From assembly GCA_947053545.1 (NCBI GenBank), contig CAMRSY010000003.1, forward strand, positions 25,114-89,113: 64,000 nt of DNA. Direction: 5' to 3'. Position 1 is the stretch's first letter. Each line of letters opens with the position of its first letter. Positions 1 to 64,000 of the stretch are shown here, one piece after another. Made by a program: the position numbers and the translations under genes. The stretch is from an uncultured Clostridia bacterium (lineage in GTDB: Bacteria > Bacillota > Clostridia > Christensenellales > Borkfalkiaceae). The notes beneath the pieces were generated by a model that saw only the letters and a program-made list of their open reading frames with translations, was not told where the DNA came from and did no database searches.

Positions 1-2109
1 CTGTGCAAGCGTTTTAAGTTTGTCATAGTCAAGTTCGGCGATAAAAGCCTTTTTTTCCATAGCAAGCTCTTCGCAAATTTGGGGGTCAAGCCTTCCGGCA
101 TATCCTAAAATTACATCCCCGCACGAAATTTCGGCGCAAATTCCCGGGTGCATATAGCATTTCTGTGCGGGCGCGTAACCGAATTTGATATTAAGGCTGT
201 CAGCCAAATTTTCCAAAACGCCTTTTATATCGAAGAAAGTATATCCGCCGAACATACCTATGCAAAGCATTTGTCTTTCTTCGGGCAGGTTTTCAAGTGG
301 TAATTCGCGCGGCAGATATATTTTTGCAAGTTCGTACAGTTTGCCTTCGGTATTGCCGCGGCGAAGGTTCCGTACTATTGTATTTACCATTGAGGGCGCG
401 AGAGTGGTTCGCATAACCGACAAATCTTCGCCTATAGGATTTTTGATTTTAATAAAATTTCTTTCGGGCGCGCCGTCGGCGAAATGCAGCATATCCAAAT
501 CTTTTTCCGAATAGAAAGAGTAGGTGGATATTTCGTACATTCCCAAAGCTGCAAAATTGTCTTTAAGCCTGTTTTCCGCTTTCTGTTCTTCGCTGTAACC
601 GCCGTTTGTAATAAGGGCGGAGGGCATAAACGTACCCTTCACGTGTTCGTATCCGTATTCGCGGATCAACTCTTCGGCAATGTCGGCATAACCGTCAATA
701 TCTTCTCGGTAGGCTGGAATCTGTAAAACAAGCGAGTCGTCTTTTACCGTAACGCCGAAATTAAGCGAACGTAAAATAGTTACGGCGGTTTCCGCGGGAA
801 TTTCTATTCCCAAAAGCGCGTTAATCTTTTTAAGGCTTACCGTCATTTCTTTCGCGCCGTCGTGCGAATATTCGGTTTTAACGTCTACGTGCACGTCAGT
901 AACAACTCCGCAACCTAGTTTCTGAATAAGGTGCAAAGCGCGCCCCATCGCTTTTTCGGTTGTATATTCGTTTACGCCCTTTTCAAACAATGCGGAACTG
1001 TCGGAATGCTGTCCGAGCGCGCGCGCCGTTTTTCTTACGCTGTCGCGCGCAAATTTTGCGCTTTCAAACAACAGCTCGCTTGTCTGTTCGGTTATTTCCG
1101 AATTTTCACCGCCCATAATACCCGCCAATGCGCAGGGCTTGTTGCCGTCGCATATAACCAGATTGTCCGCGGAAAGCTTAAAGCTCTTGCCGTCAAGCGT
1201 TACTATTTCTTCGTCTTTAACTGCGCGGCGCACAACAATTTCTCTGCCTTCCAGCTTCGCGCAGTCGAACGCGTGCATTGGCTGTCCCATTTCAAGAAGA
1301 ATAAAGTTGGTTATATCCACAAGGTTGTTGATAGAACGCAAGCCGCAAAGCGCAAGCCGCCGTCTTAACCACAAAGGGGAGGGGGCGGGGCGTACATTTT
1401 TAACGTAATGAGCAATGTATCTGGGGCATATGTCGGGGGCAATTATCTTAACGGCAACTTTTTCGCCTTTTTCTTCTACGGTATAAGAACAGTCGGGTTC
1501 CTTAAATTTTTTACCCAAAACCGCTGCAACTTCGCGCGCCATTCCCGTAACGCTCTGGCAATCGGGGCGGTTAGCCGTAACCGCTATATCAAAAATATAA
1601 TCGTCCAGCCCCAACAAAGGTTTTATATCGGCGCCGTTTTCAAAACTTTCGGGCAAAAGCAAAAGTCCGCAGTAGTCGCCGCCGTCGAACATATCGCCGT
1701 TAACGCCTATTTCTACGCCCGAACAAAGCATACCCTCCGATTCAATACCGCGCAGTTTACCCTTTTTAATAGTCATTACGCCTTCTATGGTAACGTGGTC
1801 TTTTCCGGTTGCGTAAACCGTTGCGCCAACTAAAGCGACCGGCGCTTTAATGCCCGCGGCAACATTGTCCGCGCCGCAGCAAATCTGTTTTACGCCGTGT
1901 GCTCCGCAGTCTACCTTGCAAACGTGCAGGTGCGTGCCCTCTACGGGTTCGCAGCTTATAACCTCGCCTACGACCACGCCCGAAATATCCTTTCCTGTCT
2001 GAATAAGTTCTTCAACTTCGAAACCGCAGCCAAACAGTTTTGTCTGTAATTCTTCAGCGGATATGTCGATATCTACGTAATCTTTCAACCATGATAAAGG
2101 TAATTTCAT
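1..2109 (-). CDS. pheT: Phenylalanine-tRNA ligase beta subunit, partial (C-terminus outside window)
   Basis: This is the beta subunit of the alpha2-beta2 cytoplasmic phenylalanyl-tRNA synthetase, which charges tRNA-Phe. The reverse strand reads open from the ATG at 2109 to base 1, giving 703 residues, and starts MKLPLSWLKDYVDIDI as PheT proteins do. An EMAP-type tRNA-binding domain lies near residues 40-150 (GVVVGEVISCEPVEGTHLHV, then ICCGADNV), followed by B3/B4, B5 and synthetase-like regions. The reading stops at KKAFIAELDYDKL, just before where the FDX-ACB anticodon-binding domain should begin, so about 90 residues lie beyond the window. The Shine-Dalgarno GAGGTGAC sits just ahead of the start and overlaps the pheS stop. 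The gap to pheS is 11 nt, so the two form one operon under the upstream T-box. Confidence 0.96.
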   Translation of the reverse strand, partial: MKLPLSWLKDYVDIDISAEELQTKLFGCGFEVEELIQTGKDISGVVVGEVISCEPVEGTHLHVCKVDCGAHGVKQICCGADNVAAGIKAPVALVGATVYATGKDHVTIEGVMTIKKGKLRGIESEGMLCSGVEIGVNGDMFDGGDYCGLLLLPESFENGADIKPLLGLDDYIFDIAVTANRPDCQSVTGMAREVAAVLGKKFKEPDCSYTVEEKGEKVAVKIIAPDICPRYIAHYVKNVRPAPSPLWLRRRLALCGLRSINNLVDITNFILLEMGQPMHAFDCAKLEGREIVVRRAVKDEEIVTLDGKSFKLSADNLVICDGNKPCALAGIMGGENSEITEQTSELLFESAKFARDSVRKTARALGQHSDSSALFEKGVNEYTTEKAMGRALHLIQKLGCGVVTDVHVDVKTEYSHDGAKEMTVSLKKINALLGIEIPAETAVTILRSLNFGVTVKDDSLVLQIPAYREDIDGYADIAEELIREYGYEHVKGTFMPSALITNGGYSEEQKAENRLKDNFAALGMYEISTYSFYSEKDLDMLHFADGAPERNFIKIKNPIGEDLSVMRTTLAPSMVNTIVRNLRRGNTEGKLYELAKIYLPRELPLENLPEERQMLCIGMFGGYTFFDIKGVLENLADSLNIKFGYAPAQKCYMHPGICAEISCGDVILGYAGRLDPQICEELAMEKKAFIAELDYDKLKTLAQ

Positions 2110-2120
2110 TTTGTCACCTC

Positions 2121-3143
2121 TCAGCCTTTAAACTGTTTTAAAAATCTTGTGTCGCCTTCGAATAAAAGCTTCATATTGTTAATGCCGTATTTGAGCATTG
2201 CAATTCTCTCTATTCCCATTCCGAAAGCAAATCCCGAATATTCTTCGGGGTCGATGCCGCAGCCTTCCAAAACGCGGCGGTTTACCATGCCCGCGCCCAA
2301 AACCTCTATCCAGCCGGTGCCTTTGCAAAGCCTGCAGCCTTTGCCGCCGCATTCGAAGCAACTTACGTCCACCTCGACCGAAGGCTCGGTAAAAGGGAAA
2401 TAGGAGGGGCGCAAACGCGTTTTTACTCCGTTGCCGAAAATTTTGCGGGCAAACTCGTCAAGCATGCCTTTCAGATCGCAAAGGGTAATTCCCCTGTCGA
2501 CAACCAAACCTTCCATCTGCGAAAACATGGGTGAGTGCGTTGCGTCGTCGTCGCTGCGGTAAACTTTGCCGGGCGATAAAATTTTTATGGGCGGTTTTTG
2601 TTTTTCCATAACGCGTATCTGTCCCGCGCTCGTCTGGGTGCGGAGCAGCAGATTATCCGTTATATAAAACGTATCCTGCATATCGCGCGCGGGGTGGTCG
2701 GCGGGTGTGTTAAGCGCCGTAAAGTTATAATAGTCGTTTTCTATCTCGGGTCCTTCGTATACGGTGAATCCCATACCTGCAAAAACGGAAATCAGCTCGC
2801 GTCTTACCAAAGTGTTGGGGTGGTACGCGCCGTTTTTACAGGTGTTTCCGGGCAGCGTTACGTCAACAGCTTCGGCGGCGTAAAGTTTCTTCAGCTCCCT
2901 GTCTTTAATCGACTTGTCAAGTTTTCCGAACTGATCTTCCGCCCAGCTTTTCAGCGCGTTTATAATTATGCCCGTTTCGGGGCGTTTTTCTTTGGGAACG
3001 TCTCGCATACCCTTCATAAGTTCCGAAACTTCCCCGCTCTTGCCGAGATATTTCATTTTTATCTGAAATAAACTGTCGGAAGAGTGCACGTCCTTAATGG
3101 CGTCGGCAATTTTCTTTTTCAACTGGTCTATTTTGTCCTGCAT
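2121..3143 (-). CDS. pheS: Phenylalanine-tRNA ligase alpha subunit
   Basis: This is the catalytic alpha subunit of phenylalanyl-tRNA synthetase, 340 residues, the usual length. I chose the ATG at 3143 ([16 protein letters not shown]) because it follows GAGAGGG and gives the family N-terminus. An upstream in-frame ATG at 3239 lies inside the T-box leader and would add residues the family lacks. The N-terminal coiled coil covers roughly residues 1-90 and the class II catalytic core follows. It includes the Cys-rich insert [18 protein letters not shown] and motif 3 ([14 protein letters not shown]) near the C-terminus. It is transcribed with pheT, and tRNA-Phe charging should control it through the T-box. 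Confidence 0.97.
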
Positions 3144-3159
3144 AAAAACCCTCTCGTTA

Positions 3160-3419
3160 ATTTTGAAAAAATATAAACTCCCCGTGCAAAAAGCACAGGG
3201 AGTCAAAAAACTCGGTACCACCTGATTCCGCGGACGCAAACCGCCGCCTTAATTACCTTTTACGCAAAGTATAACGGCATACGCTACTTTAAATATTTCG
3301 CATATGCGGCTCGCGAGGGAATAACGTTCTTAAAGCGGATGAACAACCTTTCAGCCGTTTCCGGATTGTTCTCTCTGTAAACGCTTAAACAAAGTCCGTC
3401 TGTCTCGGTCAACGCCGTT
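3160..3419 (-). promoter_or_regulatory. T-box leader controlling pheST
   Basis: The reverse strand between the pheST promoter and pheS carries the T-box hallmark GGTGGTACCGAG (plus-strand 3211-3222). A terminator hairpin follows at once. Upstream, a long stem with arms AACAATC and GGTTGTT fits the upper part of Stem I. A TTC triplet followed by A lies at plus-strand 3341-3343 and is a candidate Phe specifier, though I have not folded the RNA to prove it. The UGGU in the T-box loop would pair with the NCCA end of a tRNA whose discriminator base is A. Uncharged tRNA-Phe should stabilise the antiterminator and switch on pheST. Confidence 0.9.
3178..3202 (-). terminator. T-box intrinsic terminator
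   Basis: Read on the minus strand, CTCCCTGTGC and GCACGGGGAG pair around a TTTTT loop and are followed by a T-rich run (TTTATATTTTTT). This is the competing terminator of the T-box leader. Confidence 0.88.
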
Positions 3420-3425
3420 AATGAG

Positions 3426-3454
3426 ATTATAACAACGGCAACCGTAGATGTCAA
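3426..3454 (-). promoter_or_regulatory. Sigma-A promoter of pheST
   Basis: The minus strand reads TTGACA (plus-strand 3449-3454), 17 bp, then TATAAT (3426-3431), a perfect sigma-A promoter. Transcription should start near 3419, giving a leader of about 275 nt before pheS. Confidence 0.9.
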
Positions 3455-3475
3455 ACGAAAACGGTATTAAATACG

Positions 3476-3853
3476 TTAAAATACGTTTTCAAGTTTTACC
3501 GAGTAGGCGTCGGGCAGATTTTTGGTTATTTCCAAAAGCACTTCGATTTTACCTAACGCCAAATCGTATTCGTCCGTATAAATAAGGGCGCAAGCTTCGC
3601 TAAGCCAGTAATCGACGTATGAAATGTCGTTGTGCGGAATAAATACGTGCAACTTGCTTTTCTTGTCGCCCCACATTTCTTTTACCGCGTAAGCATCTTC
3701 ACGCGTGGCGGATTTATCCTCTATTTTATCGTACAGCGTTTCCAGCGCGGCATGAAACTGACCCAGTTGCTGACCGATATAGTACTGGGTTCCGAAAAAA
3801 GTACCCAGACAAAGCGCAATGGCTACCAGCGTGTAAATAATCGATTTTACCAT
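3476..3853 (-). CDS. DUF4363 family membrane-anchored protein
   Basis: This 125-residue protein has one N-terminal membrane segment (about residues 4-24) and an extracytoplasmic helical part of about 100 residues. Length and sequence style match DUF4363, a family of unknown function usually encoded beside DUF421 proteins, as here. Its ATG overlaps the end of the DUF421 gene by 7 nt, so the two are translationally coupled. I can assign no activity. Confidence 0.75.
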   Translation of the reverse strand: MVKSIIYTLVAIALCLGTFFGTQYYIGQQLGQFHAALETLYDKIEDKSATREDAYAVKEMWGDKKSKLHVFIPHNDISYVDYWLSEACALIYTDEYDLALGKIEVLLEITKNLPDAYSVKLENVF

Positions 3854-4518
3854 TGACCGTTCACCTGCATTTTCAAAATTTTATAGGGTTTGCCCTTTTG
3901 CTGAAAGTAAACTCTGCCGTTGCCGTCAACGGTCATAACCAAAACGTTTTTAAGTTTCACCTGTTGTTCTTCTGCAAATTTTTTAACGTCGCCAACCGTA
4001 ATGCCCGCAATTTCCGCGTTTTTCTCGTCGGGTTTACCGTTATCCACAAGCAAGAGCGGAAGGGTTGCGGTAGGCTCTTCTTTTGCAAGCGCCGAAAATT
4101 TGCCGTTTGCTTCGTAAAGCCCGTAATAAACGTCGTCCAAATTAAAATAACCAGCGCCGCGCATACTTTCAATTAGGTCGGATACGTCTAAATTGTTTTT
4201 TCTAAGCTGAAAACTGTCAACGCCGTCTCGCGTTATAACTAAAGAAGGTTTGCCGCAAACAACCGTCTTCATCGGTTTAAACCACAAATCAAGCAGCCAA
4301 ACTATCTGGTGCAGTATAAAAATAGTTACTATGGAAATAATGCCGTACAACAGCGGTACCGAGCTGTCCGCCATGGGAATGCAGGCGAGCTCGGCTATCA
4401 ACAGGGTTATAACCAGCTCGAAAGGCTGCATTTCGCCTATCTGGCTTTTGCCCATAAGCCGCATAATCAAAAGCAGTGTGAAAAATATAATCGCCGTTCT
4501 GATAAATATTAAAGCCAT
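3847..4518 (-). CDS. DUF421 (YetF-like) membrane protein
   Basis: This 223-residue protein has three hydrophobic segments in the first 85 residues and then a soluble alpha/beta C-terminal part, the layout of the YetF/DUF421 family. The RLMGKSQIGEMQPFELVITL region is the typical conserved block. DUF421 proteins are common in spore formers and some have been linked to spore membrane properties, but their biochemistry is unclear. It is the first gene of a two-gene unit with the DUF4363 gene. I found no convincing promoter on the minus strand directly upstream. Confidence 0.85.
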   Translation of the reverse strand: MALIFIRTAIIFFTLLLIMRLMGKSQIGEMQPFELVITLLIAELACIPMADSSVPLLYGIISIVTIFILHQIVWLLDLWFKPMKTVVCGKPSLVITRDGVDSFQLRKNNLDVSDLIESMRGAGYFNLDDVYYGLYEANGKFSALAKEEPTATLPLLLVDNGKPDEKNAEIAGITVGDVKKFAEEQQVKLKNVLVMTVDGNGRVYFQQKGKPYKILKMQVNGQW

Positions 4519-4575
4519 ATAAAAAGTATGCGCATTAAGTTTGTATATATTCAGTCATAACAGGCGTTATATTTC

Positions 4576-4604
4576 TTGCAAATTTTTTAATTAAGTGTTA
4601 TAAT
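4576..4604 (+). promoter_or_regulatory. Sigma-A promoter of the folate operon
   Basis: TTGCAA (4576-4581), 17 bp, TATAAT (4599-4604). Transcription should start near 4611, exactly where the riboswitch-like RNA begins. Confidence 0.8.
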
Positions 4605-4610
4605 AAAGCT

Positions 4611-4740
4611 ACTCGATTGCGTAAAGTGGCGCGGGTAGGACAGCCCGTGCACGAAAGGCGAATATAGTCTGCGGTGGTCGGGTGCGTCCTTGAAATAATA
4701 AGCTTGCGGACGCTTTTTTATTAAAGCGTCCGATATTTTT
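4611..4740 (+). promoter_or_regulatory. Tetrahydrofolate (THF)-type riboswitch with hairpin expression platform
   Basis: The leader ahead of folC matches the THF riboswitch in conserved patches and order: TGCGTAAAGTG, a GCGCGGG/CCCGTGC stem with a TAGGACAG loop, ACGAAAGGC, then GCGGTG. ACTCGAT (4611-4617) and GTCGGGT (4677-4683) close the fold as a 7-bp P1. Downstream, GGACGC (4708-4713) can pair either with GCGTCC just 5' of it (4684-4689) or with AGCGTCC 3' of it (4725-4731), and a T-run follows each hairpin. Folate control of a folate-synthesis operon fits. I matched it from memory of the consensus, not with a covariance model, and the TAGGACAG loop differs from the usual GGGAUGG-like loop. 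Confidence 0.7.
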
Positions 4741-4753
4741 TGCCGGAGGAATT

Positions 4754-5926
4754 TTGAAACACTGCGATTATGTAACCGTTAAGCCGGGCACGGCGGTTAC
4801 GCGTAAAATTTTGGATAATCTGGGCAGTCCCGACGACGCGTTGAAAATAATTCATATCGCGGGCACCAACGGCAAGGGGAGTACGGCGGAATATTTTACG
4901 CAAATTTTAATTGCCGCGGGCAAAAAGGTGGGCACGTTCACCTCGCCGGCCGTATACGGTTTTTACGACCAGTTCAGAATTGACGGAAAGCCTATGGACG
5001 CGGAACTTGCCGAAAAGTATTTCGGGCGCGCTTTGGCGGCTTCGGGCGGGCTTAACCCAACCGACTTTGAAATACAGACGGCGGGCGCGCTGTTAGCCTT
5101 TAAGGAAGAAGAGTGCGAGTGGGCGGTTGTCGAATGTGGAATGGGCGGAAAAAGCGACGCCACCAATGCAATAAATAAAAAGGAGCTTGCTGTTATAACC
5201 TCAGTTTCGTTGGAGCATACCGAATACCTTGGTGACACTATCGAAGAAATCTGCGTGCAAAAGGCGGGAATTATAAAAAACTGTCTTACGGTAATAAACG
5301 CTTTACAGCCTTATAAAGAGGCGGAAAATTATTTTAAAAATCTTGGCGGCTTTTTTGCTGACAGAGTTACGTACGTTTACGGAAACGAATTCCGGTATTG
5401 CGGCGACCGTTATGAAACGGCGGTTTCGGGCGTTGAGCAGGTATACAATGCTGCTACGGCAATCGTGGGCGCAAGATTGTTGGGTTTACCCGAAAGGGCT
5501 GTTTTCGATGGTATAAAAAACGTGAAATTTGCCGGACGGGTTGAAAGGTTTTCTGCGTTCGGCAGAGAGTATATTTTAGACGGCGCGCATAATCCCGCGG
5601 CTTTTAAGCCGCTTATACAATCGCTTAAAGGTTTGCCCCGTTCGGAAATAACGGTAATATTCGGCTGTCTTAAAGACAAGGACGTTAACGGCTGCCTCGT
5701 CGAACTTTCTAAGGTATGCGAAAACATAATTGCTGTTGAGTGCGACAGCCCGCGTAAAATGCCGCTTTCAGAAACGGTTACGGCGTGCAAAAAATTTTTT
5801 AAAGACGTATCTACGGCGGAAAGCGTAACCGAAGCGTTGAAAAAAGCAAATACCGAAACCGTGGTAGTCTGCGGTTCGTTCACTCTTTTAAAGGAGGCAA
5901 AATTATGGATAGAGAAAGGGCAATGA
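4754..5926 (+). CDS. folC: Dihydrofolate synthase / folylpolyglutamate synthase
   Basis: FolC ligates L-glutamate to dihydropteroate and extends the folate polyglutamate tail, using ATP. The P-loop IHIAGTNGKGST sits at about residues 33-44. Mur-ligase features follow, including ECGMGGKSDATN, SVSLEHTEYLG and DGAHNPAAF in the C-terminal domain. At 390 residues it is shorter than the common 420-430. Translation starts at TTG 4754 after GGAGGA (4745-4750). Its last 22 nt overlap folE, so it is coupled to the rest of the folate operon and lies directly behind the riboswitch. Confidence 0.93.
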   Translation: MKHCDYVTVKPGTAVTRKILDNLGSPDDALKIIHIAGTNGKGSTAEYFTQILIAAGKKVGTFTSPAVYGFYDQFRIDGKPMDAELAEKYFGRALAASGGLNPTDFEIQTAGALLAFKEEECEWAVVECGMGGKSDATNAINKKELAVITSVSLEHTEYLGDTIEEICVQKAGIIKNCLTVINALQPYKEAENYFKNLGGFFADRVTYVYGNEFRYCGDRYETAVSGVEQVYNAATAIVGARLLGLPERAVFDGIKNVKFAGRVERFSAFGREYILDGAHNPAAFKPLIQSLKGLPRSEITVIFGCLKDKDVNGCLVELSKVCENIIAVECDSPRKMPLSETVTACKKFFKDVSTAESVTEALKKANTETVVVCGSFTLLKEAKLWIEKGQ

Positions 5927-6450
5927 AAGCCGTAAAAGAACTTTTGGAGGCTTTGGGCGAGGACGTTACCCGCGAGGGGTTAAAGGATACCCCGCGCCGC
6001 GTGGCGGACGCTTTCGCCGAGTTTACGGCGGGCGAAAATATGAGCGTGAAAAACGTGCTTTCAGTAACTTTCGAAGCGGACGGCGGCGATATCGTCATAG
6101 AAAAAGACATTGAATTTTCGTCGACGTGCGAGCATCATTTAATGCCCTTTTTCGGGCGCGTGGCAATCGCCTATATTCCCGATAAAAAAGTTGTGGGGCT
6201 TTCTAAGCTCGCCCGTTGCGTGGAGGTTTTCGCGCGCAGACTGCAGTTGCAGGAAAGGCTTACTTCGCAGATTGCGGAGGCGGTTACGGAGTATTTATCA
6301 CCTAAGGGCGTTATGGTTGTCTGCGAGGCGGAGCATACCTGTATGACCTGCCGCGGCGTAAAAAAGGCGGGCAGCAAAACGGTTACTTATAAAGTTTCGG
6401 GCGAATTTCCTAAAGAGAAAATTGCGGAGGTTTTGGAGTTAATCAAATGA
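5905..6450 (+). CDS. folE: GTP cyclohydrolase I
   Basis: FolE opens GTP to 7,8-dihydroneopterin triphosphate, the first step of folate synthesis. The zinc and catalytic block STCEHHLMPFFG is present (C75, H77, H78) and the third zinc ligand is in HTCMTCRG (C146). At 181 residues it has the usual length for the bacterial type IA enzyme. AAAGGAGG lies just upstream of the ATG, inside the end of folC. It overlaps folP by 4 nt. Confidence 0.97.
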   Translation: MDRERAMKAVKELLEALGEDVTREGLKDTPRRVADAFAEFTAGENMSVKNVLSVTFEADGGDIVIEKDIEFSSTCEHHLMPFFGRVAIAYIPDKKVVGLSKLARCVEVFARRLQLQERLTSQIAEAVTEYLSPKGVMVVCEAEHTCMTCRGVKKAGSKTVTYKVSGEFPKEKIAEVLELIK

Positions 6451-7232
6451 TAGTAGGGGGGCAATCTTTTAAAAACCGCACATATGTAATGGCGATAATA
6501 AATCTCACGCCCGACAGTTTCTGGAAAGAGAGCCGCGCCACCTGCGACGACGTTTTGTTTCGTGCGGAAAGGGCAATTAAAGACGGCGCGGCAATTTTAG
6601 ATCTCGGCGCACAGTCTACAAGACCGAACTATACCGAGGTTTCGGCGGACGAAGAAATTTCCCGTCTTGAAAAACCGCTTGCGGCAATAAAGCGCGAGTT
6701 TGATATTCCTGTGTCGGTCGACACTTATTTTTCAAAATGCGCCCGCGCCGCATTGGATTTTGGCGCGGATATGATAAACGACGTGCGTGGGTTGACGTAC
6801 GACGGAGAAATGGCGGGTATAATAGCAAAGGCGAAAGCTTCCGTCTGCATAATGCACAACGCCCCGCAAAAGCTTACGGGCGATATTTTTCCGCAGATAA
6901 AAGATTTTCTAAAAAATTCCGTAAATCTTGCGCTTTCCGCGGGTATAGAAAACGACAAAATCTGCCTTGACGGCGGTATTGGATTCGCAAAGGATGTCAA
7001 GCAAAACCACGAGCTGTTAAACGGTTACGAAAAGCTTGCGGATATAGGTTTTCCTCTTTTGCTTGGAACAAGCCGCAAGTCAATGTTTGGCGGCGCGCCC
7101 GAAGACAGGCTGCCCGCCACGCTTGAAAGCACGCGGCTTGCGGTAAGGAAAAAAGTGCTGTTCGTTCGCGTGCACGACGTTGCGGAAAACGTAAAAGCTA
7201 TAAAGGAGGAGTATGAGCGCAATTCAAATTAA
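6447..7232 (+). CDS. folP: Dihydropteroate synthase
   Basis: FolP condenses p-aminobenzoate with hydroxymethyl-dihydropterin pyrophosphate and is the sulfonamide target. The TIM-barrel shows NLTPDSFW near residue 19, LDLGAQSTRP, VSVDTYFSKCA, INDVRGL and the late LLLGTSRKSMFG loop. Length is 261 residues, as usual. The start overlaps the folE stop (ATGA) and the end overlaps folBK by 20 nt. The first pterin loop has Trp-Lys where Ser-Asp is common (SFWKES), a small variation. Confidence 0.96.
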   Translation: MIVGGQSFKNRTYVMAIINLTPDSFWKESRATCDDVLFRAERAIKDGAAILDLGAQSTRPNYTEVSADEEISRLEKPLAAIKREFDIPVSVDTYFSKCARAALDFGADMINDVRGLTYDGEMAGIIAKAKASVCIMHNAPQKLTGDIFPQIKDFLKNSVNLALSAGIENDKICLDGGIGFAKDVKQNHELLNGYEKLADIGFPLLLGTSRKSMFGGAPEDRLPATLESTRLAVRKKVLFVRVHDVAENVKAIKEEYERNSN

Positions 7233-8010
7233 GGGGCTTAAAGTTACGGCGCGCCACGGCGTGCTGCCGGAAGAAAAAGTTAATGCACAAACTTTCGCGT
7301 TCGATATTGCAATCGACTGCGATACATATTCCGCCGCGCAGACGGACGACGTTTCCAACACCGTAAATTATGCTGAGGTATGCAGTGCGGTAACCGAGTT
7401 TTGCGAGGGCAACACTTTCGATTTGATTGAAACGCTTGCTTACGGCGAGGCAATGCTGCTGGCCGAAAAATTTGCGCTTATTTCTTCCGTTTCGGTTACC
7501 GTGCATAAACCGCAGGCGCCGGTGGGGCTTCCGTTTTCCGATATAAACGTAAGTGCGAAGGTGGAAAGAAACGACGTGGTGCTTTCGCTCGGGTCGAATA
7601 CCGGCGACTGCAAAGCTATGCTTAACGGAGCATTGAGCGCTCTGTCAAAGTTGCGCGGGGTAAAACTTTTAAAGGTGTCAGATTTTATCGAAACTGAACC
7701 TTACGGCGGGGTTGCTGATAAAAAATTCATTAACTGTGCGGCGCTTGTAAGCTGCCTGTTGCCGCCGCGGGTTTTAATAAACGAAATTCATAGTATTGAA
7801 AGCGATTTCGGCAGAACGCGCGAAAAACGGTGGGGTAACCGTACGCTGGATATCGACGTAATATTTTTCGGCAATAAAATTATCGCCGAAAACGGTGTTT
7901 GCGTGCCCCATCCCGACTATTTTAACCGCGATTTCGTGCTTGTGCCTGTAAAGCAGATTGCACCCGATTTCGTGTGTCCCGTTTTGCACAAACGCATGTC
8001 TGATTTATAA
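7213..8010 (+). CDS. folBK: Fused dihydroneopterin aldolase / HPPK
   Basis: This single 265-residue protein joins two consecutive folate enzymes. FolB (about residues 1-115, IKGLKVTARHGVLPEE) cleaves dihydroneopterin. FolK (about residues 116-265) pyrophosphorylates 6-hydroxymethyl-dihydropterin. FolK motifs are clear: LSLGSNTGD, IETEPYG, FGRTREKRWGNRTLDIDVIFF and CVPHPD. Such fusions are known. AAGGAGGAG precedes the ATG inside folP. This gene completes the route from dihydroneopterin to dihydrofolate in this operon. A dihydrofolate reductase gene is not in the window. Confidence 0.95.
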   Translation: MSAIQIKGLKVTARHGVLPEEKVNAQTFAFDIAIDCDTYSAAQTDDVSNTVNYAEVCSAVTEFCEGNTFDLIETLAYGEAMLLAEKFALISSVSVTVHKPQAPVGLPFSDINVSAKVERNDVVLSLGSNTGDCKAMLNGALSALSKLRGVKLLKVSDFIETEPYGGVADKKFINCAALVSCLLPPRVLINEIHSIESDFGRTREKRWGNRTLDIDVIFFGNKIIAENGVCVPHPDYFNRDFVLVPVKQIAPDFVCPVLHKRMSDL

Positions 8011-8051
8011 TAATGTTTTTTTAGTCTCGTTTCGTCATTTTTTACGCGGTG

Positions 8052-8080
8052 GTTTGTGCAATTTGCACAAACTTTTCTTT
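8052..8080 (+). terminator. Terminator of the folate operon
   Basis: GTTTGTGC and GCACAAAC pair around a short AATTT loop (8052-8072), followed by a T-rich run. Confidence 0.75.
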
Positions 8081-8106
8081 AATATATATACAAATCCTGC
8101 CTCTGG

Positions 8107-8115
8107 TGATATAAT
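8107..8115 (+). promoter_or_regulatory. Extended -10 promoter of the Ppx/GppA-HD gene
   Basis: TGATATAAT combines the TGn extension with a perfect TATAAT (8110-8115). No good -35 hexamer stands 17 bp upstream, as is common for extended -10 promoters. It would leave a leader of about 110 nt. Confidence 0.6.
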
Positions 8116-8230
8116 TGCGCATAGTGGAAAGAATATTTTTTCGCTAAAGTTTGTGTTGAAAAAAGCACATTTTTATTTGTATTTTACTTTAATTCGGGTC
8201 GTTTTTGCGGCTTGAAAGGAGCGTTATATT

Positions 8231-9745
8231 TTGGAAAAGATAGGAATTATCGACCTCGGGTCGAATTCGGCGCGGCTTGTCATAGTCAACCTGTTCGAAG
8301 ACGGGTTTTTTATGGTGGTTGACGAGCTGAAAGAAAGCGTGCGTTTGGGTCAGGATATGGAGCGCGACGGCTTTTTAAAACCTCAGCGCGTGGCCGAAAC
8401 GGTTAAAACTTTGCGTATGTTCAAAAGGCTGTGCGACGTAAGCGGCGTAACCCGCATAATAGGCGTTGCCACCGAAGCGGTGCGCAGGGCGAAAAACCAG
8501 CGTTCGTTTTTGGACGAAATTCAAACCAGCTGCGGTGTTAAACTGCGCGTTTTAACCGCCGAGGAAGAGGCTACTTTGGTTTACCGCGGAGTTATAAACA
8601 CCATGGATATTCCCAAGGGCGTAATACTGGAAATAGGCGGCGGCGCAACCAAAATAATTTATTACAACCGCAGAAATATGTTGCGGTTTGCAACCGTGCC
8701 GTTCGGCGCGGTAACTTTGACCGATATGTTTTCGGGCGAGGGATTAAAACCCGAAGAGCAGGCGGCTAAAATCGAGGAGTTTTTCTTAGAAAAATTAAAC
8801 GAAATCGACTGGCTGGGTGAAATCGATCCCGACGCGCAGATGATAGGCGTTGGCGGCTCTTTCCGCAATCTTTTCAAAATAAATAAAATGGTGCACAAAT
8901 ATCCTTTGGACGTCGTGCACAATTTCAATCTCGAAGCCGAATCGTTCTATCCGGTTTACGATATGATAAAGGTTTTGGATTTGGACAAGAAAAAGAAAAT
9001 AAAGGGTCTGTCTGCGGAACGCGCGGACATTTTGCCCGCGGCGCTTGCCATTATCAAAACGTTTATTACAAGGCTCAATTTCAATAATTTCACATTTTCG
9101 GGGTCGGGTCTGCGCGAAGGAATAATGTTTAATCAGGCGTTGCCTTCCACAGTCGACAAACCTATTTTAGACGTGATGAATTATTCGCTTACAACGCTTG
9201 TAAAGTATTACGGCTGCGACGAGCGTCACGTCGAACACGTAGTTAATTTAAGCGTTCAGCTGTTTAAGCAGTTGCGCGTACTGCACAAATTCCCCCGCCA
9301 GTATCTTAAAGTTTTAAAGGTAGCGGCTATGCTGCACGACTGCGGTATGCGTATTAAATATTACAATCACCAGCGCCACAGCTGCTATATGATTTTAAAT
9401 TCTACGCTTTACGGCGTAACGCACAGGGAAATAGTGCTTGCGGCGTTTACCGCCTGCTGTCATAAAAAGGAAGATATAAACGCGTACAGCTGGAACCAGT
9501 ACCGCGATATTCTGCAGGAAGACGATGTTGAGATAGTTAAGCGTTTGGGTGTTATGCTTAGAATAGCCGAAAGCCTTGACCGAAGCAACGCCGGCGTTGT
9601 AAAGGGAATAAACTGCGATATACTGGGCGATTCGGTAATTATGAAAACCGAGGTGGAGGGCGACGCTTCGCTGGAAATACGCGACGCGCTTGCGGCAAGC
9701 GCCGAATTTAAAAAGTCGTTCCGTAAAAATTTGGAAATACTGTAA
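8231..9745 (+). CDS. Ppx/GppA-family phosphatase with C-terminal HD domain
   Basis: The 504-residue protein belongs to the exopolyphosphatase/guanosine pentaphosphatase family (ASKHA fold). The first phosphate loop is IGIIDLGSNSARLVI at residues 3-17, and the second, usually DIGGGSTE, reads EIGGGATK. An HD-type domain follows from about residue 310, with MLHDCGMRIKYYNHQRHS as the metal-binding block. Whether it acts on polyphosphate or on pppGpp cannot be told from sequence. The start is TTG 8231 after AAAGGAGCG. It is a single-gene unit between a promoter at 8107 and a terminator at 9758. Confidence 0.88.
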   Translation: MEKIGIIDLGSNSARLVIVNLFEDGFFMVVDELKESVRLGQDMERDGFLKPQRVAETVKTLRMFKRLCDVSGVTRIIGVATEAVRRAKNQRSFLDEIQTSCGVKLRVLTAEEEATLVYRGVINTMDIPKGVILEIGGGATKIIYYNRRNMLRFATVPFGAVTLTDMFSGEGLKPEEQAAKIEEFFLEKLNEIDWLGEIDPDAQMIGVGGSFRNLFKINKMVHKYPLDVVHNFNLEAESFYPVYDMIKVLDLDKKKKIKGLSAERADILPAALAIIKTFITRLNFNNFTFSGSGLREGIMFNQALPSTVDKPILDVMNYSLTTLVKYYGCDERHVEHVVNLSVQLFKQLRVLHKFPRQYLKVLKVAAMLHDCGMRIKYYNHQRHSCYMILNSTLYGVTHREIVLAAFTACCHKKEDINAYSWNQYRDILQEDDVEIVKRLGVMLRIAESLDRSNAGVVKGINCDILGDSVIMKTEVEGDASLEIRDALAASAEFKKSFRKNLEIL

Positions 9746-9757
9746 ATATATTATGTA

Positions 9758-9785
9758 AATGCCGCACTATACGCGGCATTTTTTG
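9758..9785 (+). terminator. Terminator after the Ppx/GppA-HD gene
   Basis: AATGCCGC and GCGGCATT pair around ACTATAC, followed by a T run. Confidence 0.85.
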
Positions 9786-9793
9786 CCTGACTT

Positions 9794-10348
9794 ATGAAAA
9801 TTATTCTTGCCAGCGCCTCTCCGAGGCGCAGGGAATTGCTTAAGCAAATAGTTGAAGATTTTGAAATAATACCCGCCTCGGGCGAAGAAAACGCCGACAA
9901 ATCGTTACCGCCCGAAAATATTGTTTGCGCTCTTGCCGAAAACAAGTGCGGCGAAGTGTTTAAAAAAAATCCCGAAGCCGCCGTTATCGGTTGCGATACG
10001 ATAGTTTATTTCAACGGCAAAGTTTTGGGTAAGCCTGTTTCTAAGCAGGAAGCCGAAACAACTTTGCGCTTGCTTTCGGGCAAAACGCATAGCGTTTACA
10101 CGGGCGTTTGCGTGCGTTCGCCGTATAAAAGCCTTACCTGTTTCTGCAGGACCGAAGTGGAGTTTAACGAGCTTTCCGAAAAATTTATAAAAGAATACGT
10201 AAACGGCGGTTCGCCTATGGATAAGGCGGGATGCTACGGAATACAGGACGGCGGAGTGGTAAAAAATTATTCGGGCAGTTATTCGAACGTGGTGGGATTG
10301 CCCGTACCGCTTGTTGAAAAAATGTTGAAAGAAGTACTTGAAAGATGA
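9794..10348 (+). CDS. maf: Maf-family nucleoside triphosphate pyrophosphatase
   Basis: Maf proteins hydrolyse non-canonical nucleoside triphosphates such as dTTP, UTP or modified forms, and overexpression blocks septation. The N-terminal ILASASPRRRELLKQI loop, the central IGCDTIVYFNGKVLGKP and the later DKAGCYGIQDGG are diagnostic. Length is 184 residues. It overlaps the following MreB-like gene by 4 nt, matching the maf-mre neighbourhood of many Firmicutes. The ATG has no recognisable Shine-Dalgarno: it lies only 9 nt past the T-run of the previous terminator. Confidence 0.95.
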   Translation: MKIILASASPRRRELLKQIVEDFEIIPASGEENADKSLPPENIVCALAENKCGEVFKKNPEAAVIGCDTIVYFNGKVLGKPVSKQEAETTLRLLSGKTHSVYTGVCVRSPYKSLTCFCRTEVEFNELSEKFIKEYVNGGSPMDKAGCYGIQDGGVVKNYSGSYSNVVGLPVPLVEKMLKEVLER

Positions 10349-11352
10349 ACAGACTGGTCGTGGACGTTGGGTCCTGGATAACTAAAATTTGTATTTTGGG
10401 TTGCGGCGTAGTGCTTTCCGAAGCAACGTGCGTCGCCCTTCAAAGCGATGTAAAAGGCAAAGTAACCGTAAAAGCGTACGGCGACACCGCCCGCGCTCTT
10501 TCCGGAAGGGCGGCAAAAAATACGCGCATAGTCAATCCTGTGTGCGAAGGCGAAATTGTTCAGCCCGCCCTTTTATGCGAGCTTTTGAAATATTTTTTAG
10601 AAAAAATAGAAATAACGCCGCGCAAGGCAAAGCAGACGGAAATTATGTTTATTGTGCCCTGCAGCGCAAGTAAAAAGCTAAGAAAAACTTACCTTAAAAT
10701 TGCTGCGGACTGCGGTGTGGGCAGGGTGTATTTTACGCGCACTCCTTTTGCGGCGGTATTGGGGCATAACGTGGTGCTTTCCAAAACCTCCCCTGTATTC
10801 TGCGTAGACGTCGGGTACGGCAAAACGGATATTTCCGTTTTCTCGCTCGACGGAATTATTTCTGGCTTTACGGCAAATTTGGGCGGCGGCAATATCGACG
10901 TGCACATTATGGAAATACTGTGCGAAAATTTCGGAATAAAGGTCGGGGCGCTCACGGCGGAAAAGCTGAAAAACGTAGTGGGCAGTTTGTACGAGGACGA
11001 TAATAAAATGACGGCGGTAATAGGCAGGGACGTTGAAAGCGGCGAACCTTCTCAGGTTGCCGTAAACTCTTCGCATCTCGAAACGGTTATAAAACTTTAC
11101 GTCGATAAAATAATCGAATATGTACGCGCCGTACTGTCCGACCTGCCTGCCGAGGTGTCGTCGGCCGTGGTAAACGGCGGAATTTACCTTTCCGGCGGGC
11201 TATCCAAAATGGACGGATTTGCCGAATATTTCGAACGCGGGTTAGAAATAAAAGTAAACACCTGTGAAGAGCCGGCGCTCGCGTCGGTGATAGGTGGTTG
11301 CACGGTGCTGTCAAGCCCGTATCTGTGCGCAAAAACGGCAACTGTGAACTGA
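10345..11352 (+). CDS. Divergent MreB-like actin homologue
   Basis: This 335-residue ASKHA protein has the length of MreB and the same order of elements. These are a degenerate first phosphate loop (VDVGSWITKICIL), IVPCSASKKLRKTYLKIAADCGVGRVYFTRTPFAAVLG split over two conserved blocks, a second phosphate loop VDVGYGKTDISVFS, and a C-terminal adenosine loop GGIYLSGGLSKMDGFAEY. It departs from typical MreB in each loop. Position after maf supports an mre origin, but no mreC or mreD follows. It could be a specialised MreB paralogue for shape or sporulation, or a PilM/FtsA-like relative. Confidence 0.7.
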   Translation: MNRLVVDVGSWITKICILGCGVVLSEATCVALQSDVKGKVTVKAYGDTARALSGRAAKNTRIVNPVCEGEIVQPALLCELLKYFLEKIEITPRKAKQTEIMFIVPCSASKKLRKTYLKIAADCGVGRVYFTRTPFAAVLGHNVVLSKTSPVFCVDVGYGKTDISVFSLDGIISGFTANLGGGNIDVHIMEILCENFGIKVGALTAEKLKNVVGSLYEDDNKMTAVIGRDVESGEPSQVAVNSSHLETVIKLYVDKIIEYVRAVLSDLPAEVSSAVVNGGIYLSGGLSKMDGFAEYFERGLEIKVNTCEEPALASVIGGCTVLSSPYLCAKTATVN

Positions 11353-11569
11353 AGGTGCAATTAAACGTTAAAAAAGACATTATTTTATGTTAATTTTTAT
11401 CAATTACAATTTTAACGATTAACATAATGTTAAAAAATATCGTGATAACAACGGCGTGGTACGCATTTTCGCGCCTAAAATGTTATCAATGTGTAAAATA
11501 AGCCGCGGTATGCGGTAAAAATTTTGTAATAAATGAAAAGTTTTCGAACATAACGATTTTGTTTGCCCG

Positions 11570-11597
11570 TTGACTGATTGTGATATACAATAATAAT
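11570..11597 (+). promoter_or_regulatory. Probable promoter of the EAL gene
   Basis: TTGACT (11570-11575), 16 bp, AATAAT (11592-11597), about 30 nt ahead of the ATG at 11626. The region 11353-11569 is AT-rich with short TGTTAA/TTAACA inverted repeats and no coding signal. Confidence 0.5.
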
Positions 11598-11625
11598 TAA
11601 TTAATATAAGGGGGCGCGGTTTGTT

Positions 11626-13602
11626 ATGTTCGGCAGCATGATGTTAAACGGTGGTGGTTATCAAGTGAAACTGCAGAATTTTATTTACGCCAGTTTTGAT
11701 ATATGCGCCCTTATTTTAGGCGTGGTGGTGCTGATAAATTACATTATCAGCAAAAAAATCGACAGCCGGACAAGCAGGTTGTTTTTAACCCTCGCCATTT
11801 CTGCCGTGGTTTCCTCCGCGACCGATTTTCTTGCGGTGCTCGCGCTCAGCGTGCTGGGGTGTCCCCGGTGGTTGGGCAACCTGCTGGTTACGGTAAACTA
11901 TCTGGCGTACAACGTAATGGGCATCGTATTCCTGGTTTACGCCGTCTCGGTTATTTACGACAATCTTAAAATTCCAAAAATTTGTTATGCGGTCGCATAC
12001 GCGCTTTTTTACATAGCTGTAGCCGGCGTTGTTTTTGCGGCGGTTTGTCTGTTCAAAAACGGATATTACCACGTTCCAAAAAGCCTTAAATTCGGATACG
12101 AAATAATCGTATACGGAACCCAGTTGACCGCGCTTGTCTTCGCGCTGGCAATTTCGGTTATCAAGCGTGTCAGGCTAACTAAAATCCGCCGTCTCAATAT
12201 TTATTTTTTCTGCATTTTAAATATAATAGCAATAGCGGTACAGTTCTTTGTCCGCAAAATCCAGCTATCTAATTTTGCGTTCGTAATTGCAATTCTTTTA
12301 ATATACGTAACGCTGCAGCGGCCCGAAGACGAAATCGACGCGGGCAGCGGCGCTTTTAACGCGCATACTTTCAATCTGCGCGGCAATATGCGTATACAAA
12401 GCGGAAATCCGTTTTTGATTTTCGCTATGGAATTAAACAATATGACGGTGGTAAATTCCACCTTCGGCTTAAACGGCGGCAATCAGGTTATCAGGGAGGT
12501 TGCCGGCAGGTTTATGAAACTTTTAACAAAGCGTCAGCACCTGTACAGATTAAGCGGAGTGCGTTTTGCGGTGATGTTCGACACGCAGAAGGAATATGAA
12601 GAGTTTGCCGAACGTTGTAAAGGCGTGTTTGACGAGCCTGTTTCTGTAAACGAAACCGAATTGCGCATTACCGCGCTTGCGTGCGTAATAAGCATGCCCT
12701 ACGTTACGAATAAGCTTTCCGAGGTGGAAGATTTAATAAGGTACTACCGCACAAGCGTTAATGTATCGGAAGAAATTATAACCGCCGACAAAGACGCGAT
12801 TGAAAAGGCGCGCCGCCGTGAACTTGTAGATTATGCAATACAAAACGCAATAAACAACCGCACGTTCGAGGTATATTACCAGCCTATCTACAGCGTAAAG
12901 GATAAGGCGTTCACCGGATGCGAAGCGCTTATAAGATTAAAAGACGAAAAACTTGGATTTATCAGCCCTGACGAGTTTATACCCATAGCCGAGCAGAACG
13001 GCAAAATTATCGAGGTTGGCAGATTTGTAATAGAAGAGGTTTGCCGCTTTATTAAAACCGAAAAACTGCAGGAGCGAGGAATAACCTTTGTAGATATAAA
13101 TCTTTCGGTTATACAGTGTATGCATCCCGAAATTATAAACGATATCGAAGAAACGCTTAACAAATATCAAGTGCCCCGCTCTATGGTCAATCTTGAAATA
13201 ACCGAAACGGCTTCGGCAGGTTCGTACGCAATGTTGCAGACAAAGCTTAACGAATTGCATTCAAACGGGTTTACAATTTCGCTGGACGATTTCGGAACGG
13301 GTTTTGCTTCGGTTGAATATCTTATTAATTTCCCGTTCGACGTGGTTAAGCTTGATAAATCGCTTGTGTGGGCGTACATGAGCACCAAAAAGTACAAGCC
13401 TATTTTGCAGCACTATATGCCTATGTTGCACAGCTTGGGCACGCGCATCGTGGCGGAGGGTGTGGAAACGGCTGAAATGGTTAACGCGCTTGTTGAACTC
13501 GGTTGCGATTATCTGCAGGGTTATTACTACTCCCGACCTATACCTAAGGATAAATTTTTGGAATTTATTAAAAATAACGGCGAAGACCTGCGGTTGGCTT
13601 AA
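11626..13602 (+). CDS. Membrane-bound c-di-GMP phosphodiesterase (degenerate GGDEF + EAL)
   Basis: This 658-residue protein probably degrades cyclic di-GMP. Residues about 20-235 hold seven or so hydrophobic segments, a likely membrane sensor. A GGDEF-like domain covers about 245-395, but its signature reads LSGVRF (residues 309-314), so it should not make c-di-GMP. It may bind GTP or serve as a regulator. The EAL domain (about 405-650) looks active, with EALIRL starting at E433, DINLSVIQ, LEITET and DDFGTGFAS starting at D554. The ligand of the membrane part is unknown. A strong terminator follows, so it is a single-gene unit. Confidence 0.9.
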   Translation: MFGSMMLNGGGYQVKLQNFIYASFDICALILGVVVLINYIISKKIDSRTSRLFLTLAISAVVSSATDFLAVLALSVLGCPRWLGNLLVTVNYLAYNVMGIVFLVYAVSVIYDNLKIPKICYAVAYALFYIAVAGVVFAAVCLFKNGYYHVPKSLKFGYEIIVYGTQLTALVFALAISVIKRVRLTKIRRLNIYFFCILNIIAIAVQFFVRKIQLSNFAFVIAILLIYVTLQRPEDEIDAGSGAFNAHTFNLRGNMRIQSGNPFLIFAMELNNMTVVNSTFGLNGGNQVIREVAGRFMKLLTKRQHLYRLSGVRFAVMFDTQKEYEEFAERCKGVFDEPVSVNETELRITALACVISMPYVTNKLSEVEDLIRYYRTSVNVSEEIITADKDAIEKARRRELVDYAIQNAINNRTFEVYYQPIYSVKDKAFTGCEALIRLKDEKLGFISPDEFIPIAEQNGKIIEVGRFVIEEVCRFIKTEKLQERGITFVDINLSVIQCMHPEIINDIEETLNKYQVPRSMVNLEITETASAGSYAMLQTKLNELHSNGFTISLDDFGTGFASVEYLINFPFDVVKLDKSLVWAYMSTKKYKPILQHYMPMLHSLGTRIVAEGVETAEMVNALVELGCDYLQGYYYSRPIPKDKFLEFIKNNGEDLRLA

Positions 13603-13621
13603 AATTATGATAATTTTAATA

Positions 13622-13658
13622 AGCGCCCGGACGGAAATTTTCCGTCCGGGCGCTTTTA
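13622..13658 (+). terminator. Terminator after the EAL gene
   Basis: A perfect GC-rich stem (AGCGCCCGGACGGAAA with its complement, 13622-13654) is followed by TTTT. Confidence 0.92.
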
Positions 13659-13782
13659 TGTCACAAGGCAATAGTTAATTTAATTTGTCAGTTTGACTTT
13701 TATGTTATACGGCGTATCCGCAACATACGTGCCCCCGCAATGACAGTATGCAACATTTTTGTTTTCCGCCGTTAAATTTTTA

Positions 13783-13811
13783 TTTACATTTTTCTTTATT
13801 TTAACTATAAT
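13783..13811 (+). promoter_or_regulatory. Sigma-A promoter of lepA, close to the start codon
   Basis: TTTACA (13783-13788), 17 bp, TATAAT (13806-13811). The -10 ends only 9 nt before the lepA ATG at 13821, so the mRNA would begin within about 3 nt of the start codon. Confidence 0.75.
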
Positions 13812-13820
13812 TAAAACATA

Positions 13821-15629
13821 ATGAAAAAACCCAACCAGTTTATACGTAATTTTTGCATAATAGCGCATATCGACCACGGTAAATCCACCCTTGCCGACAG
13901 GCTTATGGAGCATACGGGTCAGGTATCTAAAAGGGATATGGAAGAACAGCTTCTCGATTCGATGGATATCGAACGCGAGCGCGGTATTACCATAAAGCTA
14001 ACCCCTGTAAGAATGTTTTACGACGCTGACGACGGCAACGAATATGTGTTCAATCTTATCGATACGCCCGGTCATGTCGACTTTACGTACGAGGTTTCGC
14101 GTTCGCTTGCCGCATGCGAGGGAGCAATTTTAATTGTCGATGCGTCGCAGGGGATAGAGGCGCAAACGCTGGCAAACGTGTATTTGGCGCTGGAAAACAA
14201 TTTGGAAATATTGCCAGTAATAAATAAAATCGACTTGCCGTCAGCCCGCCCCGACGAGGCGAAAAAAGAAATAGAGGACGTAATAGGGCTAGACGCTTCC
14301 TACGCGCCGCTTGTTTCCGCGAAGGACGGAACAAATATTAAAGAGGTGCTGGAAAGCGCCGTAAAATATTTCCCTCCCCCCGAAGGCGACGTGGACGCGC
14401 CCTTAAAAGCGCTTATTTTCGACAGCTATTACGATAATTACAAGGGCGTAATTTTATTCGTCCGCTTAAAGGACGGCAAGGTAGACGTCGGCGATAAAAT
14501 AACTACTTTCCGTGCCGACAAAATTTACGAGGTAACCGAGGTAGGCGTTTTTGCGCCTTCTATGCTACCCAAAAACGGACTGTGCGCGGGTGAGGTAGGT
14601 TATATTGCCGCCTCGATAAAGTCAATTCAGGACGTAGCCGTGGGCGACACCGTCATAAACGCCGAAAACCGCGCCGCCGAACCCTTACCGGGTTATAAAA
14701 AAGTGCAGTCGGTGGTATTCTGCGGTATCTATCCTTTAGACGGTTCTAAATTCGGCGACTTGAAAGACGCGCTTTTAAAATTGCAGCTTAACGATGCTTC
14801 GCTTGTTTTCGAACCCGATACGTCGCAGGCTCTGGGATTTGGTTTCCGTTGCGGCTTTTTAGGATTGCTGCATATGGAAATTATGCAAGAGAGGTTAGAG
14901 CGCGAATTTAACCTCGATATAATTACAACTGCGCCATCCGTAAGTTATAAGGTAATCAAAACGGACAGCGAAACGGTTTTCGTGGACAATCCTTCCCATC
15001 TGCCGCCCGTTTCCGAAATAGAAAGTATGGAAGAGCCCATTGTACATGCGGACATATATTCACCGCCCGACTATCTCGGTCAGATAATGGATTTATGCCG
15101 CGACAAAAGGGGGATTTTCGAGCAGATGACGTACCTCGACGCCAACCGCGTTAAGCTTGAATACAGGCTACCCCTTAACGAAATTATTTTCGATTTTTTC
15201 GATAAAATAAAATCGCGTACCCGCGGCTATGCAAGCTTCGACTACGAAATTACGGGATACGAAAAAAGTAAGCTTGTTAAACTTGATATCCTGTTAAACG
15301 GTGACGTGTGCGACGCTCTTTCGATTATCGTGCACGAAAGTTCCGCATACAGCCGCGGCAGAACGCTTTGCGAAAATTTAAAGGAAGCAATTCCGCGTCA
15401 GTTATTCGAAATACCGGTGCAGGCGGCGGTGGGCGGTAAAATCATCGCGCGCGAAACTGTTAAAGCGATGCGGAAGGACGTTTTGGCAAAGTGCTACGGC
15501 GGCGACATAACCCGCAAAAAGAAGCTTTTGGAAAAGCAGAAAGAGGGTAAAAAGCGTATGCGCACTATCGGCAGCGTAGAGGTGCCCAGCGAAGTGTTTA
15601 TGCAAATTTTAAAAACCAACGACGAGTAA
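13821..15629 (+). CDS. lepA: Elongation factor 4 (LepA)
   Basis: LepA is a ribosome-binding GTPase of the EF-G family, associated with back-translocation and ribosome assembly. It has 602 residues, the standard length. G1 is [15 protein letters not shown], then [14 protein letters not shown] and NKIDLPSA. The family-specific C-terminal domain includes [22 protein letters not shown] (in two blocks) and the tail [16 protein letters not shown]. The start is fixed by the family N-terminus, yet no Shine-Dalgarno precedes it and the promoter abuts it, which suggests leaderless translation. Confidence 0.98.
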
Positions 15630-15684
15630 TTGTATTTACCTGTTTAAAGCAGGGCGACGTCCGATAATGTTGTGCGGATAATTT

Positions 15685-16002
15685 ATGGAAGGTAAAATGA
15701 ATTTTAACCGGCGAGTATACGAAATAGTTAAGCAAATACCCCAAGGTAAAGTGACCACATACGGCGCTGTTGCCGCGGCGATAGGCGCGCCTCGCTGTTC
15801 GCGTCAGGTCGGCTGGGCGCTGCATACAAATCCCGCGTTCGGCGAAATTCCCTGCCACAGGGTGGTTTTCAAAGACGGGTCTTTAACCGACGGATTTGCT
15901 TTCGGCGGTCGTGAGGTGCAAAAACAGCTTCTTGAAAACGACGGCGTAGCCGTATCCGAAAGCGGCAAGGTCGATTTAAAAATATACGGGTGGTTAATTT
16001 AA
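15685..16002 (+). CDS. Small MGMT-fold DNA alkyltransferase
   Basis: This 105-residue protein is just the C-terminal active domain of O6-alkylguanine-DNA alkyltransferase. Visible marks are IPQGKVTTYGAVAAAIGAP (helix-turn-helix region), RQVGWALHTNP and the acceptor motif IPCHRVV with Cys57. Because the cysteine is kept, it is not an ATL protein of the PWHR type and could accept alkyl groups. The N-terminal Ada-like domain is absent, as in many Firmicutes. An alternative start is the ATG at 15697, which has GGAAGG just upstream. Its stop overlaps the hemW start by one base (TAATG). Confidence 0.87.
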   Translation: MEGKMNFNRRVYEIVKQIPQGKVTTYGAVAAAIGAPRCSRQVGWALHTNPAFGEIPCHRVVFKDGSLTDGFAFGGREVQKQLLENDGVAVSESGKVDLKIYGWLI

Positions 16003-17111
16003 TGGCGGGTATTTACGTTCATATACCGTTTTGCAAGCAGAAATGCCGTTATTGCGATTTTACGTCATTCCCTGATAAAACGGGTTTTGCCGAAAGTTAT
16101 ATGACGTGCGTTTATCACGAAATGGCAATGCGCGGCGAAGAACTTAAAAATTACGTTTTCGACACGTTGTACATAGGCGGCGGAACGCCGTCGGTGGTGG
16201 ACGAAAGTTATATTGCAATGCTTGTGGCGGCGGCAAAAAAGTATTTCAATATGGCGGAAAATGCCGAAATTACAATCGAAATGAATCCCGGTACGGTAAG
16301 CGCAAGTAAAATTGCGCTGTATAAAAAGTGCGGAATAAACCGCTTTTCAGTCGGGTTGCAAACGGCGGTAGACAGTCAGCTCGAGGATTTGGGCAGGTGC
16401 CACAACTTAAGCCAGTTTATTAGTTGCGCAAAGCTTTTAAGGGGCGAAAATTTCAGCGTAGACGTAATGATAGGTTTAAAAAACCAGTCGCTTGAAGATA
16501 TAGGCAAGTCGATAGACGTTGCGGCGGCTTACGGCGCAAGCCATGTTTCCATGTATGCGCTTACTCCGGAAGACGGAACGCCCGTTTATACCGATTATTT
16601 AAACGGCGAACTGCCCGACGGCGACGAGGTGGCGGAAATGTACGCATACGGCGTAAACAAGCTTAAAAAATTAGGTTTTGTACGTTACGAGGTTTCCAAT
16701 TTCTGTAAAAGGGGCAGGGAAAGCCGTCACAATTTAAATTACTGGCGGCGCGGCGAGTATATAGGCATAGGCGTATCGGCGTCGTCGCATATAAAAAACG
16801 TGCGCTTTACAAACACTTTCGATTTAGACGAGTATTTCAAATGCATAATGACAAACCGTTTCCCCGTTATTGACAGTACTGAAATTGACGCGGAGGGGAG
16901 GCGGGAAGAGGCAGCGATGCTTGCCTTGCGCACCGCCTACGGGCTTAATCTGGCAGAATTTAACGCAGTACATGGATGCGATTTTGAAAAAATTTATGCG
17001 GAGGCGCTTAAGAAAAATAGCCGCTATCTGGAAATTTCAAACGGGGTTTTGAAGATAAAAGACGAATTTCTGTATGTGCAGAATACAATAATCTGCGACT
17101 TTTTGAAATAA
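16002..17111 (+). CDS. hemW: Radical SAM heme chaperone HemW-like
   Basis: The 369-residue protein is a radical SAM enzyme of the HemN/HemW group. The cluster motif CKQKCRYC is at residues 11-18, preceded by YVHIPFC. GGGTPS, EMNPGT and RFSVGLQ follow in the usual order. Length and the lack of a HemN-type N-terminal extension favour HemW, the heme-trafficking protein often misnamed coproporphyrinogen oxidase. It commonly lies after lepA in Firmicutes, as it does here apart from the inserted alkyltransferase. I chose the ATG at 16002, coupled to the preceding stop. A GTG at 15990 is in frame but less likely. Confidence 0.92.
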   Translation: MAGIYVHIPFCKQKCRYCDFTSFPDKTGFAESYMTCVYHEMAMRGEELKNYVFDTLYIGGGTPSVVDESYIAMLVAAAKKYFNMAENAEITIEMNPGTVSASKIALYKKCGINRFSVGLQTAVDSQLEDLGRCHNLSQFISCAKLLRGENFSVDVMIGLKNQSLEDIGKSIDVAAAYGASHVSMYALTPEDGTPVYTDYLNGELPDGDEVAEMYAYGVNKLKKLGFVRYEVSNFCKRGRESRHNLNYWRRGEYIGIGVSASSHIKNVRFTNTFDLDEYFKCIMTNRFPVIDSTEIDAEGRREEAAMLALRTAYGLNLAEFNAVHGCDFEKIYAEALKKNSRYLEISNGVLKIKDEFLYVQNTIICDFLK

Positions 17112-17114
17112 AAA

Positions 17115-17158
17115 TTTACAGCGGCGCGGTTGCTTTCAGGCAGCCGCGCCGCTGTAAA
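17115..17158 (+). terminator. Terminator after hemW
   Basis: An 18-bp arm pair (TTTACAGCGGCGCGG... with its complement ending GCTGTAAA) closes a short loop. No long T run follows on either strand, so termination could be weaker than the stem suggests. Confidence 0.65.
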
Positions 17159-17200
17159 TATCTGCATATCCGTCTGCATAATTACTGTGAAACACGCGTT

Positions 17201-17349
17201 TTATGCACAAAAAGTTATCAACAAAAACAGGTGTTCACAATAAAAACAAACAAAGGTGTGCAAAAGTTATCAACAATTTACCGATAATGCGACAAAAAAT
17301 GCCGTAAAAGGGTAGTGTTTGGGCACAATGTACAAAAAAGTTATCGACA
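17201..17349 (+). repeat. Cluster of four DnaA-box-like 9-mers
   Basis: Four sites close to the DnaA box TTATNCACA lie in the same orientation: TTATGCACA (17201-17209, an exact match to that consensus), TTATCAACA (17215-17223), TTATCAACA (17267-17275) and TTATCGACA (17341-17349). The three variants are each preceded by AAG. They sit between convergent genes, where no promoter is needed. No other function is evident in 17160-17403. Confidence 0.55.
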
Positions 17350-17403
17350 ATTCAAAAATTTAATAATTAGCTCGTAAATACTTATGTTTATTGCAGTAAA
17401 CGT

Positions 17404-18060
17404 TTACGGCTCGGCAGGGCTTTCGCGTTCGGCGATAATTCGTCCGTCGGTTGCGTTTACAAGATATGCGTGAACGTTTTTGTCGCGGTTGCACACCCCC
17501 ACGTAGTAGAAGCAACCGTCGTCGTACAAAAGCCTGATTATTATTTCGCCCGAAAAGTTTGCGCCGTTTGTCAAATCGTTAAATGTGGCGCTGTCGTACT
17601 CGTAAACGCTTTTCAAAGCTGTTTTGCCGTCTATCGTGCCCTCTTCCGCAACGTTGAAAACGTCTACTTTTTTCTCTTTTCCGTCTATATTCAAAGTTAC
17701 GGGAATACTTGCTTCTTTAAAATTTTCTCCCGCAAAACTCAAATAATAGTTGCGGGTTACCGCAAGCCAGCTCATTTCGCCGCCGTGACCCAAAAGTTCT
17801 ATTTCAACCTCGTTCGCGCTGCCGTTATACTCGAAATATATTTCGGTAACGTTGCTTACGTCTCCTTTAACTCCGTCTAACGAATAAGGAGTTTCTTTAT
17901 CCACCGAGTAAATTTTAACCGAAATTGTATCGTCTTTGTAGAAATAAAAGCTTTTGCGGTATTCGGAAACGTACGAAAAGTAATCCGCGCTCTTTTTACA
18001 GCCCGAAAGGCACAAAAATGCGGGCAGGCAAAGTAAAACGCTTAACAAAAATTTTTTCAT
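17404..18060 (-). CDS. Predicted lipoprotein of unknown function
   Basis: The 218-residue protein starts with a lipoprotein signal: KK, a hydrophobic core and the lipobox LSGC with the cysteine near residue 21, so it should be anchored on the outer face of the membrane. The rest is polar and beta-rich, without a motif I recognise. The C-terminal part ends with a segment resembling a PepSY-like strand (VHAYLVNATDGRIIAER), which is only a hint. It is transcribed away from the gene at 18177, with which it shares a 116-nt intergenic region. Confidence 0.7.
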   Translation of the reverse strand: MKKFLLSVLLCLPAFLCLSGCKKSADYFSYVSEYRKSFYFYKDDTISVKIYSVDKETPYSLDGVKGDVSNVTEIYFEYNGSANEVEIELLGHGGEMSWLAVTRNYYLSFAGENFKEASIPVTLNIDGKEKKVDVFNVAEEGTIDGKTALKSVYEYDSATFNDLTNGANFSGEIIIRLLYDDGCFYYVGVCNRDKNVHAYLVNATDGRIIAERESPAEP

Positions 18061-18111
18061 ATTAAAATTTATTGCCGCGGCCTTTATAATATGATAATAT
18101 CTTTCAAACAG

Positions 18112-18140
18112 TTGCTTTTTTTTTGGCGCTGTGATAAAAT
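18112..18140 (+). promoter_or_regulatory. Probable promoter of the gene at 18177
   Basis: TTGCTT (18112-18117), 17 bp, TAAAAT (18135-18140), about 37 nt ahead of the start codon. Confidence 0.4.
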
Positions 18141-18176
18141 ATATAAAATATTTTTCCGTAAAGTTAGGTTGTATTT

Positions 18177-20280
<2,104 letters not shown>

Positions 20281-20405
20281 TTAATTTAACGCTAAGGCAT
20301 CTATTGCGGAATAAAGAATTAACTTGTTAATTATTTCAAATTCTGCTTCTGATAGTTTACTTTAAATTTTAACTTATGCATTCTCAATTAACAGAGGGGT
20401 ATATT

Positions 20406-21947
20406 ATGCAACACGAAAGAGTTCTGGTCATCGATTTCGGCGGTCAGTATAACCAACTTATAGCGCGCAGGGTGCGCGAGCATAAAATTTACTGCGAGGT
20501 AAAATCGTATAAAACGCCTGTGGAAGAAATAAGGGCGATGAACCTTAAAGGTATTATTTTTACCGGCGGACCCAATTCCGTGTACCTTGAAGATTCTCCC
20601 CGAATGGATAAAGAAATTTTCGAACTGGGCGTGCCCATTTTGGGTATTTGCTACGGCGCGCAGTTTATGGTTTACGGGCTGGGCGGAAAAATTGAAAAAG
20701 CCAACGAAACGGCGGTAGCCGAATTTGGCAGAACCGACTGCGAGTTTGATACAAAATCGCTCCTTTTTAAAGGCTTGAAGAAAAAATCCGTCGTATGGAT
20801 GAGCCATAACGACCACATTGCAACCCTTCCCGAAGGGTTTAAGGCGGCAGGGCACAGCGAAAAGTGCCCTTACGGCGCAATAGAAAACGCGGAAAAGAAA
20901 TTTTACGGCACGCAGTTCCATCCCGAGGTTAACCATACCGAACAGGGCTTTGATATGCTGGGCAATTTCCTTTACAACGTCTGCGGCTGTAAAGGCGACT
21001 GGACTATGGAAGAGTATGCGCAAACGGCAATCCGCGAAATCCGCGAAAAAGTGGGCGACGGAAAGGCGCTTTTGGCTCTTTCTGGCGGAGTAGACAGTTC
21101 GGTTGCCTGCAAACTGCTTGCAAAGGCTATCGGCAGCCAGCTTACCTGCATCTTTGTCGACCACGGGCTTATGCGCAAAAACGAGGGTAACGAGGTTGAG
21201 GAAGCATTTAAAGACAGCGGAGTAAATTTTGTGCGCGTAAACGCGGGCGAACGTTTCCTTGGTAAACTCAAAGGTGTTTCCGACCCCGAAACAAAGCGCA
21301 AGATTATCGGCGAAGAATTTATCAGGGTATTCGAGGAAGAAGCAAAGAAGATAGGCAGGGTGGATTATCTTGTTCAGGGCACTATCTATCCCGACGTTAT
21401 CGAGTCGGGGCTTGGCGACGCGGCTGTAATAAAATCGCACCACAATGTTGGCGGACTGCCCGATTACGTCGATTTCAAGGAAATTATCGAGCCGCTGAGA
21501 ATGCTTTTCAAAGACGAGGTTCGCGCTTTGGGTATAACTCTCGGCCTTGACGAAAAGCTGGTATGGCGTCAGCCCTTCCCCGGGCCGGGGCTTGCAATAA
21601 GAATTATAGGCGAGATAACGCCCGAAAAGGTGGCGACGTTGCAGGACGCCGACGCTATATTCCGTGAGGAAATAGCAAACGCCGGTCTCAACAGAGATAT
21701 TAACCAGTATTTTGCCGTGCTTACCAATATGCGTTCGGTAGGCGTTATGGGTGACGGCAGAACTTACGATTACACGCTTGCGTTACGCGGAGTATCGACA
21801 ACCGATTTTATGACGGCGGATTTCTCGCGTATTCCGTACGACGTTCTGGAAACGGTATCTACTCGTATCGTTAACGAGGTTAAAAATATAAACCGCATTG
21901 TTTACGATATAACGTCCAAACCCCCCGCAACAATCGAGTGGGAGTAA
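20406..21947 (+). CDS. guaA: GMP synthase (glutamine-hydrolysing)
   Basis: GuaA converts XMP to GMP using glutamine and ATP. The 513-residue protein has an N-terminal class I amidotransferase domain (nucleophile in GICYGAQ, then [11 protein letters not shown]), an ATP-pyrophosphatase domain with [12 protein letters not shown], and the C-terminal dimerisation domain ending PPATIEWE. I chose the ATG at 20406 ([18 protein letters not shown]) after AGAGGGG. An in-frame ATG at 20376 would add ten residues not found in the family. The 125-nt guaB-guaA gap has no purine-riboswitch motif that I can see. Confidence 0.97.
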
Positions 21948-22067
21948 TGAACCGAGCTTTGCGCGGTAAACGAATAGAATAAGCGATTCGTCTTACGTCA
22001 ATTAGCGTTTTTTTACAATTACGCGCCGAATAGTAGTAAAAGAATTTTAAAAGTCGGACGGCTTGCA

Positions 22068-22106
22068 AAGCGTAGAAATTTCGATAGAATTTTTACGCTT
22101 GATTTT
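22068..22106 (+). terminator. Possible terminator after guaA
   Basis: AAGCGTAGAAATT and AATTTTTACGCTT (22068-22100) form an imperfect 12-bp hairpin, followed by GATTTTTG. The T-run is interrupted, so efficiency is uncertain. Confidence 0.45.
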
Positions 22107-22145
22107 TGTAAAGACGCATAGTTTTCAGGTAGCTTTTCTATGATA

Positions 22146-22183
22146 AAGACTCCGAAAAGCAAAATTTTTGGAGGTCTTTTTTT
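22146..22183 (+). promoter_or_regulatory. Hairpin that sequesters the Shine-Dalgarno of the MATE gene
   Basis: AAGACTCC (22146-22153) pairs with GGAGGTCTT (22170-22178) with one bulged base, and a T-run continues up to the ATG at 22184. The 3' arm contains the Shine-Dalgarno GGAGGT. The structure could act as a terminator, as a translation block, or both. Confidence 0.5.
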
Positions 22184-23608
22184 ATGGAAAAAATTAGTGG
22201 ACAAACTTATCTCGGCAATGCAAAACTCGGCAAACTTATGCTTAAGTTCAGCATACCTTGTGTTCTGTCTCTTTTAGTAGGCGCATTGTACAATATCGTA
22301 GACCAGATATTTATAGGCAACAGCGAGCTGTCGACTCTCGGCAACGCGGCAACGGGCGTTGTGTTTCCCGTGTTCGTAGTAGCGCAGGCGTTTGCGTGGT
22401 GCGTAGGCGACGGCTGCGCGGCGTATCTCAATATCTGTCAGGGAAAAGGCGAGGCGGATAAAATTCATAAAACCGTGGGCGGCGCTATCGTTTTTACGGT
22501 GCTTTGCAGCGCGGCCCTGCTGGCGGTATTTTTCCCGCTAAAAACAAAACTTTTATATCTTTTCGGCGCGTCTGAAAAGAGCATAGACTACGCCGTTGAA
22601 TATTTCGATATAGTTGTTGGCTTTTTCCCTGTGTTTATGCTGTCTAATATGCTTAATTCGGTTGTGCGTGCCGACGGAAGCCCTTCGTTTGCAATGGCTT
22701 CTATGCTGACTGGCGCAATAGCTAATATCGCGCTTGACGCCGCGTTTATTTTCGGTTTAAAAATGGGTATGGGCGGCGCCGCGTGGGCAACGGTTATAGG
22801 GCAAACCGCGGCGTTGGCGGTAAGTACGGTTTATTTTTTTCGGTCAAAAACTTTCAAACTTAAATTAAAAAGCTTTATTCCGTCCGTAAAAGCAGTTGCA
22901 CCTGCGGTAAAACTGGGCTTTTCCACTTTCATTACTCAGATGACAATTGTCGTCATAGCGGTTGTAAGCAACGTAATGTTTGTAAAATACGGCTCGGTTT
23001 CCGAGTACGGAAAGGATATTCCAATTGCCGTTATCGCCATAGAAAACAAAGTTTTCACGGTCGTTATAAATATCGTTGTAGGCATAATTTTAGGCTGTCA
23101 GCCGATAATAGGCTACAATATGGGAAGCGGTAACTACAGCAGGGTAAAAAAGCTGTACTTATATATTTTAGCGTGCTGCTTAGCCGTAGGCGCGGTTGCC
23201 ACCGTTCTTTTTCAAACGTGTCCGTCGGCTATATTAGGAATATTCGGAACGCCCGACGGGGAGCAGGATATAAATCCCACGCTTTACGGCGAATTCGGCG
23301 TTAAAACGTTTCGCATATTTCTTATGTTTATCGCGTTTACCTGCGTCGTAAAAATGACGTCGATATTTTTTCAGGCGGCGGGCAAACCCGTTTTGGCTGT
23401 AATAGCCTCGCTTATCCGCGACATAGTTTGCTTTCTGCCGCTTGTGTGCTCGCTTCCTGTTTCTATGGGCATAAACGGGGTTTTGTGGGCGGCGCCCGTT
23501 GCCGACGCCGTTGCGTTTTTGGTAACGGCCGTTTTGTGCTTTATTTGTTTTAAAGATATAAACCGCAGGCAAAAAAATGAAATTGAACCGCATATATGCC
23601 CCGATTAA
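22184..23608 (+). CDS. MATE-family efflux transporter
   Basis: This 474-residue, twelve-segment membrane protein belongs to the multidrug and toxin extrusion family, driven by Na+ or H+. Characteristic blocks are KLMLKFSIPCVLSLLVGALY near the start, VDQIFIG, LSNMLNSVVRADGSP in the first half and ILGCQPIIGYNMGSG in the second. The substrate is unknown. GGAGGT precedes the ATG but lies in a hairpin. The long (236-nt) gap after guaA suggests separate expression, although I found no clear promoter. Confidence 0.93.
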   Translation: MEKISGQTYLGNAKLGKLMLKFSIPCVLSLLVGALYNIVDQIFIGNSELSTLGNAATGVVFPVFVVAQAFAWCVGDGCAAYLNICQGKGEADKIHKTVGGAIVFTVLCSAALLAVFFPLKTKLLYLFGASEKSIDYAVEYFDIVVGFFPVFMLSNMLNSVVRADGSPSFAMASMLTGAIANIALDAAFIFGLKMGMGGAAWATVIGQTAALAVSTVYFFRSKTFKLKLKSFIPSVKAVAPAVKLGFSTFITQMTIVVIAVVSNVMFVKYGSVSEYGKDIPIAVIAIENKVFTVVINIVVGIILGCQPIIGYNMGSGNYSRVKKLYLYILACCLAVGAVATVLFQTCPSAILGIFGTPDGEQDINPTLYGEFGVKTFRIFLMFIAFTCVVKMTSIFFQAAGKPVLAVIASLIRDIVCFLPLVCSLPVSMGINGVLWAAPVADAVAFLVTAVLCFICFKDINRRQKNEIEPHICPD

Positions 23609-23630
23609 TAAAAAATTAAATATAAAGCGG

Positions 23631-23674
23631 GAGAAGTGGATATGCGTTTAAGCGCGACCGCTTCTCTTATTTTT
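23631..23674 (+). terminator. Terminator after the MATE gene
   Basis: GAGAAGTGG and CCGCTTCTC (23631-23666) form a 9-bp stem around an 18-nt loop, followed by TTATTTTT. Confidence 0.65.
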
Positions 23675-23683
23675 ATAAAAAGG

Positions 23684-23712
23684 TTGATTTTTTAAAAGCC
23701 GTTTGTTATACT
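23684..23712 (+). promoter_or_regulatory. Promoter of the HelD-like gene
   Basis: TTGATT (23684-23689), 17 bp, TATACT (23707-23712). It places the transcript start near 23719 and so supports the downstream ATG at 23733. Confidence 0.65.
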
Positions 23713-23732
23713 TTATTATCAGGACGGTTTTT

Positions 23733-26102
23733 ATGGCGGATATAAGTGAACTTAAAAATTTAATAAATCCACAAAAGAACGCCGACAAAAATTTCTATTT
23801 GGAACTTTTGGACGAAAACAGGCAGCGCGAGTATGAAAACGCGCATATATCCGCGGTGCTTTCAATGCTTAAATTTCTGCATATTAATAAACTTACGTGC
23901 AAGATAAGGGAGGCGGAGGAAGAGAAAAATTCCTTAATTTCCTCGCCCGATTACGACGCGGAGAAATATAAGCGCGTGCTTGAATTAAACGCCTCTATAG
24001 CCGCGGCAAAGGCAAAGCGGCTGTCGTTTAAATGCTTTTTCGACGAGCCGTATTTTGCGCGTATGGATTTGGTTGACGACAAGGACGGATACAATTCGTA
24101 CTATATCGGCAAGAAGGGTGACGAAGGGTTGGAAATAGTAGACTGGCGCGCCCCGCTTGCCCGCCGGTACTATCAGAAAAGTAAGCTTTCGTTTACAATA
24201 AATCAATACAGTTACCGGTTGGTTTTGCGCCGCGCTATAAAAACCGTGAGCGGCAGAGTGCAGGATTTCAAAAACGAATACCTCTCAGTAGGCGACAATC
24301 TTACTAAAGAGGAAATTGCAGGGCGCGACGCCGCGGTTATTTTCGACCCGTTTTTAAAAGAAATACTAACCTCCCGTAAGGAAAAGCAGGAAATCTGCGA
24401 CATAATCGAAACCATTCAGGAAAAGCAATACGAAATAATAACCGCGCCGGAAGACGCCGAATTTATCGTTCAGGGAGTTGCCGGCAGCGGAAAGACTATG
24501 ATATTGCTGCACAGGCTTTCTTACCTGATGTACAATAACGAAACGCTTAAACCTTCGTCGGTGCTCGTAATAACTCCGTCCGACAGTTTCAATGCTTTTA
24601 TCGACGAACTGTCGCGCATTTTAGAACTGGAAAGGGTTAAAACCGTAACCCTTGAAAGTTATTATCTGCGTCTTTTAAAGGGGGCAGGAATAGATATCGC
24701 GGATAAAACCGACTATTTTATGCCCGTCGGCGGGCAGTATTTAAAATATCTGTATTCCGATGCGTTCGTCGCAGACGTACGCAAAAAAATCAATAAAATA
24801 TATTCTGCGGTGCGCGGAATGCTTCCCGATAAAACCGACGGATTTGTTAGCGCGGTTCTGGCGTCGGTTGACGGTCAGTTAAAGGAATACGAAAGCATTA
24901 AAAATGCGGGGCTGCGCGTCCGCAGGTGCGTTTTAGGCGAAATAAAAGAAAAAAAGGACGGCGGACTGTTTTATACCAAGCGTATGCGCGAGCTGTTTAA
25001 TTGCGTAAATGAGATAAGGGAGTTTTTCAATCTTTTGGGTACCGACGCCCGTATGGACGGATACTATTACTTTTTCAGGCAGGTTTTAACGTTTTATAAG
25101 TCGCTTAAATTCGTATCTGCGCACGGCGAACAAATCTGCAACGCGGCGGTTCGCGATTTAAACGCACTTTATTTAACCGTTGAAAAAGAAATAGAGGATT
25201 TGAAAAGGTATAAACAGTATATCGGCGGAAAGGCTGAATTTACTTATCCCGACAGAATTGAAAAGCGCGAACAGACAAAAAAGGAAATAGCAAAAGCCGT
25301 GTTGCAAGTGGAAAAAATTTGCTCGGGATTTAACGCGGTTTGCGATTTCGCCGAGGTGGCGCGCGGCGAAAAATATCTTGTAAGAATAGGAAAATGCGAA
25401 AACACCGTCGAGCTTGCGCGGGTATTTTACCGCGAAACGGTAATTCCAATAAAAAGTAAATTCGGCGAGCAAACTAAAACGCTTGCGCGCGGCGACGCGT
25501 ACGCGCTTTGCCGTATTCTCTGCGAACTCGGATATAATTTAAAGCCGTCATATGCGTTCGTCTTCGTGGACGAAGCGCAGGATATTTCCTCTTCGGAGTA
25601 CTGGGTGCTGCGTAAAGTTAACCCTTCGGCGCGCTTTAATATATTCGGCGACTTAAAGCAGAATATTACGCCGTACCGCGGAATAGGCGACTGGTCGGAA
25701 ATATCTTTGCCGGTAAGCAGCCTCAATTTAAATTACCGCAACACTAACCAGATTGTGTATTACGTTTCCGAACGTTTAAACGTACAAATGCAGGCAATCG
25801 GGCTAGGCGGCGAGGATGTCAAAATAATAAACAGCCGCGGCATATCCGCGTTCCTTTCGCAAAAAGCGGGGTTGCGCGCAATAATAACTTCCGAAAACAA
25901 TATGCCTTATTATGCAAAAAAAACGTACAACGTTGTCAGAAACAGCGGCAAAATATCAAAAAACAAAATAAATGTTTTAACGGTATACGAAAGTAAGGGG
26001 CTTGAATTTACCGCGGTTGCGGTGGTGGACGGCGACATGACTGAAAACGAAAAATATATTGCGTATACCCGCGCTTTAAAGGAACTTGCTTTAGTGAGGT
26101 AA
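23733..26102 (+). CDS. HelD-like superfamily 1 helicase
   Basis: This 789-residue SF1 ATPase resembles HelD, which binds RNA polymerase and recycles it from stalled complexes. Walker A GVAGSGKT lies at about residues 248-255 and Walker B FVFVDEAQD near residue 613. TVYESKGLEF (motif V) and YTRALKELALV (motif VI) are at the end. The first 200 residues are charged and helical, matching the HelD N-terminal coiled-coil arm, and the insertion between Walker A and B is large. I chose ATG 23733 after AGGACGG because an in-frame start at 23703 lies upstream of the predicted transcript. A UvrD-like repair helicase is the alternative. Confidence 0.82.
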   Translation: MADISELKNLINPQKNADKNFYLELLDENRQREYENAHISAVLSMLKFLHINKLTCKIREAEEEKNSLISSPDYDAEKYKRVLELNASIAAAKAKRLSFKCFFDEPYFARMDLVDDKDGYNSYYIGKKGDEGLEIVDWRAPLARRYYQKSKLSFTINQYSYRLVLRRAIKTVSGRVQDFKNEYLSVGDNLTKEEIAGRDAAVIFDPFLKEILTSRKEKQEICDIIETIQEKQYEIITAPEDAEFIVQGVAGSGKTMILLHRLSYLMYNNETLKPSSVLVITPSDSFNAFIDELSRILELERVKTVTLESYYLRLLKGAGIDIADKTDYFMPVGGQYLKYLYSDAFVADVRKKINKIYSAVRGMLPDKTDGFVSAVLASVDGQLKEYESIKNAGLRVRRCVLGEIKEKKDGGLFYTKRMRELFNCVNEIREFFNLLGTDARMDGYYYFFRQVLTFYKSLKFVSAHGEQICNAAVRDLNALYLTVEKEIEDLKRYKQYIGGKAEFTYPDRIEKREQTKKEIAKAVLQVEKICSGFNAVCDFAEVARGEKYLVRIGKCENTVELARVFYRETVIPIKSKFGEQTKTLARGDAYALCRILCELGYNLKPSYAFVFVDEAQDISSSEYWVLRKVNPSARFNIFGDLKQNITPYRGIGDWSEISLPVSSLNLNYRNTNQIVYYVSERLNVQMQAIGLGGEDVKIINSRGISAFLSQKAGLRAIITSENNMPYYAKKTYNVVRNSGKISKNKINVLTVYESKGLEFTAVAVVDGDMTENEKYIAYTRALKELALVR

Positions 26103-26214
26103 ACATTGTTGGCTTTTTAAAATTATATTTCAACGGAAAATTACTGATTAACGGCGGCTTTTCTAAAAGTCGCTTTTATTATGTGAAAATAAGTCAATAA
26201 TTTGGTCTGAAATG

Positions 26215-26243
26215 TTGAAAGTTTCGGTTTACGGTGATATAAT
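26215..26243 (+). promoter_or_regulatory. Strong promoter of the DUF4011 helicase gene
   Basis: TTGAAA (26215-26220), 17 bp, TATAAT (26238-26243), with the TGn extension directly before the -10. Confidence 0.8.
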
Positions 26244-26289
26244 GATATACGGAATATTTTGCAAAAAGAGTACAGTGAGAGGAAATTAA

Positions 26290-29200
26290 ATGGCGGCAAA
26301 CAAAAAGGCTAAACAACTTGTCGAAACACTCGATTTGGACGGAGAACTGTTAAACTGCGTGTCTTACGGCACGTACTATAACCGCATACCTCTTTTCACG
26401 TCGTTCAGAATGGTGAACAACGGCGAAGAGGCAATCGAAAATCTTACCATACAGGTAACGGGCGCAAACAAACTGATTTTGCCGTCAGAAATTACTATTG
26501 AAGAAATACCCGCGGAAAGCAGTATGGAGGTTAAAACTCCCTCGCTGTTAAACCCCAAATATCTTGCCGAAATAGATAAGACGGAAGACTGCGCGGTAAC
26601 GGTTACCGTTTGCAGCGGCAAAACGGTTGTGTGCTCTATTCAGGCTTCCGTAACCGCAATGCCTATGGAGTACTGGTCGGGCACGTCGGGCAACGCCGAA
26701 ATGCTTGCCGCGTTTGTCCGCCCCCGTCTTTCCGACTGTCAGAAAATTTTGGCCGAAGCGGGACTGCAGTTAAAAACCTGGGGCTATTCCAAGGAATGGT
26801 CGGGCTATTCCGGTAACGATAAAAACGCCTTGATGTACGCGTTCGCCTCTATGTATTCGGCGGTGCGCAACCTGAATATAGAAAGAGAAGAGGGAACCGA
26901 CGCAACCGAAATAGTGCGCGTAGGCAATCTTGCCGACCTTGTGCCTTCGCGTACCGCAACTCCGCTTGCTATGGCGGTTTATATGGCTTCCTGTCTCGAG
27001 GCGGCGAAATTCAACCCCGTAATCGTAGCGGGAAAAAGCAAAATAGGGGTTGGCGTTTGGCTGCACGAAAGTTGTTTCAATTCGCCTATCGAGGACGATA
27101 TGTCGGTTATCGAACGCTACGTATCGGCAGGTGTAAACAATCTGGCGGTAGTAGACGTAGACGATTTGTTTGCGCACAAAAACGCGAGTTTTGCAACGGC
27201 TTCAACCCATTTTGCAACGGCGCTGCAACAGGGCAAATTTGAAAGCTGTATAGATATAAAGCGCTGCCGCATAGGCGGAATTTTTGCTATGCCCATAAAA
27301 GTGGGCGGCGGTTCTTCATACGAAATTTTGGATAACAACCGCTATTCGTACGACGCGAAGCCCGAAAAACTGATTGACGCGGACAGCCTTTCTTTAAAGC
27401 GCAAAGCCACCAAAAACAGAAATTGGGAAAGGCGCCTTCTGGATTTATCGCTTAAAAACAATCTTTTAAATTTCAGGTACTCGCGCGACTGCGTGCATTT
27501 GCTTTTAACCGATTTAAAAGTTTTTTTGGAAAAAATAGAAAATAAAAATTCGCTGTCGCTGTTGGCCAACCAGTCTAAACTGGACGACGCACTTTGTTTC
27601 GGCGTGGGCAGTAAAATAAAAACGCTTGCCGAACTTGTTTCCATCGAGCTCAATTCGCAAATCGTACGCTCTTATTCGGGTGAAAGCGGTTTGCAGGAGG
27701 TTGTGCAAACTCTTATCCGAAAGGGCAAATCGTCTATGGAAGAGGTGGGGGCAAACACAATTTATCTTGCGCTGGGGTTCTTAAAATGGCGTCACCCCGA
27801 CGATAAAGAATTTAAATACGCGCCCATAGTGCTGCTGCCCGTAAATTTGAAAAAGACCAAAACTCAGGGGGTTACGCTCGAGCTGGGCGGCGAATATGTC
27901 GTAAACACAACCCTTTTGGAATTTCTTAAACAGGAATTCGGAATCGATATAAGGGGCGTTGAGGACGAAAAACTTACGCCCGTTGAAATACTTGCCGTTT
28001 TCCGCGCAAAAACGGCTAATATGAAAGGCTGGCTTGTGTACGAGGACGTATATCTTGCCCAGTTTACGTTTGCGGGATACGCAATGTGGCGCGACGTCAA
28101 GGACAATATGAGCGTTTATAAGCAAAATCCTCTTATTGCGGGTTTGCTTGAAAATACCAACAAATTTTCCGAAAACAAGCTTTGCGGCGCCGACGAGGAC
28201 GATGCGGACCCTACCGAGGTTTTAACGCCTCTTGCCTGCGACAGCTCGCAATATTCCGCAGTTGCGGAATCTGCCAAAGGAACGACTTTCGTACTGCACG
28301 GGCCTCCCGGAACGGGCAAAAGCCAAACGATTACAAATATAATCGCCAACGCCTTGGACGACGGCAAACGCGTGCTGTTCGTGGCCGAAAAACAGGCGGC
28401 TTTAAACGTTGTTAAAAAGCGCCTGAACGAAATAGGAATAGGCGAGTTCTGCATGGAATTGCACAGCGGTAAAACCGTGGATAAAGGCGAAATTGTGCGT
28501 TCTATCGAGCATACGCTTTCGCTTAAGTCCGAATACGACGAAACGCGCTTTGCCGCTGACGGTGAAACCATAACCGAATACCGTGACACGCTGTATCAGC
28601 CGCTTTACGCTTTGCATAAAAAGCGCGGGTTGGGCGTGTCGGTTTACGAAGGTATAGTAAACTATCTGGCTAACGCAGCCGCGCCCGAACTTGTAAATAT
28701 AGAAAGCACATTCTACGATAATTTAACCGCGAAAAAGCTTGCCGAATACGAAAATATGCTTTTGTGCGCACAGGCGGCGGCAAGGGAGTGCGGCGGGGTT
28801 TACCGTTCGCCGTTTGCAAACGTAAATTTAACCGACTGCGACGAAAAAATAAAACGTTCGGTTTTCTGCTCTGCAGAGGTGGTGCTTGCCGAACTTAAAC
28901 ATCTAAAAAATTATCTGGCACTGTTTTTAAACACTTTCAATCAGAAAATAAGCACGTTTACGTCCAAAAAATTAAACGCGTTAATCCAGATTGTAAAAAC
29001 GCTTTCGGGCGGCGGATTGCACGTGTTTTTTACCTGCGACGAAAGAGAATTTTACACTTTTTATAACGCTAATCTGCGTTACGACGCGGGCGTAAAAAAC
29101 TGGCTTATCCGCTTTAAAGGACTTGCCGATTTAGGCAAAAGTTACGATAAAATAGACGAAGAAATTGCAGAATGCGGCGGCGACTGGCAGTCGTCGAAGC

Positions 29201-31920
29201 TGCTTTCCGTTCTTGTAAAGCGTATATGCCACCTTGCCCGCACGCCGGTAAAAGACGGCGAGGAGCTGGATTGGCTGAAGGCGGCTTTGGAAATAGAGCA
29301 GGACAAACGCAAAATTTTAACTTATACCCGTCTTTCTGTTAATTTTATGGGTTTGGGCGGCGGTATAAACGATAAAAAGCGCGACGAATTTTTACAGCCA
29401 TTGTACGAGTTTCACAGCCTTTGCTCGGGCGTATTTATGGATTACAACGCCGACGCGTTCAATTCGGTTTGTGCAAAAGCTTCAGACGGGCATTTAAAAC
29501 CTTTATACGCGGGGATACTCGGCTCGGCAAAGTCGTTTGTTCAAAGCTGCGACTTTTTTGCGGATAGCATAAAGGCGGATAAAAAAGTTATTTCCGACGA
29601 GGATATTTACGACTATTATTACGCCAAATGCACCGCGCTTATCGATAATATCGATATGCTTCCCGCCTGGGCTATGTACAAGGCTACGGCAAAAAGTTTA
29701 AACGACAACGGGTTGACCTTTATAACCGACGCGTTGGAAAGCGGTCAGATAAGCGGCGAAAAAATACTTTCTGCGTTCCGCAAAAACGTTTACAGAAATT
29801 TCGTGCAGAAAAACATTCCCGCCGACCCGCGTCTGTCGGGGCTTTCCGCAACCGTGCTGGATGAAACGGCAAGCAATTTTTCGCAGATTCTGGAAGAATT
29901 TACCAAGCTCACGCGCGATAAAATACGCCACGGTTTAATATCTCGGTTGCCGTGCGAGGATACCGAAGGCGCCCTTACGCTCGAGCTGATGTCTTTCCGC
30001 CGTCAGACGAAGGGGAATCTGCGTGGACTTAATCTACGCAATCTTCTTGGCGAAATACCCGAGCTTTTAAAGGTTGTTGCGCCCTGTATGCTGATGAGCC
30101 CTTTCACCGTATCGCAGTATCTGCCCGCGTCGGCGGACCTGTTCGATATAGTTATATTCGACGAAGCTTCGCAGCTTCCCACTTGCGAAGCGGTTCCTTC
30201 GCTTGCAAGGGCTAAGAGCGCTATAATAGTGGGCGACCCCAAACAGATGCCGCCTACGTCCTTCTTTATGTCGGTCGGCACCGACGAAGATAATCCCGAA
30301 ACCGACGATTTGGAAAGCGTGCTTGACGACTGCCTTGCGCTGGGTATACCCGAAAAGCATTTAACGTGGCACTACCGTTCGAAACACGAAAGCCTTATAG
30401 CTTTCTCGAACATTATGTACTATTCGTCAAAACTGTGCACTTTCCCCTCGCCGGACGCTCTTGACAGTAAGGTAAGTTTCCGGTACGTCGAACACGGCGT
30501 TTATCAGCGCGGCGGCTCGAAATGCAATAAAGAAGAGGCTGAGCTGCTTGTCGCAGAGGTAATAAGGCGGCTGTCAGACAGCAATCTCCGCCGTTCGTCA
30601 ATAGGCGTGGTAACCTTCTCTACGCCCCAGCAGGTGTATATAGAAAAACTGCTTTCCAAAGCAATAGCGGAAAGGGGGCTTGAAGACGTTGCCTACGAGC
30701 GCGAAGAACCGCTGTTCGTAAAAAATTTGGAAAACGTGCAGGGTGACGAAAGGGATATAATTCTGTTTTCGGTTTGCTACGGTCCTGATACGCTGGGCAA
30801 AATATCTTTGAATTTCGGACCGCTTAACCAGTTCGGCGGCTGGCGAAGGCTTAACGTTGCGGTGTCACGCGCAAGGGAAGAGATGGTTGTATTTTCTTCC
30901 ATGCGCTATTCTATGATAGATTTGTCGCGTACTACGTCGCGCGGGGTTGCCGGTCTTAAAGGATTTTTAGAGTTTGCCGAGCGCGGCAGAACGGGTATAG
31001 CAGCGCCCCACGACGAGGTTATAATTAATAAAACAGGAATAGGAAAGTATGTGGCAAAAGAGCTTTCTTATTACGGTTACGATTGCCGCTGCGACGTCGG
31101 TGTTTCCGATTTCAAAATCGACGTTGGCGTATTAGACCCTAAAAACAAGCGCAATTTCATCTTGGCGGTGCTGTGCGACGGAGCTAAAAACTTTTCCGTC
31201 AAAGATAAATATGTTATGCAGGTCAACACGTTAAAGCGCAATAACTGGAACGTAATAAGGCTATATTCGGTAAATTTCTTTAACAATCCCAAACGCGAAA
31301 TCAAAAAAATAAAGGACTATTTGGACAGGCTTACGTCGGCAAGCAACAACGTTGCGGGAAACTATAAACGCGTTTATAAACTTGCAAAGCCGCAGGTAAC
31401 TAAGTGCGACAACAACGCAATTTTAAGCGGCAGTATCGACGCCGAACTTATCAGAACGGTTAAAGCGGTTGTCGCTGCGGAAGAGCCAATTTCCGAGCAG
31501 TTTCTTGTCGAGCGCGTGCTGGCGCAGTACGGCATATCCAAATACGGAGTAAGGCTGGAGGGGAAGATAATCTCGCTTATCCCCGCGGCTGGTTTAAAGA
31601 GTGCGCAGCTTCTCGGCGCCACGCATTATTACAGAACGGATAAAGCCGTGGCTTTCGAAAGATACCGCGTGGAGGAAGGCGCTTACGTTCGTACCGTCGA
31701 AACCGACTATTCGCCGTACGACGTAATAGCGCTGGTAAAAGCCGTGCTTTTAGAAAACGTCAGCCTTTACCGCGACGAGCTTATATCCGCGGTTATTGCA
31801 CAGTTAAAGCCGCTGCGCGGTGGCGAAAAGTTTTCGTCTTACGTTAGCGCGTGCATTGACGAGGGGACTGAAAGCGGTATGTTTATCCGCAGCGTATCCG
31901 ACCGGATTTCACTGGGATAA
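26290..31920 (+). CDS. DUF4011 SF1 helicase with MTES_1575/Vsr-like nuclease and DUF3320 domains
   Basis: This giant 1876-residue protein resembles the DUF4011-helicase-Vsr proteins tied to antiphage defence (called Hhe in some catalogues). Domains in order are: a beta-sandwich (about 15-115), a transglutaminase-like fold (about 130-340), DUF4011 (from about 375, WERRLLDLSLKNNLLNFR), the SF1 helicase with Walker A GPPGTGKS (671-678) and Walker B FDEASQLP (D1291), motifs NVQGDERD and VAVSRAREE, a PD-(D/E)XK-type nuclease around 1580-1695 (FKIDVGV, then AVLCDG), and winged-helix DUF3320 near the C-terminus. The transglutaminase-like part has Thr (SRTATPLA) and Lys (GKSKIGVGVW) where the catalytic Cys and His would be. 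It has its own strong promoter and GAGAGGAAA ahead of the ATG. Confidence 0.85.
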   Translation: MAANKKAKQLVETLDLDGELLNCVSYGTYYNRIPLFTSFRMVNNGEEAIENLTIQVTGANKLILPSEITIEEIPAESSMEVKTPSLLNPKYLAEIDKTEDCAVTVTVCSGKTVVCSIQASVTAMPMEYWSGTSGNAEMLAAFVRPRLSDCQKILAEAGLQLKTWGYSKEWSGYSGNDKNALMYAFASMYSAVRNLNIEREEGTDATEIVRVGNLADLVPSRTATPLAMAVYMASCLEAAKFNPVIVAGKSKIGVGVWLHESCFNSPIEDDMSVIERYVSAGVNNLAVVDVDDLFAHKNASFATASTHFATALQQGKFESCIDIKRCRIGGIFAMPIKVGGGSSYEILDNNRYSYDAKPEKLIDADSLSLKRKATKNRNWERRLLDLSLKNNLLNFRYSRDCVHLLLTDLKVFLEKIENKNSLSLLANQSKLDDALCFGVGSKIKTLAELVSIELNSQIVRSYSGESGLQEVVQTLIRKGKSSMEEVGANTIYLALGFLKWRHPDDKEFKYAPIVLLPVNLKKTKTQGVTLELGGEYVVNTTLLEFLKQEFGIDIRGVEDEKLTPVEILAVFRAKTANMKGWLVYEDVYLAQFTFAGYAMWRDVKDNMSVYKQNPLIAGLLENTNKFSENKLCGADEDDADPTEVLTPLACDSSQYSAVAESAKGTTFVLHGPPGTGKSQTITNIIANALDDGKRVLFVAEKQAALNVVKKRLNEIGIGEFCMELHSGKTVDKGEIVRSIEHTLSLKSEYDETRFAADGETITEYRDTLYQPLYALHKKRGLGVSVYEGIVNYLANAAAPELVNIESTFYDNLTAKKLAEYENMLLCAQAAARECGGVYRSPFANVNLTDCDEKIKRSVFCSAEVVLAELKHLKNYLALFLNTFNQKISTFTSKKLNALIQIVKTLSGGGLHVFFTCDEREFYTFYNANLRYDAGVKNWLIRFKGLADLGKSYDKIDEEIAECGGDWQSSKLLSVLVKRICHLARTPVKDGEELDWLKAALEIEQDKRKILTYTRLSVNFMGLGGGINDKKRDEFLQPLYEFHSLCSGVFMDYNADAFNSVCAKASDGHLKPLYAGILGSAKSFVQSCDFFADSIKADKKVISDEDIYDYYYAKCTALIDNIDMLPAWAMYKATAKSLNDNGLTFITDALESGQISGEKILSAFRKNVYRNFVQKNIPADPRLSGLSATVLDETASNFSQILEEFTKLTRDKIRHGLISRLPCEDTEGALTLELMSFRRQTKGNLRGLNLRNLLGEIPELLKVVAPCMLMSPFTVSQYLPASADLFDIVIFDEASQLPTCEAVPSLARAKSAIIVGDPKQMPPTSFFMSVGTDEDNPETDDLESVLDDCLALGIPEKHLTWHYRSKHESLIAFSNIMYYSSKLCTFPSPDALDSKVSFRYVEHGVYQRGGSKCNKEEAELLVAEVIRRLSDSNLRRSSIGVVTFSTPQQVYIEKLLSKAIAERGLEDVAYEREEPLFVKNLENVQGDERDIILFSVCYGPDTLGKISLNFGPLNQFGGWRRLNVAVSRAREEMVVFSSMRYSMIDLSRTTSRGVAGLKGFLEFAERGRTGIAAPHDEVIINKTGIGKYVAKELSYYGYDCRCDVGVSDFKIDVGVLDPKNKRNFILAVLCDGAKNFSVKDKYVMQVNTLKRNNWNVIRLYSVNFFNNPKREIKKIKDYLDRLTSASNNVAGNYKRVYKLAKPQVTKCDNNAILSGSIDAELIRTVKAVVAAEEPISEQFLVERVLAQYGISKYGVRLEGKIISLIPAAGLKSAQLLGATHYYRTDKAVAFERYRVEEGAYVRTVETDYSPYDVIALVKAVLLENVSLYRDELISAVIAQLKPLRGGEKFSSYVSACIDEGTESGMFIRSVSDRISLG

Positions 31921-32102
31921 TTTATTCCGCCTCGGACGGTTCCGGTTTAATATCGGCATTGAGGATGAAAAAATTTTTTTACGCAGGTTTAGATGATTAA
32001 AGTTGTAAAAACCGCGTTAATCAGGGCATAGTACGGGGGCAATTGCGGTTTAAATACCTTTTTGCCCCGCTTTTCGTTCAGCGCGTAATTTGTCGAAAAT
32101 AC

Positions 32103-32131
32103 TTGCAAACGCCGACGAATATGAGTATAAT
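32103..32131 (+). promoter_or_regulatory. Promoter of the hexosamine operon
   Basis: TTGCAA (32103-32108), 17 bp, TATAAT (32126-32131). The leader (about 32138-32211) is GC-rich with short self-complementary runs (CGGAC/GTCCG). I recognise no known riboswitch there. The rest of 31921-32102 shows no gene. Confidence 0.75.
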
Positions 32132-32211
32132 ATATAAAGTTAACTATATAATAGTGGCTAAATGCGCACGCGCGGACAGCGGGCGCACGTGCGTCCGGCG
32201 GTGAAATTTTA

Positions 32212-32862
32212 ATGAAAACGAACGATTTGTATGATTTGGCGCATACTGTAGCGGGGGAATATTTAAGTTCATGCGAATATCCCTGGCAGGCGCTTGGAGG
32301 CATAAGCTCATTTATAATATCTCTCGGCGAAAGGCTGGGGGACGGTTATCTATGCGTTTCGCCTGGCGTATGGGTGCATAAAACGTGCAAAATAGCCCCT
32401 ACGGCATATATAGGCGCTCCCGCAATAATAGGTAAAAATTCCGAGGTGCGTCACGGCGCGTTTATTCGCGGCAGCGCGCTTGTCGGCGAAAACTGTGTGG
32501 TGGGCAATTCCGCCGAACTAAAAAACGTTATTTTATTCGACGGCGTTCAGGTGCCGCATTACAATTACGTCGGCGACAGTATTCTGGGCTATAAAGCGCA
32601 TATGGGCGCGGGTTCGGTAACGTCGAACGTCAAATCGGACAAAACTTCCGTTACGGTTCACGGCGAAACCGAAATAGATACGGGGCTGAAAAAAGTTGGC
32701 GCATTCATAGGCGATTTTGCCGAGGTGGGTTGCAACAGCGTGTTAAATCCAGGCACGGTAATAGGCAGACGGGCATCCGTATATCCGCTTTCATCCGTGC
32801 GCGGCGTAATTCCCGCCGACAGCATTTATAAAAGCGCCGATAAAATTGTGCCGAGGGTTTAA
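32212..32862 (+). CDS. Left-handed beta-helix (hexapeptide) protein, GlmU C-terminal-like
   Basis: The 216-residue protein is mostly hexapeptide repeats (VWVHKTCKIAPTAYIGAPAI, then similar turns up to VIGRRASVYPL), forming a left-handed beta-helix as in the acetyltransferase half of GlmU. The nucleotidyltransferase half of GlmU is missing. It stands 2 nt before glmM and upstream of glmS, so it probably acts in the same pathway, acetylating glucosamine-1-phosphate. Homologues are often labelled UDP-GlcNAc pyrophosphorylase although that domain is absent. A regulator or a different acyl acceptor cannot be excluded. Confidence 0.72.
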   Translation: MKTNDLYDLAHTVAGEYLSSCEYPWQALGGISSFIISLGERLGDGYLCVSPGVWVHKTCKIAPTAYIGAPAIIGKNSEVRHGAFIRGSALVGENCVVGNSAELKNVILFDGVQVPHYNYVGDSILGYKAHMGAGSVTSNVKSDKTSVTVHGETEIDTGLKKVGAFIGDFAEVGCNSVLNPGTVIGRRASVYPLSSVRGVIPADSIYKSADKIVPRV

Positions 32863-32864
32863 AG

Positions 32865-34232
32865 ATGGGCAGATATTTCGGAACGGACGGTTTCAGGGGC
32901 GAGGTAAACGTTGCTTTAACCGCCGGCCACGCATATAAAATAGGCTGCTTTATCGGGGCGCGTCTGCGTGAAACAGCGCAATCGGCTGACGGCGTTGCCG
33001 CTGCTGCCGTAATCGGCAGGGATACCAGACTTTCGGGGGGAATGCTCGAATACGCGCTTACGGCGGGGCTTAATTCGTACGGTGCCAACGCGTTGCGAAT
33101 GGGCGTCGTCCCCACGCCTGCGGTTGCGTTCGCTGTTAAAAAGTTCGGGCTTTCCTGCGGAATAATGATATCCGCAAGCCACAATCCGTATTACGACAAC
33201 GGTATAAAGCTGTTCGGCGAAAACGGCGAAAAGTTAAGCGAACGGACAATAGCAACAATTGAAGATTTTATCGACGGCAAGGTTTCTTGTCCGGACAAGC
33301 CCGCTGCTAAAAGCGGCATAGGCGGTTCGTCCGCGTTTAAAAAGGGGCGGCGCGAATACGAAAAATTTTTATTGTCAAACGGCGTAAATCTTTCGGGGCT
33401 TAAAGTGGGGCTCGACTGCGCTAACGGTTCGGCGTACAAACTTGCAAAATATGTTTTTTCGGCGCTGGGCGCAACCGTCACGGCGGTAAACGTTACTCCC
33501 GACGGGCTTAATATAAATGCAAACTGCGGCTCTACGCATACTGACGGGCTGCGTAAACTTGTAAGGGAAAAGGGGCTGGATATAGGGTTTGCATACGACG
33601 GCGACGCGGACAGATGTCTTGCGGTGGACGAATGCGGCAACCTTGTCAACGGCGATAAAATTCTTTTCATATGCGGTAAATATTTAAAGTCGCGTGGCGA
33701 GCTTGACGGCAATACGGTCGCTACAACCGTAATGTCTAACTTGGGGCTTTACAAAGCCTTCGACCGCGAGGGAATAAATTACGTGCAAACGGCGGTGGGC
33801 GACAAATATGTGCGCGAATACATGCTTGAAAACAGGTGCGCGCTAGGCGGCGAACAGTCGGGGCATATAATTTTTTCGCGGTGCGCTTCCACGGGCGACG
33901 GAATATTGACCAGCCTGAAAATTGCGGAAACAGTTGTCGCAAGCAAAGCAAAGCTTTCCGAGCTTGCTTTGCCGGTAACCGACTATCCGCAGGCTCTTTT
34001 AAACGTAAGGGTTAACGATAAACGGGCTGTGCTGGAAGATGAAAACGTAAAAAAAGCAGTGCGGTCTGCCGAGCAAAAACTGGGCGGGCGCGGCAGAATA
34101 CTTGTAAGGGAATCGGGTACGGAACCGCTTATCAGAGTTATGGTTGAAGCGGAAAGCGGAACCGAATGCAAAACGTTGGCGGAAAACGTAATAGCCGCGG
34201 TTAGAGAAGGCGGTTACGAGAGGAAAGATTAA
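32865..34232 (+). CDS. glmM: Phosphoglucosamine mutase
   Basis: GlmM interconverts glucosamine-6-phosphate and glucosamine-1-phosphate. The protein has 455 residues and starts MGRYFGTDGFRG. The phosphoserine loop is MISASHNPYYDNGIKLF, the metal loop is AYDGDADRCL, and the sugar-binding GGEQSGHIIF and phosphate-binding RESGTEPLIRVM are present. It lies between the hexapeptide protein and glmS with almost no spacing, so the three genes form one operon. Confidence 0.97.
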   Translation: MGRYFGTDGFRGEVNVALTAGHAYKIGCFIGARLRETAQSADGVAAAAVIGRDTRLSGGMLEYALTAGLNSYGANALRMGVVPTPAVAFAVKKFGLSCGIMISASHNPYYDNGIKLFGENGEKLSERTIATIEDFIDGKVSCPDKPAAKSGIGGSSAFKKGRREYEKFLLSNGVNLSGLKVGLDCANGSAYKLAKYVFSALGATVTAVNVTPDGLNINANCGSTHTDGLRKLVREKGLDIGFAYDGDADRCLAVDECGNLVNGDKILFICGKYLKSRGELDGNTVATTVMSNLGLYKAFDREGINYVQTAVGDKYVREYMLENRCALGGEQSGHIIFSRCASTGDGILTSLKIAETVVASKAKLSELALPVTDYPQALLNVRVNDKRAVLEDENVKKAVRSAEQKLGGRGRILVRESGTEPLIRVMVEAESGTECKTLAENVIAAVREGGYERKD

Positions 34233-36068
34233 ATGTGCGGAATTGTAGGATATACCGGAAAAAAACAGGCGGCCCCCATACTTTTGGACGGGCTTTCAAA
34301 GCTTGAATACCGCGGTTACGATTCCGCGGGCGTAGCAGTACGCAACAATGCCGGCAAGCACGAAATTGTAAAGACGAACGGCAAGCTCGCCGTGCTTTCC
34401 GATAAACTGAAGAAGGGTAAAACTCTGAAAGGTACGTGCGGTATAGGACATACGCGTTGGGCAACCCACGGTATGCCTTCCGAAATAAACGCCCATCCTC
34501 ACTGCAACGACGACCGTTCTATAGTCGCCGTGCACAACGGCATAATAGAAAATTATATCGAGTTGAAGGAAAAGCTGACAGGGAAAGGTTATACTTTTTA
34601 TTCTGAAACCGATACGGAAATCGCCACCAAAATAGTAGATTATTATTACAAAAAGTGGAAAAGCCCCGTTGAAGCTATGGTCAGTTTCACTTTGCGTGTG
34701 CGCGGTTCTTACGCTATTGCGGTTATGTTCGAAGATTATCCCGAAGAAATTTACGTGGCAAGAAAGGACAGCCCTTTAATTGTGGGAACTACCGAAGACG
34801 GCAGTTTCCTTGCGTCCGACGTTCCCGCGATTTTAAAATACACGCGCAATATTTACTACGTTGACAATATGGAAATTGCGATGATACAAAAGGGTAAGGC
34901 AACTTTCTACAACGTAGACCGCAAAGTAATACAAAAAAAGCCCGTTAAAATCGATTGGGATCTCGACGCTGCGGAAAAGGGCGGCTATAAGCACTTTATG
35001 CTTAAGGAAATGCATGAACAGCCAAAAGTTGTAACGGATACGCTTAATTCGTTGATTAATAACGGACGTATCGACCTGTCTGCGGCGCGTTTGTCCGACG
35101 ACGAGTTGCGTTCGGTGGACCGCGTACGTATAGCGGCGTGCGGCTCGGCTTATCACGTGGGCGTGGTGGCAAAGTATATAACCGAAGATCTGGCACGCGT
35201 TCCCGTCGACGTGGACGTGGCGTCAGAATTCAGGTACCGAAATCCCGTATTCGGTGAAAACGATTTGTTTGTCGTTATAAGCCAGTCGGGCGAAACTGCC
35301 GATTCCCTTGCCGCGCTTCGTATGGCTAAAGAGTGCGGCGTAAAAACGCTTGCGGTAGTAAACGTTTTGGGCTCGTCGATAGCCAAAGAGGCGGATAAAG
35401 TAATTTACACGAAAGCCGGCCCCGAAATTTCCGTTGCCACCACAAAAGCGTACAGCGCCCAGCTTATCGTTTTTTACGTGTTGGCTGTTCAGCTTGCGTA
35501 TGCGCGCGGAAAAATCGACGGCGACGCCTATTCGCGGCTGATTGACGAAATGCTTAATCTGCCGTCGCTTATAAGTTCGGTACTGTCGGACGACGAAAGG
35601 TTAAAGTGGTTTGCCACAAAAATATCCAACAAAAAAGACGTGTTTTTTATAGGCAGAGGGATAGACTACGCCATCTGTTTGGAAGGCAGTTTAAAACTTA
35701 AGGAAATAAGCTATATTCATTCCGAAGCTTATGCCGCGGGCGAGCTTAAACACGGCACAATAAGTCTTGTGGAGGACGGTACGCTGGTTATCGGCGTAAT
35801 CACGCAGTTAAAGTTGGCGGAAAAATCGGTAAGCAACCTTACCGAGGTAAAGTCGCGCGGGGCATACGTTATGTGTCTTACTTCCGAGGGGAATTATTCG
35901 CTGGAAGAGCAAAGCGAATTCACATTCTATATTCCTAAAACAAATGCGTACTTTGCGCCCAGCCTTGCGGTAATTCCCTTACAGCTTTTAAGCTATTACG
36001 TCAGCGCGGCAAAAGGGCTTGACGTAGATATGCCTCGCAACCTTGCAAAATGCGTAACCGTGGAATAG
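34233..36068 (+). CDS. glmS: Glutamine-fructose-6-phosphate aminotransferase (isomerising)
   Basis: GlmS makes glucosamine-6-phosphate from fructose-6-phosphate and glutamine, the entry to UDP-GlcNAc for peptidoglycan and the exopolysaccharide locus downstream. It has 611 residues. Cys2 of MCGIVGYTG is the amidotransferase nucleophile. Two SIS domains follow, with AACGSAYH, SQSGETADS and TTKAYSAQ, and the end reads DMPRNLAKCVTVE. Its ATG directly follows the glmM stop, so there is no room for a glmS ribozyme. Confidence 0.98.
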   Translation: MCGIVGYTGKKQAAPILLDGLSKLEYRGYDSAGVAVRNNAGKHEIVKTNGKLAVLSDKLKKGKTLKGTCGIGHTRWATHGMPSEINAHPHCNDDRSIVAVHNGIIENYIELKEKLTGKGYTFYSETDTEIATKIVDYYYKKWKSPVEAMVSFTLRVRGSYAIAVMFEDYPEEIYVARKDSPLIVGTTEDGSFLASDVPAILKYTRNIYYVDNMEIAMIQKGKATFYNVDRKVIQKKPVKIDWDLDAAEKGGYKHFMLKEMHEQPKVVTDTLNSLINNGRIDLSAARLSDDELRSVDRVRIAACGSAYHVGVVAKYITEDLARVPVDVDVASEFRYRNPVFGENDLFVVISQSGETADSLAALRMAKECGVKTLAVVNVLGSSIAKEADKVIYTKAGPEISVATTKAYSAQLIVFYVLAVQLAYARGKIDGDAYSRLIDEMLNLPSLISSVLSDDERLKWFATKISNKKDVFFIGRGIDYAICLEGSLKLKEISYIHSEAYAAGELKHGTISLVEDGTLVIGVITQLKLAEKSVSNLTEVKSRGAYVMCLTSEGNYSLEEQSEFTFYIPKTNAYFAPSLAVIPLQLLSYYVSAAKGLDVDMPRNLAKCVTVE

Positions 36069-36125
36069 TGCGGGGGTAATTGAGAGAGTGATGAAAATAT
36101 TTTTACAAAAACGGTTGGTGTGTAA

Positions 36126-37952
36126 GTGAAAAAAAGAAGCAGCGATAAAAGAGGAATAATTGCGGTTGCTCTGTGCGATTTTCTGGCTATAACTCTGGCT
36201 ATGTTAATTGCCGTCCTTTCGGTTTACAGGGGCAAAATCGACTGGAATTTACACCTTTTATGGTGGTATCTGGCAAACCTTGCGCTCACTTACGTGTGCA
36301 TGATTATGTTCAGGCTGTATTACTTTATGTTCGATACGGTAGGGCTTGTCGACACGTTAAAACTGGTCTGTGCGTCGCTGATTGTCTTTGCAATCGGATG
36401 CGCGTACTCGGTATTCTTAATGGGTTTCTGGGTGCAGTTCGTCTACGCAATCACGCTGTTCTTTTTAATGCTGACAATTCGTTATTCGAAGCGAATTTAC
36501 ACCACGGTAAAATATTCGGTTACCCGCGGCAATAAAGGTAAAGTAAGGGCAATGATTGTCGGCGCGGGCAACGCCGGCGCGGCGCTTATAAGGGAAATTC
36601 AAACGTCGGATAAAATTGCGTACAATCCCGTATGCGTTATCGACGACGACGTGCAGAAAATAGGCAAAAGAATAAGTAACGTCAAAATTATCGGTTCAAC
36701 GGACGAAATAAAAAAGATAGCCGAAAAATACGGCATCGACGAAATTTTAATAGCCATTCCCTCAGCGAAAAAAGCCGAGGTTAAAAAAATTTACGAAATA
36801 TGTAAAACAACGCCGTGCAAGGTTAAAACTTTGCCTGGAATTTACCAGCTCGTAAACGGAGAGGCGAGCATAGCGGCATTGAGGGAGGTGCGTATAACCG
36901 ACCTTTTGGGCAGGGAGCAGATACAGGTTAACCTCGATGAAATTATGGGTTATATCGAAGGGCAGACGGTACTGGTTACCGGCGGCGGCGGTTCTATCGG
37001 CAGCGAGCTATGCCGTCAGATAGCCACTCATAATCCAAAACAGCTTATAATTCTCGATATTTACGAAAATAACGCGTACGATATCGAACAGGAGTTAAAG
37101 CGGAAATATCCTTCGCTTAATTTGCTTGCGCTAATAGCCAGTATCAGGGATAAGGGTAAGATGGAGGACGTGTTTGAAAAATACAGCCCTGCCATTGTGT
37201 TTAACGCGGCGGCGCACAAGCATGTGCCGCTTATGGAAACCAGCCCCAACGAGGCGGTTAAAAACAACGTATTCGGAACGCTTAATATGGCGCGCTGCGC
37301 CGATAAGTACGGCGTTAAAACTTTTGTGCAGATTTCCACCGATAAGGCGGTAAATCCCACCAACATAATGGGTGCGACGAAGCGTATCTGCGAAATGATT
37401 ATTCAAACCGTGGGCAGAAACAGCAAAAACACTAATTTCGTGGCTGTGCGTTTCGGCAACGTTTTGGGCTCTAACGGTTCGGTTATACCGCTTTTTGAAA
37501 GACAGATAGCCGAAGGCGGCCCCGTAACCGTAACCCACAAGGATATAATAAGATACTTTATGACCATTCCCGAAGCCGTTTCGCTTGTTTTGCAGGCGGG
37601 CGCTTACGCAAAGGGCGGGCAGATATTTGTGCTGGATATGGGTGAACCCGTAAAAATTTACGACCTTGCGTACAATCTTATCAAACTTTCGGGATACGAG
37701 CCGAACGTCGATATCGAAATAAAGTGCACCGGTCTTCGCCCCGGTGAAAAACTTTACGAAGAAAGGCTTATGGACGAGGAGGGTATGCAAACTACCCCCA
37801 ACGGGCTGATAAACATAGCCAATCCCATTTCTTTAGACGAACAATTTTTATGGAAAAAACTCGACGAGCTTTATAAGGCGGCTTACGACGAAACCGATTG
37901 TATGAAAAGGCTGGTTTCCGAACTGGTAACAACGTACAAACCTCAGGGCTGA
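36126..37952 (+). CDS. Membrane nucleotide-sugar 4,6-dehydratase (PglF/CapD type)
   Basis: The 608-residue protein has four membrane segments (about residues 12-130), a Rossmann-like domain (MIVGAGNAGAALI near 141) and an SDR dehydratase domain (VTGGGGSIGSELC from about 287). The active-site block is FVQISTDKAVNPTNIMGATKR, spread over STDKA and NIMGATK, where Met replaces the usual Tyr of YxxxK, as in PglF and FlaA1. The likely reaction is UDP-GlcNAc to its 4-keto-6-deoxy form, the first step to bacillosamine or other aminosugars. It starts at GTG 36126 with a weak ribosome-binding site and is followed 16 nt later by ugd. Confidence 0.92.
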   Translation: MKKRSSDKRGIIAVALCDFLAITLAMLIAVLSVYRGKIDWNLHLLWWYLANLALTYVCMIMFRLYYFMFDTVGLVDTLKLVCASLIVFAIGCAYSVFLMGFWVQFVYAITLFFLMLTIRYSKRIYTTVKYSVTRGNKGKVRAMIVGAGNAGAALIREIQTSDKIAYNPVCVIDDDVQKIGKRISNVKIIGSTDEIKKIAEKYGIDEILIAIPSAKKAEVKKIYEICKTTPCKVKTLPGIYQLVNGEASIAALREVRITDLLGREQIQVNLDEIMGYIEGQTVLVTGGGGSIGSELCRQIATHNPKQLIILDIYENNAYDIEQELKRKYPSLNLLALIASIRDKGKMEDVFEKYSPAIVFNAAAHKHVPLMETSPNEAVKNNVFGTLNMARCADKYGVKTFVQISTDKAVNPTNIMGATKRICEMIIQTVGRNSKNTNFVAVRFGNVLGSNGSVIPLFERQIAEGGPVTVTHKDIIRYFMTIPEAVSLVLQAGAYAKGGQIFVLDMGEPVKIYDLAYNLIKLSGYEPNVDIEIKCTGLRPGEKLYEERLMDEEGMQTTPNGLINIANPISLDEQFLWKKLDELYKAAYDETDCMKRLVSELVTTYKPQG

Positions 37953-37968
37953 GAATTAAGGAGAAACA

Positions 37969-39165
37969 ATGAAAATCGCCATTGCGGGCACAGGATACGT
38001 GGGGCTTTCCAACGCGGTATTGCTTGCGCAGAATAACGACGTGTACGCCGTTGATATCGTACAGGAAAAGGTAGATAAAATCAACGCGAAAATTTCCCCG
38101 ATAAGCGACAGGGAAATCGAAGATTATCTTGCCGGTAAAAAGCTTAAACTAACGGCTACAACCTGTTGCGACGCCGCCTATAAAGACGCGGATTACGTTA
38201 TTGTCAGTACGCCTACAAATTACGACGACGAAAAAAATTTTTTCGATACGAGTTCGGTCGAGGCGGCGGTTTCGGCGGTTTTGAAAGTTAACAAAACGGC
38301 GACTATTGTTATTAAGTCGACGGTACCCGTGGGTTACACGCAGGACGCTATTAAAAAATTCGGCTATGCAAATATAATATTTGCTCCCGAATTTTTACGG
38401 GAAGGTAAAGCGCTGTACGATAATCTTTACCCTTCGCGGATTATAGTCGGGGCGGATTTGACGCGGGAAGGAATGAAAGAGCGCGCCGAACGTTTTGCGC
38501 AGCTTATTAAAGAGGGAGCGATAAAAAAGGACGTGCCGGTGCTTGTAATGAGCAGTACCGAGGCGGAGGCGGTTAAACTTTTTGCAAATACGTATCTTGC
38601 GCTGCGCGTTGCCTATTTCAACGAACTTGATACTTACTGCGAGCTGAAAGGGCTTTGCACTAAAAACATAATAGAGGGAATAGGGCTCGATGCCCGTATC
38701 GGCAACCACTATAACAACCCGTCGTTCGGATACGGAGGGTATTGCCTGCCAAAGGACACAAAACAGTTAAGGGCAAACTACAAGGGGGTGCCTGAAGATA
38801 TAATTAGCGCCATAATATCCTCCAACGAAACGCGGAAAGATTTCATCGCAAATCAGATTTGCGGGTTGTTGGGCGACGCCGAAAACGCCGTGGCGGGGAT
38901 ATTCCGTCTCACTATGAAGGCGGGGTCGGACAATTTTAGGCAAAGTGCTATTCAGGGAATTATTTCAAGGTTGGTTGCAAGCGGCGTTAAAGTTCTGATT
39001 TACGAACCTACTTTGCAGGGTGGCACGTTTATGGGGTGCGAGGCGGACAACGACCTGCAGTCGTTTAAAAAGCGGGCAAGCATTATAATTGCAAACAGAT
39101 ACGAAGATTCGCTTGCGGACGTAAAGGAAAAATTATTTACCCGAGATATATATTTCAGGGACTGA
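37969..39165 (+). CDS. ugd: UDP-glucose 6-dehydrogenase
   Basis: Ugd oxidises UDP-glucose to UDP-glucuronate with two NAD. The 398-residue protein begins KIAIAGTGYVGLSNAVLLAQ (NAD-binding) and closely follows the E. coli Ugd pattern, including KSTVPVGYT, FAPEFLREGKALYDN, STEAEAVKLFANTYLALRVA and FGYGGYCLPKDTKQL with catalytic Cys259. It therefore appears specific for UDP-glucose rather than GDP-mannose. TAAGGAGAA precedes the ATG. It would supply glucuronic acid for the polysaccharide. Confidence 0.95.
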   Translation: MKIAIAGTGYVGLSNAVLLAQNNDVYAVDIVQEKVDKINAKISPISDREIEDYLAGKKLKLTATTCCDAAYKDADYVIVSTPTNYDDEKNFFDTSSVEAAVSAVLKVNKTATIVIKSTVPVGYTQDAIKKFGYANIIFAPEFLREGKALYDNLYPSRIIVGADLTREGMKERAERFAQLIKEGAIKKDVPVLVMSSTEAEAVKLFANTYLALRVAYFNELDTYCELKGLCTKNIIEGIGLDARIGNHYNNPSFGYGGYCLPKDTKQLRANYKGVPEDIISAIISSNETRKDFIANQICGLLGDAENAVAGIFRLTMKAGSDNFRQSAIQGIISRLVASGVKVLIYEPTLQGGTFMGCEADNDLQSFKKRASIIIANRYEDSLADVKEKLFTRDIYFRD

Positions 39166-39184
39166 TAAAGGCAATAACTAAAAG

Positions 39185-39213
39185 AGGGCGGAAACGTTTA
39201 CGTTTTCCGCCCT
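39185..39213 (+). terminator. Terminator between ugd and the polysaccharide operon
   Basis: AGGGCGGAAACGT and ACGTTTTCCGCCCT form a stem of about 12 bp. Only TTTGATTA follows, so the T-tract is short. Confidence 0.65.
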
Positions 39214-39247
39214 TTGATTATAATATAATCAATAGCCCCGTATTTAG

Positions 39248-39276
39248 TTGCAATGACAGGAAAATAATGGTATAAT
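39248..39276 (+). promoter_or_regulatory. Promoter of the 19-gene polysaccharide locus
   Basis: TTGCAA (39248-39253), 17 bp, TATAAT (39271-39276). No other promoter of comparable quality was noticed before the terminator at 58701. Confidence 0.78.
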
Positions 39277-39332
39277 CGCTATGTTAATCTGTTGTTGCCG
39301 TAACAAGGCTTAAAACAGTGCGGGAAGAAGAA

Positions 39333-40163
39333 ATGCCTTTAAAGTTAATGTACATCACAAATAAGCCCGAGGTTGCGGAAATAGCGCAGGAATGCGGCGT
39401 CGATATCGTATGGGTCGACCTTGAAACTTTGGGTAAAGAGGAAAGACAGCACAACATGAATACGGTAAAATCGCGCCATACTTTGCAGGACGCGGCAAAC
39501 GTATCGAAAGTGCTTACAAATTCTTCGCTTATGGTGCGCGTAAACTGCTGGAATGAAAACTCGCAAGCCGAAATAAACGGCGCCGTAACCGCGGGGGCGC
39601 AGCTTATAATGCTGCCTATGTGGAAAACGGTTTCCGAGGTAAAAAAATTTATAGACGCCGTAGACGGACGCGCAAAACCGGTACTGCTTATAGAGACTAA
39701 AGAGGCGGTAGAGTGCCTTGACGAAGTGTTAAAACTTAAAGGTATATACGCGTTTCATATAGGGCTTAACGATTTGCATTTAAGTTTCGGGCTTAAATTT
39801 ATGTTTCAGTTGCTGTCCGACGGCACGGTTGAAAAGATCTGTAAAAAAATAGCCGCGGCAAATATACCTTACGGTTTCGGCGGAATTGCCAAAATAGGCG
39901 AAGGAACGCTTCCCGCCGAAAATATTGTTTTAGAACATTACAGGTTGGGTTCTACACGGGCGATACTGTCGCGGAGTTTTTGCAACGCCGAACAAATTGG
40001 CGATTTGAAAGAGATTAAGCGTATTTTCAAAGAAAACGTAACCAAGTTGAGAGAGTTTGAAAAATATGCGGCTACGGCGGACGAAGCAACGCTTAACGAA
40101 AACAGAAAAATTGTTGCAGATAAGGTTGACTGGGTAGTTAAAAACCTGCAAACGGTGCGTTAA
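39333..40163 (+). CDS. HpcH/HpaI-family aldolase-like protein
   Basis: The 276-residue TIM-barrel protein belongs to the HpcH/HpaI aldolase group, divalent-metal enzymes that join or split 2-oxo acids such as pyruvate with aldehydes. Visible blocks are VDIVWVDLETLG, MVRVNCWNE, AGAQLIMLPMWKT and VLLIETKEAVECLDE. The substrate is not predictable. I chose the ATG at 39333 over a GTG at 39318 because GGAAGAAG lies just before it. It is followed after one base by a fold-III PLP enzyme, so the two probably act in sequence to make a polysaccharide building block. Confidence 0.8.
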   Translation: MPLKLMYITNKPEVAEIAQECGVDIVWVDLETLGKEERQHNMNTVKSRHTLQDAANVSKVLTNSSLMVRVNCWNENSQAEINGAVTAGAQLIMLPMWKTVSEVKKFIDAVDGRAKPVLLIETKEAVECLDEVLKLKGIYAFHIGLNDLHLSFGLKFMFQLLSDGTVEKICKKIAAANIPYGFGGIAKIGEGTLPAENIVLEHYRLGSTRAILSRSFCNAEQIGDLKEIKRIFKENVTKLREFEKYAATADEATLNENRKIVADKVDWVVKNLQTVR

Positions 40164-40164
40164 T

Positions 40165-41385
40165 ATGAATGAACAACTTTTAAACAAATTGATAAACCGC
40201 TTCGGCGGCGCGTTTTATATACTCGATACAAAGCAGTTTAAGCTGAATTACTCTCAGCTGAAAAAGGCGTTTGCGGATATTTATCCGAATTTCGAAATCG
40301 CGTATTCTTATAAAACAAACTATACTCCCAAACTTTGCAAAACCGTGGATGCGCTGGGCGGATATGCCGAAGTCGTTTCCGATATGGAAATGAAAATAGC
40401 GCTTAAGGCAGGCGTTAAGCCCGAAAAAATTATCTGGAACGGGCCGTATAAAAATTATGACGAAGTTGAAAATCTGTTGCTTGCGGGCGGAACCGTCAAC
40501 ATCGATTCGGTTTACGAAATCGAAAAAATCAAAGACATTGCAGCGCGCAATCCTCAAAGCGTTTTAAACGTCGGTATAAGGGTAAATTTCGATATCGGCG
40601 ACGGCGTTACGTCGCGTTTCGGTTTCGATATTCATTCCGAAGATTTTAAAAAAGCTTTTGCCTTAGTAAACGGCGCCGACAATATCGTGCCGGCGGGGAT
40701 ACAGTGTCACTTTGCTACGCGCAGATTGGAAACGTGGAAACCCCGCGCGGAAAAAATGATTGCTCTTTTAGACGGGCTGGGTATTGTTCCCCGTCGGATT
40801 GACCTTGGCGGCGGACTTTTCGGAAAGATGGCGGATTCGCTTAAAGCCCAGTTCGACTGCGATATACCCGACTATCTGCAGTATGCCGGCGAGGTTGCGC
40901 CTATGTTTGCCGAAAGATATAAAAACGAACGGGAAAAGCCGTTGCTTTTAATCGAGCCGGGCAGCGCGCTTGTAGGCGACTGTATGAAATTCGCTTCGCA
41001 GGTTGTAAACGTAAAAAATGTAAGGGGCAAAAGTATAGCTACCTTATTGGGAAGCATCTACAATATAAATCCAACGTTAAACAAAAAAAATCCTCCCGTC
41101 GAGGTGTTTCATACCGGTGCGGGAGAAGCGGAAGAATACGCAAATTTGGATTTCGGCGGATTTACGTGTATAGAGTCAGACTATCTGTACCGCAATTTCA
41201 GCGGAAAACTTGCCGTAGGCGATACCGTGGTATTCGGTAACGTCGGTTCGTATTCGGTGGTTCTCAAACCCCCGTTCATATTGCCTAATTTTCCCGTAAT
41301 TGAAATTGACGGCGAAAATGTTAATTTGATAAAGAAAGGCGAAACGTTCGACGATATTTTTCACACATTCGATTTTAACGCGTAA
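40165..41385 (+). CDS. Fold-type III PLP enzyme, diaminopimelate-decarboxylase-like
   Basis: The 406-residue protein has the alanine-racemase-type barrel and the beta-domain of DAP/ornithine decarboxylases. The PLP lysine lies in AYSYKTNYTPKL (about residue 48). EPGSALVGD binds the cofactor phosphate, and CIESDYL resembles the catalytic CESxD loop with one residue inserted. Its place in a polysaccharide locus beside an aldolase and an aminotransferase argues against a housekeeping lysA. The true substrate could be another D-configured amino acid or amino-acid conjugate. This last point is inference. Confidence 0.8.
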   Translation: MNEQLLNKLINRFGGAFYILDTKQFKLNYSQLKKAFADIYPNFEIAYSYKTNYTPKLCKTVDALGGYAEVVSDMEMKIALKAGVKPEKIIWNGPYKNYDEVENLLLAGGTVNIDSVYEIEKIKDIAARNPQSVLNVGIRVNFDIGDGVTSRFGFDIHSEDFKKAFALVNGADNIVPAGIQCHFATRRLETWKPRAEKMIALLDGLGIVPRRIDLGGGLFGKMADSLKAQFDCDIPDYLQYAGEVAPMFAERYKNEREKPLLLIEPGSALVGDCMKFASQVVNVKNVRGKSIATLLGSIYNINPTLNKKNPPVEVFHTGAGEAEEYANLDFGGFTCIESDYLYRNFSGKLAVGDTVVFGNVGSYSVVLKPPFILPNFPVIEIDGENVNLIKKGETFDDIFHTFDFNA

Positions 41386-41399
41386 CGCGGCGGAGCGGT

Positions 41400-42164
41400 A
41401 TGTTCTATATAAACAAATTTTTTAAAAGGCTATTCGATATTTTTTCTTCGCTTATAGCCATAATACTTTTAATTCCCGTGTGGATTATCATCCCCGTTGC
41501 CATAAAGTGCGATTCGAAAGGCCCCGTATTTTTCAGGCAGGAGCGAAGAACGAAAAACGGCAAAATTTTTAAAATGCTTAAATTCCGCTCGATGGTTGTA
41601 AATGCGGAGCATAGCGGCGCGGGGCTGTTCAATTATAAAGACGACCCCCGCGTAACAAAAGTAGGCAGATTTCTCCGCAACACAAGTATCGACGAATTGC
41701 CTCAGCTGTTCAATATTTTTATCGGCAATATGTCTGTCGTCGGTCCGCGCCCCTGCGTTTCGTACGAACTCGGCGATTTCGAATCTTTAAACGCAAAGTA
41801 TAAAAAGCGTTTTAAAATGAAAGCGGGTTTAACGGGACTTGCCCAGGTTAAGGGGCGCAACGATATCAGCTGGGACGAGAAAGTTAATTACGACAACCAA
41901 TATATCGACAATTTCAGAAAATACGGAGTTTTCACCGATATAAAAATTTTATGGCTTTCCGTCATTAAGGTTTTTGCAAAAGAAGATATTTACGAAAACA
42001 AGCAGGACGAAGGGTGCGACGACGCCGAGGCGGCAAAACTTGCCGAGGAAGAAATTATACGAATTGCGCACCTGCCCGACGGCGGCGGGGAAACCGCGGC
42101 GCATCAAACCGCGGCGCATCAAGAAGATTTGGCTGAAGAAAACAATTTTGAGGAAATGCAATGA
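41400..42164 (+). CDS. Initiating sugar-phosphate transferase (PglC/WcaJ C-terminal type)
   Basis: This bacterial sugar transferase moves a sugar-1-phosphate from a nucleotide sugar to undecaprenyl phosphate, starting the repeat unit. The N-terminal membrane hairpin (about residues 8-35) is followed by GPVFFRQERRTKNGKIFKML (in two blocks), DPRVTKVGRFLRNTSIDELP and MSVVGPRPC. The core ends near residue 200. The last 50 residues are an acidic tail that contains a perfect 15-nt tandem duplication. It overlaps the next gene by 4 nt. Confidence 0.93.
   Translation: MFYINKFFKRLFDIFSSLIAIILLIPVWIIIPVAIKCDSKGPVFFRQERRTKNGKIFKMLKFRSMVVNAEHSGAGLFNYKDDPRVTKVGRFLRNTSIDELPQLFNIFIGNMSVVGPRPCVSYELGDFESLNAKYKKRFKMKAGLTGLAQVKGRNDISWDEKVNYDNQYIDNFRKYGVFTDIKILWLSVIKVFAKEDIYENKQDEGCDDAEAAKLAEEEIIRIAHLPDGGGETAAHQTAAHQEDLAEENNFEEMQ
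42091..42120 (+). repeat. 15-nt perfect tandem repeat inside the sugar transferase gene
   Basis: AAACCGCGGCGCATC occurs twice in a row (42091-42105 and 42106-42120). It keeps the frame and encodes a repeated TAAHQ in the acidic tail. Confidence 0.9.
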
Positions 42165-43093
42165 AATACGATATAGCAAACAGGCTTGTATGGTTTAAAG
42201 GCGAACTTATTAACGTAAACGACGCTAAAATAAATGTTCTGGCACCCACGTCGCAGTTCGGGCTTAACGTTTTCGAAGGCGTTCCCGGTTACTGGAACGA
42301 ACAGCGGGGGCAGCTTTATATGTTCAGGCTCGACGACCATTACAACCGTTTAATGAAATCGGCCAGACTTTTGCAGATAGACTGTCCTTTTACTAAGGAA
42401 GAGTTGAAAACCGCGCTGACTGACGTAGTTAAAGCCAACGACTACCGCGAAAATATTTCGGTACGGCAAACGCTGTTTGTCGAAGGGTTCGGGTCATGGG
42501 GCTCGTCAGACCCGGTAAATATGTTTGTCGCCCCCATTCCTAAGGGTAAAATGAGTGCCGAATACAATAAAAAAGGTTTAAATTGCTGTATAACGTCGTG
42601 GAGAAGAATAAGCGATACTACGCTGTCTCCGCGCATAAAATGCGGAGCCAATTATATAAACAGCCGTATGGGTCAGCGCGAAGCGTTGCGGAACGGTTAC
42701 GACACCTGCATATTTTTAAACGAGGCGGGTAAAGTTTCGGAAGGCCCCGGTTCGTGTTTATTTATGGTAAAAAACGGCGAACTTATTACGCCCAAACTTA
42801 CCGACAGCGTGCTTGAAAGTATTACGCGCGATACGGTTATAAAAATAGCGCGCAACGCGTTGGGGTTAAAAGTTACCGAAAGAAGCGTTGACCGCACCGA
42901 GCTCTATACGTGCGACGAGGCGTTTTTATGCGGTTCGGCAATGGAAATAACGCCGGTTATTTCCGTTGACGGCTACACTGTGGCAAATGGCGAAACAGGC
43001 AAGCTGACAGGCAGTCTGCATAAAACTTATCTTGAAATTGCTTTGGGCGAAAGGGAAGAATACGCCGACTGGGTAACGGGGATTTATAACTGA
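42161..43093 (+). CDS. Class IV aminotransferase (IlvE/D-amino-acid aminotransferase-like)
   Basis: The 310-residue fold-type IV PLP enzyme transfers an amino group to a 2-oxo acid. The PLP lysine lies in IKCGANYINSRMGQREA, and SEGPGSCLF and GSAMEITPV are the conserved downstream blocks. It resembles branched-chain aminotransferases, but its setting suggests a dedicated role: it could aminate the 2-oxo acid made by the HpcH-type aldolase two genes upstream. It is coupled to the sugar transferase by an ATGA overlap. Confidence 0.85.
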   Translation: MKYDIANRLVWFKGELINVNDAKINVLAPTSQFGLNVFEGVPGYWNEQRGQLYMFRLDDHYNRLMKSARLLQIDCPFTKEELKTALTDVVKANDYRENISVRQTLFVEGFGSWGSSDPVNMFVAPIPKGKMSAEYNKKGLNCCITSWRRISDTTLSPRIKCGANYINSRMGQREALRNGYDTCIFLNEAGKVSEGPGSCLFMVKNGELITPKLTDSVLESITRDTVIKIARNALGLKVTERSVDRTELYTCDEAFLCGSAMEITPVISVDGYTVANGETGKLTGSLHKTYLEIALGEREEYADWVTGIYN

Positions 43094-43098
43094 TTATA

Positions 43099-43866
43099 AT
43101 GGAAAATGAATATACTGACGGGCTGGTTTCGGTAATCATACCCGTATATAACGCCGAAAAATATTTAACAGATACGTTAAATTCCATATACGGACAAACG
43201 TATAAAAATTTTGAAATTATTCTTGTGGACGACAGGTCTACCGACCGTTCCGCAGAAATTATAGCGGAGCATATAAAAACCCACCCCGAAATTGTTTACG
43301 TCCTGCAGGAAAAAAACGGCGGCGCGGCAGTGGCAAGAAATACGGCGCTCGCCGCGGCGAAAGGGCGGTACGTGGCGTTTTTGGACAGCGACGATATATG
43401 GGTGCCCGAAAAAACCGAAAGGCAGCTTAAGCTATTGGAAGAAAACGACGGAGCGTTCGCCTTCACAGCAATAGAAATGATTGACGACGAAGGTAATTTG
43501 GTAAAGAAAAAACGCAAGGTAAAAGTAAAAGTAAATTACAAATTTTTACTGCGCAACACAATGATACCCACCTCGTCTGTAATAATCGACCGTAGCAAAA
43601 CGGGCAGTTTTTCAATGCCGTTAAGGCGTTCGGGGCAGGACTATGCCACATGGCTTAAACTTTTAAGAAACGGCACTGTGGCGTACGGCATAAACGAAGC
43701 GTTAACCCGTTACAGGGTCGGGCACAAGTCGTTGTCTTCAAACAAGTTCAAAAGCATTAAACAGGTTTGGGAAATACAGACTAAAGACGAGCATATAAAC
43801 AAATTTTCGGCGTTCTTTAACGTGATGTGTTTCACTTTCAACGCCTTAAAAAAATATTTGTTTTAA
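43099..43866 (+). CDS. Family 2 glycosyltransferase
   Basis: The 255-residue GT-A enzyme begins with VSVIIPVYNAEKYLTDTLNS and shows ILVDDRSTD and the metal-binding FLDSDDIWVPEK. Such enzymes add a sugar from a nucleotide donor to the lipid-linked repeat unit in the cytoplasm. The C-terminal region with GQDYATWLKLL supports an inverting GT2. Donor and acceptor are unknown. Confidence 0.93.
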   Translation: MENEYTDGLVSVIIPVYNAEKYLTDTLNSIYGQTYKNFEIILVDDRSTDRSAEIIAEHIKTHPEIVYVLQEKNGGAAVARNTALAAAKGRYVAFLDSDDIWVPEKTERQLKLLEENDGAFAFTAIEMIDDEGNLVKKKRKVKVKVNYKFLLRNTMIPTSSVIIDRSKTGSFSMPLRRSGQDYATWLKLLRNGTVAYGINEALTRYRVGHKSLSSNKFKSIKQVWEIQTKDEHINKFSAFFNVMCFTFNALKKYLF

Positions 43867-43896
43867 TTTTTAGCCGGGCGTTTGAATCGAGGATTT

Positions 43897-44739
43897 ATGA
43901 AAGAAAAATGTAAATACGTATTCGTAATATTAACTTACAGAAATACTGTGGACATCGTTGAGTTGTTTGAAAGTATAAAAAAAGAGGCGGACGATTATAA
44001 AGCTATAGTCGTCAACTCGTTTTACGACGACGAAACGAAGCTTAGTATTCAGTCTACGGCGCTTAAATACGGCGCGCATTTTATAAACGTGGAAAACAAG
44101 GGTTACGGGTACGGAAATAACAGAGGTATCGAATTTGCTTTAAATTATTACGAATTCGATTGGCTTATTATAGCCAATCCTGATACGGTAATAAAGAAAT
44201 TCGATTTTTCCGGACTTGTTTCCAACGAGCCGTCAATAATTGCTCCTGAAATAAGAAATTTAAAAAACAAGCGTCAAAACCCGATGAAAAAGTCGGTTTC
44301 GCGTTTGGGAATCAAGGCGCAGCTTAAAGGGTTTAAAACGAACAGCAAGTTTTTAATTTATACCGGTATTGTATTAAGCAAACTTAAAAATTCGTTAACG
44401 GTAAGCAGAAGGACTAAATGGAATAAAAAAGTAAAACTTATCGATACCGCCCACGGCAGCTTCGTAATTTTTTCTTCGTCCGCCTTAAGCATTCTCGGTA
44501 CTCCTTACGACGAAAAAGTTTTTTTGTTCGCGGAGGAAGGAATACTGGCAAAGACGTCGCAGAGGGCAGGTATAAAAACTTATTATTATGACGGAATTTC
44601 TGTGTTGCATAAGGAAGACGGCTCAATGAAATTCCGTACGGATTTAAGCGAGCAGCTGGCAAAATCGAATATATACGCATACGAAAATTATTTTTGTTCG
44701 GACAGTAAAACGTCGAACCCGTCGGAGACCCGCAAATGA
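43897..44739 (+). CDS. Rhamnosyltransferase-like family 2 glycosyltransferase
   Basis: The 280-residue protein has YVFVILTYRN at the N-terminus, NKGYGYGNNRGIEFA and LIIANPDT, the pattern of GT2 enzymes related to dTDP-rhamnosyltransferases. The rhamnose genes downstream make dTDP-rhamnose a plausible donor, which is inference. I chose the ATG at 43897 after GAGG. A TTG at 43882 is also in frame. Its end overlaps the polymerase gene by 4 nt. Confidence 0.85.
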   Translation: MKEKCKYVFVILTYRNTVDIVELFESIKKEADDYKAIVVNSFYDDETKLSIQSTALKYGAHFINVENKGYGYGNNRGIEFALNYYEFDWLIIANPDTVIKKFDFSGLVSNEPSIIAPEIRNLKNKRQNPMKKSVSRLGIKAQLKGFKTNSKFLIYTGIVLSKLKNSLTVSRRTKWNKKVKLIDTAHGSFVIFSSSALSILGTPYDEKVFLFAEEGILAKTSQRAGIKTYYYDGISVLHKEDGSMKFRTDLSEQLAKSNIYAYENYFCSDSKTSNPSETRK

Positions 44740-46019
44740 TTGTCGTAGGCATAATAGCCGCGTTTGTATGCGTGGTTTTCCTTACAAAAGGGGCGTTTAG
44801 TCCCGCGCGGTTATTTGCCGCAATGTGGGCAGCGCTTATAATCGGCTACTATATTTTTTCTGACAGTCCCGTTATGGGGATTGGTTTGTGGTGGATTGTT
44901 TCGGCAATACTGGTCTTTGCCATAGGGGAAAATATAGGAGTTAATTACATCGCCGAAAAATATAAATACAGTTTAAACCATACTTGCGAAGGCAACGTTA
45001 CAAAGCCCGCTTCAAAAATTTTGTTTCTTGCATTGTTGCTGTTTATAATATGCGCCGTGTTCGGTAAAGTGCTTTTTCTGTATTCCAACGGCTACGACTT
45101 TTCGGTTTTTTTCAATATCGACAAATTTGTCGAAATGAATAAGCAGATGGCGGCGGACAGGTATAACGGTGAAACGCAGACAAACAATTTTATTACGCTG
45201 CTGTCTTCTTTCGGCTACGTCGCGCCTCTCTGCGGCGGATATCTGTTGTCGTATTCAGATAAAAGTAAAGCAAAAGTATTTTTATGCATTCTTTCGCTAT
45301 TCCCCGTTTTGTTGTCTATGGCCATAGACAATACAAAATCGGGCGTGTTGGACGCGGTGATATTATTCGTGGTTGGGTTTATGATTTCGTTTATGAAAAC
45401 CAATAAGCGAACCCCCAAAATAAAGGGCCGCCACATAGCGATATCGGTTTGCCTGGTTGCAATTTTGTTTTTGTTGCTGTTTATATCTATGTGTGTGCGC
45501 GTAGGCGATTTTTCCGCTTCCACAATTTCCGATATCAAGGAGAAATTTATCGTGTACGCCTTCGGCAGCGTTGAAGCTTTCGACGTGTGGATTACCAAAA
45601 ATTATTCTTTTGGCAACTACGGTTTCGGCGTTAATACATTTATGGCGCCTTTCGATCTGTTGGGAATAGTTACGCGCGAGCAGGGGGTATACGGATTTGT
45701 TGAGGGAGCAGCCTCCAACGTGTTTACATCATTCCGCGCCGTAATAACAGATTTCGGTATTTTCGGCGGATTGATTTTTATGTTTTTATCGGGTATACTG
45801 GCAGGAATAGCATACAAAAAAATTCAAACCGCAGGGTCTGTCGGTTCCCAGTTTATATATGCGGGAGTCGCGTTCTATTTATTGCACGGATATTTGGGCT
45901 CGCCATGGGTATACACGTCATTCTGGGTGGCTTTTTTCGTGTTTTTGCTTTTTCTTGCCTTGGCGGCGCGCCGTGCCCGCGGCAGACAAATCGATATAAA
46001 ATATAAGCAGGCCGTATAA
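44736..46019 (+). CDS. Wzy-like oligosaccharide repeat-unit polymerase
   Basis: The 427-residue protein is nearly all membrane segments (about ten to twelve) with a large extracytoplasmic loop in the second half, typical of Wzy polymerases that join flipped repeat units. Wzy proteins share little sequence, so the call rests on topology, on the NYGFGVNTFMAPFD region and on position beside a flippase. Confidence 0.8.
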   Translation: MIVVGIIAAFVCVVFLTKGAFSPARLFAAMWAALIIGYYIFSDSPVMGIGLWWIVSAILVFAIGENIGVNYIAEKYKYSLNHTCEGNVTKPASKILFLALLLFIICAVFGKVLFLYSNGYDFSVFFNIDKFVEMNKQMAADRYNGETQTNNFITLLSSFGYVAPLCGGYLLSYSDKSKAKVFLCILSLFPVLLSMAIDNTKSGVLDAVILFVVGFMISFMKTNKRTPKIKGRHIAISVCLVAILFLLLFISMCVRVGDFSASTISDIKEKFIVYAFGSVEAFDVWITKNYSFGNYGFGVNTFMAPFDLLGIVTREQGVYGFVEGAASNVFTSFRAVITDFGIFGGLIFMFLSGILAGIAYKKIQTAGSVGSQFIYAGVAFYLLHGYLGSPWVYTSFWVAFFVFLLFLALAARRARGRQIDIKYKQAV

Positions 46020-46032
46020 GCGTCGTATTCAT

Positions 46033-47517
46033 ATGAAAAAGATAGTTCAGCGTTTTAAAGATTTATTTACAAAGGATTTCATAATCACCGTTATAGGTCA
46101 GGTAATAGTGGTGGTTATATCTTTTCTGGTAAATAAAATTTTAAGCAATTATGTTTCGACGGACGAATTCGGAATATACAATATCGCTAAACGCTTTACC
46201 GACGTTGTAACTTATATTGTACTTTTAGCTATGGGTATAGCTATCCCCAAATATCTTGCCGAGTATAAATCGAAAAACGACGAAGCGGGCGTGCATATGT
46301 ACTGGGTAGCTTCGTTGCTGTTGGTTTTCGGTGCCACGGTAATCGTTTCGATAATTGCGGTAGCCGCGCGCGTTCCCATTATGCGGCTGATGTTCGGGGA
46401 AAACGGCTACGAAAAATATGTGTTCGTGTCGTTGCTCTATGCGTTCGGTTCGGCGTTGGCTACTATGATAAGTTCATATTGCCGGGGAGTAGGATTTTTT
46501 TACAGATACAACTTTATTCAGATAGCCGTTCAAATTTTATATTTCGTTGTCGTTTTAATTTGCAGTTCAAATGCTTTTTTAATTCTGCTATACTCAGGGT
46601 TGGCATATTTGGCGGCCGATTTTGCAGTTTTAATCTACTATTTTATAAAAAAGCGCAAATTAACCGTTAAATATAAATCGCCGAAAAATTATCTTAAGCC
46701 TATGAAGGAACTCGTTATTTACGGCGTTCCTAGGGTCCCCGGCGAATTTGTGCTGTTTGCATATAATCTGGTGCCGCTAATAATAATTTCTAATAAGTTC
46801 AATTTAACGCAGTCGGCATATTTTTCCGCTTCGTTATCGGTAAACGCAACTGTAACCACGGCGTTTGGATTTATAGGAATTATGCTTTTACCGGCTGTAA
46901 GCAGCGCGATAGCAACTCGCAAATTCGATAAGGTAGATAAAAATATCACTTTTCTTGCGATTCTTTACGTTTTAGTAAGCGTTTTAGGAATAATTTTTAT
47001 TTATTTCTGCGGCGAATGGCTTATAAAGCTGTTATACAGCGAAGAATATATTCCCGCCGTTACATTGCTGATAATAACGTCGGTCGCAATTTTGCCAAGG
47101 GCTATGTTTCTGCTTTTAAGAAACCCTATAGACGGCGTTACGAAAATTCCGTTTAATACAATCAATCTGGCTATCAGTTTTGCAATTACCTGCGTTGGTA
47201 TGCTGCTTGTTAACTCAATACAGCTATGCGCTTGGATATACGTAATAGGATATTGCGCGCTTGCGGCGTTAAGTTTTGCCACTTGGATGTTTTGCCGAAA
47301 AAAGGTAATAAAAAAAATTAATGCCGAAAACGGCGAAACCGGTGCCGAAAGTTCATTCGAGGCGGTTAATAAAGAAAACTGTGAAAATTCGGAAAATGAT
47401 GCGCAAGACTGTAAAACGGTAGCGGAAGACAATGTAGGCGAAGGCGATTCGGACAAGCTCAGTGCGACACAGGAGAATGCCTACGGTTCAAATACAGAAA
47501 ACGGCATTGATAATTAA
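46033..47517 (+). CDS. Wzx-like polysaccharide flippase
   Basis: The 494-residue protein has 12 or more membrane segments and the MATE/MOP flippase pattern, beginning with [20 protein letters not shown]. It should move the lipid-linked repeat unit across the membrane. The last 65 residues, after the final membrane segment, form an acidic Asn/Glu-rich tail (for example [15 protein letters not shown]) without family precedent that I know of. This resembles the acidic tail of the sugar transferase in the same operon. Confidence 0.88.
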
Positions 47518-47552
47518 GCATATACAAATCGTGTAGATTTACGGAGGATTTA

Positions 47553-48434
47553 ATGAAAGGAATAATTTTAGCCGGAGGATCGGGCACAAGGCTTTATCCG
47601 CTTACCAAAGTAACAAGCAAGCAGCTTTTGCCCGTTTACGACAAACCTATGATATATTATCCGTTGTCAACGCTTATGCTGGCGGGTATCAGGGACATAT
47701 TAATTATTTCCACACCGGCGGATTTACCCAATTTTCAAAAACTTCTGGGCGACGGAAGCGATTTCGGATTAACGCTTTCATATAAAGAACAGCCCAGTCC
47801 CGACGGGCTTGCCCAGGCATTTTTATTAGGGGAAGAGTTTATAGGCGGCGAGCCGTGCGCAATGATACTGGGCGACAACATTTTTTACGGCGGCGGGCTT
47901 GGCGACAGATTGCGTGAAGCCGTTGCAAACGCGCGCAGCGGTTACGCCACTATTTTCGGATATTATGTTCAGGACCCCCAGCGGTTCGGTATTATGGAAT
48001 TCGAAGATGAAAGTAAAATAATTTCGGTTGAAGAAAAGCCGGAAAATCCCAAATCGAATTATGCGATTACCGGTTTGTATTTTTATCCTAAAGGCGTAAG
48101 CGAAATGGCAAGCCAGGTTAAAAAATCGGATAGGGGAGAGTACGAAATAACTACTCTCAACGAAATGTATCTCCAAAAAAATTTGTTGCGTGGAATTGTG
48201 CTGGGGCGCGGATTTGCCTGGCTTGATACGGGCACTATGGACAGCCTTATCGAAGCTTCCGAATTTGTTCGTATGCTGGAAAAAAGGCAGGGGGTTAAAA
48301 TTTCCGCTATCGAAGAAATAGCCTATCGTAAAGATTGGATAACAAAGGAACAGCTTTTAAGCTCCGCCGAAAAATACGGCAAGTCGCCCTATGGCGAACA
48401 TTTGAAAAACGTTTCGGAAGGTAAAATATTATGA
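47553..48434 (+). CDS. rfbA: Glucose-1-phosphate thymidylyltransferase
   Basis: RfbA makes dTDP-glucose, the first step to dTDP-L-rhamnose. The 293-residue protein starts [18 protein letters not shown] and has [27 protein letters not shown] and the late [21 protein letters not shown] precedes the ATG. It opens the rfbACBD block and overlaps rfbC by 4 nt. Confidence 0.98.
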
Positions 48435-48988
48435 GTAAATTCACTTTTGTAAATACCGCTATCGAGGGGGTATATATAATAGAGTCCACGGTATACGGCG
48501 ACGACAGGGGATATTTTACCGAAACATATAACGAAAACGAGTTTAAAGCCAACGGATTGAATTATACCTTTGTTCAGGATAATCAGTCTAAAAGTAAAAA
48601 GGGCGTTTTGCGCGGATTGCATTTTCAAAAAACCTATCCGCAGGCAAAACTTGTGCGCGTGTTGGAAGGCGAGGTTTTCGACGTTGCGGTGGACTTGCGT
48701 AAAGGCAGTAAAACTTACGGCAAATGGGCGGGTGTAATTCTTTCGGGTGAAAACAAGAAGCAGTTTATAATTCCGCGCGGTTTTGCCCACGGTTTTTATG
48801 TGCTGTCCGAAACCGCCACGTTCTGCTACAAATGCGACGAATTTTATCATCCGGAGGACGAGGGCGGCATTATTTGGAACGACCCCGACATTGCAATCGA
48901 TTGGGGAGACGTAACGGGCGTGCTGTTAAGCGAAAAGGATAAAAATCACAAAACGTTAAAAGAAAGCAAGGCGGTATTCGATTTATGA
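48431..48988 (+). CDS. rfbC: dTDP-4-dehydrorhamnose 3,5-epimerase
   Basis: RfbC epimerises dTDP-4-keto-6-deoxyglucose at C3 and C5. The 185-residue cupin shows [30 protein letters not shown] (catalytic His) and [13 protein letters not shown]. It overlaps rfbA and rfbB by 4 nt each. Confidence 0.98.
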
Positions 48989-50013
48989 AAAAAACAATTC
49001 TGGTAACGGGCGGCGCGGGGTTTATAGGCAGTAATTTTATTTTTCATATGCTTGAAACCTATCCCGACTATAAAATAGTTTGCGTAGACAAACTTACCTA
49101 TGCGGGCAATCTTTCAACGCTTAAAAGCGTGCTGTACAACCCGCGTTTCCGCTTTGTTAAGGCGGACATTTGCGACAGGGAAACAATTTTTAAGGTCTTT
49201 GAAGAAGAAAAGCCCGATACCGTCGTCAACTTTGCGGCTGAAAGCCACGTTGACAGAAGCATAGAGCAGCCTGAAATATTTTTAAAGACTAACATAATAG
49301 GCACGGCAACGTTAATGGACGCCTGCCGCAAGTACGGCGTTTCGCGTTATCATCAGGTATCAACCGACGAGGTTTACGGCGATTTACCTTTGGACAGACC
49401 CGACTTGTTTTTCACCGAACAAACTCCTTTGCATACAAGCAGTCCGTACTCGTCAAGCAAGGCGGGCGCCGATTTGCTTGTTCTGGCATATTACCGCACT
49501 TACGGATTGCCGGTAACAATCAGCCGTTGTTCCAACAACTACGGACCGTATCATTTTCCCGAAAAACTTATTCCTTTAATGATAGCAAACGCATTAAACG
49601 ACAGACCGTTGCCCGTTTACGGAAACGGCGAAAACGTGCGCGACTGGCTGTATGTGGAAGACCATTGCAAAGCGATAGATTTGATTATTCATAAAGGCAG
49701 GGTCGGGGAGGTTTACAACGTCGGCGGTCACAACGAAATGAAAAATATCGACATTGTAAAACTGATTTGTAAAGAACTGGGCAAGCCGGAAAGCCTTATT
49801 ACTTACGTTGCGGACAGAAAAGGGCACGATTTGCGTTATGCTATAGACCCTGAAAAAATTCACAGCGAACTTGGTTGGCTGCCCGAAACAAAATTTGCGG
49901 ACGGAATTAAAAAGACGGTTAAATGGTATTTGGATAACCGCGGCTGGTGGGAAGAAATAATTTCGGGCGAATATAAAAATTATTACGAAAAAATGTACGG
50001 TAACAGAAAATGA
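48985..50013 (+). CDS. rfbB: dTDP-glucose 4,6-dehydratase
   Basis: RfbB forms dTDP-4-keto-6-deoxyglucose. The 342-residue extended SDR has VTGGAGFIGSNF (NAD-binding), AAESHVDRSI, STDEVYGDL and YSSSKAGADLL (catalytic YxxxK). Its product can go to rhamnose through rfbC and rfbD, or to an aminosugar through the DegT aminotransferase at 56931. Confidence 0.98.
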   Translation: MKKTILVTGGAGFIGSNFIFHMLETYPDYKIVCVDKLTYAGNLSTLKSVLYNPRFRFVKADICDRETIFKVFEEEKPDTVVNFAAESHVDRSIEQPEIFLKTNIIGTATLMDACRKYGVSRYHQVSTDEVYGDLPLDRPDLFFTEQTPLHTSSPYSSSKAGADLLVLAYYRTYGLPVTISRCSNNYGPYHFPEKLIPLMIANALNDRPLPVYGNGENVRDWLYVEDHCKAIDLIIHKGRVGEVYNVGGHNEMKNIDIVKLICKELGKPESLITYVADRKGHDLRYAIDPEKIHSELGWLPETKFADGIKKTVKWYLDNRGWWEEIISGEYKNYYEKMYGNRK

Positions 50014-50873
50014 AGGTATTGGTAACCGGCGCTAACGGACAACTCGGGTTCGATTGCGTAAACGAACTTAATAAACGCGGTCATACGGCAGTAGGCGTAG
50101 ATATAGCTGAAATGGATATAACCGACGGGGCGAGCGTTGCCGGCGTTATGCGCAAAGTCAGCCCCGACGCGGTTATTCATTGTGCGGCATGGACGGCGGT
50201 TGACGCGGCGGAAGCGGAAGAAAACAAACAAAAAGTTTATGCCGTAAACGTTAAAGGCACCGAAAATATTGCGTTGCAGTGTAAAGAGTTAAACTGCAAA
50301 ATGATTTACGTTTCAACCGACTACGTATTCGACGGAAGCGGCTGCGAACCGTGGCAGGCTGATTGCAAAAATTTCAGTCCGCTGGGTTGGTACGGTGAAA
50401 CCAAACTGGAAGGCGAACTTACGGTTTCAAATTTGCTGACAAAATACTTTATAGTGCGTACGGCGTGGGCTTTCGGAGAACACGGCAATAATTTTGTTAA
50501 AACTATGATAAAGCTGGGCAAATCGCAAAACGAAATACGCGTTGTAAACGATCAAATAGGTACGCCCACGTATACTTTCGACCTTGCGCGTTTGCTTGTG
50601 GATATGCTTGAATCGGACAGGTACGGTTATTACCATGCAACTAACGAAGGCGGTTATATCAGTTGGGCCGACTTTGCAAAAGAAATTTTCAGGGTAGTGG
50701 GGCTGAAAACAAAAGTTATACCGGTAACGACCGAAGAATACGGAAGCAAGGCGTTGCGGCCGAAAAACAGCAGATTGGATAAATCAAAATTAGTGCAAAA
50801 CGGATTTAGCCGTTTGCCCGTATGGGAAATTTCACTTAAAGCATATCTGAAGAATATCAACGAAATTGAGTAG
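50010..50873 (+). CDS. rfbD: dTDP-4-dehydrorhamnose reductase
   Basis: RfbD reduces the 4-keto group to give dTDP-L-rhamnose. The 287-residue SDR has VTGANGQLGFDC, STDYVFDG, YGETKLEGE and RTAWAFGEHGNNFVKTM. It completes the rhamnose pathway and overlaps rfbB by 4 nt. Confidence 0.97.
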   Translation: MKVLVTGANGQLGFDCVNELNKRGHTAVGVDIAEMDITDGASVAGVMRKVSPDAVIHCAAWTAVDAAEAEENKQKVYAVNVKGTENIALQCKELNCKMIYVSTDYVFDGSGCEPWQADCKNFSPLGWYGETKLEGELTVSNLLTKYFIVRTAWAFGEHGNNFVKTMIKLGKSQNEIRVVNDQIGTPTYTFDLARLLVDMLESDRYGYYHATNEGGYISWADFAKEIFRVVGLKTKVIPVTTEEYGSKALRPKNSRLDKSKLVQNGFSRLPVWEISLKAYLKNINEIE

Positions 50874-50894
50874 TTATTAAAGGTGTATCGTAAT

Positions 50895-51815
50895 ATGAAC
50901 AATATTTATGTAAGGGTGCGCGGAGGATTGGGCAACCAGTTGTTTCAGTACTCGTATGCCATTGCTCTTCAAAAAGTTAATCCCAATTACAAAATAATAC
51001 TCGATGCAAAGGAATACGACGATTATTATTGGCCGTTTCAGCTTAACGAATACGTTACGGACGGTACAGAGGTCAGCTACGGTAAAAAACTTAAATGCGA
51101 CGCGTCGATGCGCTTTTTTCACTTGTATCAGTTTTTGTATTCCAGAATAAAGAAACACACTTACGTTACCTCGGAACGGCTTATAAAAAAAGGTAAGCTT
51201 TATAGCGGTACTTTCAGCCCCCAAATAAGAAAGTACGATGGTAAAGATATATATGTGTACGGTTATTTTCAGGACGCGGCAATTTTGCAGCCGCTGCGCG
51301 AAGAACTGGCGGAAATAATAAAGTTAAAAAATTTTAGCGAAAAGGTTAGCGTATATAAAAAAAATATAGGACCTGCCGCGGTTGCTGTTTCCGTGCGCGT
51401 GGCAAGAAAGGAAGAGCTTGCCAACGGCGAAAAATACGTTTACGACGGAGCGGAATATTATAAAAACTGTCTGGCTTTAATCAAGCAAAAGAGGGGGGAA
51501 ATTCAACCCGTAGTTTTTTCAAACGACGTGGAGCGTATTAAAAGCGAAGCGTGGTTCGACGATATAGGCAAAGATATCATATATATAGAAAACTGTTCGG
51601 CAACCGAACAACTTGAAATAATGAAAAATTGCAACGATTTTGTTTTGGCTAACAGTACCTTTTCGTGGTGGGGGGCATTCCTCGGCGCAGCGGGAAAAGA
51701 CAGCATAATTTATGCGCCTAAAATTTGGTACGAAGGCGAAGACGTAAGCGATACAAAGCTAATGTTCGACGGAATGAAAATTTACGGGGCGGATAACGGA
51801 GAAGGCAATAAATGA
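50895..51815 (+). CDS. GT11-like glycosyltransferase (alpha-1,2-fucosyltransferase family)
   Basis: The 306-residue protein opens with VRVRGGLGNQLFQYSYA, the signature of GT11, and carries NSTFSWWGAFLG near the C-terminus. The usual GDP-fucose-binding HxRRxDY motif is not clear: the matching place reads VSVRVARKEEL. The donor may therefore not be GDP-fucose, and no fucose synthesis genes are in the window. I chose the ATG at 50895 after AAAGGTG rather than a GTG at 50883. It overlaps the phosphonate gene by 4 nt. Confidence 0.85.
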   Translation: MNNIYVRVRGGLGNQLFQYSYAIALQKVNPNYKIILDAKEYDDYYWPFQLNEYVTDGTEVSYGKKLKCDASMRFFHLYQFLYSRIKKHTYVTSERLIKKGKLYSGTFSPQIRKYDGKDIYVYGYFQDAAILQPLREELAEIIKLKNFSEKVSVYKKNIGPAAVAVSVRVARKEELANGEKYVYDGAEYYKNCLALIKQKRGEIQPVVFSNDVERIKSEAWFDDIGKDIIYIENCSATEQLEIMKNCNDFVLANSTFSWWGAFLGAAGKDSIIYAPKIWYEGEDVSDTKLMFDGMKIYGADNGEGNK

Positions 51816-53812
51816 AAGCGCTTATATTAAACTCGGGATTAGGTCACCGCATGGGTGACATTACAAAAAATCACCCAAAATGCCTAACGGAAATTTCGCA
51901 GAACGAAACTATTTTAAGCAGGCAGTTAAAATTAATTGTAAAAGCCGGTATTAAAGACGTCGTAATAACGACTGGTTACTACGACGGCGTGCTTGTAAAT
52001 TATTGCAAAGAGCTTAAACTGCCGTTAAACGTTCAGTTTATTAAAAATCCCTTATACGATAAAACTAACTATATCTATTCGATATACTGCGCAAAAGAAT
52101 GTCTTGACGACGATATTTTGCTGATGCACGGCGATTTGGTTTTCGACGAAAATGTGTTGACCGACGTAATTAATTCGTCCGAAAGTTGTATGACGGTAAG
52201 CACAACTGTTCCGGTTCCGGAAAAAGATTTCAAAGCTGTTATCAAAAAAGGTTTAATAACTAAGATTGGAGTGGAATTTTTCGATAATGCATTGGCGGCG
52301 CAGCCTCTGTACAAAATTTTAAAAAGCGACTGGGCGGTATGGCTTAATAAAATATGCGAATTTTGCGAAAACAAGCAGGTAAACTGCTATGCAGAAAACG
52401 CGTTTAACCAAATTTCGGATAAGTGTGCTATTGCGCCTCTCGACGTAAAAAACCGACTTTGCGGAGAAATTGATACGCCTGAGGATTTGGAGGTTATAAA
52501 GAAAATGTTGCAACAACAAAAAACCGTTTATATGTGTTTTTCAACCGATATGGTTCACAGCGGTCATATCGACATAATACGTAAAGCTGAAAAGCTTGGC
52601 AGACTTATTATAGGCGTATTGTCCGACGAAGCCGTTGCAAGTTATAAAAGATTTCCTCTGCTTCCTTTTGCAGAAAGGAAATCGCTGTTCGAAAACATTA
52701 AAGGCGTAAGCGAGGTTGTGGAACAGAAAGATTTAAGCTATAGCGAAATAATAAAAAAGTACAAGCCCGACTATGTCGTGCACGGTGACGACTGGCGCGA
52801 GGGATTTCAAAAACCCGTCCGCGAAGAGGTGATATCGCTTCTTAAAAAATATGGCGGCGAACTGGTGGAATTTCCTTATTCCAGAGATGATAAGTTCGAC
52901 GAATTGGAACGGCGCTCGCGAGAGCAGCTTGCAATGCCTGACGCACGCCGTAAAAGATTAAAAAAATTGCTTGCCATGAAAGGGCAGATTAACGCTATTG
53001 AAACTCACAGCGGCATAACGGGGCTGATTGCTGAGAAGACAACTGTTTTGCAGGATGGAAAAACCTATCAGTTCGACGCAATGTGGGTGTCAAGTCTTTG
53101 CGATTCTACGGCTAAAGGTAAGCCGGATATCGAGCTTGTGGATATGACTTCGCGTTTCAGAACGGTAGATGATATAATGGAGGTTACAACAAAACCTATC
53201 ATTTTCGACGGCGACACCGGCGGACTTACCGAGCACTTTGTTTATACGGTAAAAACATTGGAGCGAATGGGCGTTTCGATGATAATTATCGAAGATAAAA
53301 CCGGGCTTAAAAGAAACTCGCTGTTCGGTACCGAAGTTAAGCAAACTCAGGACTCAATAGAAAATTTCAGTATGAAAATTGCGGCGGGGAAGCGGGCGCA
53401 AAAGACAAAAGATTTTATGATATGCGCTCGTATCGAAAGCTTAATTTTAGAGCAGGGTATGAACGACGCTTTAAACCGCGCGTATGCGTTCGTATCCGCG
53501 GGTGCCGACGCCGTTATGATTCATAGTAGAAAAAAGGACCCTGCGGAGATATTCGAATTTGTTGAAAAATTCCGCTTAAAAAATACGGTTACGCCTATAG
53601 TTGTCGTGCCTACTTCGTTTAATACGGTTACGGAAGAAGAATTTAAAAAGAGGGGCGTAAACGTCGTCATATACGCCAACCAGCTTACGCGCAGCGGTTT
53701 TCCTGCTATGCAGAATACCGCAAAAACAATTTTAACAAATCACAGGGCAAAGGAAGCCGACGATGCGTGTATGCCCATAAAGGATATAATAACTCTTATT
53801 CCGGAGGAATAA
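51812..53812 (+). CDS. Three-domain fusion: LicC-like NTase, cytidylyltransferase, PEP mutase
   Basis: The 666-residue protein should make and activate a phosphonate. Domain 1 (about 1-230) is a LicC/PntC-like nucleotidyltransferase (MKALILNSGLGHRMG, HGDLVFDENV). Domain 2 (about 235-365) is a glycerol-3-phosphate-cytidylyltransferase-like domain with HSGH at 249-252 and VVHGDDW. Domain 3 (about 380-666) is phosphoenolpyruvate mutase, which forms the C-P bond of phosphonopyruvate. Its diagnostic EDK-x5-NS motif is EDKTGLKRNS at 494-503, with FDGDTGG before it. Domains 2 and 3 match the architecture of Fom1 of fosfomycin biosynthesis, which makes CMP-hydroxyethylphosphonate. The RTxGISTT loop of TagD-like enzymes is not evident. 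The ATG overlaps the preceding stop. Confidence 0.92.
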   Translation: MKALILNSGLGHRMGDITKNHPKCLTEISQNETILSRQLKLIVKAGIKDVVITTGYYDGVLVNYCKELKLPLNVQFIKNPLYDKTNYIYSIYCAKECLDDDILLMHGDLVFDENVLTDVINSSESCMTVSTTVPVPEKDFKAVIKKGLITKIGVEFFDNALAAQPLYKILKSDWAVWLNKICEFCENKQVNCYAENAFNQISDKCAIAPLDVKNRLCGEIDTPEDLEVIKKMLQQQKTVYMCFSTDMVHSGHIDIIRKAEKLGRLIIGVLSDEAVASYKRFPLLPFAERKSLFENIKGVSEVVEQKDLSYSEIIKKYKPDYVVHGDDWREGFQKPVREEVISLLKKYGGELVEFPYSRDDKFDELERRSREQLAMPDARRKRLKKLLAMKGQINAIETHSGITGLIAEKTTVLQDGKTYQFDAMWVSSLCDSTAKGKPDIELVDMTSRFRTVDDIMEVTTKPIIFDGDTGGLTEHFVYTVKTLERMGVSMIIIEDKTGLKRNSLFGTEVKQTQDSIENFSMKIAAGKRAQKTKDFMICARIESLILEQGMNDALNRAYAFVSAGADAVMIHSRKKDPAEIFEFVEKFRLKNTVTPIVVVPTSFNTVTEEEFKKRGVNVVIYANQLTRSGFPAMQNTAKTILTNHRAKEADDACMPIKDIITLIPEE

Positions 53813-53813
53813 T

Positions 53814-54920
53814 TTGAAGCAGAAAATTATAAGCGGCTATAACGTTTGCCGTAATCTGGGTGAAATTTTAAACGAGTTTGCAGGGCGCAAAATAATGCTT
53901 GTCTGCGATTCGGCTTTTAAATATCTTAATCTTAAAGAGGTTATCGACAGGCTGCCGAATATTATAATTAATTTCGACGGGTTTAAACCTAATCCCGATT
54001 ACTACGACGTTTGCAAAGGCGTGGAAATTTTTCGCGGTTGCGGGTGCGACTCTGTCATAGCTTTGGGCGGAGGCAGTGCCATAGACGTTGCAAAATGTAT
54101 AAAACTTTTTTCTGTTCTGTCTCCTCAAAAAAATTATCTGGAACAAAATTTTGTTGAAAGTAATGTTCCTCTGATGGCAATTCCTACCACAGCGGGAACG
54201 GGTAGCGAATCTACAAAATTTGCCGTAGTTTACTTTAACGAAAAAAAATTTTCGGTAGAAAGTGCAAGTATTTTGCCCGATATCGTAATTTTGGACCATT
54301 CGTTGTTGAATACGTTGCCTCTGTACCAAAAAAAATGCACATTGTTAGACGCATTGTGCCACGGAATCGAATCGTGGTGGTCAGTAAATTCTACCGACGA
54401 AAGCATAGAGTATTCGCGTTTGGCGGTCACGGAAATAATGAGGTGTAAAGACGGTTATTTCAACGGAATTTCCGCCGCGGCAGAAAGAATATTGCTTGCC
54501 GCCAATTACGCGGGTAGGGCGATAAACATAACAAAAACGACGGCTGCGCATGCAATGAGCTATAAATTGACCTCTTTATGTGCAATTCCTCACGGGCATG
54601 CCGTTGCTGTTTGCATTCCGCAGTTGTGGAAATTTATGTATCGCAATACCGGAAAATGTGTTGACGGCAGAGGTGCGGATTATCTTACCGGTATTTTCAA
54701 AGACATTGCAAACGCATTGGGGGAAGACAGCGTTGAAAACGGAATAGAGAAATTTGAAAAAATACTTGAAAGTTTGCTAATAACCGCCCCTTCGGTAAGT
54801 AAAAACGATTTGCAGGTTTTGGCGTCTTCGGTAAACGCGCAGAGATTGCAAAACAATCCCGTAAAACTTTCCGAAGAGGACTTGTTGAATTTATACAAAA
54901 AGATTTTGAAAGAGATATAG
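53814..54920 (+). CDS. Iron-dependent alcohol dehydrogenase, probable phosphonoacetaldehyde reductase
   Basis: The 368-residue group III (iron) alcohol dehydrogenase has GGGSAIDVAKC and PTTAGTGSESTKFAV for the cofactor, and metal ligands D179, H183 (LLDALCHGIES), H246 and H260 (IPHGHAV). Between a PEP mutase and a phosphonopyruvate decarboxylase, the natural substrate is phosphonoacetaldehyde, giving 2-hydroxyethylphosphonate as FomC, PhpC and DhpG do. It starts at TTG 53814 after GGAGGA. The substrate is inferred from context. Confidence 0.88.
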   Translation: MKQKIISGYNVCRNLGEILNEFAGRKIMLVCDSAFKYLNLKEVIDRLPNIIINFDGFKPNPDYYDVCKGVEIFRGCGCDSVIALGGGSAIDVAKCIKLFSVLSPQKNYLEQNFVESNVPLMAIPTTAGTGSESTKFAVVYFNEKKFSVESASILPDIVILDHSLLNTLPLYQKKCTLLDALCHGIESWWSVNSTDESIEYSRLAVTEIMRCKDGYFNGISAAAERILLAANYAGRAINITKTTAAHAMSYKLTSLCAIPHGHAVAVCIPQLWKFMYRNTGKCVDGRGADYLTGIFKDIANALGEDSVENGIEKFEKILESLLITAPSVSKNDLQVLASSVNAQRLQNNPVKLSEEDLLNLYKKILKEI

Positions 54921-54929
54921 AGGTTAAGT

Positions 54930-56042
54930 GTGAAACTCGATTTTTTACAACAGTTCGATTTTTTTACGGGTGTTCCCGATTCGCAGTTGCGCCCCTTATG
55001 CGATTATTTAATGGATAAGTACGGAACCGACCCGAACCATCACATTATCGCCGCAAACGAGGGAAACTGTACGGCTATTGCCGCAGGCTACTATCTGGCT
55101 ACGTCAAAAGTGCCTGTCGTGTATATGCAGAACAGCGGCGAAGGCAACATAATTAATCCCGTAGCGTCGCTTTTAAACGATAAGGTTTACGGAATACCCT
55201 GCTTATTTATCATAGGCTGGCGTGGCGAACCGAACGTTCACGACGAGCCTCAGCATATTTATCAGGGCGAGGTTACATTAAAATTGCTCGAAGATATGGG
55301 TATCGAGTATTTCGTGATAGACAGGGATACGCGTGAAGAGCAGATTAACAGCTGTCTTAAAAACTGGCAAGCTCTGTTAAACGCAGGTAAACAGGTTGCG
55401 TTTGTTGTTAAAAAGGGCGCTTTAAATTATGATAATAAAGTAAAGTATGAAAATTCCAACCTGCTTTCCCGCGAAGAAATAATCGGACATATCGTGTCGG
55501 TGAGCGGCAGCGACCCTGTCATTTCTACGACGGGCAAGGCCTCGCGCGAGCTGTTTGAAATTAGGGAAGCAAATAATCAGGGTCACGGTTACGACTTTTT
55601 AACCGTAGGGTCTATGGGGCACTGTTCGTCAATAGCTTTGGGTATTGCCGTAAATAAGCCCGAGAAAAAAATTTGGTGTATAGACGGCGACGGCGCCGTA
55701 TTGATGCATGCGGGGGCGATGGCAGTAATAGGTTCGGTTAAACCAAACAATTTGGTGCATATCGTACTTAATAACGGAGCGCACGAAACGGTAGGGGGTA
55801 TGCCTACCGTGGCAGGCAACGTCAATCTTGCCGAAATTGCAAAAACCTGCGGTTATGAAAGTTCGGTTAGAATTGCTGATTTAAATCAGCTTGACAAAGC
55901 ATTGCGGGAGGCAAAACACTCGGACGGGCTTTGTTTTATAGAAGTGTTATGCTCTATAGGTTCGCGAAGCGATTTGGGCAGACCCACAACAACGGCGGCG
56001 CAAAACAAGGCGGCTTTTATGAAAACTTTAGGAAATAACTGA
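54930..56042 (+). CDS. Phosphonopyruvate decarboxylase
   Basis: This thiamine-diphosphate enzyme decarboxylates phosphonopyruvate to phosphonoacetaldehyde, the irreversible step that pulls the PEP mutase reaction forward. The 370-residue protein begins with FDFFTGVPDSQLRPLCDYL (in two parts) and has the catalytic-Glu region AANEGNCTAIAAGYYL, the FIIGWRGEP block and the ThDP motif DGDGAVLMHAGAMAVIG near 252-268. The length matches Ppd/Fom2. The start is GTG 54930 after AGAGG. Confidence 0.95.
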   Translation: MKLDFLQQFDFFTGVPDSQLRPLCDYLMDKYGTDPNHHIIAANEGNCTAIAAGYYLATSKVPVVYMQNSGEGNIINPVASLLNDKVYGIPCLFIIGWRGEPNVHDEPQHIYQGEVTLKLLEDMGIEYFVIDRDTREEQINSCLKNWQALLNAGKQVAFVVKKGALNYDNKVKYENSNLLSREEIIGHIVSVSGSDPVISTTGKASRELFEIREANNQGHGYDFLTVGSMGHCSSIALGIAVNKPEKKIWCIDGDGAVLMHAGAMAVIGSVKPNNLVHIVLNNGAHETVGGMPTVAGNVNLAEIAKTCGYESSVRIADLNQLDKALREAKHSDGLCFIEVLCSIGSRSDLGRPTTTAAQNKAAFMKTLGNN

Positions 56043-56043
56043 A

Positions 56044-56934
56044 ATGAAAATTAAAAATTTTTCCGAATTTCAGCAGATTTTGCGCGCGATGACGTATTTT
56101 GTCGACGATTTTTGCAGAAACAACGGGATAAATTATACCGTAATTGACGGTACATTGTTGGGCGCAGTAAGGGGGAGCGACATAATTCCCTGGGACGGCG
56201 ACGTTGATATTGCGTTAACGCATACCGAGTTTGAAAAGTTGAAAAAAGCTTTCGAAAGTTATAATGGCAGATACTGCTTAAGCTATTTTCCCGATCATTT
56301 TTATAAAAAAGGCAAATATTACGGTTTAATTCACGCGCGTATTATCGATAAAAAGGCAACTAACCCTATGCTATGCATAGATGTTTTTACTATCGATTTT
56401 TTGGGCGACGATTATCAGAAGGCATTGCGCACCGTTGAAGAATATAAGCGCTTTGACAGAGAGGCGGAAAAGAGTATTTCCTTTCATTTGCCACCGATAA
56501 GAAAGAATAAACCGTTTATGGTAAATTGCAGAAATTTAATAATAGCCGTTTTGTATCCGTGTTTTTGGCTTTTATCTAAAATGCTTACGCCGAAATTCAA
56601 AAAAAATTATTCGCAATTTATCAAGGATAAAATATCGTTTGACGAATCAAGCAAATTTTATACTATTGAACCGTATTTCGGCAGATTCGGCGTGGAAGAA
56701 AACGATATTTTGAAAAACGGTTATATTGATTTACCGTTTTCCACTTTTAAGGTTATGGCGGTTGCCAATTACGAAACTTATTTAAAAAAGACTTACGGCA
56801 ACTATATGCAACTGCCTCCGCCCGAAAAGCGTGTGCCGTATCCTTCCGAAAAGGAACTTACAAACGGTAAAATTGAGATGGATGACGAGTTGAATTATCT
56901 GTTAAACTGCATTAAAGGAGAAAAAGATATATGA
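56044..56934 (+). CDS. LicD-family phosphotransferase
   Basis: The 296-residue protein has the LicD nucleotidyltransferase-fold signature INYTVIDGTLLGAVRGSDII and PWDGDVDIAL, with the metal-binding DGDVD. LicD proteins transfer phosphocholine or other phospho-alcohol groups from CDP donors to glycans. No choline kinase is present here, and the three genes before it make a CMP-activatable phosphonate. The best guess is transfer of hydroxyethylphosphonate to the polysaccharide. A hydrophobic stretch at about 158-180 may tether it to the membrane. Confidence 0.85.
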   Translation: MKIKNFSEFQQILRAMTYFVDDFCRNNGINYTVIDGTLLGAVRGSDIIPWDGDVDIALTHTEFEKLKKAFESYNGRYCLSYFPDHFYKKGKYYGLIHARIIDKKATNPMLCIDVFTIDFLGDDYQKALRTVEEYKRFDREAEKSISFHLPPIRKNKPFMVNCRNLIIAVLYPCFWLLSKMLTPKFKKNYSQFIKDKISFDESSKFYTIEPYFGRFGVEENDILKNGYIDLPFSTFKVMAVANYETYLKKTYGNYMQLPPPEKRVPYPSEKELTNGKIEMDDELNYLLNCIKGEKDI

Positions 56935-58052
56935 TAAATGTTATGCAACCCACTTTGGGCAAAGAAGAGCTTGACGCGCTTGAAAAAACTTTTGCTTCCA
57001 ACTGGATAGGCAAGGGAAAAAAAGTTGCCGAATTTGAAGAAATTTATGCAAAGCATTTAGGTTCGACAAAGGATAAAGTATTAAGTACAAACTGCTGCAG
57101 CGAGGGTTTATTTTCGTCTATGCATCTTTGCGACATAAAGCAGGACGACGAGGTTATTTTGCCTACCGTCAGTTTTATAGGCGCAGGCAATGCGGTTTGT
57201 GCGCACGGTGCAAAAATGGTGCTGTGCGACGTTGATTCCCGCTCGCTTAACGCGCGTGCATGCGATATCGAAAAGGTTATAACTAAAAAATCGAAAGCCA
57301 TTTTGCTGTTGCATTTCGGAGGAATCCCTTGCGAAATGGACGAAATTATGAAACTTGCTAAGGCCTATAATTTAAAGGTAATCGAAGATTGTGCGGCCGG
57401 AGTATGTTCAAGTTATAAAGGTAAGGCGCTCGGAACGTTCGGAGATATAGGAATGTGGTCGTTCGACGCAATGAAAATTTTGGTGTGCGGCGACGGCGGA
57501 ATGTTGCATTTCAACGACAGCGCTCTGCGTGAGCGCGCCGAAAAATGGCTGTATTTCGGGTTGGAAACAAAAAGCGGCTACGAAAACAGCGTTGCTCAGA
57601 AATGGTGGGAGTTTGACGTGTCGAGTTTCGGACACAGGGCTATAATGAACGACGTTACGGCAACAATAGCTATCGAACAATACAAAAAATTGCCTATGTA
57701 TATGCAAAAGCGTAAAGCCGTTCACGATTTTTACAATGACAGCCTGAAGGGGCTGGACTGGCTTGATTTGCCTCTTCCCATTCCCGACGATTGCAAAACT
57801 TCTTACTATTTTTATCATATACAGGTTAAAAACGGCAAGCGCGACGAATTGGCGGCGTATCTTCGTAAAAACGATATTTACACGACGTATAGGTATTTCC
57901 CTTTGCACAGGGTGCCTGGATACCATGCGGAAGGTCATTTCCCCAATGCCGATTACGCAGCCGATAACACTTTGTGTTTACCGATACACCAAAGTCTTAC
58001 GGAAAGCGAGTTGGAATATATTGCGGATAAAATAATTAAATTCGGCAAATAA
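56931..58052 (+). CDS. DegT/DnrJ/EryC1-family sugar aminotransferase
   Basis: The 373-residue fold-type I PLP enzyme aminates 4-keto (or 3-keto) nucleotide sugars. The cofactor-binding VIEDCAAGVCSSYKGK and the lysine block GMWSFDAMKILVCGDGGML are clear, and RYFPLHRVPGY is typical near the end. Candidate substrates are the product of the PglF-like enzyme at 36126 (giving a bacillosamine-type sugar, as PglE) or that of RfbB. A role on the phosphonate as an aminoethylphosphonate transaminase is less likely for this family. It overlaps licD by 4 nt. Confidence 0.92.
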   Translation: MINVMQPTLGKEELDALEKTFASNWIGKGKKVAEFEEIYAKHLGSTKDKVLSTNCCSEGLFSSMHLCDIKQDDEVILPTVSFIGAGNAVCAHGAKMVLCDVDSRSLNARACDIEKVITKKSKAILLLHFGGIPCEMDEIMKLAKAYNLKVIEDCAAGVCSSYKGKALGTFGDIGMWSFDAMKILVCGDGGMLHFNDSALRERAEKWLYFGLETKSGYENSVAQKWWEFDVSSFGHRAIMNDVTATIAIEQYKKLPMYMQKRKAVHDFYNDSLKGLDWLDLPLPIPDDCKTSYYFYHIQVKNGKRDELAAYLRKNDIYTTYRYFPLHRVPGYHAEGHFPNADYAADNTLCLPIHQSLTESELEYIADKIIKFGK

Positions 58053-58073
58053 TTCATTGCGGAGTAAATTCAG

Positions 58074-58661
58074 ATGGAAGAAAAAAATACACAAACCGAA
58101 AACAAGCAAATCGATTACGTAGCCATATCGTGTAAAAAGTCGACAAAAATCAAGAAAGCTTTTTATATGTTTTTCGATTGGCTTCTTCCCGATTACGTTT
58201 GGGGAATATTCGGCAAACTTGCAAATAAAATACGTGTATTTCTTGCCAGAAGACTTTCTAAAGGTATAAATAAAAAAGTAATTTTAAGAAAGGGGATGGA
58301 TGTTTATCCCGGAATAGTGCTTGAAAAGGGCGTTGTAATAGGCAGAAACGTTTCGCTTGACTGGGGAGTAACCATCAAGGAAGGCACAAGAATAGGTAAG
58401 TATACAGCTTTCAATACGCAAAACCATAAACGGAATTTCGAAAAGGGAATTTTCGAAGGACTTACGGAAATAAGACCTGTCACTGTGGGCAAAAATTCCT
58501 GGATAGGAGAAAAAAGCACAATTCTTGCAGGCGTTACAATTGGCGATTTCACTACTATAGGAGCGGCGTCGGTAGTAACTAAAAGCGTTCCTTCTAACTG
58601 TATGGCTTGCGGCAATCCCGCCGTTGTTAAAAAGGTTTACGAAATGAACGGCGCCGATTGA
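58074..58661 (+). CDS. Hexapeptide-repeat O/N-acyltransferase
   Basis: The 195-residue protein has a 75-residue basic N-terminal part and then left-handed beta-helix repeats (IVLEKGVVIGRNVSLDWGVT, VGKNSWIGEKSTILAGVTIG), ending GNPAVVKKVYE like maltose- and serine-type O-acetyltransferases. It probably acetylates the polysaccharide or the aminosugar made by the preceding DegT enzyme. It lacks the N-terminal Rossmann domain of PglD. It is the last gene of the operon, before the terminator at 58701. Confidence 0.87.
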   Translation: MEEKNTQTENKQIDYVAISCKKSTKIKKAFYMFFDWLLPDYVWGIFGKLANKIRVFLARRLSKGINKKVILRKGMDVYPGIVLEKGVVIGRNVSLDWGVTIKEGTRIGKYTAFNTQNHKRNFEKGIFEGLTEIRPVTVGKNSWIGEKSTILAGVTIGDFTTIGAASVVTKSVPSNCMACGNPAVVKKVYEMNGAD

Positions 58662-58700
58662 CGGTAACATGAATAACAGGAAAATATTTTAATTTTTTAT

Positions 58701-58722
58701 GCCCGCTTAACGCGGGCTTTTT
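58701..58722 (+). terminator. Terminator of the polysaccharide operon
   Basis: GCCCGC, TTAA, GCGGGC (58701-58717) followed by TTTTT. Confidence 0.9.
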
Positions 58723-58737
58723 AAATAATTTTACCGC

Positions 58738-58766
58738 TCATAATTCGACAAAATCCCGCATATATT
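58738..58766 (+). promoter_or_regulatory. Possible sigma-E promoter of spoIIID
   Basis: TCATAAT (58738-58744), 14 bp, CATATATT (58759-58766) resembles the mother-cell sigma-E pattern (about KMATATT, 14-15 bp, CATACAnT). In Bacillus subtilis spoIIID is a sigma-E target. No sigma-A promoter is evident. Confidence 0.4.
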
Positions 58767-58787
58767 TACCAAAGAAGGGGTAAAGAT

Positions 58788-59048
58788 ATGTGGGATATTC
58801 ATATGCGCATACTTGCAGAAGCCGAATATATTGTAAAAACCAACTCAACAGTACGCGCCTGCGCCAATCACTTTTCCATAAGCAAATCAACCGTACATAA
58901 AGACGTAACCGAGCGCCTGCAGGACGTAGACGGTCAGTTATTTTTGCAGGTGCGCGAAGTTCTAGACAAAAATCTTTCCGAACGTCATATCCGCGGCGGT
59001 TTGGCAACGCGTAGCAAGTACGAGCATGCAAGGAAAAATTTTTCATAA
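58788..59048 (+). CDS. spoIIID: Sporulation transcription regulator SpoIIID
   Basis: SpoIIID is a small DNA-binding protein that activates or represses mother-cell genes between the sigma-E and sigma-K stages. The 86-residue protein matches the family across its length: helix-turn-helix ACANHFSISKSTVHKDVTERL (in two blocks) and the basic tail RHIRGGLATRSKYEHARK. AAGAAGGGG precedes the ATG. It stands alone, without the mbl gene that follows it in Bacillus. Confidence 0.96.
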   Translation: MWDIHMRILAEAEYIVKTNSTVRACANHFSISKSTVHKDVTERLQDVDGQLFLQVREVLDKNLSERHIRGGLATRSKYEHARKNFS

Positions 59049-59077
59049 AATTTACTTATTAACGATTGATTTAATAT

Positions 59078-59106
59078 TTGAAAATTGCCTTTCGTTATGA
59101 TATAAT
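59078..59106 (+). promoter_or_regulatory. Promoter of the activase operon
   Basis: TTGAAA (59078-59083), 17 bp, TATAAT (59101-59106), with TGn before the -10. It drives the gene at 59138. Confidence 0.8.
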
Positions 59107-59137
59107 TTATTTGGTATATTATCGCACAAGGTAAATT

Positions 59138-62062
59138 ATGGCAAATTTATTGGGTATCGACGTAGGTTCTACTACCGTTAAGGTGGTGGCAATCGACGGA
59201 GACGGAAAAATTTTATATAAATCGTACGTGCGTCACTTTGCAAAGGTAAAAGAAACAGTTTTGTCCGAGCTGGGAAACGTGCTTGAAAAATATCCCGCGG
59301 AATATTCCGCGTCGATAACCGGAAGCGCCGGTTTGGGGCTTTCCCAGCGCAGCGGCATAGCTTTCGTGCAGGAAGTGCAGGCTGCGTTTACCGCTATCCG
59401 CAAATATTATCCCGACGCGGACGCGGCGGTTGAGCTGGGCGGTGAGGACGCGAAAATAATATTTATTACGGGCGGTACCGAACAGCGAATGAACGGCAGT
59501 TGCGCGGGGGGTACGGGCGCGTTTATAGACCAGATGGCAACCCTGTTAAACGTAACCGTGCCGGAAATGGACAAGCTGTCGTTACAAGCCGAGCGCGTTT
59601 ATCCCATAGCTTCGCGCTGCGGTGTTTTTGCAAAATCTGATATACAGCCTCTTATTAATCAGGGTGCAAGTAAAGCGGACATATCGGCGTCTATTTTTCA
59701 GGCGGTTGTCGATCAAACGGTTTCCGGGCTTGCGCAGGGCAGAAGAATAAAGGGGAAAGTACTTTTTCTCGGCGGACCTCTGCATTTTTTGGAAGGATTA
59801 AAAAATGCGTTTAAAACTACGCTGAAGCTCGACGACGGGCACGCGGTATTTCCTGAAGACGCTCCCTGCTTTATGGCAATAGGCGCTGCTTTGCATTCGG
59901 CAACGGTTTCTTCTAAAAATCTGAAAGATATAATTACCGCGATTGAAAATTCCGCAGGCAGCGAAGAAATAATAACCGGTGAACCGCTTTTTAACAGTAA
60001 GGAAGAATATACCGAATTTGTTGCGCGCCACCGTGCCACCGATTTGCGGTTTTGCGAAATATCGACGTACGAAGGGGGCGCTTATCTGGGTATAGACAGC
60101 GGCTCTACAACTACCAAACTCATTCTTGTTACGCCAGACAGCCGTATACTTTATTCTCACTATCAGTCCAACAACGGACAACCTTTGGATATAGTAATAG
60201 AAAAACTTAAAGAGATTTTTATGCTTTCCGGCGGCAGGATAAAGATATTGGGAAGCGCAGTTACGGGCTACGGCGAAGATTTGATAAAGGCGGCCATTAA
60301 AGCCGATTTCGGCATAGTGGAAACGGTTGCGCATTTCAAAGCCGCGCTGCATTTCAATCCAAAAGTCGATTTTATAATAGATATCGGCGGTCAGGATATA
60401 AAGTGCTTTAAAATAAAAAACGGGGCTATCGATTCGATTATGTTAAACGAAGCGTGCTCCTCGGGTTGCGGTTCGTTTATTCAGACTTTTGCGCGCGCAA
60501 TGGGTATGGAAATAGACAAATTTTCTATGTGCGGGCTGTATGCAAAGCACCCTGTGGAACTCGGTTCGCGCTGTACGGTTTTTATGAACAGCGCGGTAAA
60601 GCAGGCGCAGAAAGAGGGGGCTTCCGTTGAAGACATCTCTGCGGGGCTGTCCTCTTCAATAGTTAAAAACGCAATTTACAAAGTAATCCGCGCGGCAAGC
60701 GCCGACGAGCTGGGCGATAATATCGTCGTGCAGGGCGGCACTTTTTTAAACGACGCGGTTCTCCGTTCGTTTGAAAAGGAAACGGGCAAACAGGTAATCC
60801 GTCCGGGGATAGCCGGGCTTATGGGCGCTTACGGCGCGGCGTTATATGCCAAAGAAAATATTAAAGGCGAAAGCACAACGCTTACCGAAGACGGTCTTAA
60901 AAACTTTTCGTACAAATCGAAATCAATCAACTGTCACGGCTGTACGTCAAATTGCAACGTAAATATAATTACGTTTGCCGACGGCGGGAGATATGTTTCA
61001 GGTAACAAGTGCGAGCGCGGAGCAGGGCAGAAACCCGCTTCGTCCGAGCTTGATATATACGCCTATAAGCAGGAAAGGCTGTTAAAAAGCATAACCGGGG
61101 CAAAGGGTAAGCGCGGAAAAGTCGGTTTGCCGTTACAGCTGGTTATGTACGAACAGTTGCCTTTATGGGCGGGCTTTTTCGAGGAACTGGGTTTCAAGGC
61201 GGTTATAAGCGATAAATCTTCGCGCAATCTCTATTTTTCGGGTCAGCACACTGTGGCAAGCGATACCGCGTGCTATCCTGCAAAACTTATGCACGGGCAT
61301 ATTGAAAGCCTTTTGGATAAGGGCGTTGATTTTATATTTCTGCCCTGCGAAAGCTACAATATCGACGAGCACTGTTCGGTAAATCATTATAATTGTCCCG
61401 TAGTTGCATATTATTCCGAACTTTTAAAGGCAAATAACGAGCGGCTGACCGACGAAAATTTTGTAATGCCGTATATCGACTTGAACGAAGAAAAGTGCGC
61501 GGTTGCGAAATTGCACACAACTTTTGCCAAGTACCGTATAAGTAAAAAACAAATTGCAAAGGCGCTAAAGGCGGGATTTGCCCGTCTTGAAAGTTATCAC
61601 GCCGACGTGCGCGCCCGCGCAGAATACATAATAAACAGGGCGCGCGAAGAGGGTAAACAGATAATCGTGCTTGCCGGCAGACCTTATCATCTGGATAACG
61701 AAATAAATCACGGCATAAATAAACTGTTAACTTCGCTTAATCTTGCGGTGCTTTCCGAGGACGCGGTGTTCAACCGCGCCGAAATGGTAAAGGTAAACGT
61801 GTTAAATCAGTGGACGTACCACGCAAGGCTGTACCGTTCCGCGCAGTACTGTTGCGGTCAAAGCGATTTCAATCTTGTTCAGCTGGTGTCGTTCGGTTGC
61901 GGAATCGACGCGATTACCACCGACGAGGTGCGCGCAATTATGGAAAAAAACGGAAAGCTGTATACGCAGATAAAAATTGACGAAATCAATAATTTAGGCG
62001 TTGTAAAAATAAGACTTAGAAGTATGCTTGCGGCTATAGAAGAAAGCAAGCGCGGAAAATGA
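59138..62062 (+). CDS. Acyl-CoA dehydratase activase-like protein (HgdC-related, DUF2229)
   Basis: The 974-residue protein has two HgdC/BadF-type ASKHA domains in tandem. Domain 1 (about 1-270) has LGIDVGSTTVKVV, ELGGEDAK, GSCAGGTGAF and SRCGVFAKSD. Domain 2 (about 310-590) has LGIDSGSTTTKLI, IDIGGQDIK, EACSSGCGSF and GSRCTVF. Cysteines in these loops should bind the bridging [4Fe-4S] cluster. The C-terminal part (about 660-970, VGLPLQLVMYEQLPLWAGFF) is DUF2229, related to HgdB. Family members use ATP to fire electrons at low potential. The target of this large group is unknown. The usual third part is encoded separately 8 nt downstream. Confidence 0.9.
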   Translation: MANLLGIDVGSTTVKVVAIDGDGKILYKSYVRHFAKVKETVLSELGNVLEKYPAEYSASITGSAGLGLSQRSGIAFVQEVQAAFTAIRKYYPDADAAVELGGEDAKIIFITGGTEQRMNGSCAGGTGAFIDQMATLLNVTVPEMDKLSLQAERVYPIASRCGVFAKSDIQPLINQGASKADISASIFQAVVDQTVSGLAQGRRIKGKVLFLGGPLHFLEGLKNAFKTTLKLDDGHAVFPEDAPCFMAIGAALHSATVSSKNLKDIITAIENSAGSEEIITGEPLFNSKEEYTEFVARHRATDLRFCEISTYEGGAYLGIDSGSTTTKLILVTPDSRILYSHYQSNNGQPLDIVIEKLKEIFMLSGGRIKILGSAVTGYGEDLIKAAIKADFGIVETVAHFKAALHFNPKVDFIIDIGGQDIKCFKIKNGAIDSIMLNEACSSGCGSFIQTFARAMGMEIDKFSMCGLYAKHPVELGSRCTVFMNSAVKQAQKEGASVEDISAGLSSSIVKNAIYKVIRAASADELGDNIVVQGGTFLNDAVLRSFEKETGKQVIRPGIAGLMGAYGAALYAKENIKGESTTLTEDGLKNFSYKSKSINCHGCTSNCNVNIITFADGGRYVSGNKCERGAGQKPASSELDIYAYKQERLLKSITGAKGKRGKVGLPLQLVMYEQLPLWAGFFEELGFKAVISDKSSRNLYFSGQHTVASDTACYPAKLMHGHIESLLDKGVDFIFLPCESYNIDEHCSVNHYNCPVVAYYSELLKANNERLTDENFVMPYIDLNEEKCAVAKLHTTFAKYRISKKQIAKALKAGFARLESYHADVRARAEYIINRAREEGKQIIVLAGRPYHLDNEINHGINKLLTSLNLAVLSEDAVFNRAEMVKVNVLNQWTYHARLYRSAQYCCGQSDFNLVQLVSFGCGIDAITTDEVRAIMEKNGKLYTQIKIDEINNLGVVKIRLRSMLAAIEESKRGK

Positions 62063-62069
62063 GAATACG

Positions 62070-63332
62070 ATGGAAGAAATAAAAACGGTAGATTATACCG
62101 ACGGCTATCCCAGATGGAAAAGCGAATATAAAAATACGCATAAAATACTTATTCCCGATATGTTGCCGTGGCATTTTGCCATAATCGAGCAGCTGTTGAA
62201 ACAGGAAGGGTACGACGTTGAAATACTTAAAAACGATTCGCGTACCGTAGTTGACGAGGGATTGAAACACGTTCACAACGATACGTGCTATCCCTGTCTT
62301 TGCGTGGTGGGGCAGTATATCGACGCGCTTAAAAGCGGCAAGTACGATTTGGAACGTACCGCAGTATTAATAACGCAGTCGGGCGGCGGTTGCAGGGCGT
62401 CAAATTACATACCGCTAATTCGCAGGGCGCTGAAGTCAGAATTTCCAAAAGTGCCTGTGGTTTCGGTAAACTTTTCGGGGCTGGAAAAGGACAGTTCTTT
62501 CCCGATGAACTTAAAGCTTATGCTTAAACTTGTCTATGCAATTTTTTACGGCGACACGCTTATGTGGTGTTACAACAAAACAAAGCCGTATGAAACGGAG
62601 GCGGGAGCAAGCGATTTTGTGCGCGATTTTGCGGTAAAAGAAATTACCGAAAGTTTTAAATCGGGCAAATACAAACAGTTTAAAAGAATTAACAATACAA
62701 TAATCCGTTCATTTGCGGCAGTAAAACGTAATTCCGAACAAAAAGTAAAGGTAGGCATTGTCGGCGAAATTTACGTTAAATACGCTTATTTAGGCAATAA
62801 CAATCTTGAAAAATTTTTGCTTTCCGAAGATTGCGAACCCGTAGTTCCGGCTTTAATGGATTTCGTGCTGTACTGTATCGTCAACAATATTAACGACGGC
62901 TATTTTTACGGAAAGAAGGGCATATTCTGGCAAGCCAATAAAATATTGTATAAAATTTTGCACAAAAAGCAGAAAAAGATTATTTCATATTTCGAAAAGG
63001 ACGGCAATTTCGAGCCTATTCACGATTTCGAACATCTGCGCAAATGTGCAGACAAAGTTTTAAACCAGGGCGTAAAAATGGGCGAAGGCTGGCTGATAGC
63101 GGCGGAAATGGCGGCGCTTGCCGAAACGGGAGTGCAAAATATAGTCTGCGCGCAACCGTTCGGGTGTCTGCCCAACCATATAGCGGGCAAGGGGGTTGTG
63201 CGCACGCTTAAAACTTTATACAGCGACGAAAACATAGTGGCGGTAGACTACGACCCTTCGGCTACTAAAGTAAATCAGGAAAACCGTATAAAGCTTATGC
63301 TAGCCACCGCAAGGGAAAATTTAAACAAATAA
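62070..63332 (+). CDS. 2-hydroxyacyl-CoA dehydratase (HgdB-like) subunit
   Basis: The 420-residue protein resembles the C-terminal third of the large activase/DUF2229 proteins and the HgdB dehydratase fold. Cysteines that may hold an iron-sulfur cluster occur in NDTCYPC, SGGGCRASNYIP and CAQPFGCLPNHI. Blocks such as EGWLIAAEMAALAETG are conserved in this group. It lies 8 nt after the activase and should act with it. The substrate is unknown. Confidence 0.85.
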   Translation: MEEIKTVDYTDGYPRWKSEYKNTHKILIPDMLPWHFAIIEQLLKQEGYDVEILKNDSRTVVDEGLKHVHNDTCYPCLCVVGQYIDALKSGKYDLERTAVLITQSGGGCRASNYIPLIRRALKSEFPKVPVVSVNFSGLEKDSSFPMNLKLMLKLVYAIFYGDTLMWCYNKTKPYETEAGASDFVRDFAVKEITESFKSGKYKQFKRINNTIIRSFAAVKRNSEQKVKVGIVGEIYVKYAYLGNNNLEKFLLSEDCEPVVPALMDFVLYCIVNNINDGYFYGKKGIFWQANKILYKILHKKQKKIISYFEKDGNFEPIHDFEHLRKCADKVLNQGVKMGEGWLIAAEMAALAETGVQNIVCAQPFGCLPNHIAGKGVVRTLKTLYSDENIVAVDYDPSATKVNQENRIKLMLATARENLNK

Positions 63333-63338
63333 ATATTT

Positions 63339-63376
63339 AAGCCGGACAAATTTCGTTTGTCCGGCTTGCTTTTTAT
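63339..63376. terminator. Terminator between convergent genes
   Basis: AAGCCGGACAAA and TTTGTCCGGCTT pair perfectly (63339-63367) around TTTCG. On the plus strand GCTTTTTATT follows. It may serve both the plus-strand dehydratase and the minus-strand NYN gene. Confidence 0.85.
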
Positions 63377-64000
63377 TATATTTTTGCAATGTAACTAGTC
63401 GTGCCTCTTTTTATAAGTTTATAATGTTCTGATAGCTTTTTCGATTGTTGCCAAAGCTTATTAAGAAAGGTTTTTAATTGTCCGGGAAACTCAATTTTAT
63501 TGTTTTTAAGCTCGGTGCCCAAATTGCTGAGTTTCAGCTCGTCGTTGTCTTTCAACAGTTCTTCGATTATTTTTACTGTTTTATTTAATACGTCGTCATC
63601 ATACTTGGGCGGCGCTTTTTTAGCCGTTGGTTTTGCGGTAGCTTTGTTTTTTATTATATGCTCGTCAACAATCTGCTTTTCCTGTTTAGTTTCAGGCGAT
63701 TTGCGCGCAGAGGATTTTAAAATCTTGCAGTCGTCAAACGCAATTATTGTCTGGTCGTTTTTCTGTGTGTAAAAGCTTACCGCTTTTTTTCCGTAAAACC
63801 GTATTTTTTTTGCAAGCGGCATATAGTCTTTATCGTTAGAAACTATGATATATGTTGCAATATCCTCTCTTGTAAAAAGCTTATCAACAACTTCACAGGT
63901 CAGCGCAATGTCGGAGGTGTTGGGGTCGGTTCCGCCTGCCTGCTTTTTAATTGTCGGAACGTGGTGAATTTCAATACGGTATTTGTAAGAAGATTTAACC
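63376..64000 (-). CDS. NYN-domain nuclease with OST-HTH/LOTUS-like tail, partial
   Basis: The reverse strand is open from 63999 to the stop at 63376, giving 208 residues, with the N-terminus beyond the window. Upstream of an internal ATG at 63822 the frame continues with TSDIALTCEVVDKLF and YIIVSNDKDYMPLAKKIRFYG, the late part of a NYN (PIN-like, LabA/DUF88) metal-dependent ribonuclease domain with Asp residues in place. A Lys-rich linker follows (about 50 residues), then IIEELLKDNDELKLSNLGTEL and onward, which fits an OST-HTH/LOTUS RNA-binding domain. So this is a partial gene, not a short ORF starting at 63822. Confidence 0.78.
   Translation of the reverse strand, partial: VKSSYKYRIEIHHVPTIKKQAGGTDPNTSDIALTCEVVDKLFTREDIATYIIVSNDKDYMPLAKKIRFYGKKAVSFYTQKNDQTIIAFDDCKILKSSARKSPETKQEKQIVDEHIIKNKATAKPTAKKAPPKYDDDVLNKTVKIIEELLKDNDELKLSNLGTELKNNKIEFPGQLKTFLNKLWQQSKKLSEHYKLIKRGTTSYIAKI

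Follow-up and report, generated by a model that had tools for sequence, protein, structure and literature searches.

A three-domain PEP mutase, encoded within an exopolysaccharide operon of an uncultured Clostridia bacterium, probably belongs to a module that tailors the exopolysaccharide with 2-hydroxyethylphosphonate (HEP). In this reading, which we hold with moderate confidence, the N-terminal LicC/PntC-like domain (L) of the protein makes CMP-HEP and a LicD-type protein carries out the transfer to the glycan. The PEP mutase domain (P) would turn PEP into phosphonopyruvate, the phosphonopyruvate decarboxylase (Ppd) would convert this to phosphonoacetaldehyde, and an Fe-alcohol dehydrogenase (Fe-ADH) would yield HEP. 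The L domain, a PntC variant in which the amine-contacting Glu is replaced by His, would then form CMP-HEP from HEP and CTP, and LicD, whose part may be taken in some relatives by a CDP-glycerol-glycerophosphotransferase-family protein, would move HEP onto the glycan. We infer each catalytic step, as well as the substrate of L, from the gene order, families, conservation, co-occurrence and fusions described below.

The genes lie in a window of 64,000 nucleotides (contig CAMRSY010000003.1), and all features are given in window coordinates and located on the forward strand. The dTDP-rhamnose genes rmlA, rmlC, rmlB and rmlD (47553..50873; TIGR01207, TIGR01221, TIGR01181 and TIGR01214, all over cut-off) are found upstream in the same direction, and a GT11-family glycosyltransferase gene (50883..51815; PF01531) directly precedes the gene of the fusion protein (51812..53812). 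The latter is followed by genes for the Fe-ADH, a proposed phosphonoacetaldehyde reductase (53814..54920; PF00465, E 2e-38, and PF25137), Ppd (54930..56042; TIGR03297, 463.9 bits, cut-off 312.5), the LicD-family protein, a proposed HEP transferase to the glycan (56044..56934; PF04991, E 9e-23, 82 bits, cut-off 22.6), a DegT-family aminotransferase (56931..58052; PF01041, E 2e-83) and a hexapeptide-repeat acetyltransferase (58074..58661; PF00132). The Fe-ADH gene starts with TTG, preceded by a ribosome-binding-like GGAGGA, and the Ppd gene with GTG. Since the gaps between successive genes of the seven-gene stretch 50883-58661 measure -4, 1, 9, 1, -4 and 21 bases and a terminator-like stem follows (58701-58717; such matches are no commoner in this region than in shuffles), these genes likely form a single operon. 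The stretch 43882-44739 matched no family in the domain scan. The analysis supports the early phosphonate pathway to HEP for a surface glycan that the initial annotation had proposed.

The fusion protein comprises 666 amino acids and was analyzed with Pfam and NCBIfam profiles and an AlphaFold model (m032b3d045f9d, mean pLDDT 88.7). The L domain spans residues 1-232 (51812..52507) and matches NTP_transferase PF00483 (2-135, E 5e-9) and NTP_transf_3 PF12804 (3-125, E 7e-9); we propose it as a CTP:HEP cytidylyltransferase. The second domain (T), a Fom1-like cytidylyltransferase fold with a linker, covers residues 233-383 (52508..52960) and matches CTP_transf_like PF01467 (246-340, E 2e-15). The P domain, residues 384-666 (52961..53809), matches PEP_mutase (384-641, E 1.2e-52) and reaches 394.9 bits with the PEP mutase model TIGR02320, above its curated cut-off of 319.55. 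Its EDKxxxxxNS motif reads EDKTGLKRNS (residues 494-503), and by family function it would be the enzyme that turns PEP into phosphonopyruvate. The three-domain fusion noted initially is thus real: the domain profiles and the EDK-NS and HSGH motifs were confirmed, far beyond chance. The three segments also stand, with limits of about 1-232, 233-383 and 384-666 in place of the original 1-230, 235-365 and 380-666.

Relatives were collected in two samples. One scan yielded 80 triple-fusion relatives from gut Clostridia and Bacteroidales, and a second sample of 84 loci was chosen by PEP mutase score alone. The relatives come from all over-cut-off genomes apart from the window's own and G850, G913, G922 and G949 (all of genus g172), and Bacteroidota proteins with only T and P (T-P doubles) lie outside the sample. 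Residue counts for triples cover 92 proteins: the one in the window, 76 from the set of 80, that of L223 and those of 14 second-sample loci with the fusion; five further triples (L002, L044, L058, L080 and L168) all agree with the 92. Three pairs of proteins in the counts are duplicates (L168 and L002, L174 and L016, L179 and L051). The mutase motif is kept in 91 of the 92 triples, and that of L025 reads EDR.

Fe-ADH and Ppd were each found close by in 75 of the 80 triple loci, while an AEP transaminase was found close to the triple in none of them, as judged with L, Fe-ADH and AEP-transaminase profiles that were built from proteins of the same loci and applied at thresholds of our choice. LicD was found in just 41 of the 80, a number that rises to 45 when CDP-glycerol-transferase-like genes are counted as well; L033, L053 and L025 carry the triple with no cassette nearby. 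With TIGR03405, a model of a phosphonate-linked Fe-ADH named PsrA rather than PhpC, the Fe-ADH of the window scored 150.3 bits, far under the cut-off of 423.7. The record of its Segatella copri counterpart is labelled 'phosphonoacetaldehyde reductase'. These data bear on whether the product could be AEP, formed from phosphonoacetaldehyde by DegT or another transaminase, with L as an ordinary PntC. The DegT gene directly follows licD, and L has the PntC fold. However, the NCBIfam models nearest the DegT protein are sugar transaminases, every one below its cut-off, and the enzyme probably serves a glycan sugar. Given also that the amine-contacting Glu of PntC is replaced by His, that triples occur with Fe-ADH and not with AEP transaminase, and that the window's own genome (85.55% complete) holds no AEP transaminase over cut-off, we rejected AEP as the product; this alternative is highly improbable.

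The L domain is predicted to adopt the LicC/PntC fold and retains the nucleotide-binding residues G9, G11, R13, K23 and D108. The PntC consensus GXG(T/S)RX4-8PK (Arg15, Lys25) reads GLGHRMGDITKNHPK in L, with R13 and K23 kept and H in place of T/S. In the alignment, H106 (codon 52127..52129) takes the place of Glu104 of Treponema denticola PntC, which contacts the AEP amine according to PMC6697681. His was found at this place in all 111 proteins of triple-type L and likewise in the five further triples, which are outside the 111. By pattern, the PntC-type proteins of the 27 AEP-transaminase loci have Glu there in 26 cases and Ala in L187, and Glu is present in 22 of 22 aligned PntC-type proteins. 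As H106 marks one clade, common descent alone would give it.

In the second sample, 31 of the 35 loci with triple-type L (profile threshold >110 bits; the E-type L proteins of L008 and L036 score 102 and 92) have an Fe-ADH and one has an AEP transaminase, compared with 2 and 27, respectively, of the 49 loci lacking triple-type L. All 27 AEP-transaminase loci carry a PntC-type counterpart of L. The four loci with triple-type L but no Fe-ADH in the stretch examined are L157 and L211, which are short contigs, and L156 (17.5 kb) and L212 (13.6 kb), which are not. The tree, the independent-pairs test and the comparison of T residue 333 were based on the second sample minus L168, L181, L188, L199 and L220. 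In the independent-pairs test of L type against branch, 7 pairs gave a mean of 3.5 in the same direction, 0.3 opposite and 3.3 ties (median p 0.25); with 7 pairs the test cannot reach 0.05, so the association is not significant after correction for relatedness, which the Fisher values ignore. L is furthermore fused to Fe-ADH in L181 and L182, and Fe-ADH to LicD in L072 and L074. At its C terminus the L181 fusion looks LicD-like by eye; this part was not called by Pfam and was left out of the counts. Taken together, L follows the alcohol branch, whereas T accompanies the amine (AEP) branch as well as the alcohol one.

The T domain matches the Fom1 CyTase (5x3d) with an E of 4e-39, and the alignment stops just ahead of Fom1's GISSTRL. 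Its HSGH motif (residues 249-252; 52556..52567) is of the HxGH type found in 90 of the 92 triples; of the other two, one reads HSAH and one was unmatched by the search slice. The HGDDW..G.Q stretch, common to Fom1, is conserved as well. The signature RTEG(I/V)ST(S/T), which according to PMC8262930 and PMC6060094 serves CTP/pyrophosphate binding, is absent from T in all 92 triples and in the 5 further ones; the place where it is expected reads FPYSRDDKFDEL in the window (52871..52906). Fom1 keeps a counterpart of it within YTPGISSTRL. The initial annotation had asked whether the domains lack nucleotide-binding residues: at the level of sequence, L keeps them, and T keeps HxGH without the second signature. 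A structural search with the whole L-T-P model gave no T match among the matches listed, which were filled by P-domain matches. Mean pairwise identity among the triples is 71% for the T core and 68% for L. This runs counter to T being a dead relic that drifts freely and argues that T does something.

T was initially taken as the evident CMP-HEP maker with the LicC-like domain as an extra, possibly for a different substrate. Such a division of labour, in which T acts like Fom1 and L activates a second phosphonate or a phospho-alcohol for the same glycan, now appears unlikely. It is in line with the clear homology of T to the Fom1 CyTase, whose activity on HEP is stated in PMC6697681, with the conserved HxGH and HGDDW..G.Q motifs, and with the equal conservation of T and L. 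Moreover, T-P doubles such as L159, L167, L170, L186 and L191 show no L-type gene in the stretch examined, so T may be the active cytidylyltransferase there; we accordingly dropped the generalization that T is never the sole nucleotidyltransferase. However, the RTEGISTT-type signature is missing throughout the triples, T-P doubles go with AEP transaminase as well as with Fe-ADH, the cassette shows no second phosphonate branch, and the domain found joined to Fe-ADH, which presumably forms HEP, is L. Lacking the second CTP-binding signature and shared with the AEP branch, T is unlikely to decide the product. As L tracks the alcohol branch and T does not, two different substrates, although possible, are not needed to explain the two domains.

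Rather improbably, T and L could act on the same phosphonate, either both as HEP cytidylyltransferases or with T as a second CTP/HEP site of regulatory or handing-on function, the fusion concentrating intermediates or gating the mutase by CTP. Both domains are under strong purifying selection. In the tree, the fused proteins form a group of 14 rows at 91, within which 12 rows group at 98, and T-P rows with a separate L lie nearby. T residue 333 is mostly Q in HEP loci and Fom1 and E in many AEP loci, as if T saw the phosphonate. As a HEP/AEP switch this residue is suggestive, but the AEP genus g327 keeps Q, some loci without AEP transaminase have E, and the difference largely tracks the tree. 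We tentatively consider a further role, which is possible rather than expected: T on PEP mutases might often be a shared, partly dismantled CTP- or phosphonate-binding gate or scaffold and not the product activator. A separate, swappable LicC-type enzyme would then pick HEP, AEP or a third product, and the triple would join gate, mutase and HEP activator.

With L as the candidate HEP activator, the comparison of relatives suggests which activating domain acts, and on which compound. The surface phosphonate of a gut bacterium would follow from a simple rule, namely whether the place of PntC Glu104 is taken by His or Glu and whether a neighbouring gene encodes Fe-ADH or AEP transaminase. The data also raise the direct question of why PEP mutase retains a cytidylyltransferase domain that lacks the second signature. 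Named, cultured species carry the module, among them Segatella copri DSM 18205, where it lies on a 167-kb plasmid, and Hungatella hathewayi DSM 13479, where Ppd reads as two adjoining frames, so these proposals are testable. Marine dissolved matter is known to contain polysaccharides with HEP esters (PMC9381506); among the open-licence papers listed, none ties such esters to gut glycans.

The three-domain architecture itself is not new. Rice et al. (2019; PMC6697681, Fig. 2 legend) counted 42 triple fusions of PF12804, PF01467 and PF13714, the same three Pfam domains as in the present protein, among 1485 Ppm proteins. Where that paper refers to the triples it gives the count, without a pathway or an assignment of either nucleotidyltransferase, and a term search of its main text returned no 'alcohol dehydrogenase'. 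The AEP cytidylyltransferase PntC of Treponema denticola (6pd1/6pd2) and Atopobium rimae differs from L by Glu104 in place of His106; L comes with Fe-ADH instead of AEP transaminase and precedes T-P in the same chain. Fom1, of which 5x3d is the CyTase domain, shares the T-P arrangement, HxGH and HGDDW..G.Q, whereas the present protein has the extra N-terminal L and a T domain without the GISST stretch. The operon resembles fosfomycin biosynthesis in its first steps only, as no B12 radical-SAM methyltransferase or epoxidase domain was found among the operon proteins scanned (32865-58661); the term 'fosfomycin-like' of the initial annotation holds to that extent. Like the phosphonoacetaldehyde reductase of the PhpC type, an Fe-ADH according to PMC9381506, the Fe-ADH of the window is of the iron-ADH family and is encoded beside PEP mutase and Ppd, a likeness by family for a protein below the TIGR03405 cut-off. 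Finally, phosphocholine tailoring by the lic system (LicC/LicD) imports choline, whereas the locus described here would build its phosphonate from PEP.

The 666-residue product of ORF 51812-53812 comprises three domains: a LicC/PntC-like domain (L; residues 1-232; PF00483/PF12804), a Fom1-like domain (T; residues 233-383; PF01467) and a PEP mutase domain (P; residues 384-666; PF13714), the last scoring 394.9 bits against TIGR02320 (cut-off 319.55). This triple fusion is followed by genes for an iron alcohol dehydrogenase (Fe-ADH), a phosphonopyruvate decarboxylase (Ppd), LicD, a DegT aminotransferase and a hexapeptide acetyltransferase, with spacings of 1, 9, 1, -4 and 21 bases from the triple onward; the preceding gene overlaps it by 4 bases, and a terminator-like stem lies at 58701-58717. 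Upstream are rmlA, C, B and D and genes for a Wzy-like polymerase, a flippase, glycosyltransferases and a sugar-phosphate transferase, and the phosphonate genes are therefore part of an exopolysaccharide operon. The same operon encodes, at 39318-43093, an aldolase of HpcH/HpaI type, a PLP decarboxylase that scores below cut-off for its nearest model (diaminopimelate decarboxylase), a sugar-phosphate transferase and an ilvE-type class IV aminotransferase (over cut-off), perhaps for an unusual amino-acid substituent on the glycan. Elsewhere in the window (26290-31920), a 1876-residue DUF4011/AAA helicase with an MTES_1575 nuclease domain is reminiscent of defence helicase-nucleases.

Judged from sequence, L probably activates 2-hydroxyethylphosphonate (HEP). 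Ppd and Fe-ADH would supply its substrate and LicD would use its product. Of the 179 relatives that one scan of representative genomes yielded, the best 80 were retained, and their neighbours were counted up to 10 kb on either side. Fe-ADH was found in 75 of these 80 loci, Ppd likewise in 75 and both in 74, while LicD occurred in 41 and either LicD or a CDP-glycerol-transferase type in 45. No transaminase for the amine-branch phosphonate (AEP) was found within this distance in any of the 80, nor was one over cut-off in the window's own genome (1.5 Mb, 43 contigs, 85.55% complete), which has one PEP mutase; AEP is thus a highly improbable product. Among the five triples without Fe-ADH, L007 lies on a short contig and the contig of L032 stops within the fusion; the cassette is absent in 22 kb at L033 and L053, and the triple of L025 (10001-12007), also without the cassette, carries EDR instead of EDK in its mutase motif (EDRIGLKQNS). 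Beside the triple of Hungatella hathewayi DSM 13479, Ppd appears as two adjoining frames (L039:13198-14355) and may therefore be broken; a further Ppd-like frame lies on the opposite strand (20528-21703).

The best 80 relatives share 70-78% identity across at least residues 1-646. By contig title they belong to Clostridia, Bacteroidales and their families and one Erysipelotrichaceae, and are mostly gut or rumen bins. An additional triple (74.7% identity over the full length), annotated aepX, is followed in Segatella copri DSM 18205 by aepY, a 'phosphonoacetaldehyde reductase' and a CDP-glycerol glycerophosphotransferase family protein. This module lies on a 167-kb plasmid (NZ_CP085933.1), surrounded by genes for polysaccharide synthesis or handling; downstream of it the plasmid encodes an amino-acid adenylation protein and an acyl carrier protein. 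Identity so high between phyla may reflect horizontal transfer.

The relation between L type and phosphonate branch was assessed in 84 loci of the phylum to which the window belongs (Clostridia-type Bacillota, as inferred from named relatives). Their sole selection criterion was that the PEP mutase scored above cut-off, and four genus-g172 genomes were left out. The doubles (T fused to P without L) in the sample thus come from this one phylum, and neighbours were counted with profiles and thresholds of our own, built on these same loci. Window-type L was present in 35 loci, fused in 15 and as its own gene in 20. Fe-ADH accompanied it in 31/35 and an AEP transaminase in 1/35, whereas loci without it had Fe-ADH in 2/49 and AEP transaminase in 27/49 (Fisher p 2.5e-16 and 2.3e-7, respectively, relatedness ignored). 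In all 27 of these AEP-transaminase loci, another L-type protein carrying the nucleotidyltransferase motif was encoded no more than 5 kb from the gene for the mutase. Only seven independent pairs were available on the tree, of which on average 3.5 agreed, 0.3 disagreed and 3.3 tied, which is not significant. Two cases help the view that the branch follows L type rather than T-P: the T-P of L171 has its nearest counterpart (76%) in an AEP locus, yet window-type L and Fe-ADH are present, and genus g327 has a T-P grouping among alcohol-branch T-P, yet a PntC-type L and AEP transaminase. The exceptional locus with both window-type L and AEP transaminase (L154:6723-15691) combines a triple and Fe-ADH with a separate double next to the transaminase, and might produce HEP as well as AEP. 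Its triple is preceded by two short Ppd-like frames that resemble a broken copy.

T was present in both AEP-transaminase and Fe-ADH loci. It is conserved and common to both branches, without its second CTP signature, and in some T-P loci it is the only nucleotidyltransferase found. The initial annotation had proposed a division of labour in which T and L might serve two different substrates, which now appears unlikely; that both domains act on HEP, or that T is a regulatory site, is slightly less likely still. If L does activate HEP, the role of T is puzzling: it could be a second, weakly active enzyme for HEP, a sensor through which CTP or a phosphonate acts on the mutase, or a structural element.

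Further fusions were found by Pfam: in L182, L is joined to Fe-ADH; in L181 the fusion of these two also includes a GT2 glycosyltransferase; and Fe-ADH is joined to LicD in L072 and L074. These fusions would tie together a chain of reduction, activation and transfer. Five T-P loci have a separate L gene 61-65% identical to the triple's N-terminal domain, four of them with Fe-ADH within the stretch analysed. In the tree, the fused proteins cluster (14 rows, at 91; a subset of 12, at 98) close to a clade in which L and T-P are separate genes, a position that a single origin of the triple from neighbouring genes would predict.

Other arrangements were also observed. L161 (100-6165), L166 (4196-10402) and L169 (8642-14814) contain T-P, Ppd and metallophosphatase-like, epimerase-like, further nucleotidyltransferase-like ('VAGSSTRF' type) and NAD-binding proteins (labels partly by eye), with neither Fe-ADH nor AEP transaminase, and possibly represent a third phosphonate branch. 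L172 (8382-13407) has a double and Fe-ADH without L, separated by an aldolase/isopropylmalate-synthase-like gene and a 532-residue TPP-enzyme-like gene (by eye), possibly another phosphonate pathway. Near two triples are fusions of an L with Glu at the PntC Glu104 position, one to a class I/II aminotransferase (L008:14310-16124, 604 residues) and the other to LicD (L036:8309-9985, 558 residues); they would be a second activation system alongside the proposed HEP one.

HEP-bearing exopolysaccharides have been described from actinomycetes. The three-domain architecture is not new, since Rice et al. (2019, PMC6697681) count 42 triple fusions with PF12804 and PF01467 among 1485 Ppm proteins, most of which carry a nucleotidyltransferase fusion; in the text consulted, no statement was found on the roles of the two nucleotidyltransferase domains in triples. 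The authors do show AEP activation by two PF12804 enzymes (PntC), with Glu104 and Glu196 of Treponema denticola PntC directed at the amine. The simplest account would make L of the window, with His106 at the Glu104 position, the HEP counterpart of PntC.
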